Below are positions 1-64,000 of a stretch of 64,000 nucleotides of DNA, in pieces. The position numbers and the translations under genes were made by a program. The first letter of the stretch is position 1. Every line of letters begins with the position of its first letter. Source of the DNA: Zunongwangia profunda SM-A87 (lineage in GTDB: Bacteria; Bacteroidota; Bacteroidia; Flavobacteriales; Flavobacteriaceae); contig NC_014041.1 of assembly GCF_000023465.1 (NCBI RefSeq), forward strand, positions 3,292,001 through 3,356,000, given 5' to 3'. Below the pieces are notes generated by a model. It saw only the letters and a program-made list of their open reading frames with translations, ran no database searches and was not told where the DNA came from.

Positions 1-1
1 A

Positions 2-1504
2 CTCACTAACGTAAACTCTAATGCTTTGGTATTAAGCCCAAGATATATTCAAAAACTAAAAGCGCTGGCTGATGTTTTTAGACCTTATGGCATTCAGGTT
101 TATCTAACCGCAAGATTTTCGGCACCTATAGAAACCGGTGATTTAGAAACGGCCGATCCTCTTAATGCTGAAGTTAAGCAATGGTGGAAAAATAAAGCTG
201 ACGAGATTTATGCTGCAATCCCCGATTTTGGAGGCTTTTTAGTAAAGGCGAACTCTGAAGGACAGCCAGGTCCAAATAACTACGGAAGGTCTCACGTAGA
301 TGGTGCAAATATGCTTGCTGAAGCTGTTGCTCCTCACAATGGGATTATCATGTGGCGTGCTTTTGTATATTCTGAAGAAAAACCTGAAGACCGCGCAAAA
401 CAGGCCTATTCAGAATTTAAACCTTTTGATGGAAAATTTAAGGATAATGTGTTGGTTCAGGTAAAAAATGGAGCTATCGATTTTCAGCCACGAGAACCTT
501 TCCATCCTTTATTTGGTGCCATGCCAAACACTCCTTTAATGATGGAATTTCAGATCACACAGGAATATCTGGGCGGAATGTCTCATTTGGTCTTCCTACC
601 TCAACTTTTTGAAGAAGTTTTAGAAGAAGACACCTATACACAAGGCAAAGGAAGCACAGTAGCCAAAATAATAGATGGACAACTAAGCAATAAAAAGCTT
701 ACCGGGATGGCGGGTGTAGCTAATATAGGAACGGCAAAAAACTGGACGGGCCATCCTTTTGGTCAGGCAAACTGGTATGGCTTCGGCAGGCTTGCCTGGG
801 ATCCGGAAACCAGTGCTAAAACCATAGCACAAGATTGGCTTAAAATGACCTTTACGAATGATAGCGATTTTGTAGATCCTATGACCAGATTATTACTAGA
901 ATCCAGAGAAGCGGTCGTTAATTATATGACGCCGCTTGGATTACATCATATTATGGCAGCAAATCATCATCAGGGCCCCGGGCCATGGGTTAAAGATATG
1001 CCCAGACCAGATTGGACATCAGTATATTATCATAAAGCAGCCGCAGACGGAATTGGCTTTGACAGAACTTCAAGCGGAAGTAATGCCTTAGAGCAATACG
1101 CCCCGGAAATTCAGAAAAAATATAGTGATCCCGCAACAACTCCAGACAAATATCTGCTTTGGTTTCATCATTTACCCTGGGACTATAAAATGAAAAGTGG
1201 AAAAACACTTTGGTATGAAATTGCAGCGCATTATCAAAAAGGAGTTGAACAGGTTGAGGGTATGCAGAAAACCTGGCAAAAAATGCAGAAATATGTAAAT
1301 CCGCAGGTTTTCGAAAAAACAAATATGCTCTTGAACATCCAGTTAAAAGAAGCTAAACAATGGAGAAATGCTTGCCTGCTTTATTTTCAGCAATTTTCGA
1401 AAATGGATTTCCCGGATTTCATTCCTGAAATGACAAAAGACCTAAACTATTATAAATCATTGAAGCTGCCTTATGCTCCCGGTATAAGCCCTTCATGGAA
1501 TTAA
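2..1504 (+). CDS. GH67 alpha-glucuronidase, 5' truncated by window edge
   Basis: This enzyme removes 4-O-methyl-D-glucuronic acid from the non-reducing end of short aldouronic acids released from glucuronoxylan. The reading frame is open to the first base, so the N-terminal domain lies outside the window and the true start is not visible; a TTG at 26 is only an internal codon. The central (beta/alpha)8 domain and C-terminal helical domain are present. Strong GH67 motifs are VKANSEGQPGP (Glu at 257-259, probable general acid), IDFQPREP (Asp at 479-481) and ITQEYLG (Glu at 563-565); the spacing of the last two matches the paired catalytic bases known from Cellvibrio GlcA67A. It is followed after 7 bp by the SDR gene and then GH10 and GH115, so it probably belongs to one xylan operon. 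Family assignment is very secure; the residue mapping is from memory of the family. Confidence 0.96.
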   Translation, partial: LTNVNSNALVLSPRYIQKLKALADVFRPYGIQVYLTARFSAPIETGDLETADPLNAEVKQWWKNKADEIYAAIPDFGGFLVKANSEGQPGPNNYGRSHVDGANMLAEAVAPHNGIIMWRAFVYSEEKPEDRAKQAYSEFKPFDGKFKDNVLVQVKNGAIDFQPREPFHPLFGAMPNTPLMMEFQITQEYLGGMSHLVFLPQLFEEVLEEDTYTQGKGSTVAKIIDGQLSNKKLTGMAGVANIGTAKNWTGHPFGQANWYGFGRLAWDPETSAKTIAQDWLKMTFTNDSDFVDPMTRLLLESREAVVNYMTPLGLHHIMAANHHQGPGPWVKDMPRPDWTSVYYHKAAADGIGFDRTSSGSNALEQYAPEIQKKYSDPATTPDKYLLWFHHLPWDYKMKSGKTLWYEIAAHYQKGVEQVEGMQKTWQKMQKYVNPQVFEKTNMLLNIQLKEAKQWRNACLLYFQQFSKMDFPDFIPEMTKDLNYYKSLKLPYAPGISPSWN

Positions 1505-1511
1505 AAATGAT

Positions 1512-2255
1512 ATGAACTCGAATTTAACTGCTATAGTAACCGGTGGTAACGCCGGACTAGGATTTGCCACAGCTAAAAAACTTTGTAATGAAGGAATAAC
1601 TACATACGTTATTGGCCGAAACAAAGAAAAAACTTTAAAAGCCTGCGAAGAAATTGGCGAATACGCAAAACCATTTATTTTAGATTTAACCGATTTGGAT
1701 AAAATCCCTGCGGCGATTACCGAAATTGCTAAAGAAGCAGGCAGAATCGACATCCTGGTTAATAATGCAGGAATCAACATGAAAAAAGAATTTCTGGAAG
1801 TCGAAAATGATGAATTTCAGAACATCTTGCATACAAATGTTACCAGCGTTTTTGCTATAAGCCGGGAAGTTGCAAAAGTGATGAAGGAAAACGGCAAAGG
1901 AAGTATTATCAACATCAGTTCAATGGCTGCGCAATACGGAATTCCACATGTTATTGCCTATTCTGCAAGTAAGACTGCGGTAGAAGGTATGACCAGAGCT
2001 ATGGCAGTAGATTTGGCGAAGTTTGGCATACGGGTAAATTGCGTGGCTCCCGGATTTATTAAAACAAATATGTCCAGCAAAGCTTTAGATAGTGATCCCG
2101 AAAGAAAAAATAAAGTACTGGGAAGAACTCCTATGGGTAAATTAGGCGAACCGGCAGATATCGGTGACGCTGTTTTTTATTATGCCACAGATCTTTCAAA
2201 ATTCACTACAGGAACAGTGTTACCTATCGATGGTGGTAATTCAATTGGCTTTTAA
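1512..2255 (+). CDS. SDR-family oxidoreductase, probable hexuronate-pathway reductase
   Basis: This is a classical short-chain dehydrogenase/reductase of 247 residues. The N-terminal Rossmann motif TGGNAGLG is at residues 10-17, NNAG follows strand 4, and the catalytic set is Ser137, Tyr150 and Lys154 (YSASK). The C-terminal LPIDGGNS tail is typical of the KduD/gluconate 5-dehydrogenase branch. The ATG lies 7 bp after the GH67 stop, so the two are almost certainly co-transcribed. Because GH67 and GH115 release (methyl-)glucuronate, the likely role is NAD(P)H-dependent reduction of a keto-uronate such as D-fructuronate to D-mannonate, in place of a UxuB-type enzyme. The substrate is inferred from context only; gluconate or 2-keto-3-deoxygluconate oxidoreductase are alternatives. 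Confidence 0.9.
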   Translation: MNSNLTAIVTGGNAGLGFATAKKLCNEGITTYVIGRNKEKTLKACEEIGEYAKPFILDLTDLDKIPAAITEIAKEAGRIDILVNNAGINMKKEFLEVENDEFQNILHTNVTSVFAISREVAKVMKENGKGSIINISSMAAQYGIPHVIAYSASKTAVEGMTRAMAVDLAKFGIRVNCVAPGFIKTNMSSKALDSDPERKNKVLGRTPMGKLGEPADIGDAVFYYATDLSKFTTGTVLPIDGGNSIGF

Positions 2256-2300
2256 GCATACAAAGTAAACGATCCTGAGCCAAGGCTCGGAGCTTTTAAT

Positions 2301-2313
2301 TTCGATGATCGAA
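2301..2313. promoter_or_regulatory. 13-bp perfect inverted repeat upstream of GH10
   Basis: TTCGATGATCGAA has 6-bp arms around a single base, in the 113-bp gap between the SDR and GH10 genes. The core TCGATnATCGA recurs upstream of the second susC at 45067-45077. It could be an operator; no T-tract follows, so it does not look like a terminator. Function is unproven. Confidence 0.35.
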
Positions 2314-2368
2314 CAAAACAATAAAAGAATTAACCAGACCTGAACCTGGTATACATAATGCGTAAAAA

Positions 2369-3493
2369 ATGAAACATAAAAAACAACTGCACTATCTTTT
2401 GATCTTATTGCTTTTTGGCATTATTTCGTGTAAGGATCAGCAAAAAACAAAGGATATTACTGCTAAAGAAGACCCAAAGAAAGAAAAAGGACTCAAAGAT
2501 TATTTTGCCGAAGATTTCCCTATGGGCGTTGCGGTTTCACCGGCTTCACTTGAAGGAAAATCAAAAGAATTAATTTTAGCGGAATATAACAGCTTAACTC
2601 CTGAAAACGTAATGAAAATGGGGGTAATTCATCCAAAAAAAGATGAATTTAACTGGGCACCAGCCGATAAAATAGTAGCATTTGCTCAGGAAAACGGGCT
2701 TAAAGTACGCGGTCACGCCCTGGTTTGGCATCAACAAACCGGTGACTGGATTTTTAAAGATGACAAGGGCAATGATGTTAGCAGGGAGGTCTTACTAGAC
2801 CGAATGAAAGCTCATATCGACTCGGTTGTTGGTCGATACAAAGGAAAAATATATGCCTGGGATGTGGTGAATGAAGCAATTGACGATAATCCGCAGAACT
2901 TTCTAAGAAATTCAAAGTGGCTTGAAATCATCGGAGATGATTTTCTTACCAAAGCATTTGAATTTGCTCACGCAGCCGATCCCAATGCCAAGTTATTTTA
3001 TAATGATTACAATATTATTATTCCGGAAAAAAGAGACCGCGTTTTAAAACTAATCGATAAATTGAAAGCGGAAGGAGCGCCGATAAACGGAATCGGAATA
3101 CAGGGACACTGGTCTGTTTTTAATCCAAGTGAAGAGGAGTTACAACAGGCTTTAAAAATGTATACGGAAACCGGTCTGGATGTGCAGATTACCGAACTGG
3201 ATGTGTCTCTGTATAAATGGGAAAAAGAACAACGGGAACGACGCCCGGGCGATTCAGATGAGTTTACCGAAGAACGTAAACTTGCCCAAATAGAAGCCTA
3301 TCAAAAGTTCTTTAAAGTATTTAGGGAATATCGAGATAAGCTTACCGGGATCACTTTTTGGAATATTGCAGATCGCTATTCCTGGTTGGATCACTATCCT
3401 GTAGAAGGACGAAAAAACTATCCATTATTATTTGATGAAAATTACCAGAGAAAACAAGTTTATGATTCAGTTATCAAATTCAGTAAAAAGTAG
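2369..3493 (+). CDS. GH10 endo-1,4-beta-xylanase, lipoprotein
   Basis: This endo-xylanase cleaves the beta-1,4-xylose backbone with retention of configuration. It is 374 residues long, the usual size for a single-domain GH10. Residues 1-20 form a lipoprotein signal ending at lipobox GIISC with Cys21, so the protein should be anchored to a membrane, probably the outer one. The acid/base Glu169 sits in WDVVNEA and the nucleophile Glu276 in ITELDVS; WHQQTGDW and FWNIADRYSWL are further GH10 hallmarks. No carbohydrate-binding module is present. It lies in the xylan operon, and its last 32 bases overlap the chosen GH115 start. Cell-surface attack on xylan followed by SusCD uptake is the expected role. 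Confidence 0.97.
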   Translation: MKHKKQLHYLLILLLFGIISCKDQQKTKDITAKEDPKKEKGLKDYFAEDFPMGVAVSPASLEGKSKELILAEYNSLTPENVMKMGVIHPKKDEFNWAPADKIVAFAQENGLKVRGHALVWHQQTGDWIFKDDKGNDVSREVLLDRMKAHIDSVVGRYKGKIYAWDVVNEAIDDNPQNFLRNSKWLEIIGDDFLTKAFEFAHAADPNAKLFYNDYNIIIPEKRDRVLKLIDKLKAEGAPINGIGIQGHWSVFNPSEEELQQALKMYTETGLDVQITELDVSLYKWEKEQRERRPGDSDEFTEERKLAQIEAYQKFFKVFREYRDKLTGITFWNIADRYSWLDHYPVEGRKNYPLLFDENYQRKQVYDSVIKFSKK

Positions 3494-6251
3494 CAAGCAT
3501 TTATTTTCAGCGCTTTGTATTCTGTTAAGTGGCTTGGTATATGGACAAAATAATATTGTCTCACATACATCTGGCGAGGGCAGTTTCGGTTTAGTAACCA
3601 GCAAAAAGACTTCAAAATTAGTATTGGACACTTCAGATTTTGAAGGGGTAAATATTGCCGCAAAAAACCTTCAAAAAGATATTGAACGAGTTACCGGAAA
3701 ATTACCTGAGTTTATTTCCGAAGTAAAAGGAAACGGAAATGTAATTATTGGGACTATTGGTAGAAATAAAATGATCGATAGCCTGATTCAGCATCAAAAC
3801 ATCGACGTTTCTAAAATTCAGGGAAAATGGGAAGCCTATAGCATTCAAAAAATAGGGGAAGATCTTTTGATTATTGGTAGCGATAAACGCGGAACTATTT
3901 TCGGTATATACGAACTGTCAAAGCAAATTGGTGTTTCTCCCTGGTACTGGTGGGCGGATGTGCCGGCAAAAAAAGCAGATGAATTGTATATTGACAACGC
4001 TGGCTTAACCAGTACCGGTCCTAAAGTTCAGTATCGTGGGATTTTTATTAACGACGAAGCTCCTGCCCTATCCAGTTGGGTTACCGAAAATTACGGTAAG
4101 TTTAATCATGAATTCTATGAGCCGGTTTTTGAACTTATTCTACGCTTAAAAGGAAATTATATGTGGCCTGCAATGTGGGGAAAAGCTTTTTATGATGATG
4201 ATCCTGAAAATGGTGTTTTAGCAGATAAATATGGCATCGTTATGGGAACCTCTCACCACGAACCACTGATGCGCGCCCAGGCTGAATGGGGACGCTATGG
4301 TAGCGGTGACTGGAATTATGAAACCAACGCAGATACTTTAAAAAGCTTTTGGCGCAAGGGGATTGAACGAATGGGCGACCGTGAAAGCCTGGTTACCATT
4401 GGCATGCGTGGCGATGGGGATGAACCAATGACTGAAGGCACCGCCATTAGCTTACTGGAACGTATTGTTAAAGATCAGCGCGAGATTATAAGCGATGTGA
4501 CCCAAAAACCAGCTGAAAAAACACCGCAAGTCTGGGCACTTTATAAGGAAGTTCAGGATTATTACGATCAGGGAATGCGCGTACCTGATGATGTAACCTT
4601 ACTACTTGCCGATGATAACTGGGGAAATATCAGAAAGCTGCCTAAACTTAAAGATAGTACTAGAAGCGGAGGTTATGGGATCTATTATCACTTTGACTAT
4701 GTTGGCGGGCCAAGAAGTTATAAATGGATAAATACCACTCAAATTTCCAGAGTTTACGAGCAGATGTCGCTTGCTTACGCCTATCATGCCCGTAAGGTTT
4801 GGATTGTAAATGTTGGTGATTTAAAACCTATGGAGTACCCTATTAGTTTCTTTTTAGATTATGCGTGGAATCCGGAAGCTATTAAAATTGAAGAACTAAA
4901 GGCTTATCCTGAACAATGGGCTGCCGCTCAATTTGGAGAAAAGTATGCGCCTGAAATTGGAGAATTGCTACAAAAATATACCACGTATAACAGCCGAAGA
5001 AAACCCGAATTGCTATCTGAAAGAACCTATAGTCTAACGCAGTTTAATGAAGCTGAAGAAATCCTAAATGAATTTAATACATTAGAAAAAAAAGCAGATG
5101 AAATTGCTGAAAAATTGGCTCCAAAGTATCAATCGGCTTATTTTCAACTGGTGTTACACCCGGTAAAAGCTTCCGCAAATCTAAACAGAATGTATATCGC
5201 AGTGGCTAAAAACAAGCTTTATGCGGAACAACAAAGAAATACCACTAATACTCTTGCAGAAAAGGTTTCAGAATATTTTGATAAAGATGAAGCATTGACT
5301 TCAGCCTATCATACTATTGAAGATGGCAAGTGGAACCATATGATTTTTCAGCCTCATATTGGTTATTCTTCCTGGAGCGATCCTAAGCAAAATATCAAGC
5401 CGGAAACGATTAATATTGAAGTTCCCGAAGCAGCTGGTTTAGGTGTGGCTATACCGAATAGCAAAGATTATTTTCCAAAAAACACGGATCTTAGCTTACC
5501 AATATTCGATAAAAACAATACTGAATCTTATGTTGAAATTTTTAACCGCGGAAATGAAAAATTAGAAGTTAAACTAAAGAAATTGCCTAAATGGCTAAAA
5601 GCTTCTAAAACTAAAGCTGAAATTGGTGAACAGGAGCGTATCGTTTTAGCATTAGTTTCTGAAAAATTACCTAAGAACAGTACCAAAGAAAGTTTTGTAA
5701 TTCAATCTGATAATGAAAAAGTAAACATAGAGGTTTCTTACCAGCCATTTAGTTTTGCTCCTAAAGGTTTTGTGGCTAAAAACGGAATTATAAGTCTCCC
5801 TGCAAACAAATTTTTGGAAAACAAAGGCTGGGAAATAATTCCTGATTTAGGGCGAAGAGACATTGCCTTAAGACCAGAGAGCAGTTTTAGTCAGGAAGCT
5901 TCTGAAAATGCAAGCCTAACGTATCAATTTACGATTAAAGAAAATACTACAGCAAAAATGAGCTTTTTAATCTCACCAAGCTTAGATTTCCTCGATAATG
6001 GCGGACTCAAATTTGCTTACTCCATAGATGGTGGTACGCTAAAAACCCTGAATTTGCTTAAGGATACTAAAGATCACTGGGGCATTGCTGTAAGTAATAA
6101 TGTCACTAAAGTTGTTCAGGATCTAAGCTTAGAAAAAGGGGTGCATCAACTAAAGATTTATGCGGTAGATCCGGGAGTTGTGTTACAGCAAATTATTATT
6201 GAAACCAATACCTCAAATCCGTTACAGACTTACTTAGCGCCAAAAGAATAA
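3462..6251 (+). CDS. GH115 xylan alpha-1,2-glucuronidase
   Basis: GH115 enzymes remove (4-O-methyl)glucuronic acid from internal as well as terminal xylose residues of glucuronoxylan. About 929 residues follow from the ATG at 3462. That start is preferred because it leaves a compact signal peptide ending near LVYGQ; an ATG at 3435 or TTG at 3432 would only add a charged extension. The N-terminal region carries an alpha-glucuronidase accessory fold, the centre has conserved GH115 blocks (YWWADVP near 165, RGIFINDEAP, MYMWPAMW-like NYMWPAMWGKAF, GTSHHEPL, GMRGDGDEPM), and the C-terminal 300 residues form the GH115_C beta domain. The start lies inside the GH10 gene, which suggests translational coupling. 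It complements GH67, which needs terminal substitutions. Confidence 0.95.
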   Translation: MIQLSNSVKSSKHLFSALCILLSGLVYGQNNIVSHTSGEGSFGLVTSKKTSKLVLDTSDFEGVNIAAKNLQKDIERVTGKLPEFISEVKGNGNVIIGTIGRNKMIDSLIQHQNIDVSKIQGKWEAYSIQKIGEDLLIIGSDKRGTIFGIYELSKQIGVSPWYWWADVPAKKADELYIDNAGLTSTGPKVQYRGIFINDEAPALSSWVTENYGKFNHEFYEPVFELILRLKGNYMWPAMWGKAFYDDDPENGVLADKYGIVMGTSHHEPLMRAQAEWGRYGSGDWNYETNADTLKSFWRKGIERMGDRESLVTIGMRGDGDEPMTEGTAISLLERIVKDQREIISDVTQKPAEKTPQVWALYKEVQDYYDQGMRVPDDVTLLLADDNWGNIRKLPKLKDSTRSGGYGIYYHFDYVGGPRSYKWINTTQISRVYEQMSLAYAYHARKVWIVNVGDLKPMEYPISFFLDYAWNPEAIKIEELKAYPEQWAAAQFGEKYAPEIGELLQKYTTYNSRRKPELLSERTYSLTQFNEAEEILNEFNTLEKKADEIAEKLAPKYQSAYFQLVLHPVKASANLNRMYIAVAKNKLYAEQQRNTTNTLAEKVSEYFDKDEALTSAYHTIEDGKWNHMIFQPHIGYSSWSDPKQNIKPETINIEVPEAAGLGVAIPNSKDYFPKNTDLSLPIFDKNNTESYVEIFNRGNEKLEVKLKKLPKWLKASKTKAEIGEQERIVLALVSEKLPKNSTKESFVIQSDNEKVNIEVSYQPFSFAPKGFVAKNGIISLPANKFLENKGWEIIPDLGRRDIALRPESSFSQEASENASLTYQFTIKENTTAKMSFLISPSLDFLDNGGLKFAYSIDGGTLKTLNLLKDTKDHWGIAVSNNVTKVVQDLSLEKGVHQLKIYAVDPGVVLQQIIIETNTSNPLQTYLAPKE

Positions 6252-6293
6252 TTGTATGTTCCATATACAATTAGTTTAGTTTAATTAGAGTAA

Positions 6294-6316
6294 AGCCGGG
6301 TGGTACCCGGCTTTTT
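6294..6316 (+). terminator. Rho-independent terminator of the xylan enzyme operon
   Basis: A GC-rich hairpin (AGCCGGGT and ACCCGGCT arms, 3-base loop) is followed directly by a T run, 43 bp after the GH115 stop. It marks the end of the + strand GH67-SDR-GH10-GH115 unit. Confidence 0.85.
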
Positions 6317-6689
6317 GTTACTCTTCTTTCTATCTAAAAATTCTGTTTAAAATATCATAGAATATCAAAAAGAAAATCCTGGGATAAGCAAGGAGATTGG
6401 CGCTTATAAGTGAAGTCAGTAATTGAAAGTTAAGTGTGGATCACTATTAATAAGCGTTTAAATTTAAAAGCAAAGAATAAAAATAGGGTAGTGATAATTG
6501 ATAAATTAATTATCCCGATCCAGGCCGCATGGATCCTATATTTACAGGACACAAGGCTCAATTAGTTTATTTACTATAAACTATAGGAGAATTTCTTCTC
6601 AAGAAAATCCACACCATATTCCAGAGAAAAACTTATTACAGCCAAAAATCCAGAAACGAATTAAAACCTGTATTTAGCTGTAAAAAACA
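6317..6689. other. Gene-less spacer between convergent operons
   Basis: About 370 bp lie between the two terminators. I see no convincing open frame, repeat or promoter here; the stretch is AT-rich except for a short patch near 6510-6535. It may be decayed sequence. Confidence 0.5.
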
Positions 6690-6716
6690 AAAAAGAGAGC
6701 TTTAAAGCTCTCTTTT
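6690..6716 (-). terminator. Terminator of the susC-susD operon (bidirectional shape)
   Basis: Arms AAGAGAGCTT and AAGCTCTCTT form a hairpin flanked by A and T runs, 25 bp past the SusD stop on the - strand. It would serve the - strand unit and could also work on + strand read-through. Confidence 0.8.
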
Positions 6717-6740
6717 CTATATTATTTAAAAAGTTCAATT

Positions 6741-8660
6741 CTATTGATAGCCAGGGTTCTGGTAAGCATCTTTTTCTGCTTGTGATACATCCAGATTATC
6801 TAATTGTCCGCGAGGTATTGGTCTTAAATAATGATAAGGCTCAATATTCCTATTCGTTACGGTTGGGGTATGATCTGTGGCATCATTGCCACCAATCATA
6901 TAAGATCCAGCTAATTCGTTCCATTTTTGAGTACGTACCAGGTCATACCAACGATAGCCTTCACCAAAGTATTCCCGGGAACGCTCTGCCAAAATAAAAT
7001 CGATATCTATAACATCTGGCGTCGCTGCTATCATGGCCGCACTATTATCCTCGATACGTTCTTCCTGTTCGCCGTTATCATAACACCATTTGCCGGCTCG
7101 CGCCCTAATAACATTAATTAAATCATAAGCACTATAACTTCCTGTTGCTCCTTTTACGGCTGCTTCAGCCGCCAGGAAATAAAATTCAGAATATTTTGCT
7201 ATTGGAAAAGGACGGGTTAGTGCTCCATTAGGAGATCCTAAACCACCTCCGTTATCCGTGCGGTAAGTCCCTAATTTCCATAAACCTGGATAAAACCTTC
7301 TATTAATTTCATCTGGGTTTATAACATAATCTGATCTTCCTGGAAGTTCTCCCCCTCCGATGTTAGCACCATTTACATAAACAACATTATCATTATGTTC
7401 ATCTAAAAATGATATCACCGCATCACCTGGGGCTATTTCCATACCATTGGCTGCCGTTAATGTAGGTTCAGTTGCACCACCTTTATCCCAGTTTCCTCTA
7501 TAACTGGTGACAAATGTAGCATCATAGCGAGAATCTAATTCTTTCTCTTCAAAAGTTTCTGTTAATACACCAATAGGTGGTGCCATTCTTGTCCAAGGCC
7601 TACCATAACTTTGAGCAGCTTCTCTTTGTACTGCAGAAACGCCATCCACACTTATACTGGTGTAGTTAGATGTTACCATCCAAACTGCTGTATTAGCACT
7701 ACCCTCTGGACCACTATATCCTAAATCTGCCCCGTTATAAAGTTGGCTATCTTCAGTACGATCTGCATATAACATCATTTCATCATGACGATCGTTCGTG
7801 GCCACATGTACATTATAAAAACAATCTAGTAAACGATAAGGGCCTGGATTCTCAATTCCCTCAACAGCTAGATCATAGGCTTTTTGGAAATAATAAGAAG
7901 CATCCTGACCATCCGGATCTGTTCTTGGCGTTTCAGGATAGGTAGGAATATTATTAGGATTCTCTAACCACCAGGCATAGGTTAAATAAGCTTTTGATAA
8001 AAACAGCCGAGCTACGTTCTTGGTTACTGCTCCGGTTAAACGCGGATTATCAGGTAAATCGTTTACAGCTGTTTGTAAATCTGGCAAAATAGCCCTGGTA
8101 TAAACTTCAGGTACTGTATTACGCACAGAAGTCCTAACGGCAGAATTATTAAATGCTAATTCACCAGAACCCAAATCTAGTGGTACACCACCATAATTTT
8201 GCACTAATAAAAAGTAATTAAATGCCCTAAAAAACCTTGCTTCTGCAATTAGCAAATTATCGAGTCCTACCCCTTCAGCATTTTCAATAATACCGCTAGC
8301 CGTATTTATTGCGGGAAAAGCATTTCCCCAAACAACACCTACTGAAAATCCACTTTCTGAACTTAAATTACCTTGCCCGGCAAGATCTAAATCATAAAAG
8401 TTATTATTGGCACTTTGGGCGGCAACATATTCATCTGTACCTGTTTCTGTTAAGTTTAAATAATATGCAAATCCAAAGACGTTTCGCATATTCTGATATA
8501 AATATGTTAATCCTCCCTGAACCCCAGTTTCTGTAGTAAAAAAATCTGGAGTAAATACTCCTCTTGTTTCTTCTTTCAGTATATCATCTGTACAAGATTT
8601 TAAACCGAATACCGACACCATTGAAAATATGGCTATAGGTATAATTCTAAATTTTCTCAT
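6741..8660 (-). CDS. SusD/RagB family glycan-binding lipoprotein
   Basis: SusD proteins sit on the outer face of the outer membrane, bind oligosaccharides and form the lid of the SusC channel. This one has 639 residues with a lipoprotein signal ending at LKSC (Cys23), followed by an acidic stretch typical of surface-exported lipoproteins. The TPR-like SusD fold is recognisable from RFFRAFNYFLLVQNYGGVPL near residue 145, RLFLSKAYLTYAWW, and a C-terminal EFYFLAAEAAVKGA / RAREYFGEGYRWYDLVRTQKW-like block (here ERSREYFGEGYRWYDL). It ends in the common NPGY motif. It starts 9 bp after the SusC stop, so the two are one operon. Converging on the GH10/GH115/GH67 cluster, it probably binds glucuronoxylo-oligosaccharides; that ligand is inferred. 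Confidence 0.95.
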   Translation of the reverse strand: MRKFRIIPIAIFSMVSVFGLKSCTDDILKEETRGVFTPDFFTTETGVQGGLTYLYQNMRNVFGFAYYLNLTETGTDEYVAAQSANNNFYDLDLAGQGNLSSESGFSVGVVWGNAFPAINTASGIIENAEGVGLDNLLIAEARFFRAFNYFLLVQNYGGVPLDLGSGELAFNNSAVRTSVRNTVPEVYTRAILPDLQTAVNDLPDNPRLTGAVTKNVARLFLSKAYLTYAWWLENPNNIPTYPETPRTDPDGQDASYYFQKAYDLAVEGIENPGPYRLLDCFYNVHVATNDRHDEMMLYADRTEDSQLYNGADLGYSGPEGSANTAVWMVTSNYTSISVDGVSAVQREAAQSYGRPWTRMAPPIGVLTETFEEKELDSRYDATFVTSYRGNWDKGGATEPTLTAANGMEIAPGDAVISFLDEHNDNVVYVNGANIGGGELPGRSDYVINPDEINRRFYPGLWKLGTYRTDNGGGLGSPNGALTRPFPIAKYSEFYFLAAEAAVKGATGSYSAYDLINVIRARAGKWCYDNGEQEERIEDNSAAMIAATPDVIDIDFILAERSREYFGEGYRWYDLVRTQKWNELAGSYMIGGNDATDHTPTVTNRNIEPYHYLRPIPRGQLDNLDVSQAEKDAYQNPGYQ

Positions 8661-8669
8661 ATTTTCTAT

Positions 8670-11600
8670 TTAAAATGAAATGTTTAAGCCTATCAAATAA
8701 TTTCTTGTAGAAGGAATGTTAGTTCCAATAGTTGGTATACCCCTGGAAATATTACTAGTATTTACAGCGGAATTTTGACGATTACCATTACCATCAACTC
8801 CTGAATTTGTAATCTCTGGATCTAAACCAGATTCATCATGAAAAGGTGAAAAAAGTACGAACGGGTTTTGTGCAGATGCATAAACACGTAACCTCTGCAG
8901 TCCAATATTGGTAATAAAATCTTGTTCAAAATTGTATCCCAAAGTAATTGAACGAACTTTTAAATACGAACCATCAAAATACCCTAACGTACTTGCATAC
9001 TCCTGGTTATCTCCACTTTGAAGTCCTCCCGGAGCAGGATATCTTGCATCTGTATTGGTTGGCGTCCAATAATCTACCGCAACGTTATTTTGTCTACCGG
9101 TTAGCAAATTAAGATAACTACTGGATGAATAGAGTGTACTCACCAAAGTACCACCGTGCTGGAAGGTTCCAACCATACTCAAGTCGATATTTTTATAAGC
9201 TAAACGCGTATTAAAACCACCCTGAAAATCTGGAGTTGGATCTATAATTACCCTGTCATCAGCTCCTATGGGGCGTACCGGAGATCCATCTGCATTATAT
9301 TCCCCGGTATATCGTACTTTGATCATCCCTGCAGCACTGGCACCCGGCTCATATTGTTGCAAGTACTGAAAATCCGGATCAGACTCATTCCAAAGTCCTA
9401 CATATTCATAATCATAAATTACATTAATAGGAGAGCCAACAAACCAAAGGTTTCCTTCATCTCGTTGTTGTCCCGAAGCTAGAGCAGTAATTTTGTTTTG
9501 ATTGCTGTAAAGATTGATTCCGGCATCCCAAGTAAAACCATCTGGATTATCAATTATAGTTCCGTTTAATGAGATTTCAACTCCCTTATTCTCGGTTTTA
9601 CCTATGTTACTGGTTATATTTCCTACACCAGATGATGCAGGAAGTCCCAGTGCGTATAAAATATCATTGGTTTTGGTTATATAATATTCAACCGTACCAG
9701 ATAAGCGGTTATTAAACAGTCCAAAATCAAGACCATAGTTATACGTCTGAGAAAATTCCCATCCCAGGTTGGCATTAGGTACCTGATCTATAAAGTAACC
9801 GGTAGCAAATGTACTACCAAAGTTATAATTTACCGTACCGAGTCTACCCTGAACGGAATAAGGGGCTATTGCCTGGTTGGAAGTCTCACCGTAACCGGCA
9901 CGTATTTTCAATTGGTTTAGCCAACTTACATTGTCCATAAATTTTTCGTTACCAATATTCCATCCTACAGATACTGCAGGATAGGTCACCCACTTATTAC
10001 CCGGGGCTAATCTAGATGAACCATCGGCACGTATGGTCGCTGTCATCAAATAACGATTGTCGTATTGATACATTACCCTCCCCATATAGGACAGTAATCC
10101 AGTAGCAGAATATCCGGTTCCGTAATTTGTTATATCCTCAGAAATTGCTGAATCCAGATTATACCATAAAGAAGACTCATCAGGAATATTCCTTGCTGTT
10201 AAGCCTACATTGTCATACTGTGTATTTTGAGCAGAAAATAATCCCACGAAGTTTACTTTGTGTTTCTCAGCAAATGTTCTATCGTATAGTATTTGATTTT
10301 CTACAACATAATCTCTTGTTATAGAACTATTATAGCTTCCAGATGAGGGGTTTTGTTCGTTATAATTAAAAACGCCCTGCCCTGTGAAGTCTCCATCTCT
10401 ATCAGTTCTAAAATTTAAACCAAGATTAAGTCGATATTTCAATCCTTCAATCCATGGTATTTTAACTTCAGCATAAATATTATTATAAGAGCCGTAATCC
10501 AATTGTTCATTTTTCCTTCTATCTCCTATTCGGTTTACTTCATTCCTGGTAGGAATCCAAAGGTTATCAGCTTCTGTTTGAAGCCTCACAGATTCTAAAA
10601 AATTTCCATTTTCATCATACGGACTTAAGAGCGGCGAGGCGGCTAATGCACCAAATACTCCTACAATACTACTGCTTTTGTTGAAGTTCATTACTGAATT
10701 CAAACCAAATTTAAATAAAGAACCTACTTCCTGATCAACCTGAGCTCTTAAAGAATATCTCTGGAAAGAATCTTCTGGCACCACCGATGTTTCTTTAAAA
10801 TACCCCATTCCTATATTAAAAGAGCCTTTTTCAGAACCTCCTTTTACGCTAATATCATGAGTTGTTTGAAGTCCGGTTCCGTATAAAAGATCCTGCCAGT
10901 CTGTATCATTAGCAAGATCTTCATCGCCACCCAAACCATAAATTGGGCTACCACCCTGATTAGGATGAGCTGCAACATCTGCACGTAATTGGGTAAGTTG
11001 CGCTGCATTCATCATTGGATATTTCGCAAACACGTCTTTTACTGCATAGTATGTATTATAAGAAAATGTAGCTTTTTGCCCCTGTCTTCCCGACTTTGTA
11101 GTGATAAGGATAACACCATTGGCACCCCGTGAGCCGTAAATAGCTGTGGCAGATGCATCTTTAAGTATATCAAGACTTTCAATATCATTAGGACTGATAT
11201 CACTTAGACCACCAGAAAAAGGAATCCCATTAAGTACAATTAAAGGATCATTATTACCAGAAAGCGATCGGGTACCACGAATTCGAACCTGCGGGGATGC
11301 CCCTGGCCTGGTACTGTTGGTAGAAATATTAACACCAGCGGCACGTCCTATAAGTGCTTCTTGAAAGTTAGCCGTCTTTACTTCGTTTAATTCTTCTCCT
11401 TTTACTGAAACCACTGATCCAGTAACAGATTCCCTACTTTGTGTACCATACCCCACCACGACCACTTCGCTCAAAGCTTCGGTATCGTCTTGCATGGTTA
11501 CGTTAATCTGTGTTCGCCCGTTAACTGCGATATCCTGAGCTCGATAGCCCATAAAGCTATAACTAAGGGTAGCATCTGATGGCACATTATTTAACGTATA

Positions 11601-11810
11601 GTTACCATCAAAATCGGTTGTTGTTCCCTGACTGGTTCCTACAATGAAAACATTTACTCCCGGCAGTGGTAATCCATCTGCGTCAACCACTTCTCCACTT
11701 ACTGTTGTATTTTGGGCGTACGCACCAGTAAATACCAACAAGAAAAACAGAAGTGAAAATTTGGGCATCCTGCCCAAACTCCTTACATAGTTAGTAATTT
11801 TTTCCTCCAT
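8670..11810 (-). CDS. SusC/RagA family TonB-dependent outer-membrane transporter
   Basis: This 1046-residue TonB-dependent receptor imports oligosaccharides with its SusD partner. After a signal peptide (ending GAYAQ, about residue 33) comes a carboxypeptidase-D-like regulatory domain (about 36-110), then the SusC signature SEVVVVGYGTQ, the plug domain (IRGTRSLSGNNDPLIVLNGIPF, DASATAIYGSRGANGVILITTKSG), and a 22-strand barrel ending in LIGLNISF with the usual terminal Phe. The annotated ATG gives a 14-residue n-region before a second Met that would also yield a good signal peptide, so the exact start is uncertain. It is followed by susD. Xylo-oligosaccharide import is inferred from the convergent xylanase operon. 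Confidence 0.95.
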   Translation of the reverse strand: MEEKITNYVRSLGRMPKFSLLFFLLVFTGAYAQNTTVSGEVVDADGLPLPGVNVFIVGTSQGTTTDFDGNYTLNNVPSDATLSYSFMGYRAQDIAVNGRTQINVTMQDDTEALSEVVVVGYGTQSRESVTGSVVSVKGEELNEVKTANFQEALIGRAAGVNISTNSTRPGASPQVRIRGTRSLSGNNDPLIVLNGIPFSGGLSDISPNDIESLDILKDASATAIYGSRGANGVILITTKSGRQGQKATFSYNTYYAVKDVFAKYPMMNAAQLTQLRADVAAHPNQGGSPIYGLGGDEDLANDTDWQDLLYGTGLQTTHDISVKGGSEKGSFNIGMGYFKETSVVPEDSFQRYSLRAQVDQEVGSLFKFGLNSVMNFNKSSSIVGVFGALAASPLLSPYDENGNFLESVRLQTEADNLWIPTRNEVNRIGDRRKNEQLDYGSYNNIYAEVKIPWIEGLKYRLNLGLNFRTDRDGDFTGQGVFNYNEQNPSSGSYNSSITRDYVVENQILYDRTFAEKHKVNFVGLFSAQNTQYDNVGLTARNIPDESSLWYNLDSAISEDITNYGTGYSATGLLSYMGRVMYQYDNRYLMTATIRADGSSRLAPGNKWVTYPAVSVGWNIGNEKFMDNVSWLNQLKIRAGYGETSNQAIAPYSVQGRLGTVNYNFGSTFATGYFIDQVPNANLGWEFSQTYNYGLDFGLFNNRLSGTVEYYITKTNDILYALGLPASSGVGNITSNIGKTENKGVEISLNGTIIDNPDGFTWDAGINLYSNQNKITALASGQQRDEGNLWFVGSPINVIYDYEYVGLWNESDPDFQYLQQYEPGASAAGMIKVRYTGEYNADGSPVRPIGADDRVIIDPTPDFQGGFNTRLAYKNIDLSMVGTFQHGGTLVSTLYSSSSYLNLLTGRQNNVAVDYWTPTNTDARYPAPGGLQSGDNQEYASTLGYFDGSYLKVRSITLGYNFEQDFITNIGLQRLRVYASAQNPFVLFSPFHDESGLDPEITNSGVDGNGNRQNSAVNTSNISRGIPTIGTNIPSTRNYLIGLNISF

Positions 11811-12176
11811 ATTAATAAATTTTAAATTAAGAGATTTAAATCATATTAGAATGACAAAAATTAATAGGTTAATTTTTTGATATGATAAATATATTATAAA
11901 ATTACCAATTACGAAATCGGTTGCGTTAATTTTTATATTCAAAATGACTATAAGCAATGCGATTTATATTTAAATAACTGTAATACAGTATTTTAAAATT
12001 TTATAAATAATTTAAAAAGATGGATTATAAGTAAAATTACTCTCCTTTTTCAACTATATAAATTGTTAATATCAACTATAAATAGTAAAAAAATACTTCA
12101 TTAAAGATTAAATTATAGTTAATGAGGATAAAATATTAATAATGCTTCAATTTTAAGCGTAAAAATTACATATAAA
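11811..12176. other. Regulatory region upstream of the xylan susC
   Basis: These 366 bp are very AT-rich and carry no convincing gene. They hold the untranslated leader and promoter of susC (- strand) and one LacI-like operator candidate at 11913-11924. A near-repeat TCAACTATA occurs twice around 12046-12080. I could not find a clean TAnnTTTG element for susC. Confidence 0.5.
11913..11924. promoter_or_regulatory. Candidate LacI-type operator, site A
   Basis: GAAATCGGTTGC lies 103 bp upstream of the susC start. It shares the 10-mer AATCGGTTGC with site B at 12185-12196, and both have a central CG as LacI-family operators usually do. The binding regulator is not in the window. Confidence 0.4.
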
Positions 12177-12184
12177 ATGAATAC

Positions 12185-12196
12185 GCAATCGGTTGC
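12185..12196. promoter_or_regulatory. Candidate LacI-type operator, site B
   Basis: GCAATCGGTTGC is an imperfect palindrome (GCAA...TTGC arms, central CG; 10 of 12 positions symmetric), 375 bp upstream of susC and just before the Met codon at 12207 of a small + strand frame. Two such sites 270 bp apart would fit looping by a tetrameric LacI-type repressor. Confidence 0.4.
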
Positions 12197-12206
12197 TTTA
12201 AAAATC

Positions 12207-12380
12207 ATGAAAAAGACAATAAAAACTGCGTCTAAAAAATATAAGGAATTACCTGAAGAAAGATTTTGGGTACAGGAGAATAGAATTGAAAATAAAATAG
12301 AAGTTATTGGAGTTGATGATATGGAGATTCCACTATTTATATACTACACCAATTTTAATTTATTAAGCGTAAACTGTTGA
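12207..12380 (+). CDS. Small hypothetical protein, doubtful
   Basis: I do not recognise this 57-residue frame. It starts MKKTIKTASKKYKEL and contains a charged central part (LPEERFWVQENR) and a more hydrophobic tail. An in-frame ATG at 12177 would give 67 residues, but its first codons would contain the operator-like site B. It runs 37 bp into the 3' end of the convergent PAP2 gene. The codon choice is compatible with coding, and it sits between the divergent susC promoter and PAP2. It could be a remnant of a larger gene. Confidence 0.3.
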   Translation: MKKTIKTASKKYKELPEERFWVQENRIENKIEVIGVDDMEIPLFIYYTNFNLLSVNC

Positions 12381-12910
12381 AGTAAATAAAGCAGATACCC
12401 GTATAATGTCCCAAAAATGGCCCCTACAATGATATCACCGGGATAATGAACGCCAAGATAAACCCGACTATAGGCTACAAAAGCGGCCCAAATTAATAAA
12501 TACCAAATAAGTCCAGGAATTTTCTTTTTAAAAATAGATCCTAAAAAAATTGCTACAGCAAACGTACTTGAAGCATGAGCCGAGTAAAATCCATATTTAC
12601 CGCAGCGCTCTGCCACGATCCTGGCAAATTGGGTTACGCCTTCCTGCCTGCAAGGACGCGGACGCATAAAAAAGTCTTTAAATACGTTGGCCATTTGATC
12701 GGTACAGGTGATTAAGAGTGCAATAAAAATCATTGTGATCACACTATACTTCCAGCCAAATTTCTTAAAAAGAAGGAATAACAGAAAAGCATAAAGTGGG
12801 ATCGCCATCCATTTATTACTAATAGCAATCCACATCCAATCCCAGGTTGCAGAACCAAGATTGTTTAAATAAAGAAATAATTTGTGATCTAATTCAATTA
12901 ATTCTTCCAT
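12344..12910 (-). CDS. PAP2-family membrane phosphatase
   Basis: This type 2 phosphatidic acid phosphatase-like protein has 188 residues and about six membrane segments, and probably dephosphorylates a lipid phosphate such as undecaprenyl pyrophosphate. The three family signatures are present: K78-x6-RP (KDFFMRPRP, 78-86), SAH at 110-112 with catalytic-site His112, and SRVYLGVHYPGD with Arg149, His155 and Asp159. Its ATG overlaps the end of a 43-residue reading frame by 13 bp and lies downstream of a 76-residue acidic protein on the same strand, so the three may be co-transcribed. Confidence 0.92.
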   Translation of the reverse strand: MEELIELDHKLFLYLNNLGSATWDWMWIAISNKWMAIPLYAFLLFLLFKKFGWKYSVITMIFIALLITCTDQMANVFKDFFMRPRPCRQEGVTQFARIVAERCGKYGFYSAHASSTFAVAIFLGSIFKKKIPGLIWYLLIWAAFVAYSRVYLGVHYPGDIIVGAIFGTLYGYLLYLLQQFTLNKLKLV

Positions 12911-13029
12911 ACTTTTTTTATTCCATAATCGAGATTAAATGCTCCGTTACAGTGTGGACACGGTAGCTTTCGAGACTGAGATCGCGATACCTCGAAATTA
13001 AAATCATTACTAATAAATACCTTGTGCAT
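12898..13029 (-). CDS. Small CPHC-motif protein (43 aa), hypothetical
   Basis: This frame starts at an ATG at 13029 and stops inside the beginning of the PAP2 gene, in the arrangement GTATGGAAGAATTAA, which suits translational coupling. The product is basic in the middle (SRSQSRKLP) and carries CPHC at residues 24-27 followed by NGAFNLDYG, which resembles one half of a zinc ribbon. With only two cysteines a single chain would need His ligands or a dimer to bind metal. I do not recognise the family. The overlap, strand and position between two - strand genes support it; the small size leaves doubt. Confidence 0.35.
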   Translation of the reverse strand: MHKVFISNDFNFEVSRSQSRKLPCPHCNGAFNLDYGIKKVWKN

Positions 13030-13052
13030 GTGCCCAAAAGCACATAACTGGT

Positions 13053-13283
13053 TTAGTCCTCCTCGTATCTGGATACTTCGCGATCATAAAAGTCATTCGC
13101 CTGCTGAATCAAACTTTCGGCTTCATTCGCCAGTTCTTCTTCATCTGCTTTATCAAAATCTTCAAGCCATTCCACCTCATCATTTTCAAGATTAATAATG
13201 AAACGGGGGAACTCTGTGTGAATCACAAAAATCGCATCTGAATAGTCGGTATTATCACCCAATAAAAATTTAGGAAATTCCAT
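13053..13283 (-). CDS. Small acidic conserved hypothetical protein
   Basis: The product has 76 residues and is strongly acidic, with an N-terminal MEFPKFLLGDN and an EEELANEAESLIQQA helix towards the C-terminus. Proteins of this type (short, FPKFLLGDNT..FVIHTEFPRF) are widespread and uncharacterised in Flavobacteriaceae; that recollection is not tested here. It lies 11 bp downstream of the MATE transporter stop on the same strand, so it is probably in its operon. No catalytic motif or signal peptide is visible; it should be cytoplasmic. Confidence 0.8.
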   Translation of the reverse strand: MEFPKFLLGDNTDYSDAIFVIHTEFPRFIINLENDEVEWLEDFDKADEEELANEAESLIQQANDFYDREVSRYEED

Positions 13284-13294
13284 GGTATATATTT

Positions 13295-14668
13295 TTAAAC
13301 AGTTTCGGTTTTAATTTCTTTCGGTTTATTTGCAATCAATTTATGGCTTAAATAATTGAATCTAAAATACAACATTAATGCAGAAGCCGTTAATCCTGCC
13401 AGTAAGCCCATCCAGATTCCCATACTTCCCATATTTTCAGCTTTTCCAAAATACCAGGACACCGGAAAACCAATCATCCAGTACGCAACAAAACAAATCG
13501 CAGTTGGGACTTTTACATCTTGTAAACCTCGTAAGGCCCCCAGAATTACTACCTGCATTCCGTCACTTAACTGAAATAAGGCCGCTACAATTAATAATTG
13601 TGACGATAAAAGTACAACTTCGGCATTGTCTATATAAAAAGTAGGCAACCAGTCTTTCAACAAAATAAAACCTACTGCGAATACAGCTTCAATAATAAAG
13701 ACAAGTAGGAATACCGACATGGCAATTCGTCTCAAATCTTTATAATGATGTAATCCTTTTTGATTTCCAACGCGTATGGTTGCAGTAACCCCAAGGCCTA
13801 CCGCGATCATAAAGGTCATCGAGGCTAAATTTAAAGCAATTTGATTTGCTGCCTGCTGATTTGTTCCTAAAAGTCCTGCCAGGAAGACGGTCGCTGTAAA
13901 AATAGCTACTTCAAATAACATCTGTAAGGCAGTTGGCAGACCAAGATTTAAAATCTTCTTAAAAATATCTATATTGAATAATTCTTTTTTAGACCAAACG
14001 AAGTAGGGTTTAAATTTAGATTTTCGTCTTAAAATTTCCCACACAAACCAAAGCATAAAGAACCTTGAAATCAATGTTCCTATCGCTGCACCTTCTAAAC
14101 CCAACTCTGGAAAAACCCAAATTCCGTAAATTAATAAATAGTTGAATAATACGTTAACCACATTAGCTAATATAGTAGCATACATTGAATATTTGGTTTG
14201 AGATAAACCATCGGCAAATTGTTTATAGGCCTGAAATATCATTAAAGGGAGCATCGAAAAAGCTACAATTTCAAGATAAGGCATAGCATACTCTACTACT
14301 TCAGGAGGTTGATCAAGATAATATAAAAGTGGTTTTGCCAGTAATAGCAGTAGAAAAAGAAGTATACCGTTTATACCACAAAGAATAATCCCGTGATGAA
14401 AATAACTTCTTCCCTTTTCGATGTCTCCAGAACCATCGGCCTCAGCAATAAGCGGAGTAATCGCAAAAGAAAATCCAATCCCTAAAGAAAGTGCAATAAA
14501 CACCAAACTATTTCCTAAGGAAACTGCGGCAAGGGGCGCAGCACCTAATCGTCCTACCATTAGATTATCAGCGAGACCAACAAGTACATGTCCCAATTGA
14601 CCTAACATCACCGGATAGGCTATGTTTAGATTTTTCCTGAATTCTTTTGTGTAATCTGAAAGCTGCAA
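13295..14668 (-). CDS. MATE-family multidrug/Na+ efflux transporter
   Basis: This is a MATE (NorM-type) exporter of about 457 residues with 12 predicted membrane helices in two MatE halves. The N-terminal half has the typical PVMLGQLGHVLVGLADNLMVGRLGAAPLAAVSLGNS block. It should export cationic compounds using a Na+ or proton gradient. No ATG precedes the conserved region; a TTG at 14668 gives MQLSDYTKEF, which matches how I recall related proteins beginning, while a TTG at 14689 would add seven residues. The substrate cannot be predicted. Confidence 0.93.
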   Translation of the reverse strand: MQLSDYTKEFRKNLNIAYPVMLGQLGHVLVGLADNLMVGRLGAAPLAAVSLGNSLVFIALSLGIGFSFAITPLIAEADGSGDIEKGRSYFHHGIILCGINGILLFLLLLLAKPLLYYLDQPPEVVEYAMPYLEIVAFSMLPLMIFQAYKQFADGLSQTKYSMYATILANVVNVLFNYLLIYGIWVFPELGLEGAAIGTLISRFFMLWFVWEILRRKSKFKPYFVWSKKELFNIDIFKKILNLGLPTALQMLFEVAIFTATVFLAGLLGTNQQAANQIALNLASMTFMIAVGLGVTATIRVGNQKGLHHYKDLRRIAMSVFLLVFIIEAVFAVGFILLKDWLPTFYIDNAEVVLLSSQLLIVAALFQLSDGMQVVILGALRGLQDVKVPTAICFVAYWMIGFPVSWYFGKAENMGSMGIWMGLLAGLTASALMLYFRFNYLSHKLIANKPKEIKTETV

Positions 14669-14767
14669 AACCAAAAATTTAGTGCGCAAAGATAATGGCT
14701 TTTATCCGGCTTCAAATTGATTTATCATTAAAAAATCCAATTTAAGAATCTGAAAAATAGAAGATAC

Positions 14768-15175
14768 TTAGTTTTGTTTTCCTAAAATTAATTCTTCATA
14801 AGATTTTGCTTTCTGGAGCTCCAGAATCCACTTTACTTCAAACTTGCCATAACCCAAAGTTTTTATTCTTTCAATCATAAAATCTCGAAGATCATCTAAT
14901 GTTATATATTCATTCGTAGCTTCAAAAATCAATTCTACCTTATAGATATTGGGCAAAAAGAAAAAAAGCTTTCTAAAAATCGATTTTGGTTGTTTTTTGC
15001 CTGTGATCTTAAAAATCTTTCCGTGACTATCACAAAACAATTCCTCATTTAAATATTCCTGAAAATAACTTTCAGTATCATTATAGATAAAGGCATCTAA
15101 AAGCAAAAAGGAAGTGAGATCTTCCTCTTTGTTAAAATTCGGATTTGATATGTTAATCGCCGGGAACCTTATCAA
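14768..15175 (-). CDS. Conserved hypothetical protein (135 aa)
   Basis: I do not recognise a named family. The protein appears soluble with no signal peptide. It contains an RKLFFFLPNIYKVELIFEATNEYITL core and an amphipathic helix near the C-terminus. The frame begins with TTG directly after the TAA stop of the M28 peptidase (no spacing at all), so translation is likely coupled to the peptidase gene. No ATG exists near the start. A shared function with the peptidase is possible but not shown. Confidence 0.7.
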   Translation of the reverse strand: MIRFPAINISNPNFNKEEDLTSFLLLDAFIYNDTESYFQEYLNEELFCDSHGKIFKITGKKQPKSIFRKLFFFLPNIYKVELIFEATNEYITLDDLRDFMIERIKTLGYGKFEVKWILELQKAKSYEELILGKQN

Positions 15176-16561
15176 TTATAAACCGTATTTATCTACCAGA
15201 TAAATTAAAGATGTCATGCTAGCTGCACCTAACTCGAGTTCTCTTTTATTGATTTTATCGAAAGTATCTGTAGCAGCATGGTGATAATCAAAATAACGTT
15301 GAGAATCTGGTTGTAAACCCGCTAAAACCGTTCCATCACCTTTAAGCGGACCAATATCTGCACCTCCTTCTCCTTCTTTAAAAATATGTAAATAATACGG
15401 TGCAAATAAGCGAGACCAGTTTTGTAGTTTTTCAAGTTGGACATCATCAGCATGAAACGTAAAGCCCCGTGGTGTAAAACCACCCGAATCGCTTTCTAAG
15501 GCAAAGATATGATCTTCGCTTTTTTCCCTGGCAACCTCAGCGTATTTTAATCCGCCTCGCAATCCATTTTCTTCATTCATAAACAAGACTACGCGTATAC
15601 TCCTTTTTGGCTTATACCCCATCTCTTTAAACAGTCGTAATACTTCCATCGATTGTACACAGCCCGCTCCATCATCGTGAGAGCCATCTCCTAAATCCCA
15701 AGAATCTAAATGCCCTCCTACAACAATATATTCATCGGGATACTGACTTCCCGTAATTTCTCCAATAACATTATAGCTTTTTACATCCGGATGGGTTTCA
15801 CAATTCATTTTAAAATAGACCTTAAGATCTTTTTGCAACTTTAAAACCGAGCTTAAATATTCAGCATCCTTAGTACTAATGGCCGCAGCCGGAATTTTTT
15901 GATCTTCAGCAATATCACCGTAATACATACTACCGGCATGTGGATATTCATCGATGCTAAGGTTCATCGATCTAACCAGTACACCCACGGCCCCATATTT
16001 TGAAGCTTCAGCAGCTCCATTAGCACGTTGATCTACTGCGCCTCCGTAAGCTTTAAACGTATGGATATTTGTAGCATTCATTGGTCGATTAAAAAAGACA
16101 ATTTTACCTTTAATTTTATTTTCGCCAAGTGCGGAAAGTTCTTCAATGCCCTTCACTTCGATAACCTCAGCTTTGGTTCCTCCTTCAGGGGTAGCAATAG
16201 AACCTCCCAAAGCGCAGATATTAACAGGTGTAGCACTTCCCGGAATCGTTTCGATATACGCGTATTCACGAACCCCTCGGGTCCATTTTGGCACCATCAC
16301 TTCCTGTAGCCAAACCTTATCTAAGCCAAGACTATCCAACTCTTTTTTAGTGTAGTCTACCGCAAGTTGCGCATTGTAGGATCCAGAAAGGCGACCACCG
16401 ATACTATTGGATAAATGCCTTAACCAATCATAGCTTTTACCATTGGTTAATGCAATGTTATAAATTTCTCTGATTTTTATGGAATCACTTTCTATCGAAG
16501 ATTGCCCAAAAACCGGCAATAAGAAAAGTAGCAAGAGGGGGAAAAGGATTTTCTTCATCAT
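15176..16561 (-). CDS. M28-family metallopeptidase, secreted, with PA-like insert
   Basis: This di-zinc aminopeptidase-like protein has 461 residues. A signal peptide (residues 1-20, ending VFGQ) sends it to the periplasm or beyond. Residues about 120-240 form a PA-like domain, and the M28 catalytic domain follows. Probable zinc ligands and catalytic residues are His284 (GGHLDSWD), Asp296/297 (SHDDGAG), Glu330/331 (NEENG), Asp358 (ESDSGG) and His427/428 (YHHAATDT). It resembles mammalian plasma glutamate carboxypeptidase-like M28 proteins, which are common in Bacteroidetes. The hypothetical gene downstream starts right at its stop. Confidence 0.94.
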   Translation of the reverse strand: MMKKILFPLLLLFLLPVFGQSSIESDSIKIREIYNIALTNGKSYDWLRHLSNSIGGRLSGSYNAQLAVDYTKKELDSLGLDKVWLQEVMVPKWTRGVREYAYIETIPGSATPVNICALGGSIATPEGGTKAEVIEVKGIEELSALGENKIKGKIVFFNRPMNATNIHTFKAYGGAVDQRANGAAEASKYGAVGVLVRSMNLSIDEYPHAGSMYYGDIAEDQKIPAAAISTKDAEYLSSVLKLQKDLKVYFKMNCETHPDVKSYNVIGEITGSQYPDEYIVVGGHLDSWDLGDGSHDDGAGCVQSMEVLRLFKEMGYKPKRSIRVVLFMNEENGLRGGLKYAEVAREKSEDHIFALESDSGGFTPRGFTFHADDVQLEKLQNWSRLFAPYYLHIFKEGEGGADIGPLKGDGTVLAGLQPDSQRYFDYHHAATDTFDKINKRELELGAASMTSLIYLVDKYGL

Positions 16562-16743
16562 TGGGATAAATTTAAGCTTAAATTAACTACAAAATCAGTC
16601 AATATAAAAATTAAGTGGACTTAAAGCATAATTTGAACTAATGCTAAACAGAAATTAAGAAAGGAAAACTAAAAATTACCATAGCATTACCAAATAAAAA
16701 AACCTTTGATTTTTGTTATATTCGCAGTCTAAAAGATCGAATT

Positions 16744-17340
16744 TTGACTCAGGAAGAAAAAGCAGATATTATTAAAAAAGTGACCATCCTTTTAAAAGAA
16801 ATCCCATCATCTATGGATGTGGTTAAAAAGGGAGGAAACGAGCACAAAAGATATAAATATCTTGCTGAACACATGGTGAATAAAGCTATTGAAAAAGATG
16901 CTCTTATTGTAAGTGAAGATGGAAATGGGATTGCTATTTTATTTAAAACCAGTAAAAAAGATGAAAACTTCTGGAAAAATGCCTGGTCAGAATTAGGCTT
17001 AGTTTTTAATGTTACGGGTATAAAAAATGCCTATAAAATTTTAAAAACCCAGAATTATATCAAGAAACAGCGTCCACAGGAAGGTGAATATTTGTACTGC
17101 TGGTTTTGGGGAATCCTCAAAGAATCCCGTGGCCCCGGCACACAGGTTGGTGTACAAATGAAAAATGAGTTTTACAGACGCGCTAAGCTTTATAATTTAC
17201 CGCTTTATGCGGAAACAAGAATGCGAAAAAACGCGATTGTGTATCAAAAATTCGGATTTCAACTTTTCAATAAATGGGATCATCCCAGTGGAGATACCAT
17301 GTATTTTTTAAGATATATTCCTGAAGAAAAGGGCGAATAA
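16744..17340 (+). CDS. GNAT-like acetyltransferase
   Basis: The 198-residue protein starts at TTG (16744); no upstream ATG is in frame. The second half has the GNAT pattern: LYCWFWGILKESRGPGTQVG (strand 4 and an acetyl-CoA pyrophosphate loop that is a loose variant of RGxGxG) followed by PLYAETRMRKNAIVYQKFGFQ, the classic strand 5 to helix 4 region. The N-terminus is divergent. Substrate is unknown. A TATATTCG at 16717-16724 may be its -7 element, but no good -33 partner is seen. Confidence 0.75.
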   Translation: MTQEEKADIIKKVTILLKEIPSSMDVVKKGGNEHKRYKYLAEHMVNKAIEKDALIVSEDGNGIAILFKTSKKDENFWKNAWSELGLVFNVTGIKNAYKILKTQNYIKKQRPQEGEYLYCWFWGILKESRGPGTQVGVQMKNEFYRRAKLYNLPLYAETRMRKNAIVYQKFGFQLFNKWDHPSGDTMYFLRYIPEEKGE

Positions 17341-17365
17341 CTTAAGATTTAAAACCCTGGAAATA

Positions 17366-17404
17366 AAAAGAAAGCCGAATCTTATAATTCGGCTTTCTTT
17401 TTTT
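17366..17404. terminator. Bidirectional terminator between GNAT and hsp20 genes
   Basis: Long hairpin with arms AAGAAAGCCGAAT and ATTCGGCTTTCTT, flanked by A-rich and T-rich runs, in the 85-bp gap between converging genes. It can end transcription from both sides. Confidence 0.88.
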
Positions 17405-17425
17405 AACTAACTAAATAACCTAAAC

Positions 17426-17866
17426 TTAAGATATTTCTATCATTCTTTTAGCCTGCACTTTAGCTTCTTCCTTTTTTGGAAGTGCAATTTCTAAAACCCC
17501 GTTATTGTAATTCGCAGAAATTTTAGAATTATCTACTGTTTCAGGTAAACTAAATGCTCTTTTAAAAGTACTATAGCTAAATTCTTTACGAGTATATTTT
17601 CCGCTTTTTTCTGAAGTTTCTTTTTCTAATTTTTCTTCAGCTGAAATGGTTAATACATCGTTATCCAATTCAATCTTAAAATCTTCTTTGGATTTTCCAG
17701 GAGCTGCAACTTCAACGATAAAATTCTCGTCTGATTCGTGAATATTAACCGCTGGAATCCTTGTTCCTATATTATTCACGTTTGTAGTTCCTCCTAACCA
17801 ATCTGTTTTAAACATATCGTCAAATACAGATGGCAACCAGTTTTCATTTCTCTTAATTAGACTCAT
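17426..17866 (-). CDS. Hsp20/alpha-crystallin small heat-shock protein
   Basis: This ATP-independent holdase chaperone has 146 residues and keeps unfolded proteins soluble. The alpha-crystallin domain spans about residues 38-140: PAVNIHESDENFIVEVAAPGKSKEDFKIELDNDVLTISAE, then a FSYSTFKRAFSLPETVD block and the NGVLEIALPKKE motif. The N-terminal start MSLIKRNENWLPSVFDDMF is the usual one in Bacteroidetes. It is a single-gene unit with its own terminator. No heat-shock promoter element could be assigned. Confidence 0.96.
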   Translation of the reverse strand: MSLIKRNENWLPSVFDDMFKTDWLGGTTNVNNIGTRIPAVNIHESDENFIVEVAAPGKSKEDFKIELDNDVLTISAEEKLEKETSEKSGKYTRKEFSYSTFKRAFSLPETVDNSKISANYNNGVLEIALPKKEEAKVQAKRMIEIS

Positions 17867-18036
17867 AACATTTATATTTTTTGTTAAACTTTATTTCTTT
17901 TAAGAACACTTACCTAATAGCAATTTAAATTCCAATTAAATTTTAACGTCATTTTGGCAGTTATAACGGTTTTTAACATGACTTTTTAACATGTTTAGGG
18001 TTTTTACAGCTATATTAGCTTCATATTAACTGTCAA

Positions 18037-19335
18037 ATGAAAAAACTATTTACCCGGCTACTTTCTTTTTTTAATGCTATTCGCAGTCGGATCGCATTTT
18101 ATCCAACCGTAATCGCTTTATTAGGGTTTCTATTTACATTTCTAACCTTATTCTTGGAAGAACATGGAGCTTCAGGTCTTTTAAGAAAAAACTTTCCGTC
18201 TCTTATTGTTAATAGCGGAGATACGGCACTAAGCGTTTTAGGAGCAATAATTACGGGACTCATCTCGATGATGGTGTTTAGCTTTTCTATGGTAATGGTA
18301 TTGCTTAATCAGGCCACCAATAATTATTCTCCAAGATTACTGCCCGGCTTAATTTCAGATCGTAAACACCAAACAGTCTTAGGGATTTATCTTGCAACCA
18401 TACTCTATTGTATTTTTATCATGGTTGCTATAGATCCGGACGCACCCCCAAAAGATTTACCCGGATTTTCAGTATTTTTGGGTATTCTTTTTACAGTGAT
18501 CTGTATGGGAGCATTTATCTATTTTATCCATACCATTTCCCAAAGCATTCAAATAAGTAATATCCTCGAGTATATTTATCATGAATCCAGAAACAGGCTT
18601 TATAAATTATTGGACAGTGAGCGAAATCAAACGGACAGTTTCCCTGATACGGATAGCTGGCATGTCTATGAAGCAAAAAAAAGTGGGTATTTTCAAAACC
18701 TATCGATTGCGAACATGCTTGATCTTTGTGAAGAAATAGAAACCAAATTTCATGTTTTACCTATAAAAGGTATTTTTATTCTTAAAGGCACCCCAATTCT
18801 TCGGTCAGAAAAAGAACTGGATGATGAAAAATTAGATGAAATTTTAGCGAATTTCAATTTTGCACGTAAAGAACTGGTTGCCGATAATTACGTGTTGGCT
18901 TTTAAACAAATTACTGAAATTATTGCCAAAGCAATGTCTCCCGGGATTAATGATCCCGGTACCGCGGTAAATGCTATCGATTATTTAACCGAATTACTGG
19001 CCCTTAGAATGCTAAAAAAGGATTCGAGTATTATAAACCGCAACGATAAGTGCCTTTTAAAATTGAATACCGTAGATTTTAAAGATTTACTCTATAATAT
19101 ACTGGTAACCATTAGAACCTACTGCTCACACGATCTAATTATCATTCAAAAAATTGGCGTGATGTTCCACTATTTACTTCAGCAAGAACAAAAAGAAGAT
19201 TACTATAAAGATATAATTCTTTCCGAAGCTAAGTGCTTTTTCAGTAGTGCTTTGGAAGCCGTAGAAACTAAAAATGATATCGAAACGATAAAGAATTATG
19301 CTGAAAACTTAAAAATTAAGCTGAAAACCGACTAA
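18037..19335 (+). CDS. DUF2254 family membrane protein
   Basis: This predicted inner-membrane protein has 432 residues. Four N-terminal membrane helices (about 20-42, 65-90, 112-133, 145-167) are followed by a cytosolic C-terminal half. GAIITGLISMMVFSFSMVMVLLNQATNNYSPRLL and the later SPGINDPGTAVNAIDYL motif are the hallmarks of DUF2254. The function of the family is unknown. The two-component genes follow on the same strand after about 95 bp, so co-regulation is possible. A TATATTAG at 18011-18018 could be its promoter -7 element. Confidence 0.9.
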   Translation: MKKLFTRLLSFFNAIRSRIAFYPTVIALLGFLFTFLTLFLEEHGASGLLRKNFPSLIVNSGDTALSVLGAIITGLISMMVFSFSMVMVLLNQATNNYSPRLLPGLISDRKHQTVLGIYLATILYCIFIMVAIDPDAPPKDLPGFSVFLGILFTVICMGAFIYFIHTISQSIQISNILEYIYHESRNRLYKLLDSERNQTDSFPDTDSWHVYEAKKSGYFQNLSIANMLDLCEEIETKFHVLPIKGIFILKGTPILRSEKELDDEKLDEILANFNFARKELVADNYVLAFKQITEIIAKAMSPGINDPGTAVNAIDYLTELLALRMLKKDSSIINRNDKCLLKLNTVDFKDLLYNILVTIRTYCSHDLIIIQKIGVMFHYLLQQEQKEDYYKDIILSEAKCFFSSALEAVETKNDIETIKNYAENLKIKLKTD

Positions 19336-19430
19336 TTTCAGAATTATTCAAAAAATACCTGTCATTGGGTATTTATCCTTCAATCTATTTAGCTAATTTT
19401 ATTTTCACCTCCAATCCACTGAAAATTAAT

Positions 19431-21272
19431 GTGCTAAACAAGTATTTTCTTATTATTTGCTTTCTTCTCGCATTTTCTGTAAATGCTTCAGAAGACGATA
19501 CACTTTTTGTAAAAGGAGTGTACTCACAGCATATTGTTGACTTTTTCCAAAGATTTGAGGACTGCAAGGCAGAATCTAAAGAAGAAATAATTCAGCATTT
19601 CAACAAAGGAGAATTCCAGGATATGGCTCCTAGCCGAATCGTAAATCTAGGGTTTACCAGTTGCTTAAATTATTTTTCATTAAAGGTTACAAACGATCAG
19701 GCTTTCGCAGAGGACTATTATTGGAGCTTTTATAATGACGGAATTTTATTCACTTTATACGAATTGAAAAATGGCCGGCTCATAGAAATTGGAGAAACCT
19801 CTGTAGCTCAAAAACTTGAAGAAAGACCAACGCCAATTCGATGTCTTTCTTTTAAGGTTGAAATGCAAGCTTTCGAGACCAAAACTTTGATTTTAAAAAC
19901 TAAATTACAGGGACACTCTAATTTATATTTTCCTACAGATTTTACTACGGTGGAAGATATTCTTATTTATGAGGCTAATAATTCATTCCTTTTAGGCCGG
20001 TACTTTGGCTACTTTACTTTCACCGCTTTATTCAATCTATTCCTGTTTATCCTTATACGAAGAAAACTGTATGGTTTTATGTTTGGCTATATTTTAAGCA
20101 TGATGGCCTTTAATGCCATAGAATATATGTACGATGTGCATTTGGTTCCCGATTTTCTTCATCGCTTTTGGACACACTTCCCAAAAATGTTTTTTGTGCT
20201 GCTATCGTCATATTTTCACACAAAAGTATTTCAATACTTTACCGCTCACAAAGAGCATTTCCCAAAATGGAATTCGATATTAAACCTTATCAATAATTTC
20301 ATCTTGTTTATTCTTATTCTTTTTGTAGTGATCAAGATCGTTATTCCGCAAAACACCGCTTTTTTTGACCAATATCGGCTTTTGCTATTTCTTTTATTTT
20401 TAATCAATTTAACGGTATTGGTGATCAACCTGTTTTATTCGATTTACAAAAAGAATAAACAATCCGTTTACTACATCTGCTGTAACTTTTTACTTATTCT
20501 TTCGCTACTTTTTTATATCACCAATACTTTTCAGGTAGGGGGCGCAACCATTTACATGCCACCAGGGAACATCATTAACAGCGTTGCTTTTGAAATTTTA
20601 AGTTTAACGATTGCTTTCTTATTGAATTATAGAAAAGAGCTTAATGAAATGAACCAAAATCTAGCCGCTGCTAAATTAAAAAGTGAAAAACTAAGCGAAG
20701 AACTCATTGAAGTACAGGAAAATGAACGCCAGATCATTGCAAGAAATCTTCATGACGGATTAGGAAATACTATGAATGCCTTGCGTCTTTTACTGGAAGC
20801 TCCCTATAAGAATGAAAAGCAAATTACAGGAATATTCAATCTTGCAAAAGACCAGTTTCGCAATTTAATCTACCAAATATCACCTAAAGAAATAGAAAAA
20901 ATTGGTTTATACACAACTATTCAGCAGGACTTAGAGCTTTTTAAGAATACTTCAATAGCAGTGAATCTTACCCTATTGGGAGACGACCATACCATAGAAA
21001 ACATTAAAGCGGTTAATATCTATCGAATCTTTCAGGAGCTTATTTCCAATATCATAAAACATTCGAAGGCAACGATTGTTGACATTACCCTAAATTGTGA
21101 TGAAAGTACCTGCAGCCTTCAGATAGAAGATAATGGTATAGGCTTAAAAAAAGAAAACACTAATGGTATGGGAATAAAAAATATAAAATCCAGGGTTTCT
21201 TATCACCAAGGAATATTTCATATAGAGAATACCGGGAAAGGCATGATAAGTATCATCGAAATACCTATTTAA
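19431..21272 (+). CDS. 7TM-type sensor histidine kinase (NarL/HisKA_3 class)
   Basis: This membrane sensor kinase phosphorylates the response regulator encoded next to it. A GTG start at 19431 is preferred because it places a signal peptide (LNKYFLIICFLLAFSVNAS) at the N-terminus; a TTG at 19365 would add 22 residues. A periplasmic 7TMR-DISM-like beta domain (about 25-175) is followed by seven membrane helices (about 180-400), a short coiled coil, the HisKA_3 dimerisation domain with phospho-acceptor His441 in RNLHDGLGN, and the HATPase_c domain (FQELISNIIKHSKA, DNGIGL, GMGIKNI). The response regulator begins 1 base after its stop. The signal is unknown, perhaps a sugar or envelope cue. Confidence 0.92.
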   Translation: MLNKYFLIICFLLAFSVNASEDDTLFVKGVYSQHIVDFFQRFEDCKAESKEEIIQHFNKGEFQDMAPSRIVNLGFTSCLNYFSLKVTNDQAFAEDYYWSFYNDGILFTLYELKNGRLIEIGETSVAQKLEERPTPIRCLSFKVEMQAFETKTLILKTKLQGHSNLYFPTDFTTVEDILIYEANNSFLLGRYFGYFTFTALFNLFLFILIRRKLYGFMFGYILSMMAFNAIEYMYDVHLVPDFLHRFWTHFPKMFFVLLSSYFHTKVFQYFTAHKEHFPKWNSILNLINNFILFILILFVVIKIVIPQNTAFFDQYRLLLFLLFLINLTVLVINLFYSIYKKNKQSVYYICCNFLLILSLLFYITNTFQVGGATIYMPPGNIINSVAFEILSLTIAFLLNYRKELNEMNQNLAAAKLKSEKLSEELIEVQENERQIIARNLHDGLGNTMNALRLLLEAPYKNEKQITGIFNLAKDQFRNLIYQISPKEIEKIGLYTTIQQDLELFKNTSIAVNLTLLGDDHTIENIKAVNIYRIFQELISNIIKHSKATIVDITLNCDESTCSLQIEDNGIGLKKENTNGMGIKNIKSRVSYHQGIFHIENTGKGMISIIEIPI

Positions 21273-21273
21273 A

Positions 21274-21897
21274 ATGAAAGCAATAAAAATCGTACTGGTT
21301 GATGATCATTCCTTATTTACAGAAGGACTCATGCAAATTTTAGACGCTATCGACGATTTACAGGTTATCGCCACATTTAGGGATGGGGAAACCATGCTGA
21401 AAAGCGACGAAATCCATAAAGCCGATGTGCTGTTACTCGATATAAATCTGCCTGGGAATTCTGGAATTAGTATTGCTGAAAAAATGAAGCCTTATTTCGC
21501 TTCTCTAAAAATCATCTGTTTATCTATGCTTTTTGAAAAAAACATTCTGGATAAACTTAAATTTATAGGTGTTGCTGGTTATCTGCCAAAATTTGTCCAT
21601 ACTAACGAGCTTATTGAAGCCATAAGAAAAGTAAGGATTGGAGAGACTGCTTTTTATGAAGAACACACAAAAGCGGTAAGCAATATTAAAATATGGACCA
21701 GCGATTTTAAATTGACTAATCGGGAGTTAGAAATCCTTCAATTAATTAAAGATGGAAAAAGCACCAAGGAAATTTCGGAAATCCTGCACCGTAGCCAGTT
21801 TACTATCGAAACCCATCGTAAAAACATGATTAGAAAACTAAACCTTAAAAATTCAAGCGGACTTCTTCATTTTGCCATGAAAAATCTTACCTCTTAA
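21274..21897 (+). CDS. NarL/FixJ-type response regulator
   Basis: This transcription factor of 207 residues works with the kinase immediately upstream. Its receiver domain has acidic pocket Asp10/Asp11, phospho-acceptor Asp56 (LLLDINLPG) and Lys106 (YLPK). The C-terminal LuxR-type helix-turn-helix spans about 145-205 (LTNRELEILQLIKDGKSTKEISEIL..SQFTIETHRKNMIRKL). The ATG directly follows the kinase stop, so the two are translationally coupled. Target genes cannot be read from the sequence. Confidence 0.95.
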   Translation: MKAIKIVLVDDHSLFTEGLMQILDAIDDLQVIATFRDGETMLKSDEIHKADVLLLDINLPGNSGISIAEKMKPYFASLKIICLSMLFEKNILDKLKFIGVAGYLPKFVHTNELIEAIRKVRIGETAFYEEHTKAVSNIKIWTSDFKLTNRELEILQLIKDGKSTKEISEILHRSQFTIETHRKNMIRKLNLKNSSGLLHFAMKNLTS

Positions 21898-21923
21898 CTA
21901 CATAAAATCAATAGAAGCAGTAT

Positions 21924-21950
21924 AAAAAAAGGCTCCGTTAAGGAGCCTTA
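21924..21950 (-). terminator. Terminator of ettA
   Basis: Hairpin AAGGCTCC / GGAGCCTT with a 4-base loop; the T run lies on the - strand side, so it mainly ends - strand transcription leaving the ABC-F gene. Confidence 0.8.
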
Positions 21951-21960
21951 TAGGGTATGA

Positions 21961-23652
21961 CTATCTGGTTAATTTTTTATATTTAATTCGTTTTGGCATT
22001 ACGTCACCGCCAAGACGTTTTTTCTTGTTCTCTTCATAATCAGAGAAACTACCTTCAAAGAAATATACTTGCGAGTCGCCTTCAAAAGCAAGAATATGCG
22101 TACAAACCCTATCCAGGAACCAACGGTCGTGGGAAATGACCACAGCACAACCTGCAAAGTTATCCAAGCCTTCTTCTAAAGCTCTTAGGGTATTCACATC
22201 AAGATCGTTGGTAGGCTCATCCAGTAGCAATACGTTCCCTTCTTCTTTTAATGTCATGGCCAGGTGAAGCCTGTTTCGCTCACCACCCGATAGCATATTC
22301 ACTTTCTTATTTTGCTCGCTCCCGCTAAAGTTAAATCGGCTTAGATAAGCTCGTGAATTTACCTGTCTGCCTCCCATCATGATAAGCTCCTGCTCATCAC
22401 TAAAGTTTTGCCAGATGGTTTTTTCAGGATCAATATCAGAGTGACTTTGATCTACGTAAGCGATCTTTGCCGTTTCACCAACATCAAAAGTTCCTTTGTC
22501 AGGCTGCTCTTCACCCATTATCATTTTAAAAATTGTGGTTTTACCGGCACCGTTTGGTCCTATAATTCCTACAATTCCTGCTTGCGGCAAACTAAAATTA
22601 AGATCCTCATAAAGCAATTTATCTCCAAATGCTTTACTAACACCGTTCGCGTCGATTACGTTTGTTCCTAATCTTGGCCCATTTGGGATGTAAATCTCAA
22701 GCTTTTCATCCATTTGTTTTTGGTCCTGACTCAGCAGCTTGTCGTAATTTTTAAGACGTGCTTTTTGCTTAGACTGGCGACCTTTTGGATTCATTTTCGC
22801 CCATTCCAGTTCGCGTTCTAAAGTTTTCTGGCGCTTGCTTGCCTGTTTTTGCTCTTGCGCCAATCGCTTGGATTTTTGATCTAACCAGGAGGAATAGTTT
22901 CCTTTCCATGGGATTCCTTCACCACGATCTAATTCTAAGATCCAACCGGCAACATTATCTAAGAAATAACGGTCGTGCGTCACTGCAATCACCGTTCCCT
23001 TATATTGTGCTAAATGGTGTTCTAACCAATGTACAGATTCGGCATCCAGGTGGTTGGTTGGCTCATCTAAAAGTAGAATATCTGGCTCTTTTAGTAATAA
23101 GCGACAAAGCGCTACTCGCCTTCTTTCCCCACCAGATAATACTGAAATTTTCTTATCAGCTTCCGGAGTTCTTAAGGCATCCATCGCAATTTCCAGCTTG
23201 GTATCTAATTCCCATGCATTGCTGGCATCAATCTTATCCTGAAGTTCTGCCTGCTTATCCATAAGCTTTTGCATCTTATCAGCATCTTCATAAACCTCAG
23301 GCAAACCAAACATGTCGTTAATTTTGTTGTACTCATCCAGTACTGCAACAGTTTCAGCAACACCTTCTTTTACAACCTCAAGAACAGTTTTATCTTCATC
23401 TAACTCCGGCTCCTGCTCTAAATAACCAATACTATATCCTGAAGAAAATACTACATCTCCCTGGTAGTTTGTATCTCTACCTGCGATAATTTTTAATAGG
23501 GTAGATTTACCAGAACCGTTAAGACCAAGAATCCCGATTTTTGCTCCATAGAAAAAACTCAGGTATATATTTTTTAAAACCGGTGTATTCGCAGATTTGT
23601 AGGTTTTAGTAACCCCACTCATCGAGAATATCACTTTTTTATCATCTGCCAT
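21961..23652 (-). CDS. ettA: Energy-dependent translational throttle protein EttA (ABC-F)
   Basis: This soluble ABC-F ATPase of 563 residues binds the ribosomal E site and gates entry into elongation depending on ATP/ADP level. Two ABC domains are visible: Walker A GLNGSGKST (43-51) and LSGGERRR with LLLDEPTNHLD in the first, and GPNGAGKTT, LSGGERNR and LLLDEPTNDLD in the second, joined by the charged linker (WLDQKSKRLAQEQKQASKRQKTLERELEW, cut here for length as a family hallmark around residue 245). There are no membrane segments. The length and N-terminal FSMSGVTKTY match EttA rather than resistance-type ABC-F proteins. It appears monocistronic with its own terminator. Confidence 0.96.
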   Translation of the reverse strand: MADDKKVIFSMSGVTKTYKSANTPVLKNIYLSFFYGAKIGILGLNGSGKSTLLKIIAGRDTNYQGDVVFSSGYSIGYLEQEPELDEDKTVLEVVKEGVAETVAVLDEYNKINDMFGLPEVYEDADKMQKLMDKQAELQDKIDASNAWELDTKLEIAMDALRTPEADKKISVLSGGERRRVALCRLLLKEPDILLLDEPTNHLDAESVHWLEHHLAQYKGTVIAVTHDRYFLDNVAGWILELDRGEGIPWKGNYSSWLDQKSKRLAQEQKQASKRQKTLERELEWAKMNPKGRQSKQKARLKNYDKLLSQDQKQMDEKLEIYIPNGPRLGTNVIDANGVSKAFGDKLLYEDLNFSLPQAGIVGIIGPNGAGKTTIFKMIMGEEQPDKGTFDVGETAKIAYVDQSHSDIDPEKTIWQNFSDEQELIMMGGRQVNSRAYLSRFNFSGSEQNKKVNMLSGGERNRLHLAMTLKEEGNVLLLDEPTNDLDVNTLRALEEGLDNFAGCAVVISHDRWFLDRVCTHILAFEGDSQVYFFEGSFSDYEENKKKRLGGDVMPKRIKYKKLTR

Positions 23653-23755
23653 GTAATCGTAATTTTTTGGTTGAATTAATCTTATTAATACGGTTCCAAA
23701 TGATCAAAAATGCATTTGAAACCGCGCAAAAATACAAATAAAGAAATACAAAATA

Positions 23756-24214
23756 TTAGTGATCTCCTAAAAGTCGAAGTAAAAGAATCAACTGCCCGGT
23801 ATGATACGCATTATGCTCTACTACAAGTAATAGCTCTCGTAATAAGGTATGATCTTCACTATTTTTTACCGGTTTGTTTAAATCGTTATTTTCATTTAAA
23901 ATATACGCTGCTAAATCCTGCCTTTCTTTAAAAAAGTTAGACTTTAACTCCTCCCACTCTTCTTTAGTTTTTGGAGATCGTTTTTTATCCCAATAGCCTT
24001 CTGGCCATTTTGGCGTTTTATAATCATCTAAAGTGATATAATCGAGAATGTCTTTTTGCGTATAGGTAATATGATAGAATACCTCATAAAAAGAATACGG
24101 TAATCCATGTAATCTCTCGCCAATCTTGTCGAATGACACTTCTTTTAAAACTTTATCAATAGGCATAAAAGCCTCACCACCCATAAGATGTTTTACCAGC
24201 TGTGCTCTCTCCAT
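23756..24214 (-). CDS. DinB-family metal-binding protein
   Basis: The 152-residue protein has the four-helix DinB/YfiT bundle. The three metal-binding histidines are probably in FYHITYTQ (first helix pair) and EHNAYHTGQ (last helix), the usual DinB pattern. Members include thiol-dependent transferases and damage-inducible proteins; the role here is unknown. It is followed 26 bp upstream by the small membrane protein gene on the same strand. Confidence 0.88.
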   Translation of the reverse strand: MERAQLVKHLMGGEAFMPIDKVLKEVSFDKIGERLHGLPYSFYEVFYHITYTQKDILDYITLDDYKTPKWPEGYWDKKRSPKTKEEWEELKSNFFKERQDLAAYILNENNDLNKPVKNSEDHTLLRELLLVVEHNAYHTGQLILLLRLLGDH

Positions 24215-24240
24215 AAACCTTTCTTTTTTAAATTATAAAA

Positions 24241-24420
24241 TCAAATTCGGCCTTTCAACGCATTAAAAACCCAGGAAATGGCAAAAAAACCAATTCCTAC
24301 AACAGAAAAACCTATTGCGTGATCTCTATATTTTAAGACACCCAGTAGTACGATCGCCGTGGCTACTAAAAAAATAATAAATGAGGCCCAGGCGAAAATG
24401 GTGTTCTTATTTAATCCCAT
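24241..24420 (-). CDS. CAL67264-type small membrane protein
   Basis: This product of about 59 residues has two membrane helices with RDHAIGF between them and ends SWVFNALKGRI. I recall this as the flavobacterial CAL67264 family of unknown function. The start is taken at the Met of MGLNKNTIFAW (24420), as in relatives; a Met seven residues upstream (24441) is the alternative. It is on the same strand as the DinB gene and could be co-transcribed. Confidence 0.8.
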   Translation of the reverse strand: MGLNKNTIFAWASFIIFLVATAIVLLGVLKYRDHAIGFSVVGIGFFAISWVFNALKGRI

Positions 24421-24472
24421 AAAATCTTGTTTAAGACACAAATATCGGATATTTTGATTAGTAATTTAAAAA

Positions 24473-24499
24473 TTGAATACTCCGTATTTTGTATTTTAG
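24473..24499 (+). promoter_or_regulatory. Candidate flavobacterial promoter of the carboxylase gene
   Basis: TTG at 24473-24475 and TATTTTAG at 24492-24499 are separated by 16 bp, close to the Bacteroidetes -33/-7 pattern, about 105 bp before the start codon. One base differs from the TAnnTTTG consensus. Confidence 0.35.
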
Positions 24500-24603
24500 C
24501 CAATATTGTGAAAATTTTTAAATTATTTTTGAAAACAATTAAGCAAACTAAGGTTAAAATTCATTTTTACTCATTTTAAAATTGCTTCCAAAAAACTGTC
24601 TAT

Positions 24604-26232
24604 ATGGATATTACCTTCAATAAAAATGAAGATCATAATAAATTATTAGTTTCAGACTTAAATCACCACCTAAAAAGAGTGTATTTGGGAGGTGGCGAGA
24701 AACGTATCGAAAAACATCACGCCAAAGGAAAAATGACCGCCAGGGAGCGGATTGATTTTTTACTGGATACTCCTGAATCTGCGATAGAAATTGGCGCTTT
24801 TGCCGGCGATGGCATGTACAAGGAACATGGCGGTTGCCCCAGTGGTGGTGTAGTCGTAAAAATTGGAAAAGTTTCTGGCAAACAATGTATTGTAGTGGCT
24901 AATGATGCCACCGTAAAAGCAGGAGCCTGGTTTCCTATCACCGGAAAGAAAAACCTGCGTGCCCAGGAAATTGCTATTGAAAATAAGCTTCCCATCATTT
25001 ATCTCGTAGACAGCGCAGGTGTTTATTTACCGATGCAGGATGAAATTTTCCCAGACAAAGAACACTTTGGAAGAATCTTTAGAAATAATGCCGTAATGAG
25101 TAGTATGGGCATCACTCAAATCGCGGCCGTAATGGGAAGTTGTGTTGCCGGGGGTGCTTATTTACCCATTATGAGTGACGAAGCTATTATTGTTGAGAAA
25201 ACCGGAAGTATTTTTCTTGCCGGAAGCTATCTGGTTAAAGCGGCGATTGGCGAAACCATCGATAACGAAACACTTGGCGGTGCGACCACACATACCGAAA
25301 TTAGTGGCGTGACCGATTATAAGGCCAAAGACGATAAAGATGCACTCACCAAAATTCAAAATATTATGGATAAAATTGGCGATTTTGATACTGCTGGTTT
25401 TAGCCGAAAAAAGGCGTTAAAACCAAAATTAGAACCTAACGAGATTTTTGGGATTTTACCTAAAAAGCGTTCCGATCAATATGATATGATGCAAATCATT
25501 GAACGTTTGGTTGATGGATCTGATTTTGAAGAATATAAAAAAGGTTATGGCGAAACGATCATCACCGGTTATGCTCGTATAGATGGTTGGGCTGTTGGCA
25601 TTGTTGCCAATCAGCGTAAAATCGTTAAAACCAAAAAAGGGGAAATGCAGTTTGGCGGAGTCATTTACTCTGATTCCGCAGATAAAGCCACTCGCTTTAT
25701 TGCAAATTGTAACCAAAAGAAAATCCCACTAGTGTTTCTTCAGGATGTTACCGGATTCATGGTGGGCAGCAAAAGTGAGCATGGCGGCATCATCAAAGAC
25801 GGTGCGAAAATGGTAAATGCAGTAAGCAATTCAGTAGTTCCAAAATTCACTATTATTATTGGTAATTCCTATGGAGCCGGTAACTACGCCATGTGCGGTA
25901 AAGCCTATGACCCAAGATTGATCGTTGCCTGGCCAAGTGCAGAGCTGGCCGTTATGGGCGGCACGCAAGCCGCAAAAGTGCTGGCTCAGATAGAAACTGC
26001 TTCATTAGAGAAAAAAGGGGAAAAAGTAGATGCTGAAAAAGAAAAAAAGGTTTTTGAAGCCATTAAATCCAGATACGACGAGCAAACCTCAGCATATTAT
26101 GCAGCAGCCAGGCTATGGACAGATGCGGTGATTAATCCTATGGATACCCGCAAATGGATCTCAACCGGAATCGAAGCTGCAAATCATGCCCCAATCGAAA
26201 AAGATTTTAATTTAGGGGTTATTCAAACTTAA
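24604..26232 (+). CDS. Acyl-CoA carboxylase beta subunit (carboxyltransferase)
   Basis: This carboxyltransferase subunit has 542 residues and transfers CO2 from carboxybiotin to an acyl-CoA. Both crotonase-like halves are present: GHCKM-type entry KGKMTARERIDFLLD, NDATVKAGAWFP, SAGVYLPMQDE and GSCVAGGAYLPIMSDEAIIVEKTGSIFLAG in the N half, and VFLQDVTGFMVGSKSEHGGIIKDGAKM, NSYGAGNYAMCGKAYDPRLIVAWPSA in the C half. The pattern is closest to methylcrotonyl-/propionyl-CoA carboxylase beta chains. No biotin carboxylase alpha subunit is adjacent, so its partner must be encoded elsewhere. Substrate is uncertain. Confidence 0.93.
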   Translation: MDITFNKNEDHNKLLVSDLNHHLKRVYLGGGEKRIEKHHAKGKMTARERIDFLLDTPESAIEIGAFAGDGMYKEHGGCPSGGVVVKIGKVSGKQCIVVANDATVKAGAWFPITGKKNLRAQEIAIENKLPIIYLVDSAGVYLPMQDEIFPDKEHFGRIFRNNAVMSSMGITQIAAVMGSCVAGGAYLPIMSDEAIIVEKTGSIFLAGSYLVKAAIGETIDNETLGGATTHTEISGVTDYKAKDDKDALTKIQNIMDKIGDFDTAGFSRKKALKPKLEPNEIFGILPKKRSDQYDMMQIIERLVDGSDFEEYKKGYGETIITGYARIDGWAVGIVANQRKIVKTKKGEMQFGGVIYSDSADKATRFIANCNQKKIPLVFLQDVTGFMVGSKSEHGGIIKDGAKMVNAVSNSVVPKFTIIIGNSYGAGNYAMCGKAYDPRLIVAWPSAELAVMGGTQAAKVLAQIETASLEKKGEKVDAEKEKKVFEAIKSRYDEQTSAYYAAARLWTDAVINPMDTRKWISTGIEAANHAPIEKDFNLGVIQT

Positions 26233-26314
26233 CCTCAAAATGATAAGTTTGGAAAATCGCACCTAAATTATAGAATTTAGTCACAAACCACATTGTTTAA
26301 TTTAATCATCAGGA

Positions 26315-27946
26315 ATGAAAAAACTTCTTTCTACATTTTTGTTTTCAATACTTGCTTTTACGGCTTCCTCACAAGTCCTAAGCAATAAAGAAAAATATAC
26401 CGAAGCTGATACCCTTCGCGGTTCTTTACGAGCCGAGCGTGCGTATGATGCGTTAAGATACCATTTAAAACTGAAGGTAAATCCTTCAGAAGAATTTATT
26501 GATGGTAGCAACATTATCACTTTTAAAACCGAACAAAAATTACCGGTAATGCAAATCGATCTATTTGAAAATATGAACATCGATTCGATTGTTTTTCATG
26601 GTAAAAACTTAAAATATAACCGAAAATACAACGCTGTTTTTGTTGAATTTGAAGAAGCTCTGGCCAAAAACACAACAGATTCTTTAGAGTTTTTCTATTC
26701 TGGGCACCCCATAGTAGCCAAAAATGCGCCCTGGGACGGCGGTTTTGTCTGGACACAGGACAAGCAGGGAAATCCCTGGGTTGGTGTGGCCGTTCAGGGA
26801 ACCGGCGCCAGCTTATGGTATCCCAATAAAGATCACCAAAGCGACGAGCCAGAAAGTGTGCAATTGGATATTGCAGTACCAAACGGACTAATGAATGTAT
26901 CAAACGGTAGAATGATTGGCAAAAAGGAGCTTGGTAATGGTTATACCGAATGGAGTTGGAAAACCGTAAATCCAATCAATAACTACGATGTAATGATTAA
27001 CATCGCTAACTACGAACATTTTTCAGATCAGTTCCAGGATCTTACACTGGATTATTACGTACTTCCTTATAATCTTGAAAAAGCTAAAAAACAATTTGAA
27101 GAAGTAAAAGATATGATGGCTTGCTTTTACGAAAAAATGGGACCTTACCCCTTTGTAGAAGATGGCTATAAACTAGTAGAGACTCCGTATCTTGGAATGG
27201 AGCATCAAAGCGCAGTTGCCTACGGAAATAAATATATGAAAGGCTATTTAGGCCGGGATCTTTCTGGCACGGGAATAGGATTAAAATGGGATTATATCAT
27301 AATTCATGAATCGGGACACGAATGGTATGGCAATAGTATTACTGCAAAAGATATTGCAGATATGTGGATTCACGAAGGCTTTACCACCTACACCGAAGCT
27401 ATTTATACTGAATGTGGCTGGGGAAAAGAAGCGGCTTTAAAATATATAAAAGGACAACGTTCTAATATCCAAAACAGAGCGACCATAATCGGTGATTACG
27501 GAGTAAATGCTGAAGGCTCTGGGGATATGTATTTTAAAGGATCTAATTTACTAAATACCATTAGAAGCATTTATGATAATGATGAACTTTGGTGGGATAC
27601 CTTTAGGGATTATACGGCGACTTATAAACATAAGATCATCGATACCAAAACCGTTGAAGATTTCTTCAATAAACCTATAAAAACAGATTTAAAGCCGGTA
27701 TTCGATCAATATTTAAGACATACCAGAATTCCCGAGTTACAATTTAAAAAAGATGGTAAAACTTATGCGTATCGATGGAGAGCAGATGTTCCAGAATTTA
27801 ATATGCCGGTAGATGTATTTATCGACGGCAAAGAAACCCGTCTAAAACCAAGCTTAAAATGGAAAAAACTAGATAAAAAAGTATCTGGTGAAGATTCAAT
27901 AAAACTCAATGATCTTGAATTTTACGTAAACATGAGTTTTAAATAA
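26315..27946 (+). CDS. M1-family metallopeptidase, secreted
   Basis: This zinc aminopeptidase of 543 residues has a signal peptide (residues about 1-20, ending TASSQ). The zinc site is HESGH at 331-335 with the third ligand Glu354 in WIHEGFTTYTE, giving the HExxH-x18-E pattern of the M1 family; YLGMEHQSAVAYG is the GxMEN-like exopeptidase loop in variant form (GMEHQ). The C-terminal ERAP-type helical domain is reduced, as in the short Bacteroidetes members. It is a single-gene unit ended by a terminator. Confidence 0.94.
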   Translation: MKKLLSTFLFSILAFTASSQVLSNKEKYTEADTLRGSLRAERAYDALRYHLKLKVNPSEEFIDGSNIITFKTEQKLPVMQIDLFENMNIDSIVFHGKNLKYNRKYNAVFVEFEEALAKNTTDSLEFFYSGHPIVAKNAPWDGGFVWTQDKQGNPWVGVAVQGTGASLWYPNKDHQSDEPESVQLDIAVPNGLMNVSNGRMIGKKELGNGYTEWSWKTVNPINNYDVMINIANYEHFSDQFQDLTLDYYVLPYNLEKAKKQFEEVKDMMACFYEKMGPYPFVEDGYKLVETPYLGMEHQSAVAYGNKYMKGYLGRDLSGTGIGLKWDYIIIHESGHEWYGNSITAKDIADMWIHEGFTTYTEAIYTECGWGKEAALKYIKGQRSNIQNRATIIGDYGVNAEGSGDMYFKGSNLLNTIRSIYDNDELWWDTFRDYTATYKHKIIDTKTVEDFFNKPIKTDLKPVFDQYLRHTRIPELQFKKDGKTYAYRWRADVPEFNMPVDVFIDGKETRLKPSLKWKKLDKKVSGEDSIKLNDLEFYVNMSFK

Positions 27947-27974
27947 AAATACGAGTTATAACAGCTTAAGAATA

Positions 27975-28007
27975 AAGGTTGAGATTTGATAATTTCAGCC
28001 TTTTTTT
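27975..28007 (+). terminator. Terminator of the M1 peptidase gene
   Basis: Hairpin AAGGTTGAGATT / AATTTCAGCCTT (with two G-T pairs) followed by a run of seven Ts, about 30 bp after the stop codon. Confidence 0.75.
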
Positions 28008-28013
28008 ATAGGT

Positions 28014-28232
28014 TTAGTTCAATTTCTGTTTTCTACCCATAATAAAATAGAGGATTGTCCCAAAAAAACTAAAGAAGATCACGATAAGTAACCACACTAT
28101 TTTATTATTCCCTTCAAAATCGTTTTTTACGATATCTATGATGGCTAAAAGGGGAAATAATAATCCGAACAAAAAAACTATTAAAACTATAATAATTTGA
28201 GGAGCACCAATGGCTAGTATTTGATATAACAT
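28014..28232 (-). CDS. PLDc_N-domain small membrane protein
   Basis: The 72-residue protein has two membrane helices and matches the phospholipase-D N-terminal (PLDc_N) membrane module: FGLLFPLLAIIDIVKNDFEGNNKIVWLLIVIFFSFFGTILYFIMGR. Such free-standing modules are frequent in Flavobacteriaceae and have no known catalytic role. No nuclease domain is attached. Confidence 0.85.
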   Translation of the reverse strand: MLYQILAIGAPQIIIVLIVFLFGLLFPLLAIIDIVKNDFEGNNKIVWLLIVIFFSFFGTILYFIMGRKQKLN

Positions 28233-28296
28233 CGTTAATTGATTTTTATAAAACTAACGTTTTTCATCTAAAAAAAATAAATTTTATAAAAAATGC

Positions 28297-28497
28297 TTAA
28301 TCTGTATCGTCCAGCTGAAAAATCTCATTTACTGAACAAGCAAAAATTTTAGAAAGCTTTAAAGCAAGAATCGTAGATGGCGCATATCTATTTTTCTCCA
28401 TAGAATTTACTGTTTGTCTGGAAACCCCAAGTAATTTTGCTAAATCCTCCTGAGTCATATTCTTTTTGGCGCGCTCAACTTTAATTGTATTCTTCAT
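28297..28497 (-). CDS. XRE-family transcriptional regulator, compact
   Basis: The 66-residue protein is nearly all helix-turn-helix: AKKNMTQEDLAKLLGVSRQTVNSMEKNRYAPSTILALKLSKIFACSVNEIFQL. This short type normally represses its own operon. Its start overlaps the stop of the upstream membrane-protein gene by one base, so the pair is translationally coupled. The ligand is unknown. Confidence 0.92.
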   Translation of the reverse strand: MKNTIKVERAKKNMTQEDLAKLLGVSRQTVNSMEKNRYAPSTILALKLSKIFACSVNEIFQLDDTD

Positions 28498-28892
28498 TAA
28501 TTAAATCTTTTCATGAAGTAAAAAACGCCAAAATACCATAAGAACATCGTAAAAAGTAACTGATTAGCCTGGAGATCGATCTCAAAACTTCCATTAAATA
28601 AAATACTTCCAAAAGGACTTATAAGGGCAAAAATAACTCCGTATAAGAAAGTAGCTGCAAAAGCTAACAATCTCAGTTTCATACTACGTTCATCTTCTAC
28701 CTTTTCCTTTGAAAGAGCTAATACCAAAAAAGCGATCAATACTAGATCAAAGAAACCATTTTTAATAATTTCATTTTCTACTGCTATAAGGTCTATACTA
28801 GAAATAATAAAAAGCACTAAAGAAATAGCGAGTAATACATAGCCAACTATTTTAAATTTATGCGGAAGTAATTTGAGATCTGTATTTTTCAT
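28497..28892 (-). CDS. Four-helix membrane protein, partner of the XRE regulator
   Basis: The 131-residue inner-membrane protein has four predicted helices (about 16-36, 45-60, 72-90, 110-127) and a conserved KEKVEDERSMKLRL cytosolic loop. A membrane protein with an EDER loop followed by a compact XRE regulator is a recurrent pair in Firmicutes and Bacteroidetes, but its function is not established. The stop overlaps the regulator's start (ATG within TTAATGAAG). Confidence 0.85.
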   Translation of the reverse strand: MKNTDLKLLPHKFKIVGYVLLAISLVLFIISSIDLIAVENEIIKNGFFDLVLIAFLVLALSKEKVEDERSMKLRLLAFAATFLYGVIFALISPFGSILFNGSFEIDLQANQLLFTMFLWYFGVFYFMKRFN

Positions 28893-29041
28893 TTGTAAAG
28901 AATTTAAGTCTAAAAGACAAAAATACTTTACATCTCAAAAATATCAAACTATGCTGTTGTTAAAAAAATTGATTATACTCGTTTTAAGAAAAGAGCGATA
29001 ACCTCATTATTTGTTATTTTTAAAATTGATTTTCGAGAAAA

Positions 29042-30139
29042 TTACCCCACCCTGCTTTTTAGGGTGTTATCACGATGAATTTTCCCACTGGTAGTTTCTT
29101 CAAATTTTTCAACAAAATAAATCTTTTTTGGATGTTCAAACTTTTCTAAAGATTTTAGATTCGCGATGTTTTCTTTCATTTTTTCTAAACCTTCTTCAGA
29201 AAAAGCAGCTTCAATAAAAAGTACCAGTTTATTTCCTAACGCATCATCTGGAATTGATGTTATAAAAAAGCGAGAATCGATAATTTTACCCAGTTTTTTT
29301 TCAATTTCTTCGGGATGTAATTTTACTCCTCCACTATTGATCACATTATCAATCCTACCTTTCCAATTAAATTTTTTATAGGTAAGAATATCAACAACAT
29401 CATTGGTAACAATGATCTCATCTGAAAGATTTGGTGCTTTAATAATCAGACAACCGCGTTCATCTTTACTTATATTGATATTCGGTAATACTTTAAAAGG
29501 GCGTGATTGCTTCTTTTTTTTCGTAGGATTTATACGTCTTGCGGCAATATGGGTAATAGTCTCGGTCATACCATAAGTTTCATATACCTTGGTATGTACC
29601 TCTTTTACCATTTTCTGTAGTCTAAGCGACATAGCTCCTCCTCCAACGATTAACTTTTTAACCAGGTGTAAGCGGGCCACCGAATTATCCAGCTGAAAAG
29701 GCGTCATGGCACAAAAATCATAAATTTTAAAAACCTGATCTAAAGGTGTAGCAGAGGGAGGCACTAAATCGAGTTGCCAACCACAAACAATAGCTCGAAT
29801 GATCATCATTTTACCAGCAATATAAGTTGCAGGAAGACAAAGCAAGGCTTTAGTGTCTTCTGGAAGATCAAAATATTTGGCAGTGGCTAGAGCCGAATTG
29901 ACCATGTATTCCTTTTTAAGCCGAATGGTTTTAGGTTTCCCTGTAGATCCTGAAGTTTTTACCTCTACAAACTCCTGAGGCTTTAACCAGTCCAGAATAA
30001 AACTTCCTACTTCTTCTTCAAAAGCTTCTCCTTCTTTTATAAAATGAAATGCATGCTGTCGTAATTCAGCATTACTGAAATGTCGCTTATTCAGCTTAAA
30101 ATTAGGATGCGTTTCCGGAACCTTATAGAAGTCTGCCAT
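29042..30139 (-). CDS. menE: o-Succinylbenzoate-CoA ligase (MenE)
   Basis: MenE activates o-succinylbenzoate to its CoA thioester in menaquinone synthesis. The 365-residue protein is a short AMP-forming ligase typical of Bacteroidetes: P-loop TSGSTGKPKTIRL near residue 62, YGMTET near 190, and the C-terminal KIHRD motif with the catalytic Lys (TTSGKIHRD) near 355. It lies downstream of a CPBP protease and menC on the same strand, with menA further along, so the menaquinone assignment is well supported by context. Confidence 0.93.
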   Translation of the reverse strand: MADFYKVPETHPNFKLNKRHFSNAELRQHAFHFIKEGEAFEEEVGSFILDWLKPQEFVEVKTSGSTGKPKTIRLKKEYMVNSALATAKYFDLPEDTKALLCLPATYIAGKMMIIRAIVCGWQLDLVPPSATPLDQVFKIYDFCAMTPFQLDNSVARLHLVKKLIVGGGAMSLRLQKMVKEVHTKVYETYGMTETITHIAARRINPTKKKKQSRPFKVLPNINISKDERGCLIIKAPNLSDEIIVTNDVVDILTYKKFNWKGRIDNVINSGGVKLHPEEIEKKLGKIIDSRFFITSIPDDALGNKLVLFIEAAFSEEGLEKMKENIANLKSLEKFEHPKKIYFVEKFEETTSGKIHRDNTLKSRVG

Positions 30140-30215
30140 ATTGCTCTAAATATGATTCAAATCTGACTAATCTACGTTATCAAATTACTATTATAAGTTT
30201 AAAAATAGCTAATTT

Positions 30216-31202
30216 TTAGTAATCTCCGTTAATTTCAGATAAATCTTCAATATCTACGACACTATTAGAGGCAATAATTGCTGGTTTTTCCACTTTGCCA
30301 AACAGTCGATTGCTCCAGTTTTTCCAGTGATATTTCTTTGCATAAATCAAAAGAATTAAAGGATAAATAACCAAAACGCTTACCCAAATATCCCAACCGG
30401 CAACAGGACTGGAAACATCGCGTAAAATAGATTCTGTATTAAAAGCAGTCCACTCTGCGGTTACCAGTAGAGCAGCTACTAAATTATTAGCCGCATGAAA
30501 TCCTAAAGGCAATTCCAAACCTTCGTCCATCAGTGTCATGATCCCTAACATAAAGCCGGTGCCTATATAGCTTACCATCACCAGATCTCCCATTTGGCTA
30601 ACTTCAGGGTTCCAGTAATGCAAGCCACCAAAAACGACCGATGTAATCACCAAAGGAATCCATCTATAACCTGTTTTAATCCCTATGCCCTGCATTAAAT
30701 ATCCTCTAAAAAAATATTCCTCAAAACTGGTTTGTAACGGGACCATTACAATGGCAATCGCTGCCAATATTAAAAATGGAACCAGATTAAAATTAATCGT
30801 ATAATCCTGTGGATTAATAAAGAAAAAATCAACAAGAATTAAAGTAACATTTAAAATCACAATCAAACCGAACGAGAACCAAAAACGTCCCCAGTCAATC
30901 TTTTTTCGGCTCGTGGTTAATTCTGTAAATGACTGTCGATGCAAATTTTTAACCAGAAAAAGCAGCGCTCCTAAGCCAATAGCAAAACTTAGCAAGAGAA
31001 AGAAAAAAGTGAGATTACTATCTAAAGCACTCATCATAGTAGCTTCATCCACCGTACCGAAATCTGCAGTAACACCAAGTTTAAAAATAACAGCTATTGC
31101 TAATGGAAGTTGCCCCATAAAAAGCGCTACGATCGTAACAATTGTACCTATAATATATCGCCACGCATTATTTTTGCTTTTAAAAGCCTGTTCTATATAC
31201 AT
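30216..31202 (-). CDS. CPBP-family intramembrane metalloprotease
   Basis: This 328-residue membrane protein belongs to the CaaX protease and bacteriocin-processing family (ABI/Rce1). Catalytic motif residues are visible: Glu161-Glu162 and Arg166 in FEEYFFRG, His195 in GGLHYWNPE and His236 in LGFHAANN. It has about eight membrane helices. It sits between menC (8 bp upstream) and menE, so it is probably co-transcribed with menaquinone genes; no functional link is known. Substrate is unknown. Confidence 0.92.
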   Translation of the reverse strand: MYIEQAFKSKNNAWRYIIGTIVTIVALFMGQLPLAIAVIFKLGVTADFGTVDEATMMSALDSNLTFFFLLLSFAIGLGALLFLVKNLHRQSFTELTTSRKKIDWGRFWFSFGLIVILNVTLILVDFFFINPQDYTINFNLVPFLILAAIAIVMVPLQTSFEEYFFRGYLMQGIGIKTGYRWIPLVITSVVFGGLHYWNPEVSQMGDLVMVSYIGTGFMLGIMTLMDEGLELPLGFHAANNLVAALLVTAEWTAFNTESILRDVSSPVAGWDIWVSVLVIYPLILLIYAKKYHWKNWSNRLFGKVEKPAIIASNSVVDIEDLSEINGDY

Positions 31203-31210
31203 TTGTGTAT

Positions 31211-32245
31211 TTAAAATTTAAAATACCAGTTTAAACCAGGATTATAACTAATTTGTCCGTTTTTAACCTCTAACGGACTCTCAACATTATTCGTGTACAA
31301 ATTTCCCGTTCCTAATCCCTGTGGCATCGTTACATTTTTCTCGTAAGTAAATTGAGAAATAGCATTTAAACCAATATTACTCTCTAACGCGCTTGTATTC
31401 CACCAGCCAATATTATTATTTTCAGCTAGGTCTATCCATTGCTGAGTTCCTTTAAACCCACCAATAAGACTCGGTTTAAATATCAGATATTGGGGTTGTA
31501 TGGTTTGTAGTAATGTTTTCTTTTTTGTTACATCAAAGACACCTATCAACTCTTCGTCTAGGGCAATTGGCAATGGAGTTTCGGCACAAAGCTTTGCCGT
31601 TTCTTCCCAATTTCCCTGTTTTATCGGCTGTTCTATGCTATGAAGTTTTAATTCACTTAAACGCTTCAGTTTTTCTAATGCATTTTTAGGATCAAAAGCA
31701 CCATTAGCGTCTACGCGTAGTTCTATTTCTTCTGCAGAATATTGTGACCGAATATATTTAAGCAATTCGATTTCAGTATCAAAATCTATAGCTCCAATCT
31801 TCATTTTGATGCAATTAAAGCCCGATCTCAATTTATCTTCTATCTGGGATTTCATAAAATCTTTTTCCCCCATCCAGATGAGTCCGTTTATTGCAATGGC
31901 ATCTTCGCCTTTTGTAAATGCTGAGGAAAATAATTCAAACTCATTTTTATTTTTGAGCGACTGAAAAGCCATCTCGATCCCAAACTGAATACTAGGAAAT
32001 TCAATGAGCGCTTCCCAAAGTTCATTTTTTCCAAGATGGATATTTTCACAGGCCCATTTTAGCTTTGCTTCATAATCTGGCCTGTCGTCGATACTTAACC
32101 CCCGTAAAATGCCGCATTCACCATAACCAAAATTATCACCATCCTCTATTTTGATAAACCAGGTTTCCTTAACAGTAAGAACGCCCCGCGAAGTTCCGCT
32201 GGGGCGTTTAAAATTTAAAATATACTTTTTATAAGTTGCTTGCAA
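31211..32245 (-). CDS. menC: o-Succinylbenzoate synthase (MenC)
   Basis: MenC dehydrates SHCHC to o-succinylbenzoate. The 344-residue protein is an enolase-superfamily member with the catalytic KxK pair Lys147/Lys149 (IKMKIG), metal ligands Asp179 (RVDANGAF), Glu205 (IEQP) and Asp230 (ALDEE), and second-side Lys257 (FKPSLIGGF). The KPSLIGG sequence and the neighbouring menE and menA separate it from dipeptide epimerases of the same superfamily. It is the first gene of the menC-CPBP-menE unit. Confidence 0.93.
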   Translation of the reverse strand: MQATYKKYILNFKRPSGTSRGVLTVKETWFIKIEDGDNFGYGECGILRGLSIDDRPDYEAKLKWACENIHLGKNELWEALIEFPSIQFGIEMAFQSLKNKNEFELFSSAFTKGEDAIAINGLIWMGEKDFMKSQIEDKLRSGFNCIKMKIGAIDFDTEIELLKYIRSQYSAEEIELRVDANGAFDPKNALEKLKRLSELKLHSIEQPIKQGNWEETAKLCAETPLPIALDEELIGVFDVTKKKTLLQTIQPQYLIFKPSLIGGFKGTQQWIDLAENNNIGWWNTSALESNIGLNAISQFTYEKNVTMPQGLGTGNLYTNNVESPLEVKNGQISYNPGLNWYFKF

Positions 32246-32541
32246 CTGCGTTGTCTTTAGTCTGTTATTATTTTAGATTTTTAGTAAACTAGAATGAAAT
32301 TCTTGTTAGAATTTTTAATAATTTAATGTCGGATTATGATCTTAATGTGATTCTAAGTTTTGAATTCATTTTTATTATTTCGTGAAAGTTCTTCAAAATT
32401 ATTCAAATCTAAAAAATTAAGATCATTTACAATGATTAATTGCGTTTCCAATTCGTAACATGAACCTAGCGCAATCGCTAAAAATCTAACATTTTAATCT
32501 ACTAATAATCGAAGATTCCAATAATCTAATATTCTTTAAAA
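32246..32541. other. Gene-less spacer upstream of menC
   Basis: About 300 bp, AT-rich, between the UPF0173 stop and the menC start (both - strand). It should contain the menC promoter. I see no open frame, strong hairpin or clear -7 element. Confidence 0.45.
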
Positions 32542-33222
32542 TTAAACACTTAATTTTTCACCAATATCCAATAAGATCAACTCCTTACCTTTATCCGCAA
32601 ATTTCTTTTTAGCTTCAGCATGATCAATTTCGATATAACCAAAAGTATCATAGTGACAGCCTAAAATTCGCTTACACTCAATAAAATCACTGGCAATGAC
32701 CGCTTCATCTGGCCCCATAGTAAAATTATCTCCAATTGGTAATACCGCTAAATCGAGTTTGGTAAATAACGGAATTAACTTCATATCCATACTTAAAGCC
32801 GTATCTCCGGCGATATAGAGATTTTTCTCTCCTGTTTGAATAACAAAACCACCCGGTAATCCACCAGAGGCACCATCAGGGAAGGTACTACTATGCCAGG
32901 CCTGTACATACTTTACCTTTCCAAAATCAAATTGCCAACTCCCTCCATGATTCATTGGATGTACCTTAAATCCTTTTTCCTCGTAATAGGAAGCGATTTC
33001 GGCATTACTTACAATAACCGCACCTGTATTTTTTGCCACGGTTTCTACATCTAAAACATGATCCTGATGGGCATGTGTTACTAAAATATAATCTGCTTTT
33101 ATTTCTTTTAAATTGATTTTATCCTTTGCGTTTTCATTTCCTGAAATAAAAGGATCTACCAGAATATTAATATCTCCTATTGTAAGGCCAAGACAATTTT
33201 GACCATAAAATGTAAGTTCCAT
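32542..33222 (-). CDS. UPF0173-type metal-dependent hydrolase (MBL fold)
   Basis: The 226-residue metallo-beta-lactamase-fold protein has the di-metal motif THAHQDH (His50, His52, Asp54, His55) and YIAGDTALSMDM, the UPF0173 signature. Members of this branch are uncharacterised hydrolases, not antibiotic lactamases. It is cytoplasmic with no signal peptide. It sits between menA and menC on the same strand, a neighbourhood often conserved in Flavobacteriaceae as I recall, but no menaquinone role is known. Confidence 0.92.
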   Translation of the reverse strand: MELTFYGQNCLGLTIGDINILVDPFISGNENAKDKINLKEIKADYILVTHAHQDHVLDVETVAKNTGAVIVSNAEIASYYEEKGFKVHPMNHGGSWQFDFGKVKYVQAWHSSTFPDGASGGLPGGFVIQTGEKNLYIAGDTALSMDMKLIPLFTKLDLAVLPIGDNFTMGPDEAVIASDFIECKRILGCHYDTFGYIEIDHAEAKKKFADKGKELILLDIGEKLSV

Positions 33223-33309
33223 AACAATTTTATTTGATTTGCACCTAAAATACTAATTGATGCCTGGAGAAATAGAATTTAGAATTCTATAATTTTGTTA
33301 AACTTCAGC

Positions 33310-34212
33310 TTAAAAAATCTGGCCAACAGCAAATAGTAAAGACATGCCAAATGTTGATAGTGCCAGTACCTTAAGCTCTGGATCCAGTAAAGCCGGAGAC
33401 TCATTTTGCATCACTCTTTTAAGGTGAAGAATAAGCGGAATAAAGGCGATATAAAAAATAATATCATCCCATCCTTCAAAAATCAGGGCTGAATATATCG
33501 TCATAAGAAAGATGGCTCCAATAATTAAAAAATAGTGATAAGTTTTTGCTCCTTTCTCGCCCAATTTTACCGCTAAAGTAATTTTTCCTGATCTCTCGTC
33601 AGGCACTCTATCCCTCATATTATTAAGATTAAGCACACCGGCACTTAAAAGTCCTATGGCTGCAGCCGGTATAAGCACTGCCCAATCAAAATCATTGACA
33701 TATAGAAAAAAGGATCCAAAAACCGCGACGATCCCAAAGAAAATAAATACGAAAATATCCCCTAAACCACGATAGCCATAAGCTGAGTTTCCTACGGTGT
33801 ATTTTATTGCCGCCACAATAGAGGCTACACCTAAGCCAATAAAAATAAGACTATACATAAAATCCTCACTATCAAAGGATGCATAGATCAAACAAATAGC
33901 CAGGATAAAGGTGATGATTGAAGTGAGGATAATTCCCCTTTTCATTTCAGCATGCGATATTAATCCACTTTGGATGGCTCGTTGCGGGCCTATACGTTCA
34001 TCGTTATCTGTTCCCTTTACTCCATCACCATAATCATTTGCAAAATTAGATAATACCTGAAGCCCCAATGTTGTGGCCAGTGCCAATGAAAAAATTCCCA
34101 GACTAAAATAGCCTTGCTGGGCTGCGATGGTGCTGCCCACTAAAATTCCCGAAATGGATAAAGGCAAAGTTCGTAATCGGGCAGCATTTACCCAGGAATT
34201 TATTTTTCTCAT
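33310..34212 (-). CDS. menA: 1,4-Dihydroxy-2-naphthoate polyprenyltransferase (MenA)
   Basis: MenA attaches the polyprenyl chain to dihydroxynaphthoate, the membrane step of menaquinone synthesis. The 300-residue UbiA-superfamily protein has about nine membrane helices, the first prenyl-diphosphate motif NFANDYGDGVKGTDND (about 56-71) and the second loop NNMRDRVPDERSGKITLAVKLG. The N-terminal WVNAARLRTLPLSISGILVG is typical of MenA. Its start is directly next to the holA stop (no gap), so the two are coupled. Confidence 0.95.
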   Translation of the reverse strand: MRKINSWVNAARLRTLPLSISGILVGSTIAAQQGYFSLGIFSLALATTLGLQVLSNFANDYGDGVKGTDNDERIGPQRAIQSGLISHAEMKRGIILTSIITFILAICLIYASFDSEDFMYSLIFIGLGVASIVAAIKYTVGNSAYGYRGLGDIFVFIFFGIVAVFGSFFLYVNDFDWAVLIPAAAIGLLSAGVLNLNNMRDRVPDERSGKITLAVKLGEKGAKTYHYFLIIGAIFLMTIYSALIFEGWDDIIFYIAFIPLILHLKRVMQNESPALLDPELKVLALSTFGMSLLFAVGQIF

Positions 34213-35217
34213 TTAACGCATTATTTTAACCAACACTTCTTTTAAAAGATCTCCTGAAGATAAATTTACGGCACCAACCCCCTTACTCTTTACATCAGCT
34301 TCCTGCAAAACATTTATCGCATAACTCACTTTTTTCATCGGATAATTTCTGGCAGCCAGGGTATAATCGTTCACAAAATAAGGATTTACCTTTAGCTGTT
34401 TTGCCACATTCATTTTTGATTTATCGGATAAACCATGATATTGCAACAATTGCGAAAAATAAGAGAACAATAGGGATATGGTAACCACCAGCGGATTATC
34501 TTTTGGGTTTTGCGAAAAATAGTTGATAATGCGATGTGCCTTTATCTCGTCTTTTAAACCAACAGCTTTACGTAACTCAAAATTATTGAAATCTTTACTA
34601 ATTCCAATATTTTGTTCAATTAGCTCTGGTGTAACATCGGTTCCTTTTTCACAAACCAATTGAAGTTTTTGCAATTCATTATCGATTTTCCCCAAATCTG
34701 TGCCTAGAAATTCAACCAGCATTTGGGAAGCTTTTGGAGATATTCCCAAACTTCTTGATTTTAAATTTCTCACAATCCAATCTGAAACCTGGTTCTCATA
34801 TAGTTTTTTACTATCCAGAATTACTCCACTTTTCTTGATAGTTTTATACACCTTTTTACGCTTATCCAGCGTTTTATGTTTATAGCAAAGGACCAAAACT
34901 GTTGTTGGTTGTGGATTTTCAGCATAATCACTCAGTTTATCGATTGTCCTTGCAAGATCCTGAGCTTCTTTTACAATCACCACCTGTCTCTCGGCCATCA
35001 TAGGATAGCGCTTGGCATTTCCCACAATGTCATCAACATTGGTATCGCGACCGTACATAATGATTTGATTAAATCCCTTTTCTTCTTCATGCAATACATT
35101 GTCCTCGATATAATCGGCAACTTTATCCACAAAATAAGGTTCTTCTCCCATTAAAAGATAAATAGGAGCAATTTTTCCATTTTTAATATCGGTCACAATT
35201 TGTTTTGCGTCATCCAT
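34213..35217 (-). CDS. holA: DNA polymerase III delta subunit (HolA)
   Basis: HolA is the clamp-loader wrench that opens the beta sliding clamp. The 334-residue protein has the delta-family N-terminus (APIYLLMGEEPYFVDKVADYI), a RecQ-like AAA+ fold without an intact Walker A, the RYPMMAERQVVIVKEAQDL clamp-contact region, and a helical collar at the C-terminus. It is the first gene of the holA-menA unit and is divergent from the HsdR-N-like gene. Essential housekeeping function. Confidence 0.94.
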   Translation of the reverse strand: MDDAKQIVTDIKNGKIAPIYLLMGEEPYFVDKVADYIEDNVLHEEEKGFNQIIMYGRDTNVDDIVGNAKRYPMMAERQVVIVKEAQDLARTIDKLSDYAENPQPTTVLVLCYKHKTLDKRKKVYKTIKKSGVILDSKKLYENQVSDWIVRNLKSRSLGISPKASQMLVEFLGTDLGKIDNELQKLQLVCEKGTDVTPELIEQNIGISKDFNNFELRKAVGLKDEIKAHRIINYFSQNPKDNPLVVTISLLFSYFSQLLQYHGLSDKSKMNVAKQLKVNPYFVNDYTLAARNYPMKKVSYAINVLQEADVKSKGVGAVNLSSGDLLKEVLVKIMR

Positions 35218-35286
35218 GCAGAAAAAGAATCTTTTAGGCTGAAATTAGTTTTACCCGTAAAGGCTTTTAGATGTTGTATTCTTTAG

Positions 35287-35294
35287 TATTTTTG
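35287..35294 (+). promoter_or_regulatory. TAnnTTTG element just before the HsdR-N-like gene
   Basis: TATTTTTG matches the Bacteroidetes -7 consensus exactly and ends 6 bp before the ATG at 35301; a T-rich TTTT at 35265 is a weak -33. If used, the transcript would begin at or next to the start codon. Confidence 0.35.
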
Positions 35295-35300
35295 AGGTCT

Positions 35301-35750
35301 ATGATCGACCTTAATTTTCCAAAATATAATTTCAGGTTCAAAAATAGTCAAAATAAAATAGCTGTTTTCGACGAACTAAGGAAAAAATTTATCATTCTCA
35401 CTCCAGAAGAATGGGTACGCCAACATTGTACGCAATTCCTCAGGCAGGAAAAAGAATTCCCAAAAAGTCTTATTAATGTGGAAAAGCAACTGAAGATAGG
35501 CAAATTAACCAAACGTTACGATGTTGTGGTTTATAATAATGATGGCAGTATACACCTTATTGTAGAATGCAAAGCACCACATATTAAGATCACCCAAAAT
35601 GTTTTCGATCAGATTGCGCAGTATAATATGACCTTAAATGCAGAATATTTAATGGTAACCAATGGTTTATCCCATTATTATTGCAAAATGAATTACGAAG
35701 CCGGCGAATATGAATTTCTACAGGAAATCCCTGCTTACAAATCGGCATAA
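35301..35750 (+). CDS. HsdR N-terminal-like domain protein
   Basis: The protein of about 149 residues corresponds to the N-terminal nuclease-like domain of type I restriction HsdR (HSDR_N_2). It keeps the PD-(D/E)xK-like elements: RYDVVVYNNDGSIHLIVECKAP, where Asp, Glu and Lys (ECK) form the probable active site. No helicase, HsdM or HsdS gene is nearby, and stand-alone copies beside holA are common in Flavobacteriaceae, so it is not evidence of a restriction system. The ATG at 35301 gives MIDLNFPKYNF as in relatives; an ATG at 35271 adds ten residues. Confidence 0.88.
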   Translation: MIDLNFPKYNFRFKNSQNKIAVFDELRKKFIILTPEEWVRQHCTQFLRQEKEFPKSLINVEKQLKIGKLTKRYDVVVYNNDGSIHLIVECKAPHIKITQNVFDQIAQYNMTLNAEYLMVTNGLSHYYCKMNYEAGEYEFLQEIPAYKSA

Positions 35751-36746
35751 ATGAAAATAGCAATTGTCATATTAAATTGGAATGGGAAAGCTTTGTTAGC
35801 GCAATTTTTGCCTTCGGTGATCCAATTTTCTTCGAGAGCGAATATTTATGTCGCCGATAATGCTTCCACCGATGATTCTATCGATTTCTTAAGAAATGCT
35901 TATCCTGAAGTAAAAATCATTCAGAATAAAGAAAATGGCGGCTATGCCAAAGGATACAACGATGCATTGAAAGATATTTCAGAAGAGATCTTAATTCTTT
36001 TAAATAGTGATATTGAAGTAAGTAAGGACTGGCTAAACCCGATTTTGGATATTTTTCACAAGGAATCTAAAACTGCCGCCGTCCAACCCAAAATATTAGA
36101 CTTTAAGAATAAATCGTATTTTGAATATGCCGGAGCTGCAGGTGGATTTATTGATAAATATGGTTTTCCGTACTGTCGTGGAAGGATTTTTGAAACTATC
36201 GAAGAAGATAAAGGCCAATATAATGATGAAGTTGATATTTTTTGGGCTAGCGGTGCCTGTTTAGCAATAAAAAATGCTGTATTTAAAGAAGTTGGAGGTT
36301 TTGATGAAGATTTTTTTGCCCACCAGGAAGAAATAGATTTATGCTGGAGAATAAAAAATCTTGGTTATTCGATAAAATACACTGGAAAATCATGCGTTTA
36401 TCACGTTGGAGGGGCAACATTAGATAAAATGAATCCTAAAAAGACCTTTTATAATTTTAGAAATAGTCTTTTTATGCTGGTTAAGAACCTTCCTAAAGAA
36501 AAAATGCGTAAAATTGTGTTGCAAAGAATGGTTTTAGATGGTATTGCCGGACTTAAATTCCTTTTTCAGGGAGATTTAAGACATTTTTTGGCGGTATTGA
36601 AAGCTCACTCTGATTTTTATGTCAATTTTTCCAAAATGACTAAAAAAAGAATTGAAAAATCATCTAAATTTACATACTTTGATGTAAAATCTATCGTTTT
36701 TGAATATTTTGCATTAAAAAAAACAACTTATAAAAAATTAATATAA
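35751..36746 (+). CDS. Glycosyltransferase family 2 protein
   Basis: The 331-residue GT-A fold enzyme starts immediately after the HsdR-N-like stop (TAAATG). It has the GT2 features: VILNWNGKALLAQFLPSV, YVADNASTDDS (nucleotide-sugar site), LLNSDIEV (DxD-like) and FAHQEEIDLCWRIKNLGY with an ED-type catalytic motif. This is the rhamnosyltransferase-like branch. No membrane helices are certain, though the C-terminus is basic and may touch the membrane. It probably adds a sugar to a cell-surface glycan; the acceptor is unknown. Confidence 0.92.
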   Translation: MKIAIVILNWNGKALLAQFLPSVIQFSSRANIYVADNASTDDSIDFLRNAYPEVKIIQNKENGGYAKGYNDALKDISEEILILLNSDIEVSKDWLNPILDIFHKESKTAAVQPKILDFKNKSYFEYAGAAGGFIDKYGFPYCRGRIFETIEEDKGQYNDEVDIFWASGACLAIKNAVFKEVGGFDEDFFAHQEEIDLCWRIKNLGYSIKYTGKSCVYHVGGATLDKMNPKKTFYNFRNSLFMLVKNLPKEKMRKIVLQRMVLDGIAGLKFLFQGDLRHFLAVLKAHSDFYVNFSKMTKKRIEKSSKFTYFDVKSIVFEYFALKKTTYKKLI

Positions 36747-36797
36747 AGCTCATCTAAAGTATTGTTAATACTACTTTTAAGCTTTATATTTTTTTGA

Positions 36798-36805
36798 TAC
36801 TTTTG
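36798..36805 (+). promoter_or_regulatory. Promoter -7 element of the OmpA lipoprotein gene
   Basis: TACTTTTG is an exact match to the Bacteroidetes TAnnTTTG consensus, 34 bp before the ATG at 36840. The -33 region is T-rich without a clean TTG. Confidence 0.55.
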
Positions 36806-36839
36806 GAAAATCTAACATTAACAATAATTACAATAAGTT

Positions 36840-37685
36840 ATGAAAAAAATCATGCTTTTATCAGCCTCTGCGGCTATCTTGCTATCTTCATGTGTTTCTA
36901 ATAAGAAATACGCTGAACTAGAAGCGAAACAAAAAGAAACTCAAGACCAGCTTAATACCGCCACTGTAAAATTAAATGCTTGTCTTGAAAGTAAAGACGA
37001 AATGACTGAAAGGATTAAAGTTCTTAACAATACAAATGCTGCTTTACTAAACAATGTTGGTGATCTTGCAACACTTTCTAAGAAAGAAGCTCAAAATTTA
37101 GAGCGTTCTCTGGAAAGCATCAAAGAAAAAGATCTTGCTATCAAAAGCATGAGAGATGCGATCAACAAAAAAGACTCTGTTACTTTAGCTCTTGTAACAA
37201 GCTTAAAAGGAGCTATTGGAAACATGAACGATGACGATATCGAAATTAATGTTGAAAAAGGTGTTGTTTACGTTTCTATTTCTGATAAATTATTATTTGA
37301 CAGTGGTCGTTACAACGTAACTAACCAGGCTAGAGAAGTTCTTGGAAAAGTTGCTACAGTAATTAAAAATAAACCAGACATCGAGTTTATGGTAGAAGGT
37401 CATACAGATGACAAATCTATATCTACTTCTATGTTCCAGGATAACTGGGATCTTTCTGTAAAGAGAGCTACTTCTGTAGTTAGAATTCTTCAGGACGAGT
37501 TTGGTGTAGATCCTAAGCGTATGACAGCTGCAGGTAGATCTTACTACATGCCAGTAGCTTCTAACGCAACTGCTGAAGGTCGTGCTAAAAACAGAAGAAC
37601 AAGAATCGTTGTTCTTCCTAAACTAGACCAATTCTACGGAATGATCGAAGAAGGTATGGAACAAGCTTCTAAAGCCTCCAACTAA
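36840..37685 (+). CDS. OmpA-family peptidoglycan-associated lipoprotein
   Basis: The 281-residue protein anchors the outer membrane to peptidoglycan. A lipoprotein signal ends at LSSC (Cys18), followed by a coiled coil (about 22-100, YAELEAKQKETQDQL onward) and a C-terminal OmpA domain (about 130-265) with VEGHTDDKSISTS and NRRTRIVVLPKL, where the Asp and Arg of these motifs bind diaminopimelate. Codon use looks biased toward frequent codons, which suggests high expression. It has its own promoter and a strong terminator. Confidence 0.94.
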   Translation: MKKIMLLSASAAILLSSCVSNKKYAELEAKQKETQDQLNTATVKLNACLESKDEMTERIKVLNNTNAALLNNVGDLATLSKKEAQNLERSLESIKEKDLAIKSMRDAINKKDSVTLALVTSLKGAIGNMNDDDIEINVEKGVVYVSISDKLLFDSGRYNVTNQAREVLGKVATVIKNKPDIEFMVEGHTDDKSISTSMFQDNWDLSVKRATSVVRILQDEFGVDPKRMTAAGRSYYMPVASNATAEGRAKNRRTRIVVLPKLDQFYGMIEEGMEQASKASN

Positions 37686-37707
37686 TAAGATCAACCATCT
37701 TAATATC

Positions 37708-37737
37708 AAAAAGCCACGCAATTGCGTGGCTTTTTTC
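37708..37737 (+). terminator. Terminator of the OmpA lipoprotein gene
   Basis: Perfect hairpin AAGCCACGCAATTGCGTGGCTT followed by six Ts; A run on the other side may also stop the convergent hydrolase transcript. Confidence 0.9.
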
Positions 37738-37768
37738 GTATCATCCAAATCGATTATACATTTAATTT

Positions 37769-38605
37769 CTAAGATTTAAGAAAATCAACCACAATTTTGT
37801 TCACCTGTTCTTTATGCGTAAACACTATTCCGTGAGGACCACCTTCAATTACTTTGTACGTACTGTTAGAGAGCATATTATCACTCTTTTCTCCTGCTGT
37901 TTTAATCGGTACAATTTCATCTGCGTCACCATGAACCACCAGTGTAGGAATATCAAACTTTTTTAAATCTTCTCTAAAATCGGTATATCCAAAAGCATCT
38001 ATACAATCTAATGTTGCCTTTGCAGAAGCTTTAGTTGCAATAGTCCAGCAATAATGCAATTGCTGCTTACTAACTTTATCCTTGTTCTCTTCAAAATTAA
38101 CAAACTGTTGTCCAAAATTCTCTAAAAAAGCTGCGCGATCCTTTCTAATTTCTTTCTTAAAGCCCTCAAAAACATCCTCTTCGATTCCTTCAGGATTATC
38201 CTTTGTCTTTAACATATAAGGCGGTACAGCAGAAATCAATCCTGCTTTCAGCAATTTTTTTGTTCCATATTTACCAATGTATCTCGCTACTTCTCCACCG
38301 CCCATAGAAAAACCGATGATAGAAACCTGAGTAAGTGTAAGTTTTTCTATAATATCATGTAGATCTTTCGCCAGGATATCATAATTATACTCTTCCCAGG
38401 GCTTATCGCTATCTCCAAAACCACGACGATCATAAGCAATCACTCGAAAGCCTTCATTTACTAAAGTTTCGATTTGATATTCCCACATACGATGACTTAA
38501 AGGCCACCCGTGAATTAAAATTACCGGTTTACCCTTGCCGTAATCTTCATAGAAAAGCTTAATGGGTTTTTCTTTTTCTACAGAAGTTGTTTCAATAAAA
38601 CTCAT
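37769..38605 (-). CDS. Alpha/beta hydrolase (chloroperoxidase/esterase-like)
   Basis: The 278-residue protein has the alpha/beta hydrolase core: oxyanion HGWPLSHRMWEYQ near 33, AYDRRGFGDSDKP near 57, nucleophile Ser in GFSMGGGE near 100, acid Asp near VVHGDADEIVP, and His in GGPHGIVFTH. This is the non-haem chloroperoxidase/arylesterase branch. No signal peptide is present, so it is cytoplasmic. Substrate unknown. It converges on the OmpA gene. Confidence 0.93.
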   Translation of the reverse strand: MSFIETTSVEKEKPIKLFYEDYGKGKPVILIHGWPLSHRMWEYQIETLVNEGFRVIAYDRRGFGDSDKPWEEYNYDILAKDLHDIIEKLTLTQVSIIGFSMGGGEVARYIGKYGTKKLLKAGLISAVPPYMLKTKDNPEGIEEDVFEGFKKEIRKDRAAFLENFGQQFVNFEENKDKVSKQQLHYCWTIATKASAKATLDCIDAFGYTDFREDLKKFDIPTLVVHGDADEIVPIKTAGEKSDNMLSNSTYKVIEGGPHGIVFTHKEQVNKIVVDFLKS

Positions 38606-38858
38606 AACTTATTTTTTATTTTCCCCTGAATTTAAATATTTAAGACTTCAAATCCTTAAATAAAATCCATCTTAACCAGTAATTAACTGAACGTAGCCAT
38701 TATGTTATGATCTCATTAAAAATTTCTTTAGAGCTTGAGTTAAACGCAAAATCTTTCGTTAGTTCTAAACGGGCCGATTTTTAAAATTGTAAAAAACTTA
38801 CTCAAAATAAAAGAACATTTTTTTAGTATATTATATGACCAATTAATCAAAAACGACC

Positions 38859-39737
38859 ATGATTTTAAGAATCCCTAAAAATGCAGAAAGGGCAAACATC
38901 CCTTTGCCACCAGAGGACGGTTTTTTTATCTCAGAGAATATTGCAAACCATTTAGATGTACCCCTACATTTTCATCCCGAATATGAATTATCTTTTATAG
39001 AAAACGGGGAAGGTTTAAAAAGAATCGTGGGAGACTGCCTGGAAGAGACTGTAACCCCGTCTCTTGCCTTAATAGGTCCTAATCTTGCCCATGGTTGGGA
39101 GGCGCACAGATGTATGCGGGAAGGCATTCATGAAATATCCCTGCATTTTCAGAACAAACTTTTTGGTGATCAATTTTTAGGACTAAAAGTAATGCTACCT
39201 ATTAAATGGATGTTAGAACAGTCTACCCAGGGAATTGCTTTTTCTCCCACTACCGCAAAGCAATTGTCACCAAAAATAAAAAATCTATCAAAAACAGCTG
39301 GCATCCAGTATATCCTGGAGCTTATTTTTATTTTACATGAACTGGCAATCTCCAAAAATAAGTGTTTATTATCTACCCCCCAGCAGTTTAAAAATCCTAA
39401 AGTAAATAGATTAGCGCTTGTGAATCATTATTTAAAACATCATTATAGTCGCAAAATAAAATTGGCTGAAATATCAAACTTTATGAACATGAGCCCGGGC
39501 TCTTTTAACCGTTTTATAAAAAAGAAAACCGGAAAAACCTTTACTGAATACACCAACTACCTAAGGCTAGGCTTTGCAGCGAAACAATTGATCGAAAAAG
39601 AAACAAGCATTGCTGAAATTGCTTTTAGCTGTGGGTTTAATAATATTGCACATTTTAACCGGGTCTTTAAGAAATATAAGCATTGTACACCCAGCGAATA
39701 TCGTAAAGAGTTTAACTCACTTAAGTTGGTAGGATAA
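38859..39737 (+). CDS. AraC-family transcriptional regulator with cupin sensor
   Basis: The 292-residue regulator has an N-terminal cupin-like sensor (about 15-125, PLHFHPEYELSFIENGEGLKRIVGD) and a C-terminal double helix-turn-helix (about 185-285; second motif SIAEIAFSCGFNNIAHFNRVFKKYKHCTPSEYRK). Such regulators respond to sugars. It converges on the second SusD gene, so it may control that SusCD pair; this is suggested only by proximity. A TATATTAT near 38828 is a weak promoter candidate. Confidence 0.93.
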   Translation: MILRIPKNAERANIPLPPEDGFFISENIANHLDVPLHFHPEYELSFIENGEGLKRIVGDCLEETVTPSLALIGPNLAHGWEAHRCMREGIHEISLHFQNKLFGDQFLGLKVMLPIKWMLEQSTQGIAFSPTTAKQLSPKIKNLSKTAGIQYILELIFILHELAISKNKCLLSTPQQFKNPKVNRLALVNHYLKHHYSRKIKLAEISNFMNMSPGSFNRFIKKKTGKTFTEYTNYLRLGFAAKQLIEKETSIAEIAFSCGFNNIAHFNRVFKKYKHCTPSEYRKEFNSLKLVG

Positions 39738-39876
39738 GAACTCTTAAAAACTGTTTCTTAAAATTACCAATCTAAAACCTAAGATCGGGCCCAATAGACC
39801 TCCTCTGGAAAACTTTTTTTGCAATTCTAAATCTACCAAAATGTAAGCGGACTATTATACGATCCTAGGTAAGAAT

Positions 39877-39915
39877 AAAAAAACTCCCGCTACTAAATAG
39901 CGGGAGTTTTTTTAA
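39877..39915. terminator. Bidirectional terminator between araC-type and susD genes
   Basis: Hairpin AACTCCCGCTA / TAGCGGGAGTT with a 5-base loop, flanked by A and T runs, 13 bp from the SusD stop. It suits both converging transcripts. Confidence 0.9.
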
Positions 39916-39927
39916 AACGAAATTTAC

Positions 39928-41712
39928 CTAATAACCAGGATTTTGCTGAAGCGTAGGCCCCTCTGCAGTTGTGCTTAAATCTATTTGTCGCTGCGGAATA
40001 GGAAAATATCTATCGTTAGTATTAAATTCGGCTCCACGAACATCGGTGGTAATTTGCCCCTCGTATTGTACAAAATCGTTTAATACCTCTTGAGCTATCC
40101 CCCATCGAACCAAATCAAAGAATCGATGACCTTCCATTCCTAATTCCACCCTTCTTTCAAACATAATTGCTTTCATAGCCTGCTCTTTAGAAGTGAAATA
40201 TCCATCGGGATAGCGCTGAACGTGATAATTTGCAGCATAATCTTCCGAAAATCCCTGCATCGGATTATCAGGATCTATATAATCTTTTAACCAACTATCA
40301 GGATGATCGGCTATCCTTCCGCGTACACGGTTTACATACGATAAAGCCATAGTTAAGCTTCCTGCCTGTGCTTCAGCTTCGGCGGCCATTAATAATACAT
40401 CAGCAAATCTTAGAATATTTACGTTAATGGCATTTCCTGGTGCCCAGGCACTCTGGTCTGAAAATTCATCTGCATTATATTGCCAGTAGATGTGCTTTTT
40501 AGGTGCATAAGGCCCTCCGGAAGATTGTTCTCTTACCCAATCGTAACCCGGGTGATATCCCCAATCATGATATGGGATTCCGCGTCTGCCCACTGTCCAG
40601 TCTAGTCTTGGATCTAAAGATTGGGTATCTGGTGTAAAAGCCTCATTGGAAAGAATTCCCATATCGTTCTTTACAGGGGTATTATTATAGTTGTCCAGAT
40701 AAGGTAATCCTGTACTCTCGCTAGTTCTAAATGCATTTACAAGATCCTGTGTAGGCTGATAAAAGCCACAACATCTAAACGGACTATTATAAGGATAAGA
40801 TAACATAAGGCCCTGATTTGCATTTGCAATTGTATTGGTACCATCGTTAGCTACCATTTGTATGGCAAATATCGATTCACTACCATTTTCATATAAGGCA
40901 TTAAAATTATGGTGATAATTGTCTAACAAAGCATAGGCTAAACCTCCAGAGGTTTTTCCAGAACTAATAACCTCGGTAAATATTTCTTTAGCTTCAGAAA
41001 ATTTATCCTGAAAAAGATAGGTTTTACCAAGATAGGACGCAGCAGCCCATTTATTGGCACGCCCTATTTCAGTTTGTGTTTCAGGAAGATTTTCATAAGC
41101 ATATTTGAAGTCTTCTTCAATATATGGCCAAATATCCATATCGTTAGAGACATAATAATCTTCTGTAGTCTCATCGATCCAGGGCACCATATCAAACATC
41201 TTTTTCAATTCAAAATAATAATGCCCTCTTAAAAAACGTGCCTGTCCTGATATATTTGCTTTAACATCCTCGGCTATCCCTTCGGTTTCATTCAATACTT
41301 TTAATACGGAATTAGCTCGGGTTACCCCCTCGTAAACCGCTTTCCATTTCGAATTAAAAAAGCCATTACTGGCATCTACACTATAAGTTGCTATAGAATT
41401 TATTGCTGGTTGATCCCCTCCGTCACTTCCTTTATGGGCATCACCTCCGCTAATATCACCGTAAATCCAATTAGAAGGCGCGGCTTCCCAGGGAGATCCT
41501 CCACCCAGTGCGAGCACAGTACCATTATCCTCATCCTGACCGTCTAAAGCCGCATAAGCCGCTATTAATAGCGCTTCTACTCCTTTTTCATCGCTTAAAG
41601 TCTTATTGTCCAGTGTTCCGTAAGCGGGTTTATCTAAAAAATCCTCTGAGCAGCTATGGAATACTACCATACCTAATATCCCTGCTGCAACTATATAAAT
41701 TGTTTTTTTCAT
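39928..41712 (-). CDS. SusD/RagB family glycan-binding lipoprotein (second pair)
   Basis: This 594-residue outer-membrane lipoprotein binds the substrate of the adjacent SusC. The lipobox ends at FHSC (Cys21), followed by SEDFLDKP. TPR-like SusD elements include RFLRGHYYFELKKMF near 160, KWAAASYLGKTYLFQDKF near 230 and the C-terminal RRVELGMEGHRFFDLVRWG block; it ends QQNPGY. The ligand cannot be predicted: no glycoside hydrolase lies next to the pair. It starts 17 bp after the SusC stop. Confidence 0.95.
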   Translation of the reverse strand: MKKTIYIVAAGILGMVVFHSCSEDFLDKPAYGTLDNKTLSDEKGVEALLIAAYAALDGQDEDNGTVLALGGGSPWEAAPSNWIYGDISGGDAHKGSDGGDQPAINSIATYSVDASNGFFNSKWKAVYEGVTRANSVLKVLNETEGIAEDVKANISGQARFLRGHYYFELKKMFDMVPWIDETTEDYYVSNDMDIWPYIEEDFKYAYENLPETQTEIGRANKWAAASYLGKTYLFQDKFSEAKEIFTEVISSGKTSGGLAYALLDNYHHNFNALYENGSESIFAIQMVANDGTNTIANANQGLMLSYPYNSPFRCCGFYQPTQDLVNAFRTSESTGLPYLDNYNNTPVKNDMGILSNEAFTPDTQSLDPRLDWTVGRRGIPYHDWGYHPGYDWVREQSSGGPYAPKKHIYWQYNADEFSDQSAWAPGNAINVNILRFADVLLMAAEAEAQAGSLTMALSYVNRVRGRIADHPDSWLKDYIDPDNPMQGFSEDYAANYHVQRYPDGYFTSKEQAMKAIMFERRVELGMEGHRFFDLVRWGIAQEVLNDFVQYEGQITTDVRGAEFNTNDRYFPIPQRQIDLSTTAEGPTLQQNPGY

Positions 41713-41729
41713 ATCACTCTTTTTTAAAA

Positions 41730-44700
41730 CTAGAAACTAAGGTTTACACCAAAAATTAATTTTTTAGGGGTTGGATACGCGCCCTCATCAATACCAAAAG
41801 CCGTGGCAGAACCGGTAAGTTCAGGGTCTATACCAGAATATTTAGTAATTGTAAAAAGGTTAGCGCCCTGTACATACAGATGTAATTGGCTAAAACCTAT
41901 TTGATCTAAAAACGCATCCGAAAAGCTATATCCCAACTGAATATTACGCGCCCTTAGATAAGATCCGTCCTCTACAAAATAGGAATTTGGAACATTTGCG
42001 GTACTAAAGCTGCCTCCTGTTTCCTGTATAGGAGCCGATGCATTATTATTTTCAGGGGTCCAGGAGTCATATAAAGCAGTATAGCTTTTTGCCCCGTTAA
42101 AAGAACTATAGAAATCATGCCACCAGGTAACCTGATTCCAAATATCATTCCCATAAACACCGTATAAAAACATGCTAAAATCCCAATTTTTATAGGTGAG
42201 CTCAATATTTAAACCAGCCGTAAAATCTGGATTCGGATTTCCTAAAAACTTACGATCTTCACTGCTAATCAAACCGTCCCCATTAGTATCTTCGTAACGA
42301 AAACGACCTACCCCTATATCTGACTGATACTCTGCGCTTGGATCGCCCAAAATTTGTTGTGCCTGTTGATTGGCTTCATCTACTTCTGCCTGGCTGTTCC
42401 AAAATCCAACGATATTATATCCAAAAAACTGTCCAACAGAATGTCCTATAGCATTTCTTACAATACTACTTCCGTTAAACCTGCGAGCTTCTTCATCAAA
42501 ATAAGAAACCCCATCTGCTATATTCCTAATTTCATTAGTATAGGTGGTAAACGTAAGTGTTGAATTCATTTTAAAATCTGAAGTCAGATCGAAAAATGCC
42601 GTGGCAGAAAGGTCTAATCCACTATTCTGCATTTTAGCGATATTCACATAGGGTGCTTGAGATACTCCCGCAGTTCCAGGTAATTCGGGATTATATAATA
42701 AATCTACCACGTCTTTACGGTAATAATCTGCTGAAATTTGTAGGCTCCTGTTGAATAAACTGGCATCGATCCCAATATTTGCATTTATATTTTTCTCCCA
42801 TTGAGCGCCAGGATTACCTATACGTAATCGTTGAAAACCTTCTATGATATTACTATTAGTCCCATTCAAATCGTAATAAGAAGATACTCTGCTACTACCG
42901 TAGGTGATAAAGGCATTGGCTGGATCAACGTTATTTTGATTACCCATTACCCCATAACCACCTCTCAATTTCAAATCGTTTATCCAATCTACATCCTCCA
43001 TAAACGCTTCTTTACTAATTCTCCATCCCGCACTTGCTGCTGGAAACCACCCATGTCTTGGATTGGTAAACCTGGAGGTCGCATCCCTACGTATAGTTGC
43101 TCCTAATAAAAAGCGATCGTTAAAGGTATAATCTAGCCTTCCAAAGAGCGAAAAAAGAGCATCTTCAGTATAAATTCCATTGTTGGTTTGTGTACCGGAG
43201 CCGGTCCCTAAATTCACATAATTAGGATCGAAAGAATAAAAACCCTGAGTAATTGCCGTGATTAATTTATATTGATTGGAATAGGCTTCGCTACCTATTA
43301 AAACTGTTAAGTCATGAAGATCATTAAACGTATTTTGATATTGAAGCGTATTGGACCACGTCCAGTTATAGCCGGTACCTGCATCTTCTGTGAGCTGATT
43401 ATAAGTGGTGTTTTCCGCATTTTCATAAGTGGGATATGCAAATGTCTTTGCGGTTGAGTTAGAGTACGTACCTCCAAAGCTGGTCCTTGCGGTAAATTTT
43501 TCCAGAAAATTTAATTCTGCAAAAATATTTCCGAAAACCTGATTGGTTTTGCTATAATTATTCCGATTTCTTTCTAAAATAGCCACAGCATTCTGAGAAT
43601 TTCCTAGTGATGGGGCCTGGGTACCGGCAAAATTCCCTGCTATATCATATACCGGTATGATTGGCTGACTGCGGTAGGCATGGTTTATAGGGTTCTCTCC
43701 GGTTACATCAACTCGATTACCATCAGAAAGCGAAAAAGAAATATTCTCCCCTATCCTAAAGTTATCGGTAATGTTAAACTGACTGTTTACCCTGATGTTA
43801 TACCGTTCAAAATAAGTATTGATCAAGGTTCCGTCCTGGTTCATATAATTTAAAGAGAATAAGAAGTTTCCTTTTTCCCCACCCTGACTTACAGCGATAT
43901 TATGGTTGGTGATAGGTGCATTATTAAAGATCTCCTGAAACCAGTTAGTGCCATTCTGGTTCGCTCTAATAATTTGGTTAAAGCCATTTACTGCATCAGA
44001 ACTTGTATAATAGGGATCTACGTAATATGTAGATTCATCAACTTCACCTTGAGCGGCTCCTCCCGGCAAAATATAATAAGGAAGTACGGGTTGCGCTCCA
44101 GACCCATATTGCCTATCGGTAATGCCTGCCCCGGGGTTGGTATTTTCCATAGCCCTCCATCTAAGGTCTGCATGCTCCTGCGGATTAAGTATATCGTAAA
44201 CATTTCCTTTAGGAACTATTTGCGTACCGTAAAAGGCATTGTAATTAACTTTAAGTCCGCCCTTTCCTTTTTTAGTCGTTATAATTATCACTCCATTGGC
44301 GGCACGAGCACCATAGATAGAAGCAGAGCCGGCATCTTTGAGCACCTGCATGTTTTCGATATCATTTGGGTTTAAGTAATTGATATTTTGTGTAGGTACT
44401 CCATCTACAACATATAAAGGAGTACTGTCCCCAAAGGTATTAATCCCACGAATCCTTACCTGTGGCGCCTGGCCAGGTTGCCCAGAACTGGTAACGGTTA
44501 CCCCTGATGCCTGTCCTTGTAACTGTTCGGTTACCTGCGGACTGGGCTGTCTGCCCATACTTTCCATATCTACTACGGAAACGGCTCCGGTTAAATCTGC
44601 TTTTTTCTGGGTTCCATATCCCACCACCACAACTTCATCGAGTGCTGAGGTTGCTGGTGCAAACGAAACTTGTAATTCGGTTTTGCCATTTACGGCAACT

Positions 44701-44942
44701 TCCTGGGTTTCATAACCCACAAAGCTAAAAACAAGAATTGCATCTGAAGGAACCTCTATTGCAAATTCGCCGTCAAAATTTGTGAGTACCCCATTAGAGG
44801 TTCCTTTCTCCACAACATTTACACTGGGAACAGGCATGCCCGTATCTGCTTCGGTGACCATACCGGTTACCAGTATATTTTCCTGAGCCAGTAAGGATAT
44901 TGGTAGTATCAATAAAATAATTGCAAGTAATGGTACTTTCAT
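41730..44942 (-). CDS. SusC/RagA family TonB-dependent transporter (second pair)
   Basis: This 1070-residue TonB-dependent receptor has a signal peptide (residues 1-19, ending SLLAQ), a carboxypeptidase-D-like regulatory domain (about 24-100), the SusC signature LDEVVVVGYGTQKKADLTGAV, a plug domain (IRGINTFGDSTPLYVVDGVP, DAGSASIYGARAANGVIIITTKKG) and a barrel ending FGVNLSF. Sequence divergence from the xylan SusC is large, so the substrate is probably different. An 814-bp upstream region with palindromes suggests complex control. Confidence 0.95.
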   Translation of the reverse strand: MKVPLLAIILLILPISLLAQENILVTGMVTEADTGMPVPSVNVVEKGTSNGVLTNFDGEFAIEVPSDAILVFSFVGYETQEVAVNGKTELQVSFAPATSALDEVVVVGYGTQKKADLTGAVSVVDMESMGRQPSPQVTEQLQGQASGVTVTSSGQPGQAPQVRIRGINTFGDSTPLYVVDGVPTQNINYLNPNDIENMQVLKDAGSASIYGARAANGVIIITTKKGKGGLKVNYNAFYGTQIVPKGNVYDILNPQEHADLRWRAMENTNPGAGITDRQYGSGAQPVLPYYILPGGAAQGEVDESTYYVDPYYTSSDAVNGFNQIIRANQNGTNWFQEIFNNAPITNHNIAVSQGGEKGNFLFSLNYMNQDGTLINTYFERYNIRVNSQFNITDNFRIGENISFSLSDGNRVDVTGENPINHAYRSQPIIPVYDIAGNFAGTQAPSLGNSQNAVAILERNRNNYSKTNQVFGNIFAELNFLEKFTARTSFGGTYSNSTAKTFAYPTYENAENTTYNQLTEDAGTGYNWTWSNTLQYQNTFNDLHDLTVLIGSEAYSNQYKLITAITQGFYSFDPNYVNLGTGSGTQTNNGIYTEDALFSLFGRLDYTFNDRFLLGATIRRDATSRFTNPRHGWFPAASAGWRISKEAFMEDVDWINDLKLRGGYGVMGNQNNVDPANAFITYGSSRVSSYYDLNGTNSNIIEGFQRLRIGNPGAQWEKNINANIGIDASLFNRSLQISADYYRKDVVDLLYNPELPGTAGVSQAPYVNIAKMQNSGLDLSATAFFDLTSDFKMNSTLTFTTYTNEIRNIADGVSYFDEEARRFNGSSIVRNAIGHSVGQFFGYNIVGFWNSQAEVDEANQQAQQILGDPSAEYQSDIGVGRFRYEDTNGDGLISSEDRKFLGNPNPDFTAGLNIELTYKNWDFSMFLYGVYGNDIWNQVTWWHDFYSSFNGAKSYTALYDSWTPENNNASAPIQETGGSFSTANVPNSYFVEDGSYLRARNIQLGYSFSDAFLDQIGFSQLHLYVQGANLFTITKYSGIDPELTGSATAFGIDEGAYPTPKKLIFGVNLSF

Positions 44943-45028
44943 ATATAGTTTTTTAGTTGGTTATATAAATATGATTTATAGTAAATTACCTTTGGGCGAT
45001 ACCATAAGGCATTACCATAACATCCTCA

Positions 45029-45046
45029 TTCTGATAATTATCAGAA
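45029..45046. promoter_or_regulatory. 18-bp perfect palindrome upstream of the second susC
   Basis: TTCTGATAATTATCAGAA is self-complementary over all 18 bases and lies 87 bp before the susC start codon. Its position suits an operator or activator site; it has no T-tract in the right place for a terminator. Confidence 0.45.
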
Positions 45047-45065
45047 CGGGATTAATGCATTTAAT

Positions 45066-45078
45066 CTCGATTATCGAG
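45066..45078. promoter_or_regulatory. 13-bp inverted repeat, core shared with GH10 upstream site
   Basis: CTCGATTATCGAG has 6-bp arms and one central base. Its core TCGATnATCGA is the same as at 2302-2312 in front of the GH10 gene. Confidence 0.35.
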
Positions 45079-45297
45079 TAAAGGCTAACTTCGCTAATTT
45101 TAGTTTTGGTGGGTGGGGTCTATAACTAAGAGCAACATTTAAAATTGCTAAATTAAGATGTAAAATATTTTCTTTTCAGAAAGAGATATTGGCTGTAGGA
45201 TTTAAAATAATTCATAAGGTTAAGGGGGTAAACTATAAAAAAATACAATACCGAAATTAAAAATCATAACGACAAATTTTATAAACCTATTCAAACG

Positions 45298-45307
45298 AAA
45301 ACGTTTT
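45298..45307. promoter_or_regulatory. AAAACGTTTT, LacI-like operator candidate
   Basis: A 10-bp perfect palindrome with central CG, of the type bound by LacI/CcpA-family regulators, 356 bp upstream of the second susC. AT-rich DNA makes chance symmetry likely enough to keep confidence low. Confidence 0.3.
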
Positions 45308-45756
45308 AGTAAATACATTTTATATTTTTTTATCGATTATATTTTTTAGTATTAATCCTGTGAAATTTTTCTTGATGGATTATTGATTCATTTCGAAGAA
45401 TTGAATAATCAAACAAATAGATATCAAAGAAAAAACTATTCGAATATAAAGAAATGCTTAAAGTTGGGATAATACTTATTTGTCAAAAAGCAATACTATT
45501 TTGTCAAATTATCTATTTTAAAATGTTTTTGTATTAAATCATTAAAACATCAAACATAATTTAAGTCAATATTATATAAAGACTGATTCCAGATGATTAA
45601 TCTACCAAATTATCAATACCGACTGAATAATGCGTTCTTTTTTATAAAAAAGGAAAGGTATAAAATAGAGTCTGGCCTTAATCACCTCCTTCGAACTCTT
45701 CCACTGTTTTTTATGCGCTTAGATAGACGCTATTTCAAAAAAACAGGTATTCTTTA

Positions 45757-46476
45757 TTAATTATCGAAGCCAATTTGTTCTATATTAAAATAAGTATCTG
45801 CCATGTCAGTAAGTACACTTAAACTTACTGTAGACCGAATTCTAAATTCCAAAGTTTCCCCTTTTTCCAGCCTTACCAGCCCGTTTATTACCCGTGAAGG
45901 AGGATTTACTCCTACATCTATTAAATTTAGCAGATTAACCCGAATATTGGAATAATAGTCTCTGGCAATATAAGTTTCCTGGCCACCTAAATTTCGTTTT
46001 ACGGCAGCTATTCCTATATCGCCAATAAAAATTTGATTCATTGTTATTTTTGCATCAATCCGATATATACCAGAAGACTTAGCTGTAAATATATTACTGC
46101 TTGTATTAAACTCTGAGTTGCTATCAAATTCTGTATTATTAAATCTCAATTTTTGCCAGGAATTCAAGCTTATATTTAAACTTAATATGGCGTTTGTGGT
46201 AGACATTCCTCCTTTTACGATGGTCTTGCCTACTGCATTTATTACCTTAACAGCGGGTATCCGCTTTACTATTCCTTGTCCATCAATAACTAAAATAGAA
46301 TCTTTAGCACTGGCCAGGCCCCCTATTGGTGTAGTGCCGATCCTCAGTGTACCATTAACATCTAATTTAGCTTTGGGATTCGTTGTTCCTATACCTACCT
46401 GACTATAAATTGAATCACTTAAAAGCATTAGGATAGACAGGATTAAAAATTGATAAATTTTATGTTGTGTTTTCAT
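45757..46476 (-). CDS. Secreted C1q-like-domain protein
   Basis: The 239-residue protein has a signal peptide (about 1-26, ending IYSQ), then VGIGTTNPKAKLDVNGTLRIG, a motif seen in Bacteroidetes surface proteins and tail-fibre-like N-termini, and a C-terminal jelly-roll resembling C1q/TNF domains (GIYRIDAKITM, LEKGETLEFRIRS, YFNIEQIGF). It is the last gene of the adhesin operon, 12 bp after the OmpA/PD40 gene, so it is probably an accessory surface component. The binding partner is unknown. The domain call rests on pattern, not a search. Confidence 0.75.
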   Translation of the reverse strand: MKTQHKIYQFLILSILMLLSDSIYSQVGIGTTNPKAKLDVNGTLRIGTTPIGGLASAKDSILVIDGQGIVKRIPAVKVINAVGKTIVKGGMSTTNAILSLNISLNSWQKLRFNNTEFDSNSEFNTSSNIFTAKSSGIYRIDAKITMNQIFIGDIGIAAVKRNLGGQETYIARDYYSNIRVNLLNLIDVGVNPPSRVINGLVRLEKGETLEFRIRSTVSLSVLTDMADTYFNIEQIGFDN

Positions 46477-46488
46477 AAGCGCTCTTTT

Positions 46489-48408
46489 TTATTTTACGAT
46501 AATAAAATTAGATCTGCGATTTTCTTCATGTTCTTCGTCATTACACTCTACACCATTAACACAGCGGTTAAGGATTTCTATTTCTCCGTAGCCTTTGATG
46601 CTTACAATTCGGTTTTCAGCAATACCTCTCGAGATTAGATAGTTTTTAGTTGATTTTGCGCGATTTTGAGATAACAATAAATTATAGGTATCACTGCCCC
46701 GGGAATCGGTATGGGACTCGATTTTAATCTTCATCTCGGGAAAACTTTCCAATACATAAACAATATGATCTAGCTGTTTTGCCGCTCTGGGCCTGATATC
46801 ATATTCATTAAATTCAAAAAATATAGGATCGATCTTTATTTTCTCTTCATCTCCATCAATTTCTACTAAATCGTTGTAAGAAGAGAGTAGAAAGTTTACG
46901 CCATCCAACGTATCGCGGTGTACATTTCCTGTAGTAATCGATTTTACAGCTATAGAATAGTTATTTTTGGTACCAGTAACTAAGAATGTATTATTACAGG
47001 GAACTTGTGCTAAATAGATTCCCTTGCTATCGGTCATCACCGTTTTTATCTTGGTATCGAACTGATTTTTGATGATTACAGATGCATTCGCTAGTGGTTT
47101 CTTAGTAAGCGAATCCAAAACTTTTCCCGCCATCAATTGATAACAGGAACGGGTAAAATAGTAAATATCATCATCACCTTTACCCATACTTCGGTTAGAC
47201 GACATATAACCTTCTTCTTGATTTTCAGCAATGATATACGAAAAATCATCCTTACTGCTATTAACAGGTTTTCCTAAATTCTGCGGAACACTAAACCGAA
47301 AATCCCCCAAATTTTTAGCCTGGAAAATATCCAAACCACCTAAACCATAATGCCCGTCTGAAGAAAAATATAAAACATCATTCTGATAATATGGAAACAT
47401 CTCCCGACCTTCGGTATTGATTTGAGCCCCAAGGTTTTTTGGTAGTGTCATACTACCATCTGGATTTAGTTGAACCATATAAAGATCTGTATCTCCAAAT
47501 CCCCCTGGCATATCCGAGACAAAAAATAAATATTTCCCATCTGCACTAAGCGCCGGATGTCCAACCGAATACTCCTTGCTATTAAAAATTAGGTCTTCTA
47601 TACCCTCAACTTCACCTTCTACAATATGCCCTCGCATCACATGAAAATTATTCACCCCGTTTTTATTAGACCATTTGTTATTTTTGCTCATGTTAGTGGT
47701 GTAATAAATGGTATCCAATGCGTTAGAAAATGCTATAGTTGCATCGTGATAACGCGAAGCTAAACCTTCCATAAACAGTTGTTCATTTATAAGCTCGCCG
47801 TTATTTTTAGTGCGATCAGCGATATACAGGTCTAAATATGGCTGCTGATTCCATACATATATTTTATTACTAGTTTCATTATTTTTTTTGCTTGAAGAAT
47901 ACACTAACTGATCGCCATAAAATGCAGCACCGAAATCTGAATTCTCACTATTAATCGATAAATTATAAAGCACGTAATCTGAACTTTCTTCCTTCAAATC
48001 GCGGAGTTCTTTTCTCTGCTCTTTAAACCGATTGATAAGCATAGGATTTTTTTGACGTTTTAAATAAATTTCAGCTAACGCGTCAGCTTTTTCATAATCC
48101 TGCACACCACGCAAAGTTTGGATATACTTAAACAAATACTCGTTTTCCATCGCCTCTCCCTGGATTTTGTACAATTGGGCATACCATTTTAAAGCCTGTG
48201 GGATCTTACTAATAAAATAGTGAGCATCCCCGGCATTCTTAAGGGTTTCTATTTCTCTTTTATCAGTTTTTTCTAAATAATCATCATAAACTTTTGCGGC
48301 CTCTATATAATTCATCTCCTCAAATAATTGATCAGCATGCTTCACACGCTGTGCCTGAAGCGATATACCCAGAATCAAAAAAATCGATATTATATAGTAG
48401 TTTTTCAT
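46489..48408 (-). CDS. TPR-PD40-OmpA envelope protein (T9SS-associated type)
   Basis: The 639-residue protein has a signal peptide (ending SLQAQ, about 20), TPR-like helices (about 22-125), a PD40/WD40-like beta propeller (about 150-420, with GHPALSADGKYLFFVSDMPGG and DVLYFSSDGHYGLGGLDIF), a carboxypeptidase-D-like domain (about 430-500) and a C-terminal OmpA domain (about 525-639, ESHTDSRGSDTYN). This architecture is that of PorE-like proteins and others co-encoded with PorP/SprF. It probably ties the secretion or adhesin complex to peptidoglycan. It follows the SprF gene by 11 bp. Confidence 0.9.
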   Translation of the reverse strand: MKNYYIISIFLILGISLQAQRVKHADQLFEEMNYIEAAKVYDDYLEKTDKREIETLKNAGDAHYFISKIPQALKWYAQLYKIQGEAMENEYLFKYIQTLRGVQDYEKADALAEIYLKRQKNPMLINRFKEQRKELRDLKEESSDYVLYNLSINSENSDFGAAFYGDQLVYSSSKKNNETSNKIYVWNQQPYLDLYIADRTKNNGELINEQLFMEGLASRYHDATIAFSNALDTIYYTTNMSKNNKWSNKNGVNNFHVMRGHIVEGEVEGIEDLIFNSKEYSVGHPALSADGKYLFFVSDMPGGFGDTDLYMVQLNPDGSMTLPKNLGAQINTEGREMFPYYQNDVLYFSSDGHYGLGGLDIFQAKNLGDFRFSVPQNLGKPVNSSKDDFSYIIAENQEEGYMSSNRSMGKGDDDIYYFTRSCYQLMAGKVLDSLTKKPLANASVIIKNQFDTKIKTVMTDSKGIYLAQVPCNNTFLVTGTKNNYSIAVKSITTGNVHRDTLDGVNFLLSSYNDLVEIDGDEEKIKIDPIFFEFNEYDIRPRAAKQLDHIVYVLESFPEMKIKIESHTDSRGSDTYNLLLSQNRAKSTKNYLISRGIAENRIVSIKGYGEIEILNRCVNGVECNDEEHEENRRSNFIIVK

Positions 48409-48419
48409 AGCGATTAAGA

Positions 48420-49358
48420 TTAGAAAAAGCGAGGAGATTTAATTTTATTATTCCCTTTCAAAAGGTCAAAACGCAATAGAATCTCGTGAGTACCATCATT
48501 ATACTTAGTAAAATCTGTAGTGGTGTAATCATATGAGTAGCCGACAAACAAACTTCTGGAGATTTGAAAACCAGCCAGCAGGCTTACCGAGTCGTTCCAA
48601 CGATAAGCCGCTCCTAAATTCAGAAATTCCTGTAATAAAAAATTTGCTGATACATCTACAGAGACCGGTGCACCGCTAACGGCCTTCACTAAAAAAGCAG
48701 GCTTAAGTTTCAAGTTTCTATTGATATCGAATACATACCCTCCCATTATGAAATAATGTAAACGATTGGAAAGAACCGCCTCCTGTATATCATCATAATA
48801 ATCTGAGCGGATAAAATTGGGGATCGATGCTCCAATATACCAGCGATCAGAATACCAATAAGCACCTGCCCCCAGTGAAGGCATGATCCTACTGTCGATA
48901 TTGTTATTTAAAAGTACATCTTCTGGATCGTAAAATCGTCCTTTACTCCAATCTACATTTAAAACACGGGCGCCCCCCTTTACTCCAAAGGCAAGCTTAG
49001 TGTAATATCCGGTTTGAATAGTATAAGAGAAATTAGCATCAGCAAAGACTTCGCTCGAAGGACCAAGTTTATCATTCACGATATTAAGTCCCAACCCCAT
49101 TTTTTCATTTCGAAGTGGAGAATGCATACTAAAGTTTTGAGTCTCTGGAGCTCCATCCACACCCACCCACTGGCTACGATAAAGCAATAGTGCTTGCAAG
49201 CTTCCCGTGCTTCCCGCATAAGCAGGGTTAATTGACATGGTATTAAACATATACTGTGTATAGTGTGGATCCTGCTGTGCTATCACCTCTTTTGTTAGCA
49301 TGAGCATAAGGAGAACAAAGCAGGATTTTAAGTTTTTATATATATAAGCTGTATTCAT
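48420..49358 (-). CDS. PorP/SprF family T9SS membrane protein
   Basis: The 312-residue outer-membrane protein has a signal peptide (ending EVIAQ, about 28) and the PorP/SprF start QDPHYTQYMFNTMSINPAYAGSTG. It forms a beta barrel of about 14 strands. SprF in Flavobacterium johnsoniae is needed for secretion and surface display of SprB, and type B CTD adhesins usually have their own SprF-like partner next door. Here it lies 39 bp downstream of the 1800-residue adhesin, so it is most likely that adhesin's dedicated factor. Confidence 0.94.
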   Translation of the reverse strand: MNTAYIYKNLKSCFVLLMLMLTKEVIAQQDPHYTQYMFNTMSINPAYAGSTGSLQALLLYRSQWVGVDGAPETQNFSMHSPLRNEKMGLGLNIVNDKLGPSSEVFADANFSYTIQTGYYTKLAFGVKGGARVLNVDWSKGRFYDPEDVLLNNNIDSRIMPSLGAGAYWYSDRWYIGASIPNFIRSDYYDDIQEAVLSNRLHYFIMGGYVFDINRNLKLKPAFLVKAVSGAPVSVDVSANFLLQEFLNLGAAYRWNDSVSLLAGFQISRSLFVGYSYDYTTTDFTKYNDGTHEILLRFDLLKGNNKIKSPRFF

Positions 49359-49397
49359 AATTCTATGTTTTCTTTAAGATTTAATTTTATTGATACA

Positions 49398-52300
49398 TTA
49401 TCTCATTATATATAACCATCCCTGGATGTTTACATCTTCTACTTCTCCTCTTCCATCTACCTTTAGGACATAGTAATAAGTTCCTACCGGTAAAGGCTTG
49501 TTGGTGAATATCGCACCTTTATTTGCCGTGCCATCCCAATCATTTTGGTATCCCCTGGTTTCATATACCAGATCTCCGTAGCGATTGTAAACCTCTAACT
49601 TGTTATTTGGATAATTCTCAATACAATCAATTCTGAATACGTCGTTGGATCCATCATTATTGGGAGTAAATTCATTATAAACAAGAAGACAAATTGGATT
49701 AATTGTAATTTGCGCCTCATTATTAGCGGCATTAATATCTACTGGATCGCTAGATACGAGTTCTACCATATTCATATAATCGTCGCCTTCTAACACTTCT
49801 ACCGTGACGCGAACTTCTGCGAACGCATTGGCTCTTAGCATTGGTATGCTCCATTCCTTACTTACCATACTGAATTCGCCCATTGCAGCGGTTACCGATT
49901 TTAATCGATATCCTGAATCAATTATATCACGAATCATGATATCCCTGAAATCACTATTCCCCAGATTATCAACCCTAATCGTGAAGGTAATATCATCACC
50001 AATCATTGGCGAGAGGTTATCTACGGAAATACTCAATGCAAGGTCTGAACAGTTGACTACGTTCACATCAATCATTTCCATAAGTTCTGTTGAGCAATTA
50101 CCAGTATCCATGTATGAAACACTTACTGAAGTATTTAAAAGGCTTGTCCATCTTACGGTAACTGAATTATCAGACAATTCTCCGCCAGCTACAATTTCAC
50201 CTCCATCAATATCCCACAAGTAATCTTCTTTACCGGAATCGGTAGTGTAAGTTACTTCCTGCATTAAACAAATTCCGTCTAAAAGACCATCTATAGTTGG
50301 TGCTATGTTTGTAGCTAAATTCACCCTTACCGCTAATAAGTCATTACTTGCACAGCCACTGGATGGATCAAAACCAGCATAATAGGTCATTCCATCTACC
50401 AGAATTTCTGTATCATCGAGTAAGGTATCCCCTTCTTCATCAGCATACCATACCACATTGCCTTCATTGGTCATCAAATCGGCTACCGTGGCTTCTCCAC
50501 AAAAACTTTGGGTAGCCATATCCGTTGTAGGGGTTCCCGGATCGCTAACATTAACGGTAATCATTGCCGCTTCACCCGGTAGGTTTTCACATACACCGTC
50601 TCCGCTTACCGTTACATAGTAAGTGGTTGTTTGCGTGGGCATCACTTCTAAGTCGGTCAGTTCCATAGTCAGATCAGCATCTGTATAAAAGGTAAATACT
50701 GGATTCGTTATTGAGCTACTTGCCGCCAGTTCTACACTGCCGCCAGCACAGATATCGAAGTTCGTAGTCAACAGATCATCGGCGGTCGCAGTTGGTTGAA
50801 TCTCCACCCTTACCGCTAATAAATCATTACTTGCACAGCCACTGGATGGATCAAAACCAGCATAATAGGTCATTCCATCTACCAGAATTTCTGTATCATC
50901 GAGTAAGGTATCCCCTTCTTCATCAGCATACCATACCACATTGCCTTCATTGGTCATCAAATCGGCTACCGTGGCTTCTCCACAAAAACTTTGGGTAGCC
51001 ATATCCGTTGTAGGGGTTCCCGGATCGCTAACATTAACGGTAATCATTGCCGCTTCACCCGGTAGGTTTTCACATACACCGTCTCCGCTTACCGTTACAT
51101 AGTAAGTGGTTGTTTGCGTGGGCATCACTTCTAAGTCGGTCAGTTCCATAGTCAGATCAGCATCTGTATAAAAGGTAAATACTGGATTCGTTATTGAGCT
51201 ACTTGCCGCCAGTTCTACACTGCCGCCAGCACAGATATCGAAATTCGTAGTCAACAGATCACCGGCGGTCGCAGTTGGTTGAATCTCCACCCTTACCGCT
51301 AATAAGTCATTACTTGCACAGCCACTGGATGGATCAAAACCAGCATAATAGGTCATTCCATCTACCAGAACTTCTGTATCATCGAGTAAGGTATCCCCTT
51401 CTTCATCAGCATACCATACCACATTGCCTTCATTGGTCATCAAATCGGCTACCGTGGCTTCTCCACAAAAACTTTGGGTAGCCATATCCGTTGTAGGGGT
51501 TCCCGGATCGCTAACATTAACGGTAATCATTGCCGCTTCACCCGGTAGGTATTCACATACACCGTCTCCGCTTACCGTTACATAGTAAGTGGTTGTTTGC
51601 GTGGGCATCACTTCTAAGTCGGTCAGTTCCATAGTCAGATCAGCATCTGTATAAAAGGTAAATACTGGATTCGTTATTGAGCTACTTGCCGCCAGTTCTA
51701 CACTGCCGCCAGCACAGATATCGAAATTCGTAGTCAACAGATCACCGGCGGTCGCAGTTGGTTGAATCTCCACCCTTACCGCTAATAAGTCATTACTTGC
51801 ACAGCCACTGGATGGATCAAAACCAGCATAATAGGTCATTCCATCTACCAGAACTTCTGTATCATCGAGTAAGGTATCCCCTTCTTCATCAGCATACCAT
51901 ACCACATTGCCTTCATTGGTCATCAAATCGGCTACCGTGGCTTCTCCACAAAAACTTTGGGTAGCCATATCCGTTGTAGGGGTTCCCGGATCGCTAACAT
52001 TAACGGTAATCATTGCCGCTTCACCCGGTAGGTTTTCACATACACCGTCTCCGCTTACCGTTACATAGTAAGTGGTTGTTTGCGTGGGCATCACTTCTAA
52101 GTCGGTCAGTTCCATAGTCAGATCAGCATCTGTATAAAAGGTAAATACTGGATTCGTTATTGAGCTACTTGCCGCCAGTTCTACACTGCCGCCAGCACAG
52201 ATATCGAAGTTCGTAGTCAACAGATCACCGGCGGTCGCAGTTGGTAGTACATCTACTTCAAATGGAATTCTTTCCTGAATCAGACAACTATTCCGGGTAA

Positions 52301-54800
52301 TTTCTAAATAAAATATTTGGCTGGTATTTATTTCTGACGTTGTAAAACTTCCGCCCGTGGCCAATAGAGTTCCTCCCGTTGGAGCATCGTACCAAGAGTA
52401 TGATAATCCTGTTTCGGTTATGATATCAAAATTTATTGTTTCTCCGGCACATATTTCTACGATATCATTATCGACTTCCACTTCTGGCACCACAATATAG
52501 GCGCCATAGATATCTACACTGGTCAGGGCCGATACCAATCCCATATTACGGATCTCTACCCTGTCATAAGTGTTCTTTGCTTCGAAAATTGCATTGAACC
52601 TATTGCCAGACAGCAGACTTAAGTTCACTAAGGCATCATTAACATTTAATTGTTGTACCTGGGTCGTCCCGTTATACAAAGTCACCTGTATTCCGCCAAG
52701 TACCCCTATATCTGCAAGGCCTCCCGGAACAGCCAGATCCAAACGAATACTGTCGCCCGAAACTCCTGACTGTGGAAAAATAAGCTCCTGATATACCGAA
52801 CCACTAACCCCTACTCCAAGGGTCAACCGGCTAAAATTATTGGGATCATTGTCCACGGCATTACCCGCATTGCTTACCCCACAACCTATACATAAAAGCC
52901 CGGAAATACCGTTGCCCTGTGCATTTGCTGCCGAACAATCCACAAGCGCTTCGATAGCTTCAACCACAAGAGTTACCTGGGTTGCTGTAGAGACCTGATT
53001 GGTAACAGGATCCCGTGATATTACCTCATAGGTGTAAGTCCCAGGTACCAGTGTGGATGGGGTCGTAAACTGATCCCCAACAAAAACTTCATCGCCTTGC
53101 TCATCAAACCATACATAGTCTACAGGGGAAGGATTATCACTACTGGCCATAAAACTTACGCTCTCCCCTTCTGAAATCGTCGCAGTAGCAGGTACCACTT
53201 TGGGTGGTAATAAATCCCCAAGTAAGGTAATGTTCGCACTCGTGGGTAAACTTATACATCCTGATCCGGAAACCGCTACTACACTATAACCGGACGAGGC
53301 GGTTACATCGGTTAGTTCATACGTCTCCCCCGTATGGACTATAGTGGATGTATCCCCCTCTGCATACCAGTTATAGGTTAGGCCAGTATCAGCATCGGCA
53401 ACCTCAAAAGTTACATCTCCACCTGAGGCTACTTCAATAGAGCTTTCTACCAGTTGCGGTGCATCCGGAAGCGCTTCAACTTCTACACTTATCATTGTAG
53501 GTTCTGATTCCGTGGTACAACCTGCAAGGCTCTGGCTAACATAATAGCTATAGCTTCCCGAAGAAACATCGGATAGCTCATAATCCGTACCCGTATAGAC
53601 CGGACTGCCACCACTGGATACAGAATACCACCGATAGGTGGAACCCGGCATAGGGCTTACCACAGATAAAGTCAAATCACCACCAGCACATAATTCCGCA
53701 ATGCCACCCACAAGGGAAGGGGAAGTTAGCTCGGGTTTTGACGGGCTCTGCCCTATTTCATAAATATTTAAACCACTTAATGTCTCCAATAATCCACGAC
53801 CAACGCTTATGCGTATCTTATCAAAAGATTGACTTATAGGCACGCTCAAAACTTGCTTATCAGAGCTTCCTCCTAATAAGGATAAACTAACTAACGAACT
53901 TCCTAAATCAATATCTGCTAGTTCCTGTCCGTTTAAAAAGGCCTTAATTTCAACTGAGGATGATAATAGACTAAGATCTAATAGCCCAGTAGCCTGACCT
54001 TGCAGAACAATCCTCGCTGATTCCCCAGGTAAACTATTTCTATTAAAAGGCACTTCTAAAAAGGCTTCTTCTAACAAGCTTACATTCGCCCTTAGCTCAG
54101 CACGTGAATTATCATCTCCATCTATAGCATTTGAAGGATTTCTTACCACATTTAATAAACTAGCTACATCCAGGCCATTCCCACTAACACCATATAATAT
54201 ATCCAAGGCTTCAGGACAACCAGTTTCTCCGGTATATTCATAATAAAAAGCCTCATAAACATTGAAGCTTGCGGCTAGACCTCCTAATGAGATCTTTACC
54301 CCATCATACGCTACTGATGGTATAAATGTTATTTCTCTTTGTTGTGGCCCTGATAATAAACTTGCTAAACTGCTTAGGCGGACTTCATTACCAACGGTGT
54401 TTCCTGTATTATTTATGGCACTCCCAACACCGTTAACGGCCTGTATAGTTACATTGTCTAACAGGGATAGTAATTGACTCTCTGATCCTACTTTTAGAGT
54501 TACCGGAGTACCTGCCGGAAGTTCTTTTCCAAATCTTAAACGTAATGAAGCCCTTGAAGAACCGGATAAAGATAACAAGGTATTCATTTGAGCATAAGTT
54601 TCCAGATTTTGATCTACAGCTGCATTTGCATTCTTTATATCTCTATTTAAAAGTACAGTGCTACTTGCTTGAAAAGTAGTTGCATACTTTCGCTCTTTAA
54701 TATCTTGTGCAGAGCAAATCGTTGAAAAACTTAGCAGAAATAATAAAAATATAGAATAATAGGCTATTCCATATTGGGTTAGTAGTTTAGTTAATTTCAT
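49398..54800 (-). CDS. Giant repeat adhesin with T9SS type B sorting domain
   Basis: This 1800-residue surface protein has a signal peptide (about 1-31, ending ICSAQ). Domain order as I read it: two related beta-sandwich modules (about 35-195 and 195-360), three Ig/PKD-like domains (about 365-620), a third related module (about 622-775), one Ig-like domain (about 780-850), four tandem 161-residue units (853-1496, each apparently two Ig-like domains), a PKD-like domain, a DUF11-like domain (about 1590-1695), and a gliding-motility-type CTD (about 1700-1800, VYNEFTPNNDGSNDVF and YNRYGDLVYE). The last marks type IX secretion with type B sorting, as in SprB. The PorP/SprF gene follows. Role: adhesion or gliding; ligand unknown. 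The four units are almost identical, a sign of recent duplication or gene conversion. Confidence 0.93.
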   Translation of the reverse strand: MKLTKLLTQYGIAYYSIFLLFLLSFSTICSAQDIKERKYATTFQASSTVLLNRDIKNANAAVDQNLETYAQMNTLLSLSGSSRASLRLRFGKELPAGTPVTLKVGSESQLLSLLDNVTIQAVNGVGSAINNTGNTVGNEVRLSSLASLLSGPQQREITFIPSVAYDGVKISLGGLAASFNVYEAFYYEYTGETGCPEALDILYGVSGNGLDVASLLNVVRNPSNAIDGDDNSRAELRANVSLLEEAFLEVPFNRNSLPGESARIVLQGQATGLLDLSLLSSSVEIKAFLNGQELADIDLGSSLVSLSLLGGSSDKQVLSVPISQSFDKIRISVGRGLLETLSGLNIYEIGQSPSKPELTSPSLVGGIAELCAGGDLTLSVVSPMPGSTYRWYSVSSGGSPVYTGTDYELSDVSSGSYSYYVSQSLAGCTTESEPTMISVEVEALPDAPQLVESSIEVASGGDVTFEVADADTGLTYNWYAEGDTSTIVHTGETYELTDVTASSGYSVVAVSGSGCISLPTSANITLLGDLLPPKVVPATATISEGESVSFMASSDNPSPVDYVWFDEQGDEVFVGDQFTTPSTLVPGTYTYEVISRDPVTNQVSTATQVTLVVEAIEALVDCSAANAQGNGISGLLCIGCGVSNAGNAVDNDPNNFSRLTLGVGVSGSVYQELIFPQSGVSGDSIRLDLAVPGGLADIGVLGGIQVTLYNGTTQVQQLNVNDALVNLSLLSGNRFNAIFEAKNTYDRVEIRNMGLVSALTSVDIYGAYIVVPEVEVDNDIVEICAGETINFDIITETGLSYSWYDAPTGGTLLATGGSFTTSEINTSQIFYLEITRNSCLIQERIPFEVDVLPTATAGDLLTTNFDICAGGSVELAASSSITNPVFTFYTDADLTMELTDLEVMPTQTTTYYVTVSGDGVCENLPGEAAMITVNVSDPGTPTTDMATQSFCGEATVADLMTNEGNVVWYADEEGDTLLDDTEVLVDGMTYYAGFDPSSGCASNDLLAVRVEIQPTATAGDLLTTNFDICAGGSVELAASSSITNPVFTFYTDADLTMELTDLEVMPTQTTTYYVTVSGDGVCEYLPGEAAMITVNVSDPGTPTTDMATQSFCGEATVADLMTNEGNVVWYADEEGDTLLDDTEVLVDGMTYYAGFDPSSGCASNDLLAVRVEIQPTATAGDLLTTNFDICAGGSVELAASSSITNPVFTFYTDADLTMELTDLEVMPTQTTTYYVTVSGDGVCENLPGEAAMITVNVSDPGTPTTDMATQSFCGEATVADLMTNEGNVVWYADEEGDTLLDDTEILVDGMTYYAGFDPSSGCASNDLLAVRVEIQPTATADDLLTTNFDICAGGSVELAASSSITNPVFTFYTDADLTMELTDLEVMPTQTTTYYVTVSGDGVCENLPGEAAMITVNVSDPGTPTTDMATQSFCGEATVADLMTNEGNVVWYADEEGDTLLDDTEILVDGMTYYAGFDPSSGCASNDLLAVRVNLATNIAPTIDGLLDGICLMQEVTYTTDSGKEDYLWDIDGGEIVAGGELSDNSVTVRWTSLLNTSVSVSYMDTGNCSTELMEMIDVNVVNCSDLALSISVDNLSPMIGDDITFTIRVDNLGNSDFRDIMIRDIIDSGYRLKSVTAAMGEFSMVSKEWSIPMLRANAFAEVRVTVEVLEGDDYMNMVELVSSDPVDINAANNEAQITINPICLLVYNEFTPNNDGSNDVFRIDCIENYPNNKLEVYNRYGDLVYETRGYQNDWDGTANKGAIFTNKPLPVGTYYYVLKVDGRGEVEDVNIQGWLYIMR
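50313..52244 (-). repeat. Four tandem 483-bp repeats within the adhesin gene
   Basis: Units run 52244-51762, 51761-51279, 51278-50796 and 50795-50313 (- strand order). Each encodes 161 residues from PTATAGDLLTTNF to LLAVRVEIQ. The protein copies differ at only a handful of positions: Asn/Tyr in CENLPGE, Val/Ile in DDTEVLV, Gly/Asp in TAGDLL (unit 4), and the last few residues of unit 4. Silent differences are also few. Confidence 0.97.
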
Positions 54801-55281
54801 ACACCTGAGATTTTTTGACGTATTAAAACCCAGATTAGCATGTACATAATATTCCTACCCCAGCTCTAAAACTAAAGCCAAGTATAAAATTGGAACTATC
54901 CAATTTATTACCTAAATGAATAAAACTTAAAGTAATACTAATCTATACCTAATCTATTTAGGAGGTTATAAATTAATCCTCTAGTAGGGTTTAGAGGTTG
55001 GAGTTAATAATGGGGAGAAAAATTAACTCAGGTTTTATTAAAAATTAATATGATAACAAATATGTAGAAGTGTTTTTATATTCTTAACATGTAGTCACTT
55101 CTATTATTAATCGAACATATTTTTTTCAATTTAAATACTGACTTAAAAATAGATCTTTACTTGTAAAAAGTAAAGAAAACAGCTGCGACAAAAGTACGAC
55201 CATCATTTAAAAAGCTAATAATCAAAATATTAAAAATAAATATTTGTAAGATTAAACATACATTTAAATATCAATTAAGAA
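54801..55281. other. Gene-less region upstream of the adhesin operon
   Basis: These 481 bp are AT-rich and have no open frame. They should hold the adhesin operon promoter (- strand) and the 3' end region of the TPR-HTH gene. TATACTTG on the - strand near 54890 is a weak -7 candidate. A short GAGG/CCTC hairpin lies near 54960-54985. Confidence 0.45.
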
Positions 55282-56784
55282 CTAAAATTCATGTTCATCG
55301 TTAATTTTAGTAAGATAATCGTAGAAGTTTTCTTCAGAAGTTAAGCCCATTTTTTTTCTTAATCTGCTTTTTTTCTTTTGTACCGACCGGTGCTCAATAA
55401 AAGTGTATCTAGCAATTTCTTTTGTATCGAATTTTAGGTAAATCATCGCACAAAATTTCTTATCGGAAATAGTTAAATTGGAATGCTGTTTCATAAGGGC
55501 TCTATAAAAATCAGAATAGACTTCTTCAAATCTTTTCAAAAAGGTAGAGTCATTATTTTTAGCCATTATTATAACTTCTTCAAAAGCCTGATTGAGTTGA
55601 TTTTTTAATTGCTTCGTTTCTTTTTCTTTTGCTATAGTGATCTTTTTTAAGTTTGCCCTGGTCATCAAAAAGAAATAAAAAAGGAAGCCTGATAAAGCTA
55701 TAATTACACAACCTAAAAGGTTTACAGATGTTTTATTTGAATCTTCATTTTCTCCATAGCTTTCAGGGACTTCGGAGACTTTTCTCAACTTATCGAATAA
55801 AGCAATTGATCTTTCATTTTTCAATTTTGATATACTATCCAAAACTTCTTCATATTTTTTGCTATGATAATTTGCCTTTATAGTATCGTTTAATTTGAGG
55901 TAAGTTCTACCTAACTGATTATAAATATTTGGATAAAGAGACCAGTTTGCAGTTTGCTTTTCAATAATATCTAAACTTTTAAGATAGTTGGAAAGTGCCA
56001 GTTTATAATTCTGTTCTTTAAAATAAAATTCACCCAGATAATAAAAATGAGGAAATTTTTTAATGTAGTCGTTTTCATTGTTTAGACTTGAGTCCAGAAA
56101 AATAAGCGCTGAATCTGATTGATGGATGTGCTGATAGTATCCTCCTTTTAAAAGAAGATAATCATTATATTCCTTTGTTTTCTGGGGTTTTAAAAGAGAA
56201 TCTGCATAGCGATCTGCACGTCTCATATATTTCTTTAAAGAATCAAGGTTCTTGGTAATACTATAATAATTACCTAAATTCAGAGCAATTCTCATCTTTA
56301 ATAGATATTTATCATCCATTAATTGAAATGAGTTTAGTGTATCTAAAATATTTTCAGCCTTTTGTAGTTCCACAAAATATTGATCTTGCCAGCCATTATG
56401 CAAGTAATTGATTGCTAAATTTTCCCTGGTTTTAACTTCCAGGATCGGGTCGGTTTTAATATAAGTCTCCTGTAACACTTCATTAAAAAAATATAAACTG
56501 CTCTTATTCATTTCCAGACTAAACATCGCTCGGCCAATTTTATAATAGCTTTTTGCTTTGAATTCACTATTATTATTGTCATCTGCCCATTGCATCACCT
56601 GATAAGCATATGCTATCGATTCCATTTCTTTAGAAAACTCAAATTTTTTGTCGGAAAGTAATAATAAGCTATCCTGTTTTTGAAATACCTCCTGACCATA
56701 GAAAGGAGATGACAAGGATAAAACCGAAACTAAAAATAAAAGTATTTTAATATGAGCGCTTTGAAAAAAGTAATCATGTACCAT
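55282..56784 (-). CDS. TPR sensor with membrane helix and C-terminal HTH
   Basis: The 500-residue protein has a signal peptide (about 10-30, ending FYGQ), an extracytoplasmic TPR domain (about 45-330), one membrane helix (about 353-373, LLGCVIIALSGFLFYFFLM), a coiled coil and a cytosolic LuxR-like helix-turn-helix (about 440-495, FCAMIYLKFDTKEIARYTFIEHRSVQKKKSRLRKKMGL). This is a one-component membrane regulator type common in Bacteroidetes. It lies directly upstream of the adhesin operon on the same strand, so it may control it; proximity is the only evidence. Confidence 0.88.
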   Translation of the reverse strand: MVHDYFFQSAHIKILLFLVSVLSLSSPFYGQEVFQKQDSLLLLSDKKFEFSKEMESIAYAYQVMQWADDNNNSEFKAKSYYKIGRAMFSLEMNKSSLYFFNEVLQETYIKTDPILEVKTRENLAINYLHNGWQDQYFVELQKAENILDTLNSFQLMDDKYLLKMRIALNLGNYYSITKNLDSLKKYMRRADRYADSLLKPQKTKEYNDYLLLKGGYYQHIHQSDSALIFLDSSLNNENDYIKKFPHFYYLGEFYFKEQNYKLALSNYLKSLDIIEKQTANWSLYPNIYNQLGRTYLKLNDTIKANYHSKKYEEVLDSISKLKNERSIALFDKLRKVSEVPESYGENEDSNKTSVNLLGCVIIALSGFLFYFFLMTRANLKKITIAKEKETKQLKNQLNQAFEEVIIMAKNNDSTFLKRFEEVYSDFYRALMKQHSNLTISDKKFCAMIYLKFDTKEIARYTFIEHRSVQKKKSRLRKKMGLTSEENFYDYLTKINDEHEF

Positions 56785-56944
56785 CTGATAAATACAAAAT
56801 TAAATTTTGATAATAATAACCTGGACCATCTAAGCAAGAGCATTCCTATAGATTTCCGTTTTTGAAAAACTTGTTCTAGGATTGCCTTACTACGATTGAT
56901 TATCTACAATAAAAAATCCTTTTTTTGTTTAATAATACTTACGT

Positions 56945-56974
56945 AAAAACCCAGCTGGTGGACTGAGTTTTTTT
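56945..56974. terminator. Terminator-like hairpin in gene-less region
   Basis: Arms AAACCCAG and CTGAGTTT (one mismatch on +, a G-T pair on -) with A and T runs on both sides. There is no protein gene immediately upstream on either strand, so what it ends is unknown. Confidence 0.4.
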
Positions 56975-57450
56975 CGTAATCATCTACTTCTCAAGTAAAT
57001 AATAATAAAAAACACTAAGTGAATAACCTATAGAATGCATAGGTTATAGTTGATATGCATATGGCCAAAAATTATGGATTATCATATAAACATTAATAAA
57101 AATCCAATATCCTAATTTTTTTTACTAAAAACAGATCCTGTTTTGCTAAACGTTTATTAATTTTTTCTATTTATTTTCCAATACCCCAATGAATCCCCAA
57201 AAAATACGGTTAAAATAAACTGTTATTTTTTTCTCAATTATTATCAGGTTTTAGGCTATACATAATTGATTTACAGAAGCTATAAACCTATATTCCAAGC
57301 CTTTAATCAAAAAAACTGCTTTAAGTTATATTTATTATAAATTGTTATAGTAGCAATTTGATGTAGTATCTACTATTTTTAAGATTTTAATACCTGCTAA
57401 ATCTTAAGGTAGCCATTTTGATTTCTTAAGAATATGCAGCTCAGGTGTAG

Positions 57451-57480
57451 AAACGCTTAAGTTTATTATTTAAGCGTTTT
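57451..57480. repeat. Perfect 10-bp-arm inverted repeat in gene-less region
   Basis: AAACGCTTAA and TTAAGCGTTT flank a 9-base loop; an extra T and ATATATTTTTT follow on the + strand. It could be a terminator or structured RNA element. Confidence 0.45.
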
Positions 57481-58020
57481 CATATATTTTTTAATTGACC
57501 GGTTTTTGGTTTCATCTAACAGGAAAATTTTAAAGTTCAAAATAACATACTTGAAACTTAAAGAAATAAGTCCTCATATATTTTCATAGTAAACTACTCA
57601 GGAATAAATTCTTAAAACATTTATTGTTACATGATCTTTTATTTCGAGATTTCTCTGTTCCAAATTCTCAACCACCAAATATGGCAGTTCACACTATCCC
57701 TTTTTGCTTATTTTACGAGAGGTTTAATTTTTTAGCATTAATTTATCTTTATAGAAAATTTTATGAGTACCCGTTAGATTGGCAGATGGCTGTATTTTGA
57801 ATTTATAAGACGGAAGAGTGTTTTTAGAATGCTTGAACTTCAAAAAATTAGCCCAACATTGTCCCTATATCAATTCCGGTAGAATAACTAAGCAATAAGG
57901 ATAGTAGAACATCGAATTTTTATTAGGAATGATATCATTTCAGCCAGGCTTTATGTATGTTTGTCATTCTATTCCTTGTTTTAAATTACAGTTCTTGCTG
58001 CTAAGACCATACTACAAATT

Positions 58021-59367
58021 ATGAATAAAAATTTATTGCTTTTCGCCTTCTTCCTTACTGCTTTATTTAGTGCCTGCCATAAAAATGATGATCAGGAGCC
58101 GCTACCCAATAGTATCGCAAATCGCACCAACCTTATTTATATTGTAGCCGATAACAATTTAAGTGCTTATGCCAGCCGGGATATTGAAGAAATGATTATG
58201 GGGTATAAAAATGTAGACCAACCAGAACTTAATAACCTGCTGGTATATATTGATGATTATTCTACCCCCCGCTTACTCCAGATCAAAAAACAGGGTTCAC
58301 AGGTAATTACCGATACCATTTATAATTATACCGAGCATAATTCGGTAAGCAAAGAAGTTATGTCTTATATTATTGGTCAGGTTTTAGAGGAATACGAAGC
58401 TAAATCTTACGGGCTGAGCTTTTGGTCGCACGGCGACGGTTGGCTTCCGGCTACTGACCAGGCAAAAACAACGGTTAATTCTAGAGCTTTTGGAGAAGAT
58501 AGGGATAATAATATGTATGGCGAAGGCAAACGAATGGATATTTTAGACTTAAGGAAAACACTGGAAGAATTTCCTAAATTTGATTTTATTCTTTTTGACG
58601 CCTGTGATATGCAAAGTATCGAAGTAGCCTACGAATTAAAAAATACCGCCGATTATTTTATAGCTTCTGTTACTGAAGTTCCCGCCTATGGTGCTAATTA
58701 CGCAGATATGGTGCCCGCGCTATTTTCTGAGACTAGAACCGCTGAACAAATTGCGGAGGCCTATTATCTGGAATATTCCGAAAATTACGATAAGGGTTTG
58801 AACGAAGAAGTCCCTAGCCGCAAGTTTAATATTAAAAATTCTGCGGCAACTACGACAAAGACTATTAGTACCACCAACAAATATCCGTATGGCATAGCAA
58901 TTTCGGTTATTAAAAGTAGTGAATTGGATTTTCTTGCCGAGGCGACAAAAGCAATTATCCAGGCCGAAAAATCTAAAGGACAGCCAATAAATACAAAACA
59001 AGTAACTAATTATGATAGTAATTACTATAACTTTTATTATGATTTGGGCAGCTATATTTCCAGCTTAAGTTCTGCAGACCCCGGTATATTTCAGCAATGG
59101 GAAGATATTCTGGCAAAGGTCGTTCCGCTTAATCTGCACACTCCTACGGTTTACTCCTCCTATGCCAATGATTATAAAGGAGGAATCATTTCTATCCGAA
59201 ATTCTTCAGGAATTAGCGTTTTTATTCCCAACAATAATAATTTTGCCGATGCCGTACACTGGGAAAAATATCCTGAACTCACACAAGCCTACCAGGTAGA
59301 TCGGTTCTATTCATATTACCTGGATTATTATCATAATTACCGTTGGTCTGTAACTATGGGATGGTAA
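58021..59367 (+). CDS. Clostripain-family (C11) cysteine protease, lipoprotein
   Basis: The 448-residue protein has a lipoprotein signal ending at FSAC (Cys19). The caspase-like C11 fold is recognised by YIVADNNLSAYASRDIEEM near the start, catalytic His137 in FWSHGDGW and catalytic Cys195 in FDACDMQSIEVAYEL. C11 proteases cut after basic residues (Arg/Lys). It is probably anchored on the cell surface or in the periplasm. It stands alone between two gene-less stretches, so its regulation and target are unknown. Confidence 0.92.
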   Translation: MNKNLLLFAFFLTALFSACHKNDDQEPLPNSIANRTNLIYIVADNNLSAYASRDIEEMIMGYKNVDQPELNNLLVYIDDYSTPRLLQIKKQGSQVITDTIYNYTEHNSVSKEVMSYIIGQVLEEYEAKSYGLSFWSHGDGWLPATDQAKTTVNSRAFGEDRDNNMYGEGKRMDILDLRKTLEEFPKFDFILFDACDMQSIEVAYELKNTADYFIASVTEVPAYGANYADMVPALFSETRTAEQIAEAYYLEYSENYDKGLNEEVPSRKFNIKNSAATTTKTISTTNKYPYGIAISVIKSSELDFLAEATKAIIQAEKSKGQPINTKQVTNYDSNYYNFYYDLGSYISSLSSADPGIFQQWEDILAKVVPLNLHTPTVYSSYANDYKGGIISIRNSSGISVFIPNNNNFADAVHWEKYPELTQAYQVDRFYSYYLDYYHNYRWSVTMGW

Positions 59368-59746
59368 ATTAAAAAATTAGGACTAAGGTGTAAAAGCTAT
59401 TTTCACTAAGCTTTGCCAAATGTATAAGCGCAAGAATCCGATAAAGCACTGTTGGATTTTTAACGCCTATATTCTATGGTAAAAGATTAAAATACAAGTA
59501 TAATTTTATAAAAAATCAAAGTCCGGTTCTTCGATTTTGTTAGTTTTATATAGCATTTCATTAGATGTTAAACTTAAAAAATGATAAATTACCTGCTTAA
59601 CGCACATAAACCTAAGTACCTACACTCATTTATTCCTCTAAATTTTCATTAATTTAATTATATGATTTTTCCTTAGTTTTATGGGAAGTATCATACCCAA
59701 GTACTAATACGCTTATGATGCATTTATTAATAACCGAATTCTAAAA
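59368..59746. other. Gene-less spacer after the C11 protease gene
   Basis: About 380 bp, AT-rich, with no open frame or strong hairpin seen. It should hold the promoter of the DUF1003-MscS pair, but no exact consensus was found. Confidence 0.45.
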
Positions 59747-60280
59747 ATGATGGATAAAGACATAGACAAAATCTTAACAGCTAAATCTGAGCAGGTAAAA
59801 AAACTTCAGGAAATTGTAAAGAAAGCGATTGAGGAAGAAACATTAATCACCAACAACCTGCTAAACCCACCAAAGGAAATACTTACCCGGGGTCAAACAA
59901 TTTCTGATAAGGTTGCTAAATTTGGAGGCAGCTGGGCATTTATAATTTCTTTTTTTATCGTTCTGGTCGTATGGGTTCTTTTTAACACCTTAACCCCAGC
60001 AAGAGATAATTTTGATCCTTATCCATTTATATTAATGAATCTTATTCTTTCCTGTATCGCAGCGCTGCAAGCTCCGGTAATTATGATGAGTCAGAACAGG
60101 CAAGAAGAAAAAGACAGAAAAAGAGCTGAAAATGACTATTTGATCAATTTAAAGGCAGAATTAGAGATCAAGGCATTAAACCAAAAGATTGAACTTTTAA
60201 TACAGGAGCAGGTACAAACTTTATTTGAAAGTCAGGAAGTGCAGTTGGAAATTTTAAAGAAACTTGAACAAAAATTATGA
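59747..60280 (+). CDS. DUF1003 membrane protein
   Basis: The 177-residue protein matches DUF1003: KVAKFGGSWAFIISFF, FDPYPFILMNLILSCIAALQAPVIMMSQNRQEEKDR and DYLINLKAELEIK. It has two membrane helices (about 60-82 and 92-112) and charged, probably coiled-coil ends. The family function is unknown. Its last four bases overlap the MscS start (ATGA), so the two are translationally coupled and may act together in the membrane. Confidence 0.93.
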   Translation: MMDKDIDKILTAKSEQVKKLQEIVKKAIEEETLITNNLLNPPKEILTRGQTISDKVAKFGGSWAFIISFFIVLVVWVLFNTLTPARDNFDPYPFILMNLILSCIAALQAPVIMMSQNRQEEKDRKRAENDYLINLKAELEIKALNQKIELLIQEQVQTLFESQEVQLEILKKLEQKL

Positions 60281-61125
60281 CAACATCCTTTTTTACCGAT
60301 TTTAAAACCGTAATAATAATAGGGATCATTATCGCAATAACCTTCTCTTTAGCGCTGGCTTTTAAATTTTTATCCAGAAAAAAAATAAATAAGCTCGTTA
60401 AAACAAAGCATATAGACCCAACAAGTTATCTTTTTGCTACAAACTTAATCACCGCAATAATTTTTATTATAGGTATTTCCCTGGCTCTAATTCAAATACC
60501 TGAAATGAAAACGCTGGGGCATTCGATTTTAGCGGGAGCAGGTATCATATCGCTTGTCGCGGGCCTGGCTTCTCAGCAGGCCTTAAGCAATATAATGAGC
60601 GGGTTTCTTATTGTGTTATTTAAACCTTTTAAAATAAATGATAGAATTACTTTTAACCAAACCTATACCGGAACGGTAGAGGAAATCAATTTAAGGCAAG
60701 TGATCCTTAGGGATTTTGAAAATAACAGGATTGTGGTTCCTAATTCCGTAATAAGCTCGAATGTGATCGTGAATTCTAACTTAAATGACACAAAAATCTG
60801 TAAAATGATCGAAATTGGTATTGGCTATAGTTCTGATATAGGAAGAGCTCTAAGCATAATGGAAGAGGAGATTAAAAAACATCCGCTCCACATCGATATT
60901 AGAACACCAGAGGATATAGAAAACGGCATTCCAGAAGTAACATCCAGGGTTATTGCATTAGCAAACTCGTCCGTTACATTAAAAGCATGGGCTTACGCAG
61001 ATAATACGGCCAATGGATTTAGTATGTATTGTGATTTACTCCGTTCCATCAAAGAACGATTTGATAAGGAAAATATTGAAATACCTTTTAACTACCAAAA
61101 CCTAATTATAAAAAAAGAGGATTAA
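60277..61125 (+). CDS. MscS-family mechanosensitive ion channel
   Basis: The 282-residue protein is a small MscS-type channel that releases solutes on hypo-osmotic shock. Three N-terminal membrane helices are followed by the pore helix and beta domain: GAGIISLVAGLASQQALSNIMSGFLIVLFKPFKINDRI (pore and its exit), RDFENNRIVVPNSVISSNVIVNSN (beta domain) and a C-terminal alpha/beta domain. It overlaps the DUF1003 gene by 4 bp. Confidence 0.93.
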   Translation: MTTSFFTDFKTVIIIGIIIAITFSLALAFKFLSRKKINKLVKTKHIDPTSYLFATNLITAIIFIIGISLALIQIPEMKTLGHSILAGAGIISLVAGLASQQALSNIMSGFLIVLFKPFKINDRITFNQTYTGTVEEINLRQVILRDFENNRIVVPNSVISSNVIVNSNLNDTKICKMIEIGIGYSSDIGRALSIMEEEIKKHPLHIDIRTPEDIENGIPEVTSRVIALANSSVTLKAWAYADNTANGFSMYCDLLRSIKERFDKENIEIPFNYQNLIIKKED

Positions 61126-61183
61126 AAATATACTCCTCTCATAGTTATGACTTCCCTTTTTCGTTCAGGAAAGATTGTTATAC

Positions 61184-61759
61184 TTAGGACGGATTATCTT
61201 TTAAATTCTTAAGTGACCTGTTTAGACTTCGAACAGAGATTCCCAGATAGGCAGACAGATCTGATTTTGAGATTTCAACATTATTCTGTTTTTGCATTTC
61301 AATAATCTTTTTCAGAGAATATTCAATGGCATATAATTTTTGGTGTGAGGCCTTTTTACTGGTATTGATTATTCTCTCTGCAAACGAATGAATGATTATT
61401 TTATTTAGAGCAAAATTTTCATTCAACAGTTTTAAAAAGTAGTTTTTGGAAATCTTAAAAGCTTCGACTTCAACGATCGCTTTTACCGAGCATAAACAGG
61501 GCTCATCTCTTATGATTTCGAGTTCCCCAAGTATTTCACCGGTACTTAAAAACTCCAGGATATATTCTTTTCCGTTTTCCTCTTCAAAATAGACTTTGCA
61601 AATTCCCGATTTTATCAAATACAAATTTCTAGTAATCTTATATTGTTCCATTAAAATTTTATCGGCCTTAAAAGAGACCAATTCAATCTCGTCATTATCA
61701 TTTGTAAGTTTAAAATGATCCTGTATAAATTTTAAAAAATCCTTATTTACCCTAACCAT
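61184..61759 (-). CDS. Crp/Fnr-family transcriptional regulator
   Basis: The protein of about 191 residues from the ATG at 61759 has an N-terminal cyclic-nucleotide-binding-type beta roll (about 15-120, YLIKSGICKVYFEEENGKEYILEFLSTGEILGELEI) and a C-terminal winged helix (about 145-190, SKSDLSAYLGISVRSLNRSLKNL). A TTG at 61819 would add 20 residues but lies at the presumed transcription start, because a TATCTTTG -7 element is at 61821-61828. It is divergent from the HAD gene with only a short gap. The ligand is unknown and no cAMP-binding arginine could be confirmed. Confidence 0.88.
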   Translation of the reverse strand: MVRVNKDFLKFIQDHFKLTNDNDEIELVSFKADKILMEQYKITRNLYLIKSGICKVYFEEENGKEYILEFLSTGEILGELEIIRDEPCLCSVKAIVEVEAFKISKNYFLKLLNENFALNKIIIHSFAERIINTSKKASHQKLYAIEYSLKKIIEMQKQNNVEISKSDLSAYLGISVRSLNRSLKNLKDNPS

Positions 61760-61820
61760 TTTTTCGTGGGACAAATGTCCTTGATTAAAAATTAATTTGA
61801 AAAGAAGTTTGCATCTCAAA

Positions 61821-61828
61821 CAAAGATA
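61821..61828 (-). promoter_or_regulatory. Promoter -7 element of the Crp/Fnr gene
   Basis: On the - strand TATCTTTG matches TAnnTTTG exactly, 61 bp before the ATG at 61759; a TTG at 61851-61853 (- strand) is 22 bp further upstream. The element sits just before the HAD start codon at 61832. Confidence 0.5.
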
Positions 61829-61831
61829 AGG

Positions 61832-62524
61832 ATGATAATGAATATAGAAACAATAGCCCTGGATGCGGATGATACTTTATGGGTGAATGAGCCCTATTTT
61901 CAGGCTACAGAAAAAGAATTTTGTGCTTTATTAAAGGATATCATGCCCGAGGATAAAATTTCAGCGGAACTCCTTAAAACCGAAATGAAAAATCTCGAGT
62001 TGTATGGTTACGGTATTAAAGGTTTTATGCTTTCCATGATCGAAACATTATATAAAATTACCGATGCAAAAGCCGATATAAAGCTTGTTCGGAAAGTAAT
62101 CGATTTGGGCCACGATCTCATTCAACAACCAGTAGAACTTATAGAAGGGGTTGAAGATACATTGGAAAAATTAAGTAAGAAATATAAACTGGTATTGGCT
62201 ACAAAAGGTGATCTTTTAGATCAGGAAAGAAAATTAAAAGCTTCTAAGCTTGGTAAATGGTTTGTACACATCGAAGTTATGAGCCATAAGACTCCTGATA
62301 ATTTTCGTAAACTAATTCGTCATTTAGAGATCCTGCCAAAAAACTTTCTTATGGTTGGGAATTCGATACAATCAGATATTATTCCGGTATTAGAAATCAA
62401 CAGTTATGCTGCACATATCCCCTATAGCATTACCTGGAATCATGAAAAACATGAAAAAGAACTGGAACATCCAAACTTGTTTAAACTAGAAAAAATCGAA
62501 GATCTCTTAAACCATTTAATTTAA
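61832..62524 (+). CDS. HAD-family hydrolase
   Basis: The 230-residue protein has the HAD motifs: I, nucleophile Asp11 and Asp13 in LDADDTLW; II, Thr in LATKGD; III, Lys in SHKTPDNF; IV, VGNSIQSDI. A helical cap lies between motif I and II. It is likely a small-molecule phosphatase, substrate unknown. The last base of its TAA stop is the first base of the next ATG, so translation of the CatA-like gene is coupled to it. Confidence 0.92.
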   Translation: MIMNIETIALDADDTLWVNEPYFQATEKEFCALLKDIMPEDKISAELLKTEMKNLELYGYGIKGFMLSMIETLYKITDAKADIKLVRKVIDLGHDLIQQPVELIEGVEDTLEKLSKKYKLVLATKGDLLDQERKLKASKLGKWFVHIEVMSHKTPDNFRKLIRHLEILPKNFLMVGNSIQSDIIPVLEINSYAAHIPYSITWNHEKHEKELEHPNLFKLEKIEDLLNHLI

Positions 62525-63153
62525 TGAAGAAGCATATCAACCTGGACAACTATGACAGAAAAGAACAGTTTAAATTCTTTAAAGGTTTTGAAGAACCTTT
62601 TTTTGGACTAACTACTCATTTAAATTGTGAAAACATCTATAATTACTGCAAAAAAAAGAAAATTCCCTTCTTTGCTTATTATTTATATCAAACCAATAAA
62701 GCAGTTAATCAAGTCAACAATTTTCGGCAAAGAATTATAAATGATCAAATTTATCAATTTGATGTTATCCATATTTCTACAACTATAGCCAGAAAAAACA
62801 AGACTTTTGGTTTTTCGTATCTTAAGCACAGTGAGCACTTTAACGAATTTCTTGATCAATTCGTTAAAGAAAGAAAAAGAATAGAAAACTCTGATTTACT
62901 TATGCCGGCAAATATGGATGAGCAAGTAATACATTATTCTGCTATTCCCTGGATTAATTTCAGTTCTATCTCACATGCAAGAAAATTTTCCATTAACGAT
63001 ACTTGCCCAAAAATTACATTTGGAAAAATCCATAAAAGTAAAGAAGGCCTTATGATGCCAGTTTCAATTCACGCCCATCATGCGCTTGTGGATGGTTATC
63101 ACATAGGTCAACTAGTCCAAATAATCCAAAACAACTTTAATAACAATGAATAA
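62524..63153 (+). CDS. CatA-like O-acetyltransferase
   Basis: The 209-residue protein is of the chloramphenicol acetyltransferase fold, which forms trimers and uses acetyl-CoA. The catalytic His186 and structural Asp190 are in HHALVDGYH, and PWINFSSISHA is the central signature. Bacteroidetes chromosomes often carry such xenobiotic-type CatA-like genes without clinical resistance; chloramphenicol activity is not shown. It is coupled to the HAD gene by a one-base overlap. Confidence 0.9.
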   Translation: MKKHINLDNYDRKEQFKFFKGFEEPFFGLTTHLNCENIYNYCKKKKIPFFAYYLYQTNKAVNQVNNFRQRIINDQIYQFDVIHISTTIARKNKTFGFSYLKHSEHFNEFLDQFVKERKRIENSDLLMPANMDEQVIHYSAIPWINFSSISHARKFSINDTCPKITFGKIHKSKEGLMMPVSIHAHHALVDGYHIGQLVQIIQNNFNNNE

Positions 63154-63211
63154 GAGGTAATCCCCCTTATCCTTACTGTTTTATGACGTTATTGCTCTAG
63201 CTTATTTAAAT

Positions 63212-63246
63212 AAAAAAGACTGCCTTTTTCAGACAGTCTTTTTTGT
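63212..63246. terminator. Bidirectional terminator between catA-like and csbD-like genes
   Basis: Hairpin AAAAAAGACTG / CAGTCTTTTTT with an 11-base loop in the gap between converging genes; T runs on both strands. Confidence 0.85.
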
Positions 63247-63265
63247 TTTGAGACGATTATCGTAA

Positions 63266-63451
63266 TTACCACCTATCGATCTCTTTCTTCAATTCTTCTT
63301 TGGACTTACCGGTTCTTTCCTGCAGTCTTCCAAGCATTTCATCAAATTTCCCCTCAGAGTAGGTTGCATCGTCATCAGTTACTTTCCCGTACTTCTGCTT
63401 AAATTCACCTTTTATCTGTTTCCATTTTCCTTCTAGCTGATCATTATTCAT
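63266..63451 (-). CDS. CsbD-family stress protein
   Basis: The 61-residue protein has the CsbD signature: NNDQLEGKWKQIKGEFKQKYGKVTDDD, EGKFDEMLGRLQERTGKSKEE. In Bacillus CsbD is a general-stress protein; its molecular function is unknown. It is small, soluble and mostly helical. It stands alone on the - strand with its own terminator. Confidence 0.94.
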   Translation of the reverse strand: MNNDQLEGKWKQIKGEFKQKYGKVTDDDATYSEGKFDEMLGRLQERTGKSKEELKKEIDRW

Positions 63452-63562
63452 AACATTTGTTTTTATTGGTTAACAATATAAAGTTACAATATCAATCAGC
63501 TGATTAATCATAAGAAATCGCCATATTTTACTTAAGCTTTTGTTATTTTTAACCTGAAAAAA

Positions 63563-64000
63563 ATGATGATGAAAAAATTAGCAATATGGGGCCTGACGGG
63601 ACTGTTTTTTTGTTCCTGCGCCACCACCAGAAAAATTGAAGATGACAGATTACAAATTCGTTTTCTGGACGAATATGTTATCGACAAAGATCTTAAAATA
63701 GACAACACTAAAGTTGGTGGTCTATCAGGTATCGATTATAAGGATGGTAGCTATTATTTTATTGTCGATACACCGTCAGATGCCCGTTTCTATCAAGCCG
63801 AAATTAAGCTTTCCGCAAATAAAATTGATACCGTAAACTTTAAAAAAACGGTAATGATCGAAAAGACTGCTGAATTCTTCAAAGATCATACTTTAGATCC
63901 TGAAGCCATTAGGTTTTTACCCGAAGAAAATCAAGTGTATATTAGTAGTGAAGGGAGCATTAATAACCAAAAAGATCCTTCCGTTTTTATTTTAGACGAA
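63563..64000 (+). CDS. Phytase-esterase-like lipoprotein, 3' truncated by window edge
   Basis: Three ATG codons in a row start the frame at 63563; a lipoprotein signal ends at FFCSC (Cys19). 146 residues are visible, with VGGLSGIDYKDGSYYFIVDTPSDARFY and LDPEAIRFLPEENQVYISSEGS, which match the beta-propeller family called esterase-like activity of phytase. The protein continues past the window. Substrate unknown; likely a secreted or surface phosphoesterase. Confidence 0.8.
   Translation, partial: MMMKKLAIWGLTGLFFCSCATTRKIEDDRLQIRFLDEYVIDKDLKIDNTKVGGLSGIDYKDGSYYFIVDTPSDARFYQAEIKLSANKIDTVNFKKTVMIEKTAEFFKDHTLDPEAIRFLPEENQVYISSEGSINNQKDPSVFILDE

Follow-up and report, generated by a model that had tools for sequence, protein, structure and literature searches.

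The closest described relatives of the locus studied here are surface systems of the T9SS. In Flavobacterium johnsoniae, five operons made up of a type B cargo, an SprF-like and a PorE-like gene have been reported, and the adhesin Fjoh_3952 was seen to be static (PMC12618676). In Porphyromonas gingivalis, PorE, PorP and a type B protein form a complex in which direct PorE-PorP and PorP-cargo contacts are supported (PMC9143113). For gliding, a disulfide linking the Cys-X-Cys motif to GldK is described as being required (PMC12635249). Furthermore, the hooks of Aureispira are reported to be heptamers of a T9SS-secreted protein (PMC11205867), and TNF/C1q-like domains are described as fibre tips in Bdellovibrio (PMC10769870). 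In the present study, a four-gene locus of Zunongwangia profunda SM-A87 was compared with these systems within a window of 64,000 nucleotides, the whole stretch of DNA that was analysed. With a probability of about 85%, its first three genes form a static, wall-anchored T9SS type B adhesin operon that has a lineage-specific neighbour, a reading which places the three genes in an already described class, the static T9SS adhesins.

Four adjacent open reading frames had been proposed in the initial annotation, and they were confirmed at this place, all on the minus strand and separated in gene order by gaps of 39, 11 and 12 nt. The first gene (49398-54800) encodes a giant adhesin of 1800 aa, a T9SS type B cargo in which Pfam recognized 12 Ig_7 stretches, DUF11 and CHU_C; the type B sorting domain ends the protein (97 bits for CHU_C, and 60 bits for TIGR04131 against a cut-off of 35). 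Directly downstream, after the gap of 39 nt, lies the gene of a PorP/SprF-like carrier, or shuttle (48420-49358; 312 aa; 300 bits to PF11751), in which the only Cys occurs close to the N-terminus, at residue 13. This gene is adjoined after 11 nt by that of a PorE-like protein (46489-48408; 639 aa) identified with Pfam and NCBIfam. Its OmpA and PD40 domains score above the Pfam cut-offs, and weak matches to TPR and carboxypeptidase-regulatory-like domains fall below them. The NCBIfam model CHU_0125_OmpA gave 346 bits, under its cut-off of 620, and T9SS_PorE (NF052230) gave 319 bits, under the curated equivalog cut-off of 600; the protein is therefore named PorE-like only. It has no N-terminal lipobox Cys, and its OmpA C-terminus is a putative peptidoglycan anchor. 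The last gene (45757-46476) encodes a C1q-like protein of 239 aa with an N-terminal VGIGTT motif and begins 12 nt past the stop of the PorE-like gene; no terminator-like site between the two was listed by the terminator scan.

The counts of the promoter scan (42 vs a mean of 49.9) and the terminator scan (8 vs 8.1) did not exceed those of shuffled sequence, and no Rfam match was obtained within the window. The description of the operon as self-contained proved wrong, because the genes of the SprA translocon and of GldK lie elsewhere in the same genome. Two nearby genes that were considered as partners, encoding an upstream TPR protein (55282-56784) and a C11 protease (58021-59367), were dropped since a search at E<=1e-20 recovered neither from the remaining 5 of the 6 congeners. 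A separate feature, absent from the initial annotation, is a run of four near-identical 161-residue repeats within the adhesin (50322-52245, minus strand), for which Tandem Repeats Finder gave a period of 483 bp, 4.0 copies and 99% matches; the copies differ pairwise at 3-7 of 483 bases.

The survey of SprF comprised 57 named loci, 38 of which carry a close SprF relative (50-91% identity) and 19 a more distant one. Among the 38 close-relative loci, a CHU_C gene was present upstream of SprF in 34 and a PorE-like gene downstream in 37, and all three genes were found together in 33. Viewed from the other side, SprF adjoins the OmpA gene at 24 of 29 OmpA loci. Moreover, the congeners Z. atlantica and Z. 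mangrovi possess the adhesin, SprF (91%) and OmpA (82-83%) genes in unchanged order. These data give good support to the adhesin, SprF carrier and PorE-like protein as a conserved three-gene module. The proposed pairing of adhesin and SprF with a wall-anchor gene of its own is thus borne out, and the OmpA gene, whose link to the adhesin had been open to refutation by relatives in which the two are unlinked, stays at 37 of the 38 close SprF loci. At the 19 more distant loci, no PorE-like gene was found. The initial annotation had also regarded the locus as a candidate for an undescribed system; however, the three-gene module is already described in the literature (PMC9143113, PMC12618676).

By analogy with the related proteins of that literature, the module may work as follows. 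The adhesin would leave the cell through the SprA translocon encoded elsewhere; the SprF-like carrier would take up its co-encoded adhesin at the CHU_C domain and keep it at the surface; and the PorE-like protein would link the carrier to peptidoglycan. The adhesin would thereby be fixed in place and would presumably serve cell-surface or cell-cell attachment, not gliding. The C1q-like gene would be possibly co-transcribed, yet dispensable to the module. Points against this static operon are the missed PorE equivalog cut-off, the lack of a lipobox Cys and the 19 of 19 distant SprF loci that have no PorE-like gene.

The initial annotation had suggested that all four genes could form one machine with its own anchor and tip. 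In such a machine the C1q-like protein, a recruit of this species, would be exported and assembled with the adhesin, for which it would provide a trimeric tip or an accessory head. The position of its gene is suggestive: because the gap is only 12 nt, the strand is the same and no terminator-like site is listed, the gene may be co-expressed and could have been recruited in the lineage. The C1q/TNF-type fold is backed at the level of the family, as PF00386 was matched at E<=0.1 by 17 of 18 aligned members including the window's (best 7e-7) and the family profile picks up C1q and cerebellin chains of solved structure. The label thus holds for the family, whereas the window protein alone stays below the Pfam cut-off (E 0.034; 14.8 bits vs 23.7). 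In addition, the profile of its N-terminus matches the Bdellovibrio fibre protein Bd2133 over a stretch of 25 positions (8ond, E 3.7e-4), a bacterium in whose fibres TNF/C1q-like domains act as tips (PMC10769870), and phage tail-protein families match the family weakly. An AlphaFold2 model from the single sequence had a mean pLDDT of 34.7 and was left unused. However, the gene lies beside the operon in no relative examined: it was found at none of the 57 named SprF loci, at none of the 29 OmpA loci and in neither of the congeners with the orthologous triad at the position after OmpA (0/2), where DNA similarity stops at window position 46501, within 12 bases of the OmpA gene's end. The four-gene order sought in relatives was found only in the genome of the window, and it is the three-gene order that recurs. 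A single-protein scan of the named genomes gave no relatives of the C1q-like protein; those relatives that are placed lie elsewhere, with neither SprF nor PorE in 20 wide loci, and their commonest neighbour is an aconitase (Pfam scan; 12 of 20 loci). Neither Pfam nor NCBIfam revealed a T9SS sorting domain in the C1q-like protein, and the adhesin already has a complete C-terminal one. A four-part machine is hence improbable. These results place the C1q-like gene outside the conserved set of the adhesin machine's genes; it is probably a lineage-specific neighbour outside it, presumably without relevance to the module.

Two further explanations concern the adhesin itself, and we consider both to be very improbable. 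One is that it is a gliding adhesin, driven along a track like SprB. The CHU_C and SprF families are shared with SprB-SprF, and the genome encodes both GldK and SprA; however, the window carrier lacks the C-terminal Cys-X-Cys tail of gliding carriers (SprF), and the same genome holds a separate, lone carrier (L003/L060) with Cys-Arg-Cys near its C-terminus, which is the better gliding candidate. The adhesin of the window also has a PorE-like partner, whereas F. johnsoniae sprB/sprF have no PorE-like neighbour in the account given in PMC9143113. The other, which we rate slightly lower still, is that the adhesin forms multimeric, prey-catching hooks, as grappling hook protein A (GhpA, PDB 9flp) does in Aureispira. 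Adhesin residues 30-600 match GhpA in 18 stretches with E 8e-53, the whole protein does so with E 1e-36, and its C-terminus matches the end of GhpA at 46 bits. Nevertheless, Ig-like repeats and CHU_C are shared domain families, so that the match reflects shared domains, not a shared assembly; GhpA has 5898 aa, against 1800 in the adhesin; and no GhpA match was found for the other PorE-linked adhesin of the same genome. The static, wall-anchored operon is thus preferred.

The absence of the Cys-X-Cys tail from a PorE-linked carrier was found to be general in a survey of 110 PorE-linked and 39 unlinked carriers (112 further matches lay outside it). The tail was present in 0 of 110 linked vs 24 of 39 unlinked carriers, and 15 carriers had neither PorE nor Cys-X-Cys. 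The Fisher p of 7.7e-18 is not taken as the strength of this evidence, because the Cys-X-Cys label changes just 3 times on the carrier tree, so that the split is clade-structured, and an independent-pairs test on a subset of 92 carriers was not significant. The pattern suggests, at what we regard as even odds, a two-way code of T9SS carriers, in which a carrier would be coupled either by a Cys-X-Cys tail to the moving track of GldK or by a linked PorE-like gene to the wall, but never by both; the window carrier would fall on the wall side, and the lone third carrier of the genome on the track side. Each half of this code is already in print, and the joint rule was not found in the available text of those sources. 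If the split holds, moving and static surface adhesins of Bacteroidota could be predicted from sequence.

Compared with the known systems, the locus shares three gene families and their order with operons of the Fjoh_3952-3951-3950 type in F. johnsoniae, and differs in the additional C1q-like gene after the triad. Three families are also held in common with PorE-PorP-PG1035 of P. gingivalis, although PorE is a lipoprotein (PMC9143113), whereas the window protein reaches 319 of 600 bits and carries no Cys in its N-terminal region. The SprB-SprF pair likewise combines a type B giant adhesin with an adjacent carrier of the SprF family, to which the locus adds a downstream PorE-like gene and from which its carrier differs in the tail. 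With Aureispira GhpA, the adhesin shares similar Ig-like repeats and a CHU_C-like C-terminus, in a protein one third as long. Finally, the C1q-like protein resembles the MAT fibres of Bdellovibrio (PMC10769870) in the short N-terminal motif match to Bd2133 followed by a C1q/TNF-type domain, but with 239 aa against about 1000 it does not have the long fibre part described there.

The four adjacent open reading frames on which the initial annotation had built its adhesion machine were all recovered, on the minus strand of the window (3292001-3356000 in a genome that consists of a single contig of 5,128,187 bases), and the gaps from the adhesin through the SprF-like and OmpA/PD40 genes to the C1q-like gene were 39, 11 and 12 nt. 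For the adhesin (49398-54800), the domain scan found 12 Ig_7 stretches together with DUF11 and CHU_C. It placed PorP_SprF in the SprF-like carrier (48420-49358) and OmpA and PD40 in the PorE-like OmpA/PD40 protein (46489-48408), where carboxypeptidase-regulatory-like and TPR matches fell below the cut-off. The fourth protein (45757-46476) gave no Pfam match at E<=0.01 in a scan of the single protein and was recognized as C1q-like by family-level comparison. The main text of the Z. profunda SM-A87 genome paper (PMC2864250) never mentions gliding, adhesin, secretion, OmpA or motility.

The triad of adhesin, SprF-like carrier and PorE-like protein is conserved, as judged from gene content at related loci. 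The SprF protein was scanned against named genomes, and the resulting 57 loci, with flanks of at most 8 kb, shorter where a contig ended, were searched with HMMs built from 26 SprF, 32 PorE-like, 25 CHU_C and 18 C1q-like sequences. At the 38 closer loci (50-91% SprF identity; Zunongwangia, Flavobacterium, Salegentibacter, Mesonia, Tenacibaculum and Polaribacter), a PorE-like gene lay downstream in 37, a CHU_C gene upstream in 34 and both in 33. The only PorE-like exception was Salegentibacter maritimus (L236), in which stops fill the three forward frames past SprF, and one of the four loci lacking CHU_C (L245) has its carrier gene at the contig start. The more distant loci (28-37% identity) carried CHU_C upstream in 19 of 19 and a PorE-like gene in none of the 19. 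Moreover, in a separate collection of 249 family genomes, the best non-self OmpA locus was taken from each of the 29 genomes with the highest scores, and SprF adjoined OmpA in 24 of these 29 loci. A second triad lies at 4.198 Mb in the same genome (adhesin of 1335 aa, SprF-like, OmpA/PD40 of 536 aa), with no C1q-like gene behind it. Among the other five genus genomes, SprF was 91% identical in Z. atlantica and Z. mangrovi and only 44-45% identical in the remaining three.

The C1q-like gene, on comparative grounds, is not part of the triad, and the proposed four-gene system was not supported. No C1q-like gene adjoined the triad in the HMM scan of the 57 named SprF loci, none of these loci held an ORF of more than 120 aa with a VGIGT-type start, and no C1q-like gene was present at the 29 OmpA loci. 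The same four-gene order was absent from two congeners: Z. atlantica and Z. mangrovi have orthologous triads (SprF 91%, OmpA 82-83%), although a contig end truncates the adhesin in Z. atlantica. Different genes follow these triads, and DNA similarity stops at window position 46501, within 12 bases of where the OmpA gene ends. In this genome, the spacing of 12 nt and the absence of a listed terminator make co-transcription of the C1q-like gene with the OmpA/PD40 gene likely, and therefore leave room for a lineage-specific role.

Relatives of the C1q-like protein were found in 26 of 249 family genomes, own included, and an alignment search gave 12 of 395 phylum genomes at E<=1e-10. Within the genus, 4 of 6 genomes matched, the three non-own matches being 28-31% relatives located elsewhere. 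Wide loci were examined for 20 of the 25 non-own matching family genomes; the other five had weak matches, one of them slightly above one included. None of the 20 wide loci held an SprF or PorE-like gene near the relative, and one (L046) had a lone CHU_C gene on the opposite strand. The C1q-like gene seems to have its own conserved setting, since aconitase recurs nearby in 12 of the 20 (L039-L046, L048, L049, L051 and L055), 7 of these 12 also containing genes of carotenoid type, such as those matching Pfam phytoene synthase. A further 50 loci with narrower flanks of 1.5 kb, two of them overlapping, showed no SprF, PorE-like or CHU_C neighbour. In one relative (L015; L049:5405-6118), an in-frame stop splits the gene. 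The suggestion of a fibre-like N-terminus had some substance, as 25 profile positions in a short N-terminal stretch of the family match Bd2133 of Bdellovibrio and weak matches to phage tail families were also seen, but nothing tied this feature to the operon.

In P. gingivalis, PorE forms a complex with PorP and a cargo of type B (PMC9143113); the authors of that paper postulate that the carrier is the only partner of mobile type B proteins, and that non-mobile ones are also tied to the wall via PorP-PorE-like complexes. According to PMC12618676, F. johnsoniae Fjoh_3952 forms static foci only, a PorE-like gene follows its carrier gene, and five operons of this make-up are present. A Cys-X-Cys in the SprF C-terminal tail couples SprF to the moving track (PMC12635249). 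The own genome encodes GldK and SprA; residue 13 is the only Cys of the window carrier, and a lone third carrier has Cys-Arg-Cys close to its C-terminus. Given these reports and both carrier sequences, the best interpretation of the window adhesin is a static protein anchored to the wall. The third carrier (L003; L060:5875-6921), with its Cys-X-Cys tail, has no adjoining cargo gene, and three CHU_C genes of the same genome (L036-L038) have no carrier alongside; their products could share it.

The carrier tails were surveyed across the family. PF11751 gave 263 matches in 40 family genomes, and the survey covered 151 of these, namely 150 matches plus the own third carrier, the other 112 being weaker; at least 0.5 kb of downstream sequence was available, and the motif was sought in the last 45 residues. 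The 151 matches yielded 149 distinct carrier proteins, among which Cys-X-Cys occurred in 0 of 110 carriers with a PorE-like gene downstream, and in 24 of the 39 without one (absent in 15); an earlier pass over 92 carriers gave the same pattern. Both labels follow the carrier tree, with 3 changes for Cys-X-Cys and 9 for PorE linkage on a quick tree with long-branch warnings, and the subset of 92 carriers gave no significant result in an independent-pairs test. The split is clean, yet few events lie behind it. A joint rule, that a carrier has either the tail or the linked gene and never both, is not stated in the passages cited above; among the papers listed on PorE, SprF and static type B proteins (10 of 74), no further title looked likely to state it, the T9SS reviews PMC9127263 and PMC10202324 being covered by title only.

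Several other genes of the window were also noted. A TPR protein (55282-56784) is encoded some 480 bp upstream of the adhesin gene and is weakly BT3442 family-like at its C-terminus; neither it nor a clostripain-family (C11) protease (58021-59367) was matched in any of the five remaining congeners. A SusC/SusD pair with GH67, GH10 and GH115 genes (2-11810) looks like a glucuronoxylan utilisation locus, and a chloramphenicol acetyltransferase (PF00302) family protein is encoded at 62524-63153.

Within the adhesin, four repeats of 483 bp (50322-52245) differ pairwise at 3-7 of 483 bases, whereas the arrays of the congeners show lower similarity (84% across 5.0 copies and 74% across 4.8), which suggests recent homogenisation or expansion in SM-A87. 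The Ig-like region and C-terminus of the adhesin match Aureispira grappling hook protein A, a match that reflects shared domains and is no proof of hooks. The three-gene part is already known, and the domain set of its OmpA/PD40 protein is that described for PorE (PMC9143113).
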